A DNA stretch of 33,977 nucleotides from positions 1-33,977 of the forward strand of contig JAHIRM010000029.1 in the NCBI GenBank assembly GCA_018818595.1, written 5' to 3'. Shown one piece after another: positions 1 through 33,977 of the stretch. The notes under the pieces are model-generated. The model saw nothing but the letters and a program-made list of their open reading frames with translations. It did not search any database and was not told the origin of the DNA. Position numbers and translations under genes: made by a program. Within the stretch, counting starts at the first letter, position 1, and every line of letters starts with the position of its first letter. Source of the stretch: Bacillota bacterium. GTDB lineage: Bacteria > Bacillota_I > Bacilli_A > Izemoplasmatales > Hujiaoplasmataceae.

Positions 1-57
1 GAACCCACGAGTGTCGGAGCCACAATCCGATGCGTTAACCCCTTCGCCACAACCGCC
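1..57 (-). tRNA. tRNA-His (GTG), 3' end cut by the window edge
   Basis: Read on the minus strand this begins with an extra G (position 57), the G-1 typical of tRNA-His, followed by acceptor strand GCGGTTG, D-stem GCG/CGC, anticodon stem TCGGA/TCCGA and loop TTGTGGC with anticodon GTG. The sequence runs out in the T-arm, so the 3' acceptor strand and CCA lie outside the window. Its own promoter lies just upstream (79-107). Confidence 0.95.
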
Positions 58-78
58 ATGTAGTTTTTCGCAATTTAT

Positions 79-107
79 AGTTTACTAAATTGGCACTTAA
101 AAGTCAA
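79..107 (-). promoter_or_regulatory. promoter of tRNA-His
   Basis: The minus strand shows TTGACT (102-107), a 17-base spacer and TAAACT (79-84). The predicted start of transcription is about 15 bases before the mature tRNA 5' end. Confidence 0.6.
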
Positions 108-142
108 GCGTTATTTGCTATAAGTTTCAGATATAAGAAAAA

Positions 143-172
143 AAGATTTGTATTTTCAACAATACAAATCTT
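143..172 (-). terminator. rho-independent terminator of the degV-like gene
   Basis: A perfect 12-bp stem (AAGATTTGTATT / AATACAAATCTT) with a 6-base loop lies 9 bases after the stop codon. On the minus strand it is followed by a T-rich run. Confidence 0.85.
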
Positions 173-180
173 ATCATTAT

Positions 181-1029
181 TTATTCTGCTACAATTGCTA
201 TTCCAAAACCCTGATCCCCTAAGTGAACAAAAAAGACGGGACTTACATAATCAGTAAGATGCAATTGTATTTTTGGATATTTTTCATTAATTTCATTTTT
301 CATTTTTTCTGCCCATTCAATACGATTCATATGAATAATGTCAACGTACACATGGTCATATTTTTCGTAAAAATCTTTAATAAATGTCATGAAGTAATCA
401 TAACATGCAATATTTGTTCGTTCTTTTTTTGTTAATTGAAGTTTGCCTTCAATCATTTCAACAATTGGCTTAATTCTTAGAACCGTACCAAGCAATGCCT
501 GAACTTTGCTTAATCTTCCGCCTCTAAATAAATGCATTAAATCTGCAAGTGTAAACATCAATACCGTATTATTAAATAACGCTTGATACCTCGCTGTTAA
601 TTTTAAAAAGGTTGTTCCCTCTTCAATCATTTGTGAAAGTAAATTAACACCAAGCGCCACCCCAAAAGAAGCTATTTTTGCTGAATGAACGCTGATTTCC
701 AAATCAAAATCAACCATCGTTTTAGCAATCATTGCTGATTGGTATGTACCACTAAGTTTTTCAGATAAAGTTACAACCAATACATGAGTGTATCCTTCAT
801 TAAAATATTCTTGATATAATTTTAAGAATTTTCCTGGGGAAGGTTGACTTGTCGTCATTTTTTTTGCTGTATGTAAATATTTTTTCATATCTTCTGTTGA
901 TAAATCGGGCTCAATGTAATCAATTCCATCGATGGTTACACCAAGTGGTGCAACTTTTACAAAAGGATAATTAGCAATTTCTTCTCTTGTTAATGTAGTG
1001 CTATCAATCAATAATCCAATTTTTTCCAT
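181..1029 (-). CDS. DegV family fatty-acid-binding protein
   Basis: A 282-aa protein of normal DegV length. DegV/FakB proteins bind a long-chain fatty acid in the cytoplasm and, in Firmicutes, present it to the FakA kinase for phospholipid synthesis. Seen: the N-terminal DST motif (residues 9-11), TTSQPSPG (59-66) and LSGTYQS (92-98), which line the ligand carboxylate site, and a later RGGRLS motif. The start is supported by AGGAG upstream of ATG. It is a single-gene unit with its own promoter (1074-1102) and terminator (143-172). Which fatty acid it binds cannot be read from the sequence, and no FakA kinase is in the window. Family assignment is secure; the FakB role is inferred. Confidence 0.93.
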   Translation of the reverse strand: MEKIGLLIDSTTLTREEIANYPFVKVAPLGVTIDGIDYIEPDLSTEDMKKYLHTAKKMTTSQPSPGKFLKLYQEYFNEGYTHVLVVTLSEKLSGTYQSAMIAKTMVDFDLEISVHSAKIASFGVALGVNLLSQMIEEGTTFLKLTARYQALFNNTVLMFTLADLMHLFRGGRLSKVQALLGTVLRIKPIVEMIEGKLQLTKKERTNIACYDYFMTFIKDFYEKYDHVYVDIIHMNRIEWAEKMKNEINEKYPKIQLHLTDYVSPVFFVHLGDQGFGIAIVAE

Positions 1030-1073
1030 AAAATCTCCTAATTTCTTTAATAAATTACTCTACCACACGTAAT

Positions 1074-1102
1074 ACTTTATCAAATCGATAAAAACATGTC
1101 AA
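1074..1102 (-). promoter_or_regulatory. promoter of the degV-like gene
   Basis: The minus strand shows a consensus -35 TTGACA (1097-1102), a 17-base spacer and TAAAGT (1074-1079), about 45 bases before the start codon. Confidence 0.65.
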
Positions 1103-1138
1103 GATAAATACGATGTTTTTTTACTTAATTCAAAAAAA

Positions 1139-1169
1139 AGGGGCAAATCCAAGATATGGATTTGCCCCT
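1139..1169 (-). terminator. terminator of the nucleoside ABC transporter operon
   Basis: A perfect 12-bp GC-rich stem (AGGGGCAAATCC / GGATTTGCCCCT) with a 7-base loop is followed on the minus strand by eight T residues. It lies 7 bases after the last permease gene of the operon. Confidence 0.93.
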
Positions 1170-1176
1170 AAAAAAA

Positions 1177-2142
1177 TTATCTTTTTCCGGAATCGTAAGG
1201 CTCTCCCGCTGCAAGAGGTGCGGCGCTTTTTTTCGAAACAAAAGCTAGTACTACAAGTGTTGCAACATAAGGAATCATAGAGTATATTTCAGAGGTTAAA
1301 TTAAAATTATTTAAAAACGAGATAACATAATACGAACTTGAAATTACTCGCATCGCTCCAAAGAATAAGGCAGCATAAATAATTTTGCTTGGTTTCCAGT
1401 TACCAAATATCAATACCGCAAGTGCTAGGAATCCAAAACCAGCAACGGTCGCATTAAAGTTTGCTGCAAAACTAAGAACGAATATTACACCGCCCATTCC
1501 AGCAAGAGCTCCCGATACCATGACTCCAGCATATCGAATTCGGTAAATATTGATTCCTAACGAATCTGCAGCTTGAGGATTTTCACCACAACTTCTTAAC
1601 CTTAGACCTTGTTTTGTTTTATAAAGAACAATCACTGCAATAATAAAGATTAAAATACCTACATAAGTTGATAAATAGGCTCCTTTAAAGAAAATATCTC
1701 CAATAATCGGAATATCAGACAAAATTGGAACTTCTCTAATCTTGTAAGATCCTTGAATCGTGACTTTTTGTGTTCCAAGAAATGTACGCGCCATGAAGAT
1801 TGCAAATGCAGGTGCAAACATATTTAACGCTGTTGCACTGATGATTTGATTTGCTTTCATGTTTACTGCTGCGAATGCATGAAAAAGCGAGAATAGGATT
1901 CCAACAAAAGCTCCAATCAGCAAGCCTAATAAAGCTATGATTTGCAAGTTTAATGAGGTTTTTTCCAATTGTTGAATTGCAATCGCACCAACAAAAGCTC
2001 CCATTAACATAATTCCTTCAAGTGCAATATTTACAACACCGCTTCTTTCGCTAAACAGCGCTCCAAGCGCTACTAACGCCAGCGGAACGGCGGAGGCAAT
2101 TACAAGAGGTAATAAATAATATAAAATATCAATAAATGTCAT
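1177..2142 (-). CDS. nucleoside-type ABC transporter permease 2 (NupQ/YufQ-like)
   Basis: A 321-aa integral membrane protein of the BPD_transp_2 type (LivH/RbsC/NupQ permeases) with about nine hydrophobic segments. The motif LFSERSGVVNIALEGIMLMG near residues 28-47 is characteristic of the second permease of BMP/nucleoside importers, as are SCGENPQAADSLGI and AGMGGV further on. It pairs in the membrane with the product of the gene at 2142-3512 to form the translocation pore. Its start codon overlaps the stop of that gene by one base (TAATG), so the two are translationally coupled. It is the last gene of the operon and is followed directly by a strong terminator. The family is clear; nucleosides are the likely but unproven substrate. 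Confidence 0.9.
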   Translation of the reverse strand: MTFIDILYYLLPLVIASAVPLALVALGALFSERSGVVNIALEGIMLMGAFVGAIAIQQLEKTSLNLQIIALLGLLIGAFVGILFSLFHAFAAVNMKANQIISATALNMFAPAFAIFMARTFLGTQKVTIQGSYKIREVPILSDIPIIGDIFFKGAYLSTYVGILIFIIAVIVLYKTKQGLRLRSCGENPQAADSLGINIYRIRYAGVMVSGALAGMGGVIFVLSFAANFNATVAGFGFLALAVLIFGNWKPSKIIYAALFFGAMRVISSSYYVISFLNNFNLTSEIYSMIPYVATLVVLAFVSKKSAAPLAAGEPYDSGKR

Positions 2143-3512
2143 TATTTATCCCCCCCTTCGAGAGAATCATTAGCTTGTTTTACCTTAGTTTCCTTTCGTT
2201 TCATGAAGAATAAAACCAATTTTTGAATAATAAGTCCAAGTGCACTTACATAAATAATGACAGCTATAATAATATCAATAATTTCAGGTTTAAAATTAAG
2301 TAACTGTAAATAATATCCGCCTTGCTGTAGCGATCCAAAAAATAACCCTGCTATCAATACTCCAAAAGGACTACTTAATCCTAACAAACTAATCGCAATT
2401 CCAGTAAATCCTTCAGATAATAAAACATTTTCCGGTTTTAAATTTTTCCCAATAACAAGGAAAATCATCGCACCTGCAAGCCCTGCAACTGCGCCACTTA
2501 TCATCATGGATAAAACAATATTCCGTTTGGCGTTCATTCCAGCATATCTACTTGCTTCACGATTAAACCCAACCGCTTTTAATTCATATCCAAATGTTGT
2601 TTTATTTAGTATAATATACAAAATAATCACAACCACTATAGCGACGATAATTCCGGCATTTATACTTGTATTTGGAAAAAGATATTGCAAATTTAAATCT
2701 GGAGTAGCTGCAGTGGCTTTGATATCCATTGCTCTTGCATAAGATTGATTATAAATATATTTTTTTATTAAATAAGTGTTTAAGTACATTGCTACGTAAT
2801 TTAGCATGATTGCAGATACCACTTCATTCACGTTTCGATATGCCTTTAAAAATCCTGGAATGGCACCCCAAACTGCTCCTGCTATCAAAGCAAAAAGAAT
2901 AGCTACTCCCCAGTGTAATATAGGGCTAATTTCTCCAAGTGCAGACCATTTAACGCCAATATATACCGCTGTAAATGCTCCCATGGTAAGTTGACCAGTT
3001 GCACCAATGTTAAACAATCCTGTTCTAAACGCAAACGCAACACTTAAACCTGTCAAAATTATTGGAACTGAAAAATAAATCATATTCCCAATGCTTTCAA
3101 AGCCTTCGTTAAATCCCCCAATAATGATGATGGAAAATCCTTCAAGTGCTTGAGAAGGATTGACAATAAGCATTAAAATTAATCCGAAAATAAAACCAAT
3201 TAAAATTGCTATGACGCTACCTAAAATATTGATTAAATTTTTATTTTCACTAGAAACATTTTTTCTGTTTTGTTTAAAGTAAAGAAAAATTCGATAGAAT
3301 AGATATTGAAAAGCAACCACAATTAGAATAATTCTATTAATATTCATCCATTCTGTGTTTCCATAAATCGTTTTAGGTAAAAAGAAAATTAAGTAAATTA
3401 AAGCAATTGAAGTAATAATTCCGTAAACGTGTTTAAGAACAAATCGAAGCACCTTTAAAGAAATAGCTTTTAAAGTTTCAATTATAGAGCGAGAGGCTTT
3501 TTCATCATTCAT
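2142..3512 (-). CDS. nucleoside-type ABC transporter permease 1 (NupP/YufP-like)
   Basis: A 456-aa membrane protein, longer than its partner because of an N-terminal extension with extra hydrophobic segments (about residues 20-115). The core contains FAFRTGLFNIGATGQLTMGA, the usual signature of the first permease in BMP-dependent importers, then VNEVVSAIMLNY and GFNREASRYAGMN. The start overlaps the upstream ATPase stop by four bases (ATGA) and the end overlaps the next permease by one base, so ATPase and the two permeases form a tightly coupled unit. The C-terminal tail is charged and presumably cytoplasmic. The extra N-terminal segments occur in several YufP-type proteins and are not in themselves odd. 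Confidence 0.9.
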   Translation of the reverse strand: MNDEKASRSIIETLKAISLKVLRFVLKHVYGIITSIALIYLIFFLPKTIYGNTEWMNINRIILIVVAFQYLFYRIFLYFKQNRKNVSSENKNLINILGSVIAILIGFIFGLILMLIVNPSQALEGFSIIIIGGFNEGFESIGNMIYFSVPIILTGLSVAFAFRTGLFNIGATGQLTMGAFTAVYIGVKWSALGEISPILHWGVAILFALIAGAVWGAIPGFLKAYRNVNEVVSAIMLNYVAMYLNTYLIKKYIYNQSYARAMDIKATAATPDLNLQYLFPNTSINAGIIVAIVVVIILYIILNKTTFGYELKAVGFNREASRYAGMNAKRNIVLSMMISGAVAGLAGAMIFLVIGKNLKPENVLLSEGFTGIAISLLGLSSPFGVLIAGLFFGSLQQGGYYLQLLNFKPEIIDIIIAVIIYVSALGLIIQKLVLFFMKRKETKVKQANDSLEGGDK

Positions 3513-5035
3513 AATGTTTTCCCCCTCTTAGAACCCGCCATATATAATCCTAATTCGTTTTCTGTTACAACGTTTGGATCAAATTCTCCAACAATTTGAC
3601 CTTCATACATGACCATAATACGGTCTGATACATTCATTACTTCATCTAGTTCTAAAGATATTAATAAAATAGCTTTTCCTTCGTCTCTTAAAGAAATTAA
3701 TTGTTTGTGAATGTACTCAATTGCGCCAACATCCAGACCTCTGGTCGGTTGAACAGCGATTAACAAATCATTGTCTCGTGAAATTTCTCGGGCAACAATA
3801 GCTTTTTGTTGATTTCCACCGCTCATACTTCTCACTGAAGTAATAGGCCCTCTTCCACTTCGAATATCGAATTGTTTTATTAAATCTATAGCGTTAAGTC
3901 TGATTTCAGAAAAATTAAGAAAATGTTTTTTTTGAAATCGATCTGTAAAATATGTTTCTAAAATTAAATTTTCTTCTAAACTATAATCTAATACCAACCC
4001 ATGTTTGTGTCTATCTTCTGGAATGTGTGAAATTCCTGCATTGTTTCGCTCACGAACGGAACAATGAGTAATATCAATTCCATTCAAAATAATAGACCCA
4101 TCATTTAAATTTGATAATCCTGTTAATCCTTCTACTAATTGAGATTGCCCATTGCCTTCAATCCCTGCGATGCATAAAATTTCACCTTTTCGAACATTAA
4201 AACTTACATCTTTAACAGAGTGCTTGTTTAAGATGTGATTATATACATTTAAATTTGTAACTTCTAAAACAATTTCTTGTGGTTTTGCCAATTCTTTGGT
4301 TACGGTAAATTGCACTTTCCTTCCAACCATCATTTCTGCCATTTTCTCAACAGAAGTCTTATTAACGTCAACCGTTCCAATGTATTTTCCTTTTCTTAAT
4401 ACAGTACAACGATCGGCAACAATTTTTATCTCATTTAATTTATGTGTAATTAAAATGATTGATTTCCCTTCTTTAGCAAGACCTTTCATGATTCCCATGA
4501 GTTCTTCAATCTCTTGTGGAGTTAAAACTGCGGTCGGCTCATCAAAAATTAAAATGTCAGCATCTCTATAAAGCATTTTTAGAATTTCAACTCGTTGTTG
4601 CATCCCAACACTAATGTTAGAAATGAGTGCATTAATATCTACTTTCAGGTTATACTGTTCGCTTAATTTAGTAATTTTGCTTTCAGCCTTATCATATTTT
4701 AAAAAGCCAAATTTTGTATCTTCAAATCCTAAAATAATGTTTTGAGTTACAGTAAAATTATGGACTAATTTAAAATGTTGATGGACCATACCGATTCCAT
4801 AATTATTTGCATCATTTGGATTTTGGATTTTTACTTCTTCACCTCTTACTTTGATGATTCCTTCTTCCGGACGATAAAGGCCAAATAAGATACTCATTAA
4901 AGTGGACTTCCCTGCACCGTTTTCCCCAAGCAAAGCGTGAATTTCACCTTTTTTAAGTTGAAGCGTCACATTATCATTAGCTCGAATTCCAGGAAAATCT
5001 TTAGTGATATTTATCATTTCAACAATGTAATCCAT
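3509..5035 (-). CDS. nucleoside-type ABC transporter ATP-binding protein (NupO/YufO-like)
   Basis: A 508-aa tandem-cassette ABC ATPase of the RbsA/NupO type that would energise the two permeases downstream. The first cassette has Walker A GENGAGKST (37-45), the signature ISVGMQQR (141-148) and LIFDEPTAVLTPQE. The second has a degenerate P-loop (GIEGNGQSQL) but a good signature (SGGNQQKAIVARE). This asymmetry is normal for the family. The gene lies 131 bases after the binding-protein gene, with a weak hairpin between them (5116-5146), and overlaps the next gene by four bases. The TGA in that overlap is used as stop, which is useful evidence for the genetic code. Confidence 0.93.
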   Translation of the reverse strand: MDYIVEMINITKDFPGIRANDNVTLQLKKGEIHALLGENGAGKSTLMSILFGLYRPEEGIIKVRGEEVKIQNPNDANNYGIGMVHQHFKLVHNFTVTQNIILGFEDTKFGFLKYDKAESKITKLSEQYNLKVDINALISNISVGMQQRVEILKMLYRDADILIFDEPTAVLTPQEIEELMGIMKGLAKEGKSIILITHKLNEIKIVADRCTVLRKGKYIGTVDVNKTSVEKMAEMMVGRKVQFTVTKELAKPQEIVLEVTNLNVYNHILNKHSVKDVSFNVRKGEILCIAGIEGNGQSQLVEGLTGLSNLNDGSIILNGIDITHCSVRERNNAGISHIPEDRHKHGLVLDYSLEENLILETYFTDRFQKKHFLNFSEIRLNAIDLIKQFDIRSGRGPITSVRSMSGGNQQKAIVAREISRDNDLLIAVQPTRGLDVGAIEYIHKQLISLRDEGKAILLISLELDEVMNVSDRIMVMYEGQIVGEFDPNVVTENELGLYMAGSKRGKTL

Positions 5036-5115
5036 AGCGTTTCACCTCTTCTCGATTATATCATAATTTTATTTTATTTGAATAGAAAATAGTGAAATTA
5101 ATCCTCCAAATAATA

Positions 5116-5146
5116 AAAGATTGAACTCATTACAAGTCCAATCTTT
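5116..5146 (-). terminator. intercistronic hairpin, possible partial terminator
   Basis: An 8-bp stem AAAGATTG / CAATCTTT continues as three more pairs after one mismatch. On the minus strand it is followed by TTTTATTATTT. It sits between the binding-protein gene and the ATPase gene, so it could reduce transporter expression relative to the binding protein. Confidence 0.55.
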
Positions 5147-5166
5147 ATTTTTAATCAATTAAAAAT

Positions 5167-6348
5167 TTATTTTTTCTTTGTGAAAAAGAATACTGCTCCA
5201 GCGATTCCAACAACTGCAATACCGATAACTATATAAATCCATGCATTTGAAGGTTCGACAATACCAAGAATAGTATTTTCTGAAGGATAGTCTGTAGCAT
5301 CTCCCAAGAAAGTTACTAAATCAGTATAATTTGCAGGAACAACTACAGTTCCATCAACTAATTTAGCATAAATTGCGTCGTATTGTGCTTGTGTAAAGGT
5401 TGTAAATCTTGAAGTATCCATTGGAAGTCCAACTCCATCATTTTCAGCGCCTTTAACTTCTGTAACTCCACCAACAAATTCGTCATCTAAATAAGCTTGA
5501 AGACCTTGTTGAACAGCGTTTGCTAACATTTTCATAGCAGATGTTAAAACAGTATCGGATTGTCCAGATTGATCAATGTCAACGCCAATCATCATTGCGT
5601 CATTGTCTGCAGCAGCAGCCATAACGCTTGATCCTGCTCCGCCAGCTGCAGCGAATATAATTTCAGTTCCGCTTACATACCAACTTGAAGCTAAGTTTTT
5701 ATGTTCATCACTTGCAGCAAAATCACCAAAATAATGATATGTGTCATTTCCTAATTCAATAGTAACATCTAGTTCATCTGCAGCGTAATAAGCTCCAGCT
5801 ACGAATCCTATTCCAAATTTAACAACTGCAGGAACAGCCATTCCACCGGTAAATCCTAATTTAGTATATCCTTCATAAACTGCAGCGTATCCAGCTAAGA
5901 ATGCTGACTCGTGTTCATTGAAAAGAATACTTAGAGTGTTTGAAGTTGTTTCATAAGTTGCGTAATCAGCAGTATGAGGTTCTCCATCAATTAAAATAAA
6001 TTTTACGTCTGGATAAAGAGTTTGAGCAGCATAAATACTAGATTCGAATAAATATCCAGGAGTAACAACGACTTGAGCTCCACCAGCAATGGCAAGTTCA
6101 ATTGCATCAAGATATGCATCGTCAGAAACTTCTAAAGGTTTATAATATTTGTACGTTAAACTGTTTGTAGTACAAAATTCAATAATTCCTTCATAAGTTC
6201 CTTGGTTAAATGATTCATCATCGATAGTTCCAGAGTCTGTAATCATTGCAATTTCAAATGTTTCGTCCAGTGCATTAACTTCGGTTTTATTTATTGAAAA
6301 TGAAACCGCAAATATCAACGCAAAAACTAATACTAATAATTTTTTCAT
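5167..6348 (-). CDS. BMP/PnrA-family substrate-binding protein with C-terminal membrane anchor
   Basis: A 393-aa extracytoplasmic solute-binding protein of the BMP family (PnrA, TmpC, YufN), which binds purine nucleosides in characterised members. Seen: an N-terminal signal-type segment (about 1-22), then IAMITDSGTIDDESFNQG (from about residue 33), the typical opening of the BMP fold, and later GFTGGMAVP and GVDIDQS. Family members are normally lipoproteins with a lipobox cysteine; here no cysteine follows the signal segment. Instead the protein ends with a hydrophobic helix (about 369-389) and KKK, as expected for a C-terminal anchor. It has a perfect AAGGAGG ribosome site, is the first gene of the operon, and has its own promoter at 6383-6411. 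The family is secure; anchoring by the C-terminal helix is inferred. Confidence 0.92.
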   Translation of the reverse strand: MKKLLVLVFALIFAVSFSINKTEVNALDETFEIAMITDSGTIDDESFNQGTYEGIIEFCTTNSLTYKYYKPLEVSDDAYLDAIELAIAGGAQVVVTPGYLFESSIYAAQTLYPDVKFILIDGEPHTADYATYETTSNTLSILFNEHESAFLAGYAAVYEGYTKLGFTGGMAVPAVVKFGIGFVAGAYYAADELDVTIELGNDTYHYFGDFAASDEHKNLASSWYVSGTEIIFAAAGGAGSSVMAAAADNDAMMIGVDIDQSGQSDTVLTSAMKMLANAVQQGLQAYLDDEFVGGVTEVKGAENDGVGLPMDTSRFTTFTQAQYDAIYAKLVDGTVVVPANYTDLVTFLGDATDYPSENTILGIVEPSNAWIYIVIGIAVVGIAGAVFFFTKKK

Positions 6349-6382
6349 AAATCCTCCTTATTATTTTTGTTGCTTTTATATA

Positions 6383-6411
6383 ATTATAGTTAATTGGACC
6401 TTCTTTGTAAA
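6383..6411 (-). promoter_or_regulatory. promoter of the BMP transporter operon
   Basis: The minus strand shows TTTACA (6406-6411), a 17-base spacer and TATAAT (6383-6388). The implied leader is only about 28 bases, so there is no room for a riboswitch. Confidence 0.7.
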
Positions 6412-6570
6412 GACATTTTGACTAATTATCAAAAAAACAAGGCTTTAATTTTATAAAATAAATCGGCAAGATATTGATTCTCGATAGAAAGTTCATTTTC
6501 ATTATTTATTAAAAAAAATTATGATTTAGTGCCTTATTTCGTGATTTTTGTTTTTAGTGAAAATAAATAA

Positions 6571-6610
6571 AAAATGTCAGCTTTTCTCGAAAGAAAAATT
6601 CTGACATTTT
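6571..6610 (-). terminator. terminator of the EF-G-like gene
   Basis: A perfect 10-bp outer stem AAAATGTCAG / CTGACATTTT encloses a second inner pairing (TTTTCT / AGAAAA). On the minus strand it is followed by T-rich sequence. It starts 16 bases after the stop codon. Confidence 0.85.
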
Positions 6611-6626
6611 TGTTTGTATTTTAATT

Positions 6627-8693
6627 TTAGTTTTGTTTTTTATGATCTTCAATGATTTTCGGAACTAAATTCCCAGGAACTTCTTCATATCGAACAAATT
6701 CTCTTGTAAATGTACCAGATCCTTGAGTCATCGCTTTTAAATCAATCGTATATTTAGTAATTTCTGCTTCTGGAACTTCTGCAACGATTTTTTGATAACC
6801 ATCATCTGCTGGTTCCATTCCAAGTACTCTACCTCTTCTTTTATTCACATCGCCCAAAACATCGCCCATGTATTCATCTTTAACTGTAACGACTATTTTA
6901 TGAATCGGTTCTAATATTGAAGGTTTCGCTGTTTTACAAGCTTCTTTAAATGCAATCCCTGCAGCCATTTTAAAGGAAAGTTCATTAGAATCAACGTTAT
7001 GATATTTTCCATCGGTTAAGATTCCATGAACTCCAATTACTGGAAAACCTGCTAAAATACCGTGTTCTAACGTTTCTTGAAGTCCTTTATCCACTGCTGG
7101 AAAATAGTTTCTAGGAACCGCTCCTCCGAATACTTCTTCTGAGAACTCATATTCTTTATCTGTTGGTTCAAAGCGCATTACAACAACTCCATAATAACCA
7201 GAACCGCCTGATTGTTTAACATATCTACCTTCTGCGGTAGCTATAGCTTTAATCGTCTCACGATATACAATTTGTTGATCTTGAGCTTCTAAGTCTACTT
7301 TGAACATATTTTTCATTTTATCTATGATATATCCTAAATGAATAATTCCTTGTCCGCCGATTAATAATTGACTTGTTTCTTTGTTTCTTTTAATTTCAAA
7401 TGTACTATCTTCTAATTGCAATTTTGAAAGGGCGTTTGAAAGTTTATCCTCATCCGCTTTATTTTTAGGATGAACCGCTAAATACATAGTAGGAGAAGGG
7501 GTTTCGGTTTTAGGATATATAATAATAGCTTTTTTATCTGATAAGGTTGCACCAGTTACTACTCCATCCATTTTTGCTACTGCACAAATATCTCCTGGAT
7601 GAACAACATCAACAGAAATTTGTGTTTTTCCCATGAGCAAGAATAATTGTCCAACTTTTGCAGTCTCTCCCGTGCTCGAAACATAAACTTCTTGATCTTT
7701 TCGTATTGTTCCGGATCGAACTTGCATAATATTAATTGTTCCAACAAAAGGATCAATCATAGTTTTAAAGACATAAGACGAAAAAGGTGCTGAATCGATA
7801 AATTTTCTTTCAACAACATCGTCGCTGTCTACTTTTGTTCCTTTACTTGGTTGTAATTCAGAAATACTTGGAAAATACTCCGATATCATATGAAGTAAAG
7901 TAAGTGGCCCAACGTCTTTTGTTGCAGATCCAACCATAATTGGAACAGCCTCTCCAGAAAGAACACTTAAATGAAGCCCTTTTTTGATTTCTGCCATCGT
8001 CAATTCTTCACCATTAAAGTATTTTTCTAATAATGATTCATCAGAACCGGCAACAGCTTCAACTAAATCTTGGCGGAGTTTTTGAACTCGTTCCATTTTA
8101 TCTTCATAAATTTCTCCATCGACACATGAGTTTCCATCATAAATTCTAGCTTTTAACTCAACGATATCGGCAAAACCACTAAATTCATCTTTTTTCCCAA
8201 TTGGTAAGCAGAAAGGTACTGCTTGTTTTCCCAATCTAGATTTAATGTTTTCTAATACCTCATCAAATTTAACATTGTCTTTATCCATCTTATTGACAAA
8301 AATAATGGCGGGTAATTGATGTTTCCTAATTTCTAACCACATTTTTTCTGCGCCGACTTCAATGCCCTTTGTAGCATCTAAAACCAACACTGCCCCGCTT
8401 GCCGCTTTAAGAGCGTAAGTGACGTCACCAATCATTTCATCAGCTCCAGGAGCATCTAAAAAGTTAAATTTAAAATTCTTAAATTCAATTGGTACAATAC
8501 TTGATGATAAAGAAGATTGTCTTGCTTGCTCTTCTTGAGTAAAGTCGGAAATAGTATTCTTCTTTTCGACTTCGCCTTTTTTTTCTGTACATCCAGATGC
8601 ACACGCCAAAGACTCTATCAAAGATGTTTTACCGCTTCCTAAGTGTCCTAAAATAATCACGTTTTTCAAAAATTCTGTAGAATATTCTATCAT
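6627..8693 (-). CDS. EF-G-like translational GTPase (FusA2-type)
   Basis: At 688 aa this has full EF-G length with all domains: G domain (1 to about 270), domain II (about 300-380), III (about 395-470), IV with VKQSGGSGYYGVV (about 485-590) and V ending in GRVLGMEPADDGYQ. P-loop GHLGSGKT is at 16-23 and G4 NKMD at 134-137. G3 reads DAPGA (80-84) instead of DTPGH, so the histidine needed for GTP hydrolysis in EF-G and EF-Tu is alanine. Switch I reads EEQARQSS rather than the EF-G QERGIT pattern. These differences mark it as an EF-G paralogue (FusA2 or 'EF-G-like' group), not the main elongation factor. The role is unknown; ribosome binding is likely. It is a single-gene unit with GAGGAG upstream of ATG. 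Confidence 0.88.
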   Translation of the reverse strand: MIEYSTEFLKNVIILGHLGSGKTSLIESLACASGCTEKKGEVEKKNTISDFTQEEQARQSSLSSSIVPIEFKNFKFNFLDAPGADEMIGDVTYALKAASGAVLVLDATKGIEVGAEKMWLEIRKHQLPAIIFVNKMDKDNVKFDEVLENIKSRLGKQAVPFCLPIGKKDEFSGFADIVELKARIYDGNSCVDGEIYEDKMERVQKLRQDLVEAVAGSDESLLEKYFNGEELTMAEIKKGLHLSVLSGEAVPIMVGSATKDVGPLTLLHMISEYFPSISELQPSKGTKVDSDDVVERKFIDSAPFSSYVFKTMIDPFVGTINIMQVRSGTIRKDQEVYVSSTGETAKVGQLFLLMGKTQISVDVVHPGDICAVAKMDGVVTGATLSDKKAIIIYPKTETPSPTMYLAVHPKNKADEDKLSNALSKLQLEDSTFEIKRNKETSQLLIGGQGIIHLGYIIDKMKNMFKVDLEAQDQQIVYRETIKAIATAEGRYVKQSGGSGYYGVVVMRFEPTDKEYEFSEEVFGGAVPRNYFPAVDKGLQETLEHGILAGFPVIGVHGILTDGKYHNVDSNELSFKMAAGIAFKEACKTAKPSILEPIHKIVVTVKDEYMGDVLGDVNKRRGRVLGMEPADDGYQKIVAEVPEAEITKYTIDLKAMTQGSGTFTREFVRYEEVPGNLVPKIIEDHKKQN

Positions 8694-8734
8694 ATAATGT
8701 TCTCCTCTCGTATAAAACGCTTTCAGTCCATTTA

Positions 8735-8743
8735 ATTATATCA
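8735..8743 (-). promoter_or_regulatory. extended -10 promoter of the EF-G-like gene
   Basis: TGATATAAT on the minus strand is an extended -10 element, about 40 bases before the start codon. No good -35 is seen; the upstream DNA is a long A/T run. The rest of the 8744-8973 spacer is very AT-rich and holds nothing else I can support. Confidence 0.5.
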
Positions 8744-8973
8744 TATTAAAAAAAAAAATAAAGATTTAAAAATATGGAAATGCATTGCCTTATAAACGGA
8801 AACATAAAAAATAGTAATTCAAAATAAAAATGAATGTTAAAGATAAGACAGTCTATATAACCTTATATATAGATATACATAAAATATAATAACAAAAAAA
8901 TTTTCAAAACAAATAATGAATAATAAACAGAATAATTCCTTTTAATCATTAGGAAATATTAACGATGGTAGTT

Positions 8974-11313
8974 TTACTTTACAAATCTACCGTAAGTATA
9001 TAGTAAATTTGGCATTTTAAAATCTTCATCATTAATAGAATTTAAAAACGCGTCAATAATTTCAGACGTTTCTTTTTTTGATTCAGTTGTAAAATCCAAT
9101 CTCAGATTTGAAACACCCACTAATTTAAAAAAATTTACATACTCAATTAAATTTAAAGCATGAGAATGCAAAATCCGAACATGACAGTTTCTTTCTTTAA
9201 CAATTGGGTAAATATTCCCAAAATGATCTTTTAAACCGTAATTATTTCCATCGCATAAAGAGCAAGTTTTTGAATTTTGAACTTCAACGGAAGAAATTGG
9301 ACAGTGTTTTGAAATCATTAAATCGATTTTCCCATATCCTACAACTGTTACATTTGGGAGCTCATAAAATTGCTTCGTGTATGCGTCTATTAATTCTTCG
9401 ATTTGATGCTTTTGAAGTTCTGGAGATAACGTTACTGAATGAATTTGCAAATCATGAAGTAGTTTTAAAGTATAAAAATTTGTAACATTTATAAAAAAAT
9501 TAGAATCAATCATGTTTTTTTTGACAATTTTCAACTGCCCTAAGTTTTGAATTAGTAAATTTTCAGAATCTGATATAATCTCTAAATTAGGCGAAATCCT
9601 ATCTAAAATTTTGACAAATTTAGTTGATTTAACCTCCAAAAAATTATATTTGATTTTTTCAGAATAGTATATTGTTTTAATTCCTTTAGAAATAGCAATT
9701 AAAAACTGATCCATGGTTTCAACTTTAACAGATAGTTGAAATGAATCTAAATTTAGATTTGAATTTTTTGAAAGAAGTCGGGTTTTTTTAATGCGCGAAT
9801 TTCGATAGATTAATTTTTCAATAGTTGATTTAATTACTTCTCGTCTTAAATCACTTAAAATATGCGTCGGAATAAATATATTTTCATCAAGTTCAAATGA
9901 TAGTGTTTCAAAATAGAAAGGAGTTTCTCCAAGTTTATTCATTTGTCTTTCAATATTTACTTTCTCAGTTGAATTATTTAGAGCCTTTTGCACAATATAT
10001 TCAGCATTAAATATAACAGGTTTGTCATTTTGAAATTCAATGGTCACACTTAATGGTGACCCAATTAATGCTTTTAATTTTCCTTTTAAAGAAAGCAATT
10101 TATAGTTTGGATTAAGATATTTTTTTGTGCTATTTACCAAATCTAAATCCATTGTTTTAACGACAATTGAGTCCTTTTCCACTTCTTTTGCTAAATCAAT
10201 AATTATAATATCTGACCGATAAGCAACACTTTCAGAAACACCATTTTTCATTATTTTTGAAACCCGATCTCCCGTATCATATTTGCCAAGTATTCTAATA
10301 CCGTCACCAACTTGTAGTCTATCTGAGAGTAAAATTGTAGTTTTACCTCTATCATAGGATTGAACAACACCAACTTCGACACCTATATGGTTAGGTCGAA
10401 AAGAGTTATTAATGTTATTGGGGTTTTCATTCAAAATATATCCCTTTGTATTCATCCTATTAAAAACAAGATTCAAGTCCTTAATATTGGACTCAATATT
10501 GAAAGATGATTTTGAATCAAAATGGCTATTTATAGCGGCTCTATATGCTAAAACAGTCGTTATAACGTAGTCAGATTTTCTCATTCTTCCTTCTATTTTT
10601 AAAGACGTGACACCGGAATTGATAATCTCAGAAATATACTCTATCGTCATTAAATCTTTATTTGACAACAGGTATTCTTGATCACCTATATTTTCATTAT
10701 TTTTAACTAATTGATATTTTTGTCGACAAGGTTGAGCACATTCTCCTCGGTTTCCAGATCTACCTCCATTCATTGAACTAAACAAACAATTTCCAGAATA
10801 AGAAACACATAGTGCCCCATGAATAAAAACTTCTAGCTCGATATCAAGGTTATTTTTAATTTCTTTTATGGTGGCTATAGAAGTTTCTCTAGCAAGGATG
10901 ATTCTTTTTACTCCTAAATCTTTCAAAAATTTGGCTTGATCAAAACTGAACGTGTTTACTTGAGTTGATGCATGTATGTCTGTGTCAGGATACCTTTGTA
11001 TCATTTCATTCATAATTCCGATATCTTGTATAATAAGCGCATCAACAAAATGATCAACTAAAAAATCTGTAAAAGAAAAAAGAGATGAAATTTCATCATC
11101 ATAAATCAAAGTATTTATCGTGACATACACCTTCACTTGTCTTATGTGAGCATAATTGATAATGAAGTCAATTTCATCTTCACTAAAATTTTCAGCATAT
11201 CTTCTTGCTCCAAATTGTTTTCCCGCAAGATAAACGGCATCTGCCCCAGCATTGATGGCTCCTATCAAAGAGTCCATGTTTCCAACAGGAGCTAATAATT
11301 CTATTTCTTTCAT
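8974..11313 (-). CDS. U32 peptidase-family protein with DUF3656-type middle region (RlhA/YrrO-like)
   Basis: A 779-aa protein. The N-terminal U32 domain starts with ELLAPVGNMDSLIGAINAGADAVY-type sequence, and the diagnostic cysteine block follows near residues 168-198 (CVSYSGNC ... GECAQPCRQ), which binds an iron-sulfur cluster in characterised members. A middle region (about 300-500) corresponds to the DUF3656 'collagenase' section. A C-terminal repeat has its own cysteine motif (HCP ... CSLC ... C). Relatives of this class include RlhA, which hydroxylates C2501 of 23S rRNA using prephenate, and TrhP acting on tRNA. The older 'protease' name is probably misleading. The length of about 780 matches the clostridial long form. 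An RNA-modifying role is inferred, not shown. It has its own extended -10 promoter and no clear terminator. Confidence 0.87.
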   Translation of the reverse strand: MKEIELLAPVGNMDSLIGAINAGADAVYLAGKQFGARRYAENFSEDEIDFIINYAHIRQVKVYVTINTLIYDDEISSLFSFTDFLVDHFVDALIIQDIGIMNEMIQRYPDTDIHASTQVNTFSFDQAKFLKDLGVKRIILARETSIATIKEIKNNLDIELEVFIHGALCVSYSGNCLFSSMNGGRSGNRGECAQPCRQKYQLVKNNENIGDQEYLLSNKDLMTIEYISEIINSGVTSLKIEGRMRKSDYVITTVLAYRAAINSHFDSKSSFNIESNIKDLNLVFNRMNTKGYILNENPNNINNSFRPNHIGVEVGVVQSYDRGKTTILLSDRLQVGDGIRILGKYDTGDRVSKIMKNGVSESVAYRSDIIIIDLAKEVEKDSIVVKTMDLDLVNSTKKYLNPNYKLLSLKGKLKALIGSPLSVTIEFQNDKPVIFNAEYIVQKALNNSTEKVNIERQMNKLGETPFYFETLSFELDENIFIPTHILSDLRREVIKSTIEKLIYRNSRIKKTRLLSKNSNLNLDSFQLSVKVETMDQFLIAISKGIKTIYYSEKIKYNFLEVKSTKFVKILDRISPNLEIISDSENLLIQNLGQLKIVKKNMIDSNFFINVTNFYTLKLLHDLQIHSVTLSPELQKHQIEELIDAYTKQFYELPNVTVVGYGKIDLMISKHCPISSVEVQNSKTCSLCDGNNYGLKDHFGNIYPIVKERNCHVRILHSHALNLIEYVNFFKLVGVSNLRLDFTTESKKETSEIIDAFLNSINDEDFKMPNLLYTYGRFVK

Positions 11314-11341
11314 CTATTAACACCTCAAATTTGAACAATTA

Positions 11342-11350
11342 ATTATATCA
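11342..11350 (-). promoter_or_regulatory. extended -10 promoter of the U32 gene
   Basis: TGATATAAT on the minus strand is identical to the element before the EF-G-like gene. It lies 28 bases before the ATG, which has GAGGTG as ribosome site. Confidence 0.5.
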
Positions 11351-11382
11351 TTAAAATCAATGAACAATGTTTATACAAAAGA

Positions 11383-11409
11383 AAAAAAGCCATTAAATTA
11401 GGCTTTTTT
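11383..11409 (-). terminator. terminator of the 98-aa cysteine protein gene
   Basis: A 9-bp stem AAAAAAGCC / GGCTTTTTT with a 9-base loop lies 11 bases after the stop codon. The T-arm doubles as the U-tract. Confidence 0.8.
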
Positions 11410-11420
11410 ATCAGATTTAA

Positions 11421-11717
11421 TTATTTGTAATCGTCTGGCAGGTTTTCCTTTTGATTAATCAACAAATTTTCGATTTTTTCGAAAATTTCTCTTTTTTTCA
11501 TTGGAAAGCAATCATCACAGAAATTATCTTTTGCACAGTTTGCACAAAAGATACTGGTCATATCTTTGTATTCATTAATGATTGCAAGGGTAGCGTTAAT
11601 CGTCTCGATTTCATCCGTTCTTCTTAAAAAGTAATATGCTTCCAAGACTTCTTCCGTTACTTTGTCTTGCAGGTCATTAACACCGCGTAATTCTTTGATT
11701 CGATGACTTGTTTTCAT
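11421..11717 (-). CDS. 98-aa protein with a C-x2-C-x5-C-x2-C motif, function unknown
   Basis: I do not recognise a family. The first half (about 5-55) is helical and charged. The middle holds four cysteines at 58, 61, 67 and 70 in a C-x2-C-x5-C-x2-C arrangement that could hold one zinc ion or an iron-sulfur cluster. The last 25 residues are again helical and charged. The start is well supported by AGAGGAGGAAT just before ATG, and a good terminator follows, so it is very likely a real gene. It has no signal peptide or membrane segment, so it is cytoplasmic. Neighbours (U32 gene, tRNA-Trp) are separate units and give no functional hint. Confidence 0.75.
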   Translation of the reverse strand: MKTSHRIKELRGVNDLQDKVTEEVLEAYYFLRRTDEIETINATLAIINEYKDMTSIFCANCAKDNFCDDCFPMKKREIFEKIENLLINQKENLPDDYK

Positions 11718-11807
11718 AAATTCCTCCTCTTGTAAAATTTCTATAATTACTTTATATTTTAATTATACATAAAAGAATGATAAATTGAAATGTCTTTCAT
11801 TAAAATA

Positions 11808-11828
11808 ATAAAAAATGCCATTTCTGGC
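11808..11828 (-). terminator. weak terminator after tRNA-Trp
   Basis: GCCA-GAAA-TGGC is a 4-bp stem on a GNRA-type loop. It is followed on the minus strand by ATTTTTT and lies 10 bases after the encoded CCA. The stem is short, so the call is modest. Confidence 0.4.
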
Positions 11829-11837
11829 TGAATAATA

Positions 11838-11912
11838 TGGCAGGGGTGACAGGATTCGAACCCGTACAAACAGTTTTGGAGACTGCCGTGCTACCGTTGA
11901 CACCACACCCCT
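11838..11912 (-). tRNA. tRNA-Trp (CCA)
   Basis: A complete cloverleaf of 75 bases including an encoded 3' CCA. The acceptor stem is AGGGGTG / CACCCCT with discriminator G, as usual for bacterial tRNA-Trp. Anticodon loop CTCCAAA gives anticodon CCA. A CCA-only reader recognises UGG and not UGA, in keeping with TGA being used as stop here. Confidence 0.97.
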
Positions 11913-11931
11913 ATAAAAGAGTCTATTACTA

Positions 11932-11959
11932 TTATTATCTATTTGACATAAATAGTCAA
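11932..11959 (-). promoter_or_regulatory. promoter of tRNA-Trp
   Basis: The minus strand shows TTGACT (11954-11959) and, after 16 bases, TAATAA (11932-11937). It lies about 20 bases upstream of the mature tRNA. The -35 box is part of a small inverted repeat, TTGAC-7-GTCAA. Confidence 0.5.
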
Positions 11960-11997
11960 GATTTTTTTCTGATTAGAGTGACAAATCCACATAGAGA

Positions 11998-12029
11998 ATG
12001 GAGTAAAGATATTATTATCTATACTCCAT
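11998..12029. repeat. hairpin-forming inverted repeat after the V-ATPase operon
   Basis: ATGGAGTA / TACTCCAT (8 bp), one A-A mismatch, then AGAT / ATCT with a 6-base loop. It lies 5 bases beyond the ntpD stop codon, where the operon terminator would be expected. However, the T-run (ATTTTT) is on the plus-strand side, so it would be a poor intrinsic terminator for the minus-strand operon. It may protect the mRNA 3' end. Confidence 0.5.
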
Positions 12030-12033
12030 ATTT

Positions 12034-12660
12034 TTAAAATTTATTTTCTTTATGTTGCTTGATAACTTTTTTTCGAGAAAATTCTTCTCGATCTTTTTCC
12101 TCTAAAGCATCAGAAATATATTTTATATTTTCTTCGAATTCAGGGATAACGACATTCTTTAATGCATTAGCCCTTTTTCTGCTTTTTCGAATCGCATTCG
12201 CGAGACGATATACGCTATTATCAATTTCTGCTAAAAGAATGGTTAAATCTCTCACTTTAATAAAATTAATATATGCATAGTCAAATTTTGTGTTTGTTCT
12301 TGCAATTCCATATTTAATATTTATAGGTTTAGACTCATAACTTAATTTAGGAATTTCTACACCCATTACACTTCGATAAGTAATATTTAATCCATTATCA
12401 ATGGGGATTTCTTTGGCAATATCGTTTACTACTCCTAGCCCTAATGTAATATTAGCTTCTTGAAGAGCTTGATAAGCTTTTTTATAAGTATCTGTAATCT
12501 CATCCCTAAGCAGCCTTACATTACCTATTAATGTCATCATTTCTCGGATAAGAATGTTTCGTTTTCTATCCATTAAATCATATCCTAAATGCGCTAAAAC
12601 GTTTGTTTTCTTAATTGCCATTAGATTGCCTTTGGTTGGAAATACTTGTTTAGTTGCCAT
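12034..12660 (-). CDS. ntpD: V-type ATPase subunit D (central stalk)
   Basis: A 208-aa coiled-coil subunit of the rotor shaft, which turns inside the A3B3 head and links it to the membrane ring. The diagnostic N-terminus PTKGNLMAIK ... LGYDLMDRKRNILIREM (about residues 8-41) is present, and the long C-terminal helix is rich in charged residues, with RLANAIRKSRKRANALKN typical of the family. It is the last gene of the operon; its start follows the ntpB stop by two bases, so translation is probably coupled. The length is normal. A hairpin without a proper U-tract follows (11998-12029). Confidence 0.95.
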   Translation of the reverse strand: MATKQVFPTKGNLMAIKKTNVLAHLGYDLMDRKRNILIREMMTLIGNVRLLRDEITDTYKKAYQALQEANITLGLGVVNDIAKEIPIDNGLNITYRSVMGVEIPKLSYESKPINIKYGIARTNTKFDYAYINFIKVRDLTILLAEIDNSVYRLANAIRKSRKRANALKNVVIPEFEENIKYISDALEEKDREEFSRKKVIKQHKENKF

Positions 12661-12662
12661 AG

Positions 12663-14108
12663 TTAGCTTTCGTTTGATTTAGCCAATTCTCGAATAATCG
12701 ATTTTTGCTTAATATCGAATATTTTTAAGGCTTTTTCATGGTTATAAAATTCTTTTAATACATCGTCTTCGGTGCGATCTAGTTCAGACTGCGGAAGAAT
12801 GGATAATAGATTCCAACCTAAATCTAATGTTTCTTCAATCGAGCGATTTGTTTCAAATCCTTGTGAAATGAAATGTTCTTCAAACAAATGTCCAAATTCA
12901 ATGTATTGTTTATCAATAGCTCCTAATTCATCTTCACCAATTACAGATGCTAAGCTTCTTGCGTCTTGTACTTTCGCGTAAGATGCAAATAATTGGTTAG
13001 TTAGATCTTGATGATCAAGTCTTGTGTATCCGGCCCCAATTCCATCTTTCATTAATCTTGATAAAGATGGTAGAATTCCAATCGGTGGATAAATTCCAAC
13101 TTGATGCAAATCTCTGTCTAGTACAATTTGACCTTCTGTAATATACCCAGTTAAATCAGGGACCGGATGTGTAATATCATCATTTGGCATTGTAAGAATA
13201 GGAATTTGAGTAACAGATCCTTTTGCATTCTTCACGATTCCTGCTCTCTCATACAAAGATGCCAAATCAGAGTATAAATAACCTGGGTAGCCTTTACGGC
13301 CAGGTATCTCTCCTTTACTGCTTGAAAATTCTCGCAGAGCTTCACAATACGCAGTTATATCTGTTAAGATTACTAGAACATGCATGTCGTGTTTGTATGC
13401 TAAATACTCAGCTGCAGTTAAAGCACATCTTGGAGTTAAAATTCTTTCAATAATTGGATCATTCGATAGATTAATGAACATCACAACTTTTTCTACTACT
13501 CCTGCTTCTTCAAACGAACGCTTGAAGTAATCTGCAACATCATTTTTTACTCCCATTGCAGCAAAAACAATACAAAAGTTTTTCCCATCACCTTCTGCTA
13601 TTTTTGCTTGTTTGACAATTTGAACCGCAAGTTCATTATGAGGCAGTCCTGATCCAGAAAAAATCGGAAGTTTTTGTCCTCTAATTAAAGTAGAAAGTGC
13701 ATCAATACTACTGATTCCAGTATTTATATAATTCCGCGGATATATTCTTGAAACTGGATTCAAAGGTAATCCATTAATGTCTCTATGTTCGTCAACAAAT
13801 ATAGGTCCAAGCCCATCTATTGGTTGTCCTGAGCCATTAAATGTTCTTCCTAAAATTTCTTTAGACACTCCAATTTCCATTGAATGCCCTAAAAACTTAA
13901 TTTTAGTGTTTGTAAGAGACATTTGATTCGTTCCCTCAAAAACTTGAATTGCTACTTTTCTTCCAACAATTTGAACGACCCTTCCATAACGAAGTCCGCC
14001 ATTAATTAATTGAATTTCTACCATTTCTTCAAAGCCAATGTTTTCAACATTGTCTAAAAAAATCAAAGGGCCATTGATTTCTTCTAATCCAATATATTGA
14101 AGATTCAT
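12663..14108 (-). CDS. ntpB: V-type ATPase subunit B (non-catalytic head subunit)
   Basis: With the start chosen here the protein has 481 aa and begins [15 protein letters not shown]. The open frame runs 13 codons further upstream, but GGGGAGGG lies at the right distance before this ATG, and the family normally starts here; the longer version would also overlap ntpA. Three B subunits alternate with A in the head. The protein has the B-type sequence [15 protein letters not shown] in place of a Walker A motif, plus the family-typical [22 protein letters not shown] region and a C-terminal helical domain. It is followed directly by ntpD. Confidence 0.96.
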
Positions 14109-14121
14109 ATAATCCCTCCCC

Positions 14122-15873
14122 TTACTTTGATTGATGCATAGCATCATCTATAAAGCCAAAATAATCATCAAAAAGATGAAGTTTATCGTTTGAAATATCA
14201 TATTTCATTTTAATTACTTTTTCAAAAATATTTGTTCTCGTAAGTATGCTGAATGCGTTTCCCTGTTGCAAAAATAATTGAGCTCTTTTATATAAATAAA
14301 TAATAATATCCATCATTCTTAATTGTTTCTCTAGGGGAACAAAAGTATCATCTTTATGGAAAGCGTTTTGTTGAAGAAAACCTATTCGAATAACTTTTCC
14401 AATTTCAATAATTAATTTTTGGTCATTTGGTAAAACATCACTACCAATTAGCTTTACAATTTCCATTAATTTGTTTTCTTCTGCTAACAAAGCCATAATT
14501 TGTTGACGATTTTTCAAAAAACGAACATCTACATTTTTATTGTACCATTTGGATAAGTCTCCAATATATTCGGAATAACTTAAATTCCAATTGATCGCTG
14601 CATAATGTCTTGCATAAGCAAGTTGTTTATCAAGCGCCCAAAAACAACGTACAAATCGTTTTGTGTTTTGTGTTACAGGCTCAGAAAAGTCTGCTCCTTG
14701 AGGAGATACTGCCCCTATAACTGTAACGGAACCAATTTTATGATTTAATGTTTCCATATAACCGGCTCTTTCATAAAATTGAGAGATTCGGCTTGGAAGA
14801 TATGCAGGAAATCCTTCTTCAGCAGGCATTTCTTCTAAACGACCGCTAATTTCTCTTAAAGCTTCTGCCCATCTTGATGTGGAATCTGCCATCACAGCAA
14901 CATGATACCCCATGTCTCGATAATATTCCGCAATGGTAATTCCTGTATATATACTTGCTTCTCTTGCGGCAACAGGCATGTTTGAGGTGTTGGCAATCAG
15001 AACGGTTCTATCTGTTAAAGGTTTTTGAGATTTAGGATCTACAAGTTCTGAAAATTCTTCTAAAACTTGCGTCATTTCGTTTCCACGTTCTCCACATCCA
15101 ACGTAAACAATAATATCAGCATCGCACCACTTGGCAAATTGATGTTGCATCATGGTTTTTCCAGTTCCAAAGCCTCCAGGAACAGCTGCTGTTCCTCCTT
15201 TTGCAATTGGAAAAATTGTGTCAATAATTCGTTGCCCACTTATAAGCGGAATGGAAATAGGAAGTCTTCTAGAAACAGGTCTTGGTGTTTTAATAGGCCA
15301 TTTTTGAGATAAAGTTAAAGAATGAATTGTTCCAAATTCATCTTTTACTTTAGCAATACAATCCTCAATTTGATATTTTCCATTTTTCTTAACTTCTATG
15401 ACTTCACCTTTTACATCTTGAGGAATCATCAAACGATGTTCGATAAGATCTGTTTCAGGTATAGTTGCATAAACATCTCCAAATTGAACTTGATCCTTTA
15501 TTTTAACCACAAGAGTAACATCCCATTTTCTTTCTAAATCAAGTGGGCTTACGTTGCTTCCTGTTGTGATAAAAGAACCTTGAATTTCAGCAATAGCTTT
15601 TAATGGTCTTTCGATTCCATCAAAAATATTGCGTAATATCCCTGGACCTAAAACAACAGAGATGGGTTGTCCAGATGAAAAAACTGGTTCTCCAGGTTTT
15701 AGCCCTGTTGTAGATTCATATACTTGTATGGTTGTTAAACCTCTGTTAATAGAAATGACTTCGCCCATTAATTCTTGATTTCCTACATGTACCATTTCTA
15801 GCATGGAAAACTCTGTGGCGTTCTTTACCGTCACTACAGGACCATTAACTGAAAATATTTGACTGACACTCAT
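14122..15873 (-). CDS. ntpA: V-type ATPase subunit A (catalytic head subunit)
   Basis: A 583-aa catalytic subunit of the A3B3 head, cytoplasmic. The P-loop GGFGTGKT is at 233-240, followed by [27 protein letters not shown], the usual sequence after the P-loop in A subunits. The A-specific non-homologous insertion (about 110-200) is present, so this is not an F-type beta subunit. [29 protein letters not shown] is recognisable in the second half (cited as a family signature in pieces: [14 protein letters not shown] and [12 protein letters not shown]). The start is supported by AGAGGTGG. The gap to ntpB is 13 bases. Confidence 0.97.
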
Positions 15874-15904
15874 ATATCCACCTCTTTAAAAACCACTAAA
15901 TCTT

Positions 15905-16507
15905 TTATTTAATATATAAATTTGAATTTTCGTAAAACCATTCTTTTTTATCGTTTAATCGATAATCAATGGTTTCATCGGTCTCAATACCCATTTCAGA
16001 ACACGAAGCGATAAATCCACCCAATTCAATTTCAAAATTTTCTTGAATTTCAAATTTTCCGTTATAATTTTCTTTTATTACTTTTGCTAATAAATCATCA
16101 GCTTTTTTAATTTTAAAAATAGCGTACGATTTTAAAAATACGTTGTTCAATTCCTTTATTTTAGATTTCATTAAATCAGAGTATTGAGAAGACGTTGAAA
16201 AAACAAGTAATTTATTAAAAACTTCTTGAAAGACATTTTCTAATAATTCTTGCCGTTTTTTCATTAATTTGTGTCCGTTTTCAACATTAATTTTATTGAT
16301 TTCAAAACTGTGATTTGTTTTTAATTCCTTTAATTCAAGCGTTAAAGCGTGAGAAATGCTATCTTTTAATTCTTCATTTATTGTTTTTAACGCTTGTTCT
16401 TTCACATCTTTAATTTCTTGTGTCAATTTGTTAATTTGTTTGGTCATAGATGTACTGATTTCTAACTCAAAATATTTAAATAATTGATCATTACTAATAA
16501 ATTCCAT
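15905..16507 (-). CDS. ntpE: V-type ATPase subunit E (peripheral stalk)
   Basis: A 200-aa subunit, the usual length. The N-terminal two fifths (about 15-90) is a long charged helix with heptad character that pairs with subunit G to form the peripheral stalk. The C-terminal part is a mixed alpha/beta globular domain that binds the top of the head; the FEIELGGFIASCSEMGIETDETIDYRL segment is its recognisable part (key residues GGF near 167-169). Sequence conservation in E subunits is low, so the call rests on this architecture together with position between F and A. The start follows the ntpF stop by 10 bases. Confidence 0.85.
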   Translation of the reverse strand: MEFISNDQLFKYFELEISTSMTKQINKLTQEIKDVKEQALKTINEELKDSISHALTLELKELKTNHSFEINKINVENGHKLMKKRQELLENVFQEVFNKLLVFSTSSQYSDLMKSKIKELNNVFLKSYAIFKIKKADDLLAKVIKENYNGKFEIQENFEIELGGFIASCSEMGIETDETIDYRLNDKKEWFYENSNLYIK

Positions 16508-16517
16508 TTAAATCACC

Positions 16518-16826
16518 TCAAAGTTTTACGCCAATTGCTTCACTCACATATCTATCAATAGTTTTCCCAATTTCTGCTGATCCATGACGATCAGGAATTT
16601 CAACGATTAAAGGCTTAGGTTGTTTTAATTTTAATTCAGAAATCACTTCAGGACAAAGTTCTATTAATTTAGTCGTGATTAAAACGATGCAAATTTCTTC
16701 GTTTTCCATCGCTTTTTCTAATTCATTCAACACTTCATAACGTTCGTGAATCACAACGCCATCTATTCCAACTAGTCGCATGCCTACTTGCGTGTCTACA
16801 TTATCACTTAGTAAGAAAAATTTCAT
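16518..16826 (-). CDS. ntpF: V-type ATPase subunit F (central stalk)
   Basis: A 102-aa small rotor subunit with a Rossmann-like fold. It shows the typical opening (MKFFLLSDNVDTQVGMRLVG), the central strand ICIVLITTKLIEL, and KPLIVEIPDRHG before the C-terminal helix that inserts along the A3B3 cavity in known structures. F binds D and helps tie the shaft to the c-ring via C. The gene sits between K and E, whereas in several described operons F follows C; the order here differs because C is near the operon start. Confidence 0.92.
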   Translation of the reverse strand: MKFFLLSDNVDTQVGMRLVGIDGVVIHERYEVLNELEKAMENEEICIVLITTKLIELCPEVISELKLKQPKPLIVEIPDRHGSAEIGKTIDRYVSEAIGVKL

Positions 16827-16844
16827 AAAAATCCTTCTTCCTTA

Positions 16845-17285
16845 TTATAATTTATTAATAATTAAGATTGAAATTAAAAGCCCGTAAATTGCGACTCCTT
16901 CTCCAAGAGCTACAAAGATAAGTGATTTACCAAAATTTTTCTCATTTTCAGAAAAAGACCCTATCGCGGCGGGTGCAGCTGCAGCTACGGCTATTCCGGC
17001 ACCAAGAGCAGACATTCCTGTTGCTAAAGCAGCACTTAAAAAACCTAATCCTTGCGCTATTGAACCGATAAAGGGATCAACTACTGGATCAGCAGCAAAT
17101 ACATGCACTCCAGCAAGTTGAATAATTAACGTTACAACAATTAAAGCAAAAAAACTAAAAATGTGCGTAATGAGTCGGTTTTTAGCAGGCTTTCCGCTTA
17201 TTTTCCCTCTAAAAACATTGACAAGAGGCAGTGAAATAAATCCGATAAAGAGTAATGGTAAAACAAGTTCTAATCCATCTAACAT
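16845..17285 (-). CDS. ntpK: V-type ATPase subunit K (membrane ring, proteolipid)
   Basis: A 146-aa ring subunit. The C-terminal half is the canonical proteolipid hairpin: a glycine/alanine-rich helix (about 77-110) and a second helix (about 120-144) carrying the ion-binding glutamate E129 in LGEGVAIYG. The N-terminal half is different: one hydrophobic helix (1-24), a basic loop (KISGKPAKNR) and a second helix (about 40-64) ending in FAAD, which looks like a signal-type cleavage site. Similar N-terminal extensions are familiar to me from clostridial ATP synthase subunit C proteins next to V-ATPase genes, so this is a variant and not a chimera. Whether the ring carries H+ or Na+ cannot be decided. 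It has an AGGAGG ribosome site, as suits a high-copy subunit. Confidence 0.92.
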   Translation of the reverse strand: MLDGLELVLPLLFIGFISLPLVNVFRGKISGKPAKNRLITHIFSFFALIVVTLIIQLAGVHVFAADPVVDPFIGSIAQGLGFLSAALATGMSALGAGIAVAAAAPAAIGSFSENEKNFGKSLIFVALGEGVAIYGLLISILIINKL

Positions 17286-17319
17286 AATTGATTCCTCCTA
17301 AATATTGTTTTTATTTAAT

Positions 17320-19242
17320 TTATTCAAATGTTTCAAAAGCGATTCCGTTTCCTTCATAGTAACGAGAAAACATTTCGTAAAATTCTAATCTTAATACTTG
17401 TATTCCAACAATCATTCCTTCTATCGACATCACAAATAAATTCCCAAGAATAAAGATAATTGAGGTAGAAAATATATTTGTTCCCATCGACATTAGACTG
17501 TAAACAACGAGCATCATTCCTGCGTGAGATAGTACAAATCCTCCAACTCTCATGAAAGACATCGTATTGGTAATGTAAGATAATACAATTTCGAATAATT
17601 CAAAAAATCCTTCAGTTATAAATCCTCCGATTCCATTAGGAAACATTTTATTTCCATTAACTCTTCTTTGTATAGGTTCTTTAAGGAAAATAAATATTAA
17701 TGGAATTCCAACAAAGATAATTATCGTAAATAGATTAAAAATAGAAATTCCATACAATAGTTTTACAATCAATCCTCCAAAAATGAAAAGATAGAACGTC
17801 AAACCTGCAACGCCATTGTGAGAAAAAATAAATTCTATATACTTTCTTTTTTTTAAGTTGCTATATAAATTTAAAGCAATTGAAGTAATTATCAATATCG
17901 ATCCAAGCAAAACAGCGGCTATTAGTAAGTTCATCGTAAAATCCGGGCTCATTACATCGATTGGTTTTGAGCTCAATTTTAATACATTTATATAAAACGG
18001 ATTAAGTAATTCTTCATTTCCGAATACTGACCCATAAAGCAGTCCGAAAAATGCCGATGATATCCCAATACGCATTCCTATTTCTCCGAGCTTTAATTTT
18101 TTCCATTTAAAAAATATAAATCCGATTAGGACAAGCAATAATCCTTGGCCAACATCTCCAAACATAATTCCAAATAAAAGCGAATAAGTAATTGCAACAA
18201 ATGGAGTTGGATCTATATCTCCATAACTTGGCAACCCATACATTTCTACAAACATAGAAAATGGGCGACTGAACCAACCATTTTTAAGTTTTGTTGGAGG
18301 TTTTAATCTTCTATCACTATTTGCAGGACGAATTTCAATTTCTACGTCATCAATATCAGAAAATTTAGACTTAACCGTTGAAACATCTTTGGATTGGACA
18401 AATCCGGTTATTGTGAATTTATCTCCTAACCCAACAACATATTTTTTTGCTTCATAGATTTTATTTAGATACAATAACTCGCTTTTTATTGTAGCCATAT
18501 CTTTTCCTGAATCACTTAAAAGAGCATTAATACTTGTTTGGATTTTCTCTAATTGAGTTTGTGCTACTTCAATTTCTTTCGCCAAAGTAACAGTTGCTGC
18601 TTCCGGTGTCCCATGAACAAAATCGGGTATATGGATTCTTTCAAAGAAGAGCGATGAAAAAATATTATCCACTTCTCTTTCAAATTCATTGGTCGTGAAA
18701 TACATACACCAACTATAATTTTTATCAATTGTAAATGATTTAAAAATAAATGGTCTTGTTCGATAAAATTTTAATTTTTCAACACTATCCGTTGGTAATC
18801 TTCCTACTCTAGCAAAAACATAATCGCAAGAAAAAACATCATCAAGAGAGATATCTAGGCTTTCAATATTATGAACTTGAATTAAAGCATCTTGGTATTT
18901 TCTTATTAATTCTATTGTATCTTTTTTTTGAGAAACTAAATTTTTTAAAGTTACGTGTGTTGTGGATACATAAGATGTCATTTTTTCAAGTGTATAATCG
19001 ATGGTTTTTATTTCAATAACAGGAATATCAAACTCATATTCCTTTTCAATTTCAAGTAATTCATTTAATACGATATTACACGGATTATCAGAACGAAATG
19101 AAGTTAGTCCGTGAACTTGCCCAACGATTTGATTAGATGAAATAGGATGAAAGCATCTTAATTCAACAAAATTTTCTAAAACTTTATCTAGATGTTCTAA
19201 GTATGAAGTAATATTAACTAACTTGGTCTTCGCAATCGCCAT
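17320..19242 (-). CDS. ntpI: V-type ATPase subunit I (full-length stator subunit a)
   Basis: A 640-aa protein from the start chosen here (MAIAKTKLVN). The frame opens seven codons earlier, but AAAGGAGAG sits at proper distance from this ATG. The N-terminal cytoplasmic domain (1 to about 320) anchors the peripheral stalks; the C-terminal domain (about 335-630) has about seven or eight membrane helices and forms the ion half-channel. The essential arginine region reads SFMRVGGFVLSHAG, and a second conserved arginine is in VLRLEFYEMF near the C-terminus. The product is normal for the family. The gene directly upstream is a truncated copy: the two align without a gap over residues 1-316. The 62-base gap between them is the longest in the operon and has no clear terminator. 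Confidence 0.95.
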   Translation of the reverse strand: MAIAKTKLVNITSYLEHLDKVLENFVELRCFHPISSNQIVGQVHGLTSFRSDNPCNIVLNELLEIEKEYEFDIPVIEIKTIDYTLEKMTSYVSTTHVTLKNLVSQKKDTIELIRKYQDALIQVHNIESLDISLDDVFSCDYVFARVGRLPTDSVEKLKFYRTRPFIFKSFTIDKNYSWCMYFTTNEFEREVDNIFSSLFFERIHIPDFVHGTPEAATVTLAKEIEVAQTQLEKIQTSINALLSDSGKDMATIKSELLYLNKIYEAKKYVVGLGDKFTITGFVQSKDVSTVKSKFSDIDDVEIEIRPANSDRRLKPPTKLKNGWFSRPFSMFVEMYGLPSYGDIDPTPFVAITYSLLFGIMFGDVGQGLLLVLIGFIFFKWKKLKLGEIGMRIGISSAFFGLLYGSVFGNEELLNPFYINVLKLSSKPIDVMSPDFTMNLLIAAVLLGSILIITSIALNLYSNLKKRKYIEFIFSHNGVAGLTFYLFIFGGLIVKLLYGISIFNLFTIIIFVGIPLIFIFLKEPIQRRVNGNKMFPNGIGGFITEGFFELFEIVLSYITNTMSFMRVGGFVLSHAGMMLVVYSLMSMGTNIFSTSIIFILGNLFVMSIEGMIVGIQVLRLEFYEMFSRYYEGNGIAFETFE

Positions 19243-19304
19243 TGTCTCTCTCCTTTCTCGCAAATAAATATTATCCTTTATATTTCTAAAGACAATTCTC
19301 TTAT

Positions 19305-20330
19305 TTATTCAGATTTTTTAAACGCATTCTTAATTTTTTTGAAAATAGAAATCTGGTTATGATTTAATCTTTTTACTCTTTTCGGAGGTTTTAATCGCAA
19401 ATCTGCGTCTCCTGGTAAAATATTAATCTCAACGTCTTTCATGTCTTTAAACTTGTCAAGAATTGGCAATTCATCTTTCTCATCAATAAATCCAGTTATA
19501 GTAAATTTATCCCCAAGTCCAACCACATATTTTTTTGCTTCATATAATCGATTTAAAAAAACTAGTTCGCTCTTAACTTTAATAAAATCAGAATCATTTT
19601 CTAATAAAATTTCATGTAAATCATTCTTAATTGAGGCAAGCTGATTTTCAACAACATTAATTTCTTTAGAAAGGGTTTCTTTTGCTGCTTCTGGTGTTCC
19701 GTGCACAAAATCTGGTATAAAAATCCTTTCAAACAATAAGGAAGAAAAAACATTATCTACTTCTCTTTCATATTCGCTTGTGGTGAAATACATGCACCAA
19801 TTATAGTTTTTATCTGTGCTAAATGAAATAAAAATAAATGGCCTTGAACGATAAAATTGCAATTGATCCACACTTGCTTGAGGGAGTCTTCCAACTCTAG
19901 CATCAATGTACTCGCACGAAAATATATCATCAAGCGAAATATCTAAACTTGCTATATTATTAACTTGTATTAAAGCATCTTTGTATTTACTTAATAATTC
20001 TTTTGTTTCTTCCTCGTCCTGAAAATTATTGTTCAGTTTAGTATGAATTGAAGAAATAATATTTTTCATTTGTTCAAAAGTATAATCAATATTATCTACT
20101 TCTCTAGATAAAATGTCAATTTCAAATTGTTTCTCAATTTCAGACAATTCGTTCAAACAAGAAGTGCAAGGATTTTCAGAAACAAAGGATCTAGACCCAT
20201 GGACATGACCAATAATTTGTGCAGAAGCAACTGGTCTAAAGCACTTTAAATCGATAAATTTCTCTAACACTTTATCTAAGTGTTTTAGTCTTGCGGTAAT
20301 GTGCACTAGTTTCGTCTTGGTTACAGACAT
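19305..20330 (-). CDS. truncated subunit I paralogue, cytoplasmic domain only
   Basis: A 341-aa protein that aligns without gaps to residues 1-316 of the neighbouring full-length subunit I; by hand count 192 of 316 positions are identical (about 61%). It stops resembling it exactly after the shared LKPP (313-316), where the membrane domain begins. It then ends with a 25-residue basic tail (nine Lys/Arg) instead of transmembrane helices. It therefore lacks both channel arginines and cannot conduct ions. It has its own AAAGGAG site, an intact frame and normal operon spacing (14 bases after ntpC), so it looks maintained and not a decaying fragment. Possible roles (inference): a second docking point for a peripheral stalk, an assembly factor, or a regulator that competes with full-length subunit I. 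Confidence 0.9.
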   Translation of the reverse strand: MSVTKTKLVHITARLKHLDKVLEKFIDLKCFRPVASAQIIGHVHGSRSFVSENPCTSCLNELSEIEKQFEIDILSREVDNIDYTFEQMKNIISSIHTKLNNNFQDEEETKELLSKYKDALIQVNNIASLDISLDDIFSCEYIDARVGRLPQASVDQLQFYRSRPFIFISFSTDKNYNWCMYFTTSEYEREVDNVFSSLLFERIFIPDFVHGTPEAAKETLSKEINVVENQLASIKNDLHEILLENDSDFIKVKSELVFLNRLYEAKKYVVGLGDKFTITGFIDEKDELPILDKFKDMKDVEINILPGDADLRLKPPKRVKRLNHNQISIFKKIKNAFKKSE

Positions 20331-20344
20331 ATTGTTTCTCCTTT

Positions 20345-21382
20345 CTAAAAAATAAGCATCTTCTTTATTTCGCTTTCTTCAAGATTATATCGAATGCCTT
20401 CAATAATGTTAAATAGATTTTCTCTTTCAATTTCGTTTAATATCAAATATGCTGAAAAAACCGCAGGTGCGTCATTCGAAAAATACATATATCTTTTAGC
20501 TAAATTATATTTCATTTTTTCTGCATAATATTCGATGTAGATATACTCGTCTTCATCAATGTATTTTGCAAACTCAGAACTTTCTAAGTAATGAAGAACC
20601 GAATCAGCGTTTGGAAGTGAGATAATATCATCAAGTTTTTTGTCGCTCATTCTAGAGTATTTTGTAATTACTGCTTTTTTTATTTCTGAGAATTCAGCGT
20701 TATAAAATTTCTTTAATCTATATATTTTAACGATATTTCCAAGCTCAATCCTTGATTTGAAAATATCAAACAATTGTTTTTTGACTTTGCCTTTATAATT
20801 CTTTTCTATTTGGTCAAACACACATCCATAATAGCAAGAATCTAACTCATACTCGATATCTGCATATCGAATTTCCGAATTTTCTTTTTCTAAAAATGGT
20901 TTTAGCACTGAGTAAAAAGGCGTTTTTTCTATCGCTTCTAATAAATCCAAAAATGTCCTTGCTTTGGAGAGTAAAGTAATATCAAAACTTGCATGACGTC
21001 TAAAAAATATTGGAAATTCTGCAATAGCTTCTTCATAATTCATTGATAGAATGGCTCGAATGGAAGCCAAAATTAAATCAATTTCTCTTTGAATAATATT
21101 TAATTCATAAAAAGCTTTATCTTTTAATTCTACAAATTTAATGAGCCTTAAAGTGTAATTAAAATTCGTTTTTTTGATCAACTCTTCAAGTTGACCTCGA
21201 TGAACTGAATTTTCTTGAACATCTGAAAAAAATTCCTTATAATATTTTTTTGTTTTTAAATAGCTTACAACCTCAGAAATAGATCTTTTTTTTACTAGTT
21301 CAAGATAGTCATCTTGTTTTAGACTAGTTCCGTAGATTGATTTTGCTTTTGTAATAATAGCGTTACTAGTCCAATTACTCAT
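20345..21382 (-). CDS. ntpC: V-type ATPase subunit C (rotor-ring adaptor, AC39/d type)
   Basis: A 345-aa subunit of the vATP-synt_AC39 family, a helical funnel that connects the D/F shaft to the K ring. Seen: WTSNAIITKAKSIYG near the N-terminus, a repeated helical pattern of three bundles, FDQIEKNYKG and RIELGNIVKIYRLKKFY in the middle, which is the best conserved part of the family, and a C-terminal NIIEGIRYNLEESEIKKML. The length is typical. The gene follows the G subunit by 11 bases. Its position as second gene of the operon, away from F and E, is unlike the E. hirae ntp order. Confidence 0.9.
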   Translation of the reverse strand: MSNWTSNAIITKAKSIYGTSLKQDDYLELVKKRSISEVVSYLKTKKYYKEFFSDVQENSVHRGQLEELIKKTNFNYTLRLIKFVELKDKAFYELNIIQREIDLILASIRAILSMNYEEAIAEFPIFFRRHASFDITLLSKARTFLDLLEAIEKTPFYSVLKPFLEKENSEIRYADIEYELDSCYYGCVFDQIEKNYKGKVKKQLFDIFKSRIELGNIVKIYRLKKFYNAEFSEIKKAVITKYSRMSDKKLDDIISLPNADSVLHYLESSEFAKYIDEDEYIYIEYYAEKMKYNLAKRYMYFSNDAPAVFSAYLILNEIERENLFNIIEGIRYNLEESEIKKMLIF

Positions 21383-21393
21383 GTTTTCATCCC

Positions 21394-21705
21394 CTATTCT
21401 TGGATGCAGTGTTGGTAAATAGAATCAATCCACTTCTCTTTATTTTCTTTAAAGCTGATTTCTAGTTTTTTCAAGGTCAAATCATATTCTTTTTTGGACT
21501 CTTCATTTCTTTTTTCTAAATCTAGAACGATATCGCTTTTCGCTTTTTCAATAGTTTTATTTGCCTCTGATTTATACTGAATTTCTAATTTTTTTCTTTC
21601 TTCTCTAACAAAATCGCTAATCTTATCTTTCTCTTTTCTTAAATGTTCAACTTGCTTTCTTGCTTTTTTATCTAAATCAATTACGTCTCTAATTAAATTA
21701 TCCAT
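21394..21705 (-). CDS. V-type ATPase subunit G/H (peripheral stalk coiled coil)
   Basis: A 103-aa protein that is almost wholly one charged helix (Lys/Glu rich, about 8-98) with heptad spacing. This fits the stalk subunit that pairs with E (called G, H or NtpG-like in different systems). Sequence identity in this family is too low for recognition by motif, so the call rests on the size, coiled-coil character and position as first gene of the ATPase operon. A promoter candidate and small leader hairpin lie just upstream. The start is supported by AAAGGAA. Confidence 0.8.
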   Translation of the reverse strand: MDNLIRDVIDLDKKARKQVEHLRKEKDKISDFVREERKKLEIQYKSEANKTIEKAKSDIVLDLEKRNEESKKEYDLTLKKLEISFKENKEKWIDSIYQHCIQE

Positions 21706-21722
21706 ATGAATTTCCTTTCTTC

Positions 21723-21754
21723 GTTTTCCAAACAGAAAACAATAAAAAATTATG
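21723..21754 (-). promoter_or_regulatory. candidate promoter and leader hairpin of the V-ATPase operon
   Basis: CATAAT (21749-21754, minus strand) is a possible -10 with a poor -35. The leader between it and the first gene contains the inverted repeat GTTTTC-6-GAAAAC (21723-21740). The 93-base spacer behind the HMA gene's terminator is the only place a dedicated promoter could lie. Confidence 0.35.
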
Positions 21755-21772
21755 ATTTTTCGTCCTTAAAAT

Positions 21773-21797
21773 AAAAAAACTCTTTGAGAGCTTTTTT
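21773..21797 (-). terminator. terminator of the HMA-domain gene
   Basis: CTCT-CAA-AGAG stem preceded by a run of A and followed on the minus strand by seven T; the A and T runs can extend the stem. It starts just after the stop codon. Confidence 0.65.
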
Positions 21798-21798
21798 G

Positions 21799-22005
21799 TT
21801 ATAATTTTATGATTTCGATTAGTTGATATCCTTCAGATGCTAATAAATCAGAAATTACTTTCGTTGAAACAAATCCTTCAAAAGTTGCGTATCCTCCTTC
21901 GAAAGATACTGATACATTTGTGATTCCAAAAATACTTTCAAGAAGGTGTTTCACATCCTTGGCGCACCCTTCACAACAAATATTTCCAATAATTGCTTTT
22001 TTCAT
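21799..22005 (-). CDS. HMA-domain metal-binding protein (copper-chaperone-like)
   Basis: A 68-aa single ferredoxin-like HMA domain as in CopZ. The metal site is the C-x2-C pair C11/C14 in GNICCEGCAKDV; an additional cysteine (C10) replaces the usual variable residue just before the first ligand. The remainder follows the family (VKHLLESIFGITNVSVSFEGG, then ISDLLASEGYQ). Such proteins carry Cu(I), or in some cases other soft metals, to P-type ATPases; no such ATPase is in the window. The gene has the best promoter in this region (consensus TTGACA and TATAAT) and its own terminator, so it is an independent unit. AAGGAGTG precedes the start. Confidence 0.87.
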   Translation of the reverse strand: MKKAIIGNICCEGCAKDVKHLLESIFGITNVSVSFEGGYATFEGFVSTKVISDLLASEGYQLIEIIKL

Positions 22006-22043
22006 TTTTTCACTCCTTAAAAAAGAATGATTGTTCTAATATC

Positions 22044-22072
22044 ATTATAGTACTTTTGGATAGCGGTGTCAA
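22044..22072 (-). promoter_or_regulatory. consensus promoter of the HMA gene
   Basis: TTGACA (22067-22072), a 17-base spacer and TATAAT (22044-22049) on the minus strand: both boxes and spacing match the sigma-A consensus exactly. An imperfect inverted repeat, AATGAT-9-ATCATT, overlaps and follows the -10 and could be an operator, but it matches no metal-regulator box I can name with confidence. Confidence 0.8.
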
Positions 22073-22085
22073 ATTCATTGAACAT

Positions 22086-22937
22086 TTATTTTATCTTAAT
22101 TTTATGATTTTCAAAATCAATTTTAGTAGATAGATGAAACGAAAAAAGTTCAGCAAAATCGAGCGTTTCTTCAATGATGGAGTCGTATAACTCTTTTGGA
22201 TTGTGTGTATCACAGCCAAAAATAATTAGAGCTTTTGGATAAGATTCTACTACTTTCCAGAAATCATAACGAGGATATAAATACAATTTTTTATTATTGA
22301 TTTCATACTTGCCCTTTCTCGTACCACCACCATTTATTTCTAAGTAAACATTGTTTTTGATAGCCGATTTAATGATAATGGTTGCTGCTTTTTTGGCAGC
22401 ATCATCAAAAAGAAATGGTTTTTCATAACTATAATTCATTAAGTATAAATCTGGATGATTTAAAATGGAAAAAAATCCTGTATCAAGCGCATCGCTTACA
22501 GAATATGCATAATCCATAATTTGTGTTTCATTCATCGTTTCATAAGTATTATAAATTTCTCCATTTGTTGGGAAAAAATGCACTCCAAGTGATAAATAAT
22601 CTAATTTGTTTAACAAAAATTTGTAGTAATTATCGTTTCCTGGAAGATATTCTATTTCTAATCCTTTTAAGATTTTAATTTTATCTTTATATTTATTTAT
22701 AGATGTATCTAAATCAGGAAGATAAATATTTACAAAATCCAATTCACTCATTTGTCTGTCTAAATTATTTGCAAGATAAGTGTCATTGTCCATAAAATAT
22801 CTAGGAATAGGACCGTGATCTGAAAAACCAATTTCTTGAAAACCTTGTCTAATGGCTTCCTTAATATAGTCTTCGCTCATTTTTACTGCGTGACCACAAA
22901 GCGCTGTATGTGTATGATAATTTGCTTCTAATTTCAT
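22086..22937 (-). CDS. PHP-domain phosphoesterase (histidinol-phosphatase HisK type)
   Basis: With the start chosen here the product has 283 aa and begins MKLEANYHTHTALCGH. The open frame extends 33 codons further, but those codons overlap the preceding gene's terminator, and AAAGGTGAT lies before this internal ATG. PHP metal ligands are visible: HTH (8-10), the histidine of LCGH, SDHG (about 41-44), NHPDLY in the middle and CDTH near the C-terminus. These build a trinuclear metal site for phosphate-ester hydrolysis. Members of this group include histidinol-phosphatase, but no other his genes are present here. The substrate is therefore open and could be another sugar or nucleotide phosphate. 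Confidence 0.85.
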   Translation of the reverse strand: MKLEANYHTHTALCGHAVKMSEDYIKEAIRQGFQEIGFSDHGPIPRYFMDNDTYLANNLDRQMSELDFVNIYLPDLDTSINKYKDKIKILKGLEIEYLPGNDNYYKFLLNKLDYLSLGVHFFPTNGEIYNTYETMNETQIMDYAYSVSDALDTGFFSILNHPDLYLMNYSYEKPFLFDDAAKKAATIIIKSAIKNNVYLEINGGGTRKGKYEINNKKLYLYPRYDFWKVVESYPKALIIFGCDTHNPKELYDSIIEETLDFAELFSFHLSTKIDFENHKIKIK

Positions 22938-22973
22938 CGTAATCACCTTTTCTAATGTATTATTACATTCCTT

Positions 22974-23000
22974 AAAAAAGATAGTTTGTCGTAGACTATC
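22974..23000 (-). terminator. terminator after the SemiSWEET-like gene
   Basis: GATAGT-9-ACTATC stem (22980-23000) is followed on the minus strand by six T. The TGA stop codon of the membrane protein gene lies inside the first arm of the stem. Confidence 0.65.
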
Positions 23001-23292
23001 AATTAAGGATAGTTTGCTTTTCTGTCTTTTTATCAATCTTTAGATTTCTAAAATACAATATGCAATAAATCGAAACGATTGTAAAATTAAAAAAATATGC
23101 AATTAAAACATAATTAACTAACCCTGATGTGAATTTATATGCAATTCCAAAAGCATATCCAGACAAAATTAATAATCCTGAATAGATACTCACTCCTTTT
23201 GTTGTTCTCGATTTATAGGCCTTTATGCAAGCAAATGGCCAAGAAAATCCAAAACAAATCAACATTAAAAATTCTAAAATTTGTTCTGTCAT
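22999..23292 (-). CDS. three-helix membrane protein, SemiSWEET/PQ-loop-like
   Basis: A 97-aa protein with three predicted membrane helices (about 5-24, 34-54 and 61-82), the size of a SemiSWEET sugar transporter subunit, which works as a dimer. The first loop has the form PFACIKAYKSRTTKGVS, closely resembling the PQ-loop pattern P-Q-x2-K-x3-K-x2-S-T-K-G-x-S of this family except that PQ is PF. The start overlaps the end of the acyltransferase gene by four bases, so the two are co-translated. The resemblance is by eye to a short family, so transport of sugar is a hypothesis only. The lysine-rich C-terminal tail is cytoplasmic or disordered. Confidence 0.62.
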   Translation of the reverse strand: MTEQILEFLMLICFGFSWPFACIKAYKSRTTKGVSIYSGLLILSGYAFGIAYKFTSGLVNYVLIAYFFNFTIVSIYCILYFRNLKIDKKTEKQTILN

Positions 23293-24551
23293 AATAAATC
23301 ACTTCCACTAAGTTTATTTGCTTTCTTTATTTTATATATTTCCTCTGTTGCAAAGTGAAGTTTTGTCACAACGTTCTTTTTAGATAAAGGATAAATATAA
23401 TACGTGTCGTTTAAAGTAGATAAATCAATACAATCTCCTTTATTTAAATAATCATATTCAATGTGCAAAGAATAAGTAGATAACGGATCTTTGTCTAATT
23501 GAAATAGTTCTCCGTCGAAATTTCCTTGTACATGAAATCCACTTATATCATGGAGAAGCGAAGCGGTACCTAAACGAATATAACCTTTGGAATTTGGTAA
23601 AGAATCAACTGCAACTTCATCTTCAAATCGATAGGTATTATTTAGAATTTGCATTCTAACGTTTTCTCTTTCAAATTCATACCAATCAGGTATACGGGAA
23701 AATTCTGTTTTTCCTTCAAGGGCTTTTATTCTTCCAAATTCATCCATAGAGTAACGTTTTTGACAATGATTACACCAAATTTCGTTTCCATCTGAATCCA
23801 TTTCATGTTCTGTCAAACAATTTGGACATAAGTATAGTACTTTGTGCAATCCTTTTGCTCGATCAACAAAATCTATTTTTTGGTTTGTTTCTAATTGAAA
23901 TTTATATTCATCATATTGAAAGGCGTCTACAATTCTACTGTTAATTTCTTTGCTTAATAGTAAATGTATTTCTTCTTGAGTAACAATTTGAGTCATATCG
24001 GCACTTAAACGAACTTTTCGCTTTTTAAGATTCCATACAGGTTGACTTAAATAATCTCCATGCATATTTAAAACCACTACAGGTACTTTCATTAATTTAC
24101 ACATTTTCCCTAAGGAATCTGGCAAAATGGAAGTGGTCCCGCATAAAGAATATCTAGCCTCAGGATAAATAATACAAATTTGTTTGTTTACTTTCAAAGA
24201 ATGTTCTACTTGCCTTACAAGTAATATATCATTTGTAAATTTTCTTTTACAGATGCATCCAACATCTCTTAATAACTTTTCTCGTTTAATGAATCCATCA
24301 ATTGCAACGATGTAATTGGCTTTTTTCGGAAATATCGCAGCTGTAGTTACGGAAAAATCGATAAATGCATGGTGAGTACATAATAATATATATGGAGGTT
24401 TTAGTCCCTTCATATTGTTTTTGTTAATTTTCAAATGATGGGCCCAAACCGTTGGAAAAGAAACCAACCAAGTGATGGGAATTAAGTACCATTTTTGTTT
24501 CTTTGGTTTTTGAATCATATCGAAGCGAATTTCATTAGAATCATTCATCAT
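23289..24551 (-). CDS. PlsC-type acyltransferase with C-terminal zinc ribbon
   Basis: A 420-aa protein. The N-terminal half is a lysophospholipid/glycerol-phosphate acyltransferase domain: the catalytic H-x4-D motif is H60-D65 (THHAFIDF) and the substrate motif is YPEAR (129-133), the variant of EGTRS. A membrane-associated segment (about 20-35) precedes it. After residue 235 there is a zinc ribbon with C242, C245, C260 and C263, then a beta-rich domain of about 150 residues that I do not recognise. PlsC itself is about 240 aa, so the C-terminal 180 residues are an addition. It should transfer an acyl chain to a lipid precursor at the inner membrane face. A hairpin stands just before its ribosome site (24573-24605). 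Confidence 0.83.
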   Translation of the reverse strand: MMNDSNEIRFDMIQKPKKQKWYLIPITWLVSFPTVWAHHLKINKNNMKGLKPPYILLCTHHAFIDFSVTTAAIFPKKANYIVAIDGFIKREKLLRDVGCICKRKFTNDILLVRQVEHSLKVNKQICIIYPEARYSLCGTTSILPDSLGKMCKLMKVPVVVLNMHGDYLSQPVWNLKKRKVRLSADMTQIVTQEEIHLLLSKEINSRIVDAFQYDEYKFQLETNQKIDFVDRAKGLHKVLYLCPNCLTEHEMDSDGNEIWCNHCQKRYSMDEFGRIKALEGKTEFSRIPDWYEFERENVRMQILNNTYRFEDEVAVDSLPNSKGYIRLGTASLLHDISGFHVQGNFDGELFQLDKDPLSTYSLHIEYDYLNKGDCIDLSTLNDTYYIYPLSKKNVVTKLHFATEEIYKIKKANKLSGSDLL

Positions 24552-24572
24552 TAAATACTCCTTATGTAAAAT

Positions 24573-24605
24573 AAAAAGTGATTATTCTCGAAATAACCAC
24601 TTTTT
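24573..24605 (-). terminator. hairpin between the MFS and acyltransferase genes (terminator or attenuator)
   Basis: AAAAAGTG / CACTTTTT (8 bp), one mismatch, then TTATT / AATAA around a small loop. It lies 22 bases before the acyltransferase ATG and downstream of the promoter at 24676-24684. Transcripts of that gene must therefore cross it. It can serve as terminator of the MFS gene and at the same time as an attenuator. Confidence 0.7.
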
Positions 24606-24675
24606 GTAGTAATTTTTTTTCGTTTCTTTTATTAAAATAGTTTAATTCTTTTCATTTTGTTTCAAATTTCAATCT

Positions 24676-24684
24676 ATTATAGCA
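24676..24684 (-). promoter_or_regulatory. extended -10 promoter upstream of the acyltransferase gene
   Basis: TGCTATAAT on the minus strand is a good extended -10. It would give a leader of about 120 bases that includes the hairpin at 24573-24605. Confidence 0.5.
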
Positions 24685-24750
24685 TAATTTTTCGAAGATA
24701 AAAATACTGTTGATGCAAGTATTTAAACTGAAAAAATTATCAATAAATTA

Positions 24751-25932
24751 TTATTCTAATGTACTAAGATTATCTTCTTGATTATCCATTTGTAATACTT
24801 TTGGTGTGAAAAGCAAAAAGAAAATAATTCCAAATACTATTAAAATTAAATTTATTAAGTAAAGCCAATTATATCCACTTGTTTCAATGAATCTTCCTGC
24901 TAACATATTTCCTAACGCAGTATAAATTGAAAAAGCCAACATTACCATCAAAATGGCTGTGGTAATATTTTCAACTCTAACAATTTTGATAATATATTTT
25001 ATATTTGCAAAAATAAAGATTCCCCCTGAAATTCCTCTCAACATTGTTACAATTATAACTATCTCCAAAGGCAAATTAAATCCATATACTAGAAATCGTA
25101 AAGCAAACATACTTGAGGCGAGTAAGAATAATGTTTTTTCACTGGTGAAATTTCCTTTGGTCATTAGAAAACGAAGTGTTAATACTTCTACAAAGACAAA
25201 TGCCGAATATAACAATCCATATGCAGTTGTACTTAAAGCTCTTTCTTGGATTAAGTACACTCCAAAAAAAGAATCACCAATTCGAACTGATCCAATAACA
25301 AGTGTATAAAACACTAAATATTTAAAAAAATCTTTGTTTTTAAGTAAAGTCTTAAAATCTCTTTTAGGCTTTTCGCCCCTTGGAATAGCTTTTTCAATTG
25401 GCTTAATCCAAATAGCAATTAGTGCAGTTAACCCAAAAAAGATTCCAGAAGTAATAAATAAAACATCAAACCCAAGATATAAAATTACGTATCCAGCTAT
25501 TGCAGAAGCAATAACATACGCAATAGAAGCGTGGATTCGAATGCTTGAATATTCGATTTTCATTTTATCTGTAAATGTTGCTGTATATCCATCTTGAATT
25601 GAAATAAAAGGAGAACAAAAAAAAGCAATCAAACAAATAACTAAAGCATAAAGTTCAAAGCCAGAAATTTGAGTTAAAAGAATGATTAATGCTCCTTCAA
25701 TTAATGTCATTATTTTCAAAATAAATCGACTAATTTTCATATCTTTTACAATAAAATTCCATAAAGGATTTACTAAAATAGTTGTGATGGGAGTGATTGC
25801 TAAAATAAAACCTAAATTATGTTCCGACATTCCTTTTGAAATAAAATATATGGACATAAAAGGATAAAAAAAGGCATCACCAAAATACCTAACAAAGTAA
25901 AATATTTTAAACTTAATGGTTTCAGTTAGCAC
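24751..25932 (-). CDS. major facilitator superfamily transporter (MFS_1-like)
   Basis: About 393 aa with some twelve hydrophobic helices. The N-terminal FYFVRYFGDAFFYPFMSIYF and the loop between helices 2 and 3 resemble the LacY/PPP-type 'MFS_1_like' branch. The central cytoplasmic loop IKPIEKAIPRGEKPKRDF is basic, as usual between the two six-helix halves. The start chosen is GTG at 25932: the upstream ATG at 25950 lies only about 8 bases after the predicted transcription start and has no ribosome site, while AAAGGGGTG sits correctly before the GTG. The substrate cannot be told from sequence. It is a single-gene unit with its own promoter (25965-25993). Confidence 0.83.
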   Translation of the reverse strand: MLTETIKFKIFYFVRYFGDAFFYPFMSIYFISKGMSEHNLGFILAITPITTILVNPLWNFIVKDMKISRFILKIMTLIEGALIILLTQISGFELYALVICLIAFFCSPFISIQDGYTATFTDKMKIEYSSIRIHASIAYVIASAIAGYVILYLGFDVLFITSGIFFGLTALIAIWIKPIEKAIPRGEKPKRDFKTLLKNKDFFKYLVFYTLVIGSVRIGDSFFGVYLIQERALSTTAYGLLYSAFVFVEVLTLRFLMTKGNFTSEKTLFLLASSMFALRFLVYGFNLPLEIVIIVTMLRGISGGIFIFANIKYIIKIVRVENITTAILMVMLAFSIYTALGNMLAGRFIETSGYNWLYLINLILIVFGIIFFLLFTPKVLQMDNQEDNLSTLE

Positions 25933-25964
25933 CTTTTTCACCCCTTTCATTAAAACATCAAGAT

Positions 25965-25993
25965 ATTATACATTTTATTTAAATCATTTGCAA
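25965..25993 (-). promoter_or_regulatory. promoter of the MFS gene
   Basis: TTGCAA (25988-25993), a 17-base spacer and TATAAT (25965-25970) on the minus strand. The same TTGCAA-17-TATAAT arrangement precedes tRNA-Tyr. Confidence 0.65.
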
Positions 25994-26444
25994 CTTGTTT
26001 AATTAAAAAGAAATAAAAAGAAAAATCCAGAACGAATAGAAGCGGTTAAAAAAGAAAATAACTGAAAGAATATGCTAAGGATTTTTTCATTCAATAAATA
26101 TTTAAATAGCCATCTTTGGCTATTTAAATAAAATAATAAATAAAATTAATTAGTTACTCGAGATACATAAGTAATTAAATAATCCATTATTTTTTTAAAA
26201 ATCTTAACTAAAACATCAAAAAGAACACCGCATTTTATAATGAGTGAAAATAAAAACAAAACAGAATATCTTCACAAACTAATTTCCTTTTTTCAGAAAA
26301 TATCATTAATGCAAACAATGAAAATAAAAATAAACATTTTTAGAAATGTTTTTTTATTATTAAACAAGAGAATGATATCGCACGATAGCGCAATTAAACA
26401 ATATTTGAAGTATAAAATTGAAAAAATTAATTTAGAAAACGCTA
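25994..26444. other. non-coding gap at the strand switch, with one strong hairpin
   Basis: About 450 bases between divergent promoters with no gene I can support. It is A-rich and contains one perfect 14-bp stem with a 4-base loop at 26099-26130 (TATTTAAATAGCCA, its complement, loop TCTT). A 73-codon open frame at 26240-26461 has no ribosome site and runs into the nrdD promoter. The hairpin is not followed by a clear U-tract in either direction. Confidence 0.6.
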
Positions 26445-26473
26445 TTGACAAAAGCTTTTAGTCAATTTATTAT
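26445..26473 (+). promoter_or_regulatory. nrdD promoter with overlapping 21-base palindrome
   Basis: TTGACA (26445-26450), 17 bases, then TATTAT (26468-26473). The stretch 26445-26465 is itself a near-perfect palindrome (TTGACAAAAGC and its mirror, with a single mismatched pair), covering the -35 box and most of the spacer. A repressor bound here would block RNA polymerase. Confidence 0.7.
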
Positions 26474-26517
26474 CTTAATTAACTCACCGAATTTAGATAT
26501 TAATTGGAGGAATCATA

Positions 26518-28635
26518 ATGTTGAAACAAATAGTAAAAAGAGACCAGACCGTTGTCCCATTTCGAAAAGAGAAAATAGTTCTAGCAATTTTCAAATCAGC
26601 TAGTTCAGTCGGTGGTTCAGATTTTTCTAAATCAGAACAACTAGCTAATGAAGTTGTAAAAATTGCTGAGGAAAAATATCCAAACGGAACTGCAGATGTT
26701 GAAGGAATTCAAGACATCGTTGAAAAAGTCCTTATCGAAAACGGACATGCAAAAACAGCAAAAGCTTACATATTATATCGTGAAAAACGGCGAGCATCTA
26801 GAGAAGCAAATGCTTTGATTGGTGCAACGATTGATATGTTTACCGAATATTTAAATGATCGCGACTGGCAAATCAACGAAAATGCCAACACTCAAAAATC
26901 TATTAATGGCCTTAACAATTATGTTCGTGAAGAATTCACTAAGAATTATTGGCTTCATGAAATATATCCTCAAGATATTCGTAATTCACACATTAATGGA
27001 GATATCCACATTCATGATTTAGGCTTTTTTGGTCCTTATTGTGCTGGTTGGGATTTAAGACAAGTTATTACAAATGGATTTGGTGGTGTTTCCAATAAAG
27101 TAGAATCTCTACCTCCAAAGCATTTAAGATCTCTTTTAGGACAAATTGTAAATTCAACTTTCACAACTCAAGGTGAATCAGCTGGAGCCCAAGCTTGGTC
27201 CTCTTTTGATACTTATTTAGCTCCTTTTGTTCGATATGACAATCTAGACTATAAACAAGTCAAACAAGCTTTACAAGAGTTTATCTTTAATCTTAATGTT
27301 CCTACAAGAGTTGGTTTTCAGTGTCCATTTTCAAATTTAACATTTGATATTATTCCACCTTCTACTCTTAAAAATCAAAGCGTTATATACGCAGGAAAAT
27401 TAATGCCTGATTTATATGGCGATTTCCAAAAAGAAATGGATATGATTAACCTTGCGTTTTGTGACGTTATGATGGAAGGCGATGCAAAAGGCAGAGTGTT
27501 TACCTTTCCCATCCCTACGATTAACGTAACAAAAGACTTTGCATGGGATAGTCCTGTAGTAGAAAAGTACATGGAAATTACTGCAAAATATGGAATCCCT
27601 TATTTTTCTAATTACATTAATTCGGACTTATCTCCCGAAGATGCGTTGTCAATGTGCTGTAGACTTCGTCTTGACACTACTGAACTTCGCAAAAGAGGTG
27701 GAGGTTTATTTGGATCCAATCCTTTAACCGGGTCTATTGGAGTCGTGACTATTAATCTTCCAAGACTAGCTTACATATCAAAATCTGAATCCGAATACTT
27801 TACTAGACTTTGGGAAACAATCAATCTCGCAAAAAAAAGCTTAGAAATTAAACGTAAAATTATTGAAGAACAAACCGAAAAAGGATTATACCCATATAGC
27901 GCAAATTATTTAAAAGACATCAAACTAAAAAGTGGCTCTTATTGGTTTAATCATTTTAACACCATTGGTCTCATTGGAATGAATGAAGCAATTCAAAATT
28001 TGTTTGGAAGAGAAGTTGATTTAACCTCCTCTCAAGGCCAAGCTTTCGCTGTTAAAACCTTAAATTATATGCGCGACATTATAAAGGATATTCAAGAAGA
28101 AACTGGCCATTATTATAATCTAGAAGCTACTCCTGCAGAAGGAACTAGTTACCGACTTGCAAAACATGATAGAGAAAAATTCCCTGATATTATTGCTTCA
28201 GGCACGGATACTCCTTATTATACTAATTCAAGTCAATTGCCAGTAGGATTTACAGATGATATCTTTGAAACTTTAGACCTTCAAGATGAACTACAATCCC
28301 TCTATACCGGAGGAACTGTCCTTCATTTGTATTTAGGTGAACGGGTGAAAGATACCAAAACAACAAAAGCGTTAATTAAAAAGGTATTCGAAAAGTATAA
28401 ACTTCCCTATATTTCAATTACTCCAACTTTTTCAATTTGTAATGAACATGGATACATTTCAGGCGAACATTTTAATTGTCCAACTTGCGGCAAACCTGCA
28501 GAAGTATACACACGTGTTGTTGGATACTTACGTCCAGTTCAAAATTTTAACAAAGGCAAAAAAGCAGAATATCATGATCGAGTTAAATATGTTATTAAAG
28601 CAGATGCCCCAAATATTGAAGGCTCAAAAGCATGA
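26518..28635 (+). CDS. nrdD: anaerobic (class III) ribonucleoside-triphosphate reductase
   Basis: A 705-aa glycyl-radical enzyme that converts ribonucleoside triphosphates to deoxynucleotides without oxygen. Domains: an N-terminal ATP-cone (about 2-92) for allosteric control of activity; a ten-stranded barrel with active-site cysteines in GFQCPFSN and in the SMCCRLRLD region; a C-terminal zinc site (CNEHG ... CPTCG); and the radical loop RVVGYLRP with glycine 669. The length and order are normal. GGAGG stands at good distance before ATG. The stop overlaps the nrdG start (ATGA), which again shows TGA as stop. The presence of class III enzyme indicates an anaerobic or facultative life style. 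Regulation is likely through the palindrome over its promoter. Confidence 0.97.
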   Translation: MLKQIVKRDQTVVPFRKEKIVLAIFKSASSVGGSDFSKSEQLANEVVKIAEEKYPNGTADVEGIQDIVEKVLIENGHAKTAKAYILYREKRRASREANALIGATIDMFTEYLNDRDWQINENANTQKSINGLNNYVREEFTKNYWLHEIYPQDIRNSHINGDIHIHDLGFFGPYCAGWDLRQVITNGFGGVSNKVESLPPKHLRSLLGQIVNSTFTTQGESAGAQAWSSFDTYLAPFVRYDNLDYKQVKQALQEFIFNLNVPTRVGFQCPFSNLTFDIIPPSTLKNQSVIYAGKLMPDLYGDFQKEMDMINLAFCDVMMEGDAKGRVFTFPIPTINVTKDFAWDSPVVEKYMEITAKYGIPYFSNYINSDLSPEDALSMCCRLRLDTTELRKRGGGLFGSNPLTGSIGVVTINLPRLAYISKSESEYFTRLWETINLAKKSLEIKRKIIEEQTEKGLYPYSANYLKDIKLKSGSYWFNHFNTIGLIGMNEAIQNLFGREVDLTSSQGQAFAVKTLNYMRDIIKDIQEETGHYYNLEATPAEGTSYRLAKHDREKFPDIIASGTDTPYYTNSSQLPVGFTDDIFETLDLQDELQSLYTGGTVLHLYLGERVKDTKTTKALIKKVFEKYKLPYISITPTFSICNEHGYISGEHFNCPTCGKPAEVYTRVVGYLRPVQNFNKGKKAEYHDRVKYVIKADAPNIEGSKA

Positions 28636-29324
28636 TCTTTGCCGGAATCATTAAAACTTCTTTAATTGATTATCCGGGAAAAATAGCTACTGTTTTATTT
28701 ACTCCAGGATGTAATTATAACTGCTTTTACTGTCATAATCGGAGTTTAATTGAAGATTTTAATGAATTGGTATCGGTTGATGAAATTGAAGACTTTTTAA
28801 AAAAACGTCAAGGGTTAATTGATGGCGTTGTTATAACGGGAGGAGAACCAACTCTTCATGCAGATTTAATTGCTTTCTTTAAAAAAATTAAAGATTTAGG
28901 TTACTTTACAAAATTAGATTCAAATGGATCTAATCCTGAAATTATTAATGCTTGTGTTCAAGCCAAAGTGGTGGATTACTTCGCAATTGACTACAAAGCT
29001 CCAAGTGAAAAATACTCAGAAATATGCCGTGGAGATGCTAATCCTTCAAAAGTATTGGATACAATTAATTTATTACTGAAATATAATCAAGATTTTGAAG
29101 TAAGGACAACCGTGATTCCTCAACTTTCAATTGAAGATTTGATCAAAATGTCTGAAGAACTTCCTCAAATACCAAGATATGTCTTAAACCCCTATCAAAA
29201 ACCATTCAATTTTCTTGAAAAAGACCAAAAATTCATTGATGTTCCTCCTTACTCAGAAAAACAAATTGCAGAATTTGCAGAAACATTAAAATTATACCAA
29301 CCAAATGTCGTTTTATTATTTTAA
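28632..29324 (+). CDS. nrdG: anaerobic ribonucleotide reductase activating protein (radical SAM)
   Basis: A 230-aa radical SAM enzyme that makes the glycyl radical on NrdD, using S-adenosylmethionine and a 4Fe-4S cluster. The cluster motif C-x3-C-x2-C is C27, C31 and C34 (GCNYNCFYCHN). VVITGGEPTLH follows at about residue 66, the GGE motif that binds the methionine part of SAM. At 230 aa it is longer than E. coli NrdG (about 155) and belongs to the longer form common in Firmicutes. Four-base overlap with nrdD ensures coupled translation, and a strong terminator follows at 29323. Confidence 0.95.
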   Translation: MIFAGIIKTSLIDYPGKIATVLFTPGCNYNCFYCHNRSLIEDFNELVSVDEIEDFLKKRQGLIDGVVITGGEPTLHADLIAFFKKIKDLGYFTKLDSNGSNPEIINACVQAKVVDYFAIDYKAPSEKYSEICRGDANPSKVLDTINLLLKYNQDFEVRTTVIPQLSIEDLIKMSEELPQIPRYVLNPYQKPFNFLEKDQKFIDVPPYSEKQIAEFAETLKLYQPNVVLLF

Positions 29325-29349
29325 AAGAACTGTAATTTACAGTTCTTTT
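29323..29349 (+). terminator. terminator of nrdDG
   Basis: A perfect 12-bp stem AAAAGAACTGTA / TACAGTTCTTTT with a 3-base loop, followed by T and ATTT. It overlaps the nrdG stop codon region by two bases. Confidence 0.9.
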
Positions 29350-29391
29350 TATTTATATAATTTGTTCCTGTACTCTTCAATCAAAAAAATG

Positions 29392-29400
29392 TGGTATGAT
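29392..29400 (+). promoter_or_regulatory. extended -10 promoter of the CotH-type gene
   Basis: TGGTATGAT is an extended -10 with no convincing -35. It is 28 bases before the chosen start codon. Confidence 0.5.
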
Positions 29401-29428
29401 AATAGTATCCAATTTGAAGGAGGGCTAT

Positions 29429-31282
29429 ATGAAAATTACTATTAAATCATTTTTATATGTAGTTGTGATCTTTTCGTTACAAGGTTGTAATCTTTTGACC
29501 CAATCAACAAATACAACAATCTCTTCTTCTATCGAAACAACTCTTGATGAGAGATATGTATTGCTTCAAAATGAATACACTTATCTAGAATCATTTCTTC
29601 CAAATGTCATAATAGAAAATTTTTTATTACCCTCACCACAAAATCAGGAAATAGAGACTATATATTATTTAGATGATTATTTAATTACAGATTCTACTGT
29701 CACTTATACAAAGTATGCACTTGATACTGAAACAATTTTATCAATTGAATTATCAATTAATGACTATTCTTTAACCAAATCATATTCTATCACAATGCTT
29801 AGAGACCCATTGCTTTACGAGCAATACCAAATTGATTCTTCTTTTTCGGAAATCATTAATTTGTTAAAAATTGCTCTTCCTGATGAAATTAATTCTGATT
29901 TTACTCTTCCAATTATTCAATATGATGATGCAATAATATCCTATACTACAAGCGAGTCAAGAATATTTAATAATCGCTATATATTCCCGTTTCCTGTGAA
30001 TAATACAGATCTAATAATTACTGCACGCATTCAATATTTAAACGAAACAAAAACAAGTGATTTCATCGTCGAAATGAAAGGACTAAACTCGTTACCTCAA
30101 ATTCCTATCATTTATATTACAACAGAAAATAACAATCCAATCACTTCAAAAGAAGATTATATAGATGGTGTATTTTCAATGGTAACCTATGATGAGGATA
30201 AAAATGAAACGGTTTTGTTAATGAATCAAAACATTCAAATCCGTGGAAGAGGAAATTCAACTTTCTATATGCCAAAGCTTTCTTTTAGAATAAAATTTGA
30301 AAACAAAACATCATTATTATTTGATTACGAAGAATCTGATTGGGTCTTATTAGCTAATTTTACTGATCAAACATTAATTCGAAATTATTTAGCAAATAGT
30401 CTATCAAATAGTATGAATATGGAATTTACACCAAGCTCTGCTTTTGCAGACGTTTACTTAAATAACGAATATATTGGAAATTATATGATTTCAGATCAAA
30501 TTGAAGTCTCAAACGACAGAGTAAATATCGAAGAGCATTCTTCTGAGCTCGATACAGGATATTTGGTTGAAATGGATAAAAGATTATTAGAATTTCCTGA
30601 AGGAGTAGAGGGTATAGATTATTTTATTTTATTCGGAATCCCTTACGCAATTAAATCTCCTAAAACTGATTCAATTAATTATTCAACCAATCAGCTATAC
30701 TTTATTGAAGACTATATAATGCAGGTTCACCTTACTCTTCAAAATCATCAAGATTACTCAAATTTAATCGATGAATCTTCTTTTATAGATTGGTTTATTA
30801 TCGAGGAACTTTTCAAAAATGTAGACTCTGGATATTCCAGTGTTTATATGTATAAAGATACAGGTGAAAAGTTAAAAATGGGACCAATTTGGGACTTTGA
30901 TTTGTCTACAAGCAACCCCGGACATCTCGAAGATGCTTTAAGAGTACCAGAAGGTTGGTACACTTCTTTAAGTTTTAAAAATATATGGTATTATTACTTA
31001 ATGCAATATGATGAATTTCAACTACATCTAAAAGAAAGATGGAACGAACTTTATTCAAATCAAATCCAGGAATTGATAGCGTCCGTCTATCCCGTTTCTG
31101 ATTTAATGTCTAAATCAAGATATTTAAATTTTCAGCGTTGGAATATAATAGGAGTTAACGAAGACTGGTATACTTCTACTGAAGTACTTGCGGCCTCAAC
31201 ATATGAAGAACAAGTAAAAATACTATATGATTACCTATATATAAGAAGTATTTGGTTAAATGAAGAAATTAATAAATTCTAA
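29429..31282 (+). CDS. CotH-domain lipoprotein
   Basis: A 617-aa protein starting at ATG 29429, chosen because GAAGGAGGG directly precedes it; the frame is open 11 codons earlier but without a ribosome site. A lipoprotein signal ends in LQGC with C20 as the lipidation site, so it is exported and membrane-anchored. Two diverged beta-rich repeats follow (about 42-125 and 128-218; both contain LP-x-n-F-x-LP patterns). The CotH kinase-like domain (about 225-560) has RGRGNST (272-278), K283 in PKLSFRIKF and WDFD (488-491). CotH of Bacillus phosphorylates spore-coat proteins, but CotH-type lipoproteins are common in non-sporulating Firmicutes. Nothing here indicates sporulation. Its substrate is unknown. 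It is transcribed alone. Confidence 0.88.
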   Translation: MKITIKSFLYVVVIFSLQGCNLLTQSTNTTISSSIETTLDERYVLLQNEYTYLESFLPNVIIENFLLPSPQNQEIETIYYLDDYLITDSTVTYTKYALDTETILSIELSINDYSLTKSYSITMLRDPLLYEQYQIDSSFSEIINLLKIALPDEINSDFTLPIIQYDDAIISYTTSESRIFNNRYIFPFPVNNTDLIITARIQYLNETKTSDFIVEMKGLNSLPQIPIIYITTENNNPITSKEDYIDGVFSMVTYDEDKNETVLLMNQNIQIRGRGNSTFYMPKLSFRIKFENKTSLLFDYEESDWVLLANFTDQTLIRNYLANSLSNSMNMEFTPSSAFADVYLNNEYIGNYMISDQIEVSNDRVNIEEHSSELDTGYLVEMDKRLLEFPEGVEGIDYFILFGIPYAIKSPKTDSINYSTNQLYFIEDYIMQVHLTLQNHQDYSNLIDESSFIDWFIIEELFKNVDSGYSSVYMYKDTGEKLKMGPIWDFDLSTSNPGHLEDALRVPEGWYTSLSFKNIWYYYLMQYDEFQLHLKERWNELYSNQIQELIASVYPVSDLMSKSRYLNFQRWNIIGVNEDWYTSTEVLAASTYEEQVKILYDYLYIRSIWLNEEINKF

Positions 31283-31287
31283 AAATT

Positions 31288-31319
31288 AGACTCGGAACTT
31301 ATAAAGCTCCCGGTCTTTT
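31288..31319 (+). terminator. terminator of the CotH-type gene
   Basis: AGAC(T)CGG ... CCG GTCT stem with one bulge and an inner CTT/AAG pairing, followed by TTTTATTT. It starts 5 bases after the stop codon. Confidence 0.7.
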
Positions 31320-31365
31320 ATTTACTATATTAATATTAAAATATTTACTTTTCTATCAAAAAATT

Positions 31366-31374
31366 TGTTATAAT
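31366..31374 (+). promoter_or_regulatory. extended -10 promoter of the 206-aa protein gene
   Basis: TGTTATAAT, an extended -10, lies 28 bases before the ATG. The -35 region is weak. Confidence 0.55.
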
Positions 31375-31402
31375 ATATGTATAATACACTGGAGGCGCAA
31401 AT

Positions 31403-32023
31403 ATGATATTCAAAATTTTAAACGATGTATTTATGATGAATTCGATGATAGCTAATCGATCGGTTACTGAAGTTCCTTTAACGGATATTTTGTCTGAGAA
31501 AATGGAAGTCCTTTTTGAACGAATCTATTCTAAGGCCACATTATCTAATATCTCAATTTCATTCGATATTAAGAAGCGAAAATTTCGGAGCGAATCAATT
31601 GAACCTGAATTTGACCATTCGCACAATATAACCATAGAAAGAAATAAAAACATCATTATGTCTTACTATATAAATGTTAGTAGTGGTATTGAGTTTTTTG
31701 ACTCTAATTATTCCTCAGAAAGAGAAAAAATAAATAAAGCTCTTGTATTTGTTGAATCAAGTAAAGATAATAAATCACTTGTAATAAAGCTTGAATTTTT
31801 CTATTCAATTGGTGATTTTGACAATATGAACAAATCGGATTTAACAAGACTATTTGAATCAGATTTCTCAGAAGCAATCTATATTCTTAATTCGGAAATT
31901 TATAAGAAAAATATGCTTATAAACGAATACAATCAAAAATTACGATCTGAAATTGAATCTTTACTTGTCAAAAGAATTCAAATAGAAAAAAGAACAATTG
32001 AAATACTAGATTATTTTAAATAA
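31403..32023 (+). CDS. 206-aa cytoplasmic protein of unknown function
   Basis: I do not recognise a family. There is no signal peptide or membrane helix. The N-terminal 45 residues are mixed, residues about 50-130 look like alternating strands with charged loops (SISFDIKKRKF, NIIMSYYINVSSG, KSLVIKLEFFYS), and the last 50 residues (about 155-206) form a charged helix likely to be a coiled coil. Support for a real gene: its own extended -10 promoter, CTGGAGG at correct distance before ATG, and a hairpin terminator 38 bases after the stop. Codon use resembles its neighbours. It stands alone between the CotH gene and tRNA-Tyr, so context gives no function. Confidence 0.7.
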   Translation: MIFKILNDVFMMNSMIANRSVTEVPLTDILSEKMEVLFERIYSKATLSNISISFDIKKRKFRSESIEPEFDHSHNITIERNKNIIMSYYINVSSGIEFFDSNYSSEREKINKALVFVESSKDNKSLVIKLEFFYSIGDFDNMNKSDLTRLFESDFSEAIYILNSEIYKKNMLINEYNQKLRSEIESLLVKRIQIEKRTIEILDYFK

Positions 32024-32060
32024 TTTAATCCTTATACAATTTGAATTTTAAAAAAAAGAA

Positions 32061-32082
32061 AAAAGAAGATTACTCTTCTTTT
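32061..32082. terminator. bidirectional terminator
   Basis: A perfect 9-bp stem AAAAGAAGA / TCTTCTTTT with loop TTAC. It lies between the convergent 206-aa gene (plus) and tRNA-Tyr (minus). The A and T arms give it a U-tract in both directions. Confidence 0.8.
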
Positions 32083-32092
32083 AGGTAACTAG

Positions 32093-32177
32093 TGGTGGAG
32101 GGGGACGGTTTCGAACCGCCGAACCCAAAGGGAGCAGATTTACAGTCTGCCGCGTTTAGCCTCTTCGCTACCCCTCC
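32093..32177 (-). tRNA. tRNA-Tyr (GTA)
   Basis: A class II tRNA of 85 bases including an encoded CCA. Acceptor stem is GGAGGGG / CCCCTCC with discriminator A. Anticodon stem GCAGA / TCTGC encloses loop CTGTAAA, anticodon GTA. The long variable arm (TCCCTTTGGGTTCG region) is as expected for bacterial tRNA-Tyr. Confidence 0.97.
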
Positions 32178-32207
32178 ATATTTTTGATTCTTTTTATCGG
32201 CTATTAC

Positions 32208-32236
32208 ATTATATCAAATCAATTTTTAAATTGCAA
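32208..32236 (-). promoter_or_regulatory. promoter of tRNA-Tyr
   Basis: TTGCAA (32231-32236), a 17-base spacer and TATAAT (32208-32213) on the minus strand, about 30 bases before the mature tRNA. Confidence 0.65.
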
Positions 32237-32360
32237 GACAAACCTTTGCGATTTTAATAATTGTTTTCTATCGGTATTTTGAGATAAAATAATGATATAA
32301 TTATATTATAAATAACCCTTAAAGCAACCGGTAAGTATGTCAAGAGGTAAAAATAAAAAA

Positions 32361-32378
32361 AATCACTAATAAGTGATT
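32361..32378 (-). terminator. terminator of the IS110 transposase transcript
   Basis: AATCACT / AGTGATT (7 bp, 4-base loop) is followed on the minus strand by eight T, then ATTTTT. It is itself enclosed by the 10-base inverted repeat TAAGTATGTC / GACATACTTA (32332-32341 and 32395-32404). Confidence 0.75.
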
Positions 32379-32439
32379 AAAATCTCATCATCAAGACATA
32401 CTTAAAAAAGGTTAAATTGGATTTGAAGATATTCAGATA

Positions 32440-33666
32440 TTACTTATAGAGTCTATTGGTACTCAACAAACCAAAGATAAGACGAATAAGTTTTCTAGCA
32501 GTTAAGGCGAGGGCACGTTTGTGTTGATGCGTTGTAACTTCATTATATTTTTTGTGATAAAAGTCACGATATTCAGGAATATGAATTCTTGTAAGATTAG
32601 CCGCTTCGATTAAGAAGTAACGTAAATACTTATTACCTGTTTTAGTCATATAAGTATCATCAGCAGTATATTTGCCAGACTGATTTTTACGCCAAGTGAT
32701 TCCAGCGTATTTGGCTAAAGCGGAGTGAGAGGCAAATTGATTAATATCAGCAATTTCAGCTAGGATGCCGGCAGCGTAAACCTTACCGATTCCAGGTATA
32801 GAAGTTAGAACTTGGAAGTGATCATGATTAAAACCAGCAACTTGATTGGAAATAGCATTATCAATCTCTTTAAGCTCGTTTTGATAACATCTAATGACAT
32901 TAATAGAAGACGCAAGAGACAAGTTAATAGGATCATAAGCTACTTCATCTAATCGATAAGAAGCACGTGCTGCCTTTTGGATTTTAGCAGCTACGTCAAT
33001 GGAGCTATCAAAACGATTCTTACTAGATTTAGCAACAAAGTCAGCTAAATCTTCTAAAGATGAATTAATAATGTCATCGATAGATTTGTATTCTAACAGA
33101 AGATCAACCGCTGTCGTCCCGAAGTTATTAGAGAACAAAGTTTCAAAGTTAGAGAACTTTAAAAACACGTTGTTTAGGGCATAAGTCTTCTCATTAGCAA
33201 GCTTTTCAGCAATATGAAGTCTATGTCTGGTGAGTCTTTCTAAAGCGAGCCTTTGGCCGCCTTTGAACGGTGTGAGTTCATCACATCTACCAACTCTAGC
33301 AATATCAGCTAGTACATAAGCATCTTTAGGATCAGTCTTATCCATGTCCGCAAAACTCTTCCTGTAATTCTTAGAGATTTTCGGATTAATGATATAAACT
33401 TTTATCTCAAAAAGGCTTAAATATTTTGAAGCGGATAGATAAGTTGCGATGTGAGCAGAGTAGACGCCAGTAGATTCTAAAATAACGATCACTTTAGTAA
33501 AATTGTGTTTTTCAAGTAACTGAAGTAAGTGTGATTCAATTTGATTCGCACCATCCTGGGTATTAGGGATATTGATAGACAATAACTTATCACGATCTAG
33601 GTTAAGACAATAGACGTGATTGGTAAGTTTAGCAACATCAATACCAACAAATAAAGTATGATTCAA
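32440..33666 (-). CDS. IS110-family transposase (DEDD recombinase)
   Basis: A 408-aa protein from a TTG start at 33666, chosen because AGAAGGTG precedes it and the family normally begins just before FVGIDVAK; an ATG 28 codons upstream exists but has no ribosome site and lies in the leader. The RuvC-like domain has the catalytic set D10, E64 (LESTGVYS), D112 and D115 (KTDPKDAYVLAD). A helical linker (about 140-275) follows. The Transposase_20 domain has the helix-hairpin-helix SIPGIGKVYAAGILAEI (289-305), then S330 in NQSGK, the likely serine nucleophile, and TGNKYLRYFLIEAAN. It is complete, without frameshift, so the element may be active. Known relatives work with a bridge RNA from the same element. 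Confidence 0.95.
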   Translation of the reverse strand: MNHTLFVGIDVAKLTNHVYCLNLDRDKLLSINIPNTQDGANQIESHLLQLLEKHNFTKVIVILESTGVYSAHIATYLSASKYLSLFEIKVYIINPKISKNYRKSFADMDKTDPKDAYVLADIARVGRCDELTPFKGGQRLALERLTRHRLHIAEKLANEKTYALNNVFLKFSNFETLFSNNFGTTAVDLLLEYKSIDDIINSSLEDLADFVAKSSKNRFDSSIDVAAKIQKAARASYRLDEVAYDPINLSLASSINVIRCYQNELKEIDNAISNQVAGFNHDHFQVLTSIPGIGKVYAAGILAEIADINQFASHSALAKYAGITWRKNQSGKYTADDTYMTKTGNKYLRYFLIEAANLTRIHIPEYRDFYHKKYNEVTTHQHKRALALTARKLIRLIFGLLSTNRLYK

Positions 33667-33699
33667 AGTAACACCTTCTTTCAAGGGAATTAGATATAA

Positions 33700-33885
33700 G
33701 AGAAGTCCTAGCCTTGGAAGACAACTGCAGCCTCGCCAATAAGAAAACACCGTTAGCTATAAAGTTGAGTTAGAACTAACGGGTAACAACAACCGGTTAG
33801 CAGATAAGTCAATCAAGCAGGTTTGCAAGCTTATAAGGCACCTAGAAGTGCAAGGAGATGAAGCAGATTCTTCTGGTTACATCTT
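33700..33885 (-). ncRNA. candidate bridge RNA of the IS110 element
   Basis: About 185 bases of structured leader before the transposase, close to the 177 bases of the IS621 bridge RNA. Stem CCGTTAG / CTAACGG (33750-33756, 33776-33782) competes with CTAACGGGT / ACCGGTTAG (33776-33800, one mismatch). Three segments (33826-33836, 33790-33800, 33702-33711) match sequences at the element's two ends in guide-like orientation. The RNA start is set from the extended -10 at 33892; the 3' end is a guess. Confidence 0.6.
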
Positions 33886-33891
33886 GACTTA

Positions 33892-33900
33892 ATTATAACA
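33892..33900 (-). promoter_or_regulatory. extended -10 promoter for the IS110 leader RNA
   Basis: TGTTATAAT on the minus strand, just inside the inferred left end of the element. No good -35 is present in the integrated form. In IS110 elements a promoter is often completed when the two ends join in the circular form. Confidence 0.55.
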
Positions 33901-33925
33901 CTAGGACTTCAAACTTATAAATAAT

Positions 33926-33967
33926 TAATATGTAGATAGGTAAAACCTAAAACTACACTACATATTA
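33926..33967. repeat. inverted repeat flanking the IS110 element
   Basis: A perfect 10-bp repeat TAATATGTAG / CTACATATTA encloses an inner hairpin TAGGT-AAA-ACCTA. It lies outside the inferred IS end. The last bases of the window (GAGGAGA) look like a ribosome binding site for a plus-strand gene beyond the edge. Confidence 0.55.
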
Positions 33968-33977
33968 TACGAGGAGA

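Follow-up and report, generated by a model that had tools for sequence, protein, structure and literature searches.

A channel-less second subunit I encoded in V/A-ATPase operons of Bacilli: a candidate additional stator arm

The collar of bacterial and archaeal V/A-ATPases is taken to consist of subunit I only, with two peripheral stalks, and the eukaryotic V-ATPase has three stalks together with extra collar proteins of unclear origin. The operon analyzed here raises the question of what a cell might do with a second, separately encoded subunit I that keeps the cytoplasmic arm and has no ion channel. It lies in a window of 33,977 nucleotides (contig JAHIRM010000029.1, assembly GCA_018818595.1, from a Bacillota bacterium), by which we mean the whole stretch of DNA that was analyzed. 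The V/A-type ATPase operon in this window is complete and runs on the minus strand in the order G-like, C, I', I, K, F, E, A, B, and D (Table 1), where I' denotes the additional gene.

Table 1. Features of the V/A-ATPase operon in the window
Feature	Position	Strand	Remarks
I'	19305..20330	-	Cytoplasmic domain of V/A-ATPase subunit I as a separate protein of 341 aa, without the membrane domain
Tail of I'	19305..19382	-	Codons of the 25-residue basic tail plus stop codon, in place of the membrane domain; amphipathic stretch IFKKIKNAFKK
Ribosome-binding site of I'	20331..20345	-	AAAGGAG; adjoins the stop codon of subunit C
Subunit I	17320..19242	-	Full length, 640 aa from ATG 19242; both channel arginine motifs, SFMRV and QVLRL
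Subunit C	20345..21382	-	AC39/d-like rotor cap, 345 aa
Stalk subunit G (probable)	21394..21705	-	103 aa, first gene of the operon; named from its position and from homologues in related operons; no Pfam match
Subunit K	16845..17285	-	c-ring
Subunit F	16518..16826	-	
Stalk subunit E	15905..16507	-	Sole copy found in the genome
Subunit A	14122..15873	-	Catalytic
Subunit B	12663..14147	-	
Subunit D	12034..12660	-	Rotor axle

The I' reading frame starts with ATG and is intact over its 341 codons. Its product aligns without a gap to residues 1 to 316 of the adjoining full-length subunit I with 192 identities (61%), and both copies reach the motif LKPP at residue 316, the border of the membrane domain, beyond which the two sequences diverge. 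Past this motif I' carries only 25 residues, KRVKRLNHNQISIFKKIKNAFKKSE, with a net charge of +8, and the protein ends there, so that the channel arginine motifs are found in the full-length copy alone. I' is a paralogue of one domain of subunit I and is incomplete as a subunit I. At the nucleotide level the two genes are 67% identical, with the third codon positions the most diverged (51%), which fits the expectation for a protein under constraint. A ribosome-binding sequence, AAAGGAG, is present just upstream of the I' start codon and a second AAAGGAG precedes the full-length gene; a TTG at position 19263, considered as the start of subunit I, was dropped in favor of the ATG at 19242 that follows this second site. 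The preliminary description of this DNA had reported the gapless alignment, the stop at the LKPP border, the separate ribosome site and open frame, and the place inside the operon upstream of the intact copy; its count of identities was exact on recount, and its central claim, a separate channel-less subunit I within a V-ATPase operon, proved to be real. The Pfam model of subunit I (PF01496) gave no match over the cutoff for I', compared to 93.9 bits for the full copy, where the best stretch covered residues 184 to 389.

To see how widespread the gene is, we turned to the family of the window (family f1), which comprises 34 genomes, 24 of them with subunit I. I' was present in nine of these 24, spanning three genera (1/1 genomes in genus g1, 3/3 in g3, and 5/5 in g9), and absent from the genomes with subunit I in genera g6, g7, g8, g10, and g11, so that close sister genera have very similar operons without it. 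The expectation that relatives would have the short copy at the same place thus held for eight related genomes, in which it is intact, and failed for these five genera. Wherever subunit C is on the contig the order is C-I'-I, the frame is open in all nine genomes, and the ribosome site directly follows the stop codon of C in every case. All nine proteins end 4 to 25 residues beyond the same domain border. The 25-residue tail described initially occurs only in the window genome, the relatives having 4 to 13 basic residues; the basic character of the C terminus, on the other hand, is common to all soluble copies of the family. An apparent third copy in one genome (G012) was set aside, as what lies at the second contig end is the same gene in a nearly identical form, probably owing to a mixture of strains. 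In G032 (genus g11; locus L056, 6287-9148), several frameshifts and stops interrupt the genes for subunits C and I, whereas those for K, F, E, A, B, and D are intact; this V-ATPase operon is either in decay or poorly assembled.

The ratio of nonsynonymous to synonymous substitution was 0.05 to 0.18 for close I' orthologue pairs with usable dS, far below the value near 1 that the preliminary description had named as refuting its claim; for the pair from G023 and G031, dS is saturated and dN is 0.16 to 0.18. I' does evolve faster than the matching domain of subunit I (distances of 0.49 to 0.52 versus 0.28 to 0.29), as would also be seen in a relic without function left by a recent tandem duplication. 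Such a relic, or an assembly error at the stop codon, has next to no probability, however, since I' is intact in nine separately assembled genomes that reproduce the position of the stop, the ratio is far below 1, invariant residues are kept, and all nine genes have their ribosome site; we regard both explanations as ruled out. I' is an intact gene under purifying selection, set for cotranslation with stator and rotor genes. We also looked for relaxation of the arm of full-length subunit I in genomes that have I' and saw none, which indicates that I' adds a task rather than sharing one.

The AlphaFold2 model of I' (pLDDT 82) shows the cytoplasmic two-lobed arm with a long coiled coil, in agreement with the alignment to full copies. 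It consists of a proximal lobe (residues ∼1 to 54 and 269 to 316), a coiled coil (55 to 127 and 213 to 268), and a distal lobe (128 to 212). The best structural match is subunit I (a) of Thermus thermophilus (6r0z chain N, Z score of 17.5; also 6qum chain N and 3rrk), with the same fold over the whole domain. A profile built from the nine I' proteins and searched against all PDB chains retrieved no V-ATPase chain at E values up to 1 and gave chance matches only. The distal lobe is the best-kept part of I', with 64% identity among the copies versus 32 to 46% elsewhere, and it keeps 30 of 38 invariant residues; in the proximal lobe and the coiled coils of I', conservation falls far short of that in the full copy.

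We then searched several hundred more genomes of the same class and phylum by profile, covering two families in full, and found additional channel-less second copies of subunit I in other families of Bacilli. The preliminary description knew of no described bacterial counterpart to I', and none turned up in the papers accessible to us, but the gene is not unique. In family f15 a second copy was found in 37 of 42 genomes with subunit I. These proteins are mostly of 409 to 535 aa, keep the arm and some membrane helices, and lack TM7/8, stopping before the segments that bear the channel arginines, both of which are missing. They resemble the window gene in being an extra arm copy without either arginine, placed at C-I'-I in most of the f15 operons read, and differ from it in that most of them keep several membrane helices, in their separate origin, and in the distant location of the gene in some genomes. 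It lies far from the V-ATPase operon in G072 (L076) and G220 (L083) and likewise on another contig in G441, of the same genus as G220. One f15 genome (G573) has a fully soluble second copy of 324 aa. In family f12, three genomes of genus g67 encode a soluble copy of 334 to 340 aa between G and C, and another genome (G213) has a very divergent 325-aa copy with a basic C terminus between C and I. Most invariant residues of the distal lobe are retained in the g67 (0.87) and f15 (0.72) copies as well.

The arm-domain tree with the best sampling places the short copies of g1 and g3 with the full copies of g1, g3, and g8, those of g9 with the g9 full copies (97/93), and those of g67 with the g67 full copies (99/96), and the f15 second copies form a clade of their own; the short copy of G213 was left out because its branch length of 4.8 made placement unreliable. 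AU tests rejected a single clade of all short copies (P = 3e-5), of g67 with f1 (P = 4e-6), and of g67 with f15 (P = 3e-5). These results indicate that channel-less copies arose at least four times by separate duplication, as judged from the sequences. Within family f1, the tree of the other subunits and the membrane half of subunit I requires three changes of I' presence, and the absence in g8 is likely a loss. A single ancient duplication in this family, with the copies homogenized through gene conversion and several genera losing I' later, would explain why g1/g3 and g9 have the same border, the same position, and the same ribosome site, and why both lineages have a cysteine-bearing basic tail, found in seven of the nine copies; the tails of g3 and g9 are the one observation that favors conversion. 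It would require, though, that conversion spanned the entire domain, given that the tests reject a single f1 clade both over the whole domain (P = 2e-4) and in each of three domain segments (P = 0.006, 0.007, and 0.02), and rejection in every segment argues against partial gene conversion. For the f12 and f15 copies, a shared duplication is further opposed by their different position or border. We therefore consider one duplication in family f1 unlikely, without dismissing it, and separate duplications the better account.

Subunit I holds two stalks in known V/A-ATPases and the A3B3 head offers three equivalent sites, so that anchoring a further stalk would be the simplest function of an additional arm. 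Our tentative proposal, to which we give a little less than an even chance, is that I' is a genuine extra stator subunit, a channel-less second arm that docks an additional peripheral stalk. I' would sit on the membrane surface beside Vo, anchored by its basic C-terminal end or, in the f15 version, by the remaining membrane helices; we infer this location because the C termini are basic in the soluble f1 copies and in the G213 copy and because helices persist in f15. Its distal lobe would dock one E-G stalk, and with this third stalk the stator would become stiffer and more symmetric. In this respect the action of I' may resemble that of eukaryotic subunit C, even though its origin lies in subunit I.

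In Thermus, both globular lobes of the cytoplasmic domain of subunit I bind an EG stalk (PMC7367684), and the conservation of the distal lobe favors the stalk anchor among the functions proposed for I'. This conservation is not specific to stalk binding, since in isolated Thermus Vo both lobes of the arm, the distal one included, are in contact with rotor subunit d, and the arm prevents rotation (PMC7367684). The weaker conservation of the proximal lobe and coiled coils of I' speaks against a stalk anchor, as do the sister genera that manage without it, and in two f15 genera the copy is encoded away from the operon, a location that fits a stoichiometric subunit less well. No extra E gene for a third stalk was found: all 23 genomes with an E match had just one, and any third stalk would hence draw on the same E gene.

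Two other functions, a regulator and an assembly factor, both of which the preliminary description had also put forward, would fit the sequence data nearly as well. I' could be a trans-acting regulator, a free arm that binds the rotor cap (C/d) or the EG stalks upon separation of head and ring and keeps the ring from turning or the head from working, in the manner of the attached arm in isolated Vo. The contacts of the arm with d and the arrest of rotation in that complex (PMC7367684), the well-kept distal lobe, and the patchy distribution of the gene, including its unlinked copies in two f15 genera, are all in line with this. Yet the I' gene lies among those for structural subunits, flanked by C and I, has a strong ribosome site, and comes with no regulatory gene or domain attached, and regulated disassembly is not reported for bacterial V/A-ATPases (PMC7367684); on balance a regulator seems rather unlikely. 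An assembly factor, which would take up EG or subunit C early, pass them to subunit I, and be absent from the finished enzyme, appears less probable again. The gene lies upstream of I and so is made first, beside C or between G and C, and the domain looks competent for binding without having a channel. However, close sister genera build the same enzyme without I', and the several membrane helices of the f15 analogue would be odd for a soluble chaperone.

For the proposal of a second stator arm, the closest parallel, in function and not in family, may be eukaryotic subunit C (Vma5). This is a soluble stator protein made of head, coiled coil, and foot. In yeast it holds the third EG stalk, with EG3 contacting only its head, and A-ATPases are reported to lack a homologue of it (PMC6131620). 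Foldseek aligned I' to Vma5 (1u7l) with an E value of 5.8e-8, and comparison with the I' model gave a Z score of 8.9 over 203 residues with an rmsd of 7.6, but the unrelated prefoldin scores 9.3. As the structural score does not rise above the background of unrelated coiled coils, homology to Vma5 is not claimed, and no sequence relation was found when the I' profile was searched against PDB chains; I' derives from the subunit I of its own operon. Compared to subunit I of V/A-ATPases in general, I' is a separate and additional protein without membrane domain or channel arginines. The eukaryotic subunit a isoforms (Vph1/Stv1 and a1 to a4) are also paralogues of subunit I/a, but they are full length, have their own channel each, and replace one another, whereas I' is unable to replace subunit I.

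A literature search, to which most subscription papers were inaccessible, returned no description of a separate channel-less, duplicate, truncated, or second bacterial subunit I. What surprised us is the repeated origin of the channel-less arm. It is possible, if on the unlikely side, that several lineages of Bacilli independently evolved a channel-less second collar arm carrying a third stalk, repeating the step that gave eukaryotes their third stalk and subunit C. Arms evolved repeatedly in this way would be living examples of collar enlargement, and with them one can test which came first, a third stalk or a detachable regulator. Such genes may be labeled as truncated subunit I by automatic annotation.

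Beyond its charge, the tail of I' shows a further feature. In seven of the nine family f1 proteins (L035, L036, L006, L039, L040, L041, and L044), a single cysteine lies 0 to 5 residues from the end of the short basic tail, in proteins of an enzyme in which cysteine makes up 0.65% of residues; the window protein and that of G008 have no such tail. This cysteine-bearing tail is common to two apparently separate duplications, those of g1/g3 and g9.

The surroundings of the operon offered some minor observations. Upstream of it (window positions 22999 to 24551) are genes for a 97-aa small membrane protein, labeled SWEET-like, and a plsC-like acyltransferase; G002 has both genes upstream of its operon too, and G015 and G022 also have a plsC homologue. 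From their translations, we recognized a probable BmpA-type nucleoside ABC transporter with lipoprotein, ATPase, and two permeases (1177 to 6348), an apparent anaerobic ribonucleotide reductase NrdD with its activase NrdG (26518 to 29324), and, at the contig end, an apparent IS110-type transposase (32440 to 33750). Contig C19 of G000 carries two more ATP-synt_ab genes near each other (5425 to 8433; 509 and 498 aa), as would fit an F-type ATPase encoded in that genome.
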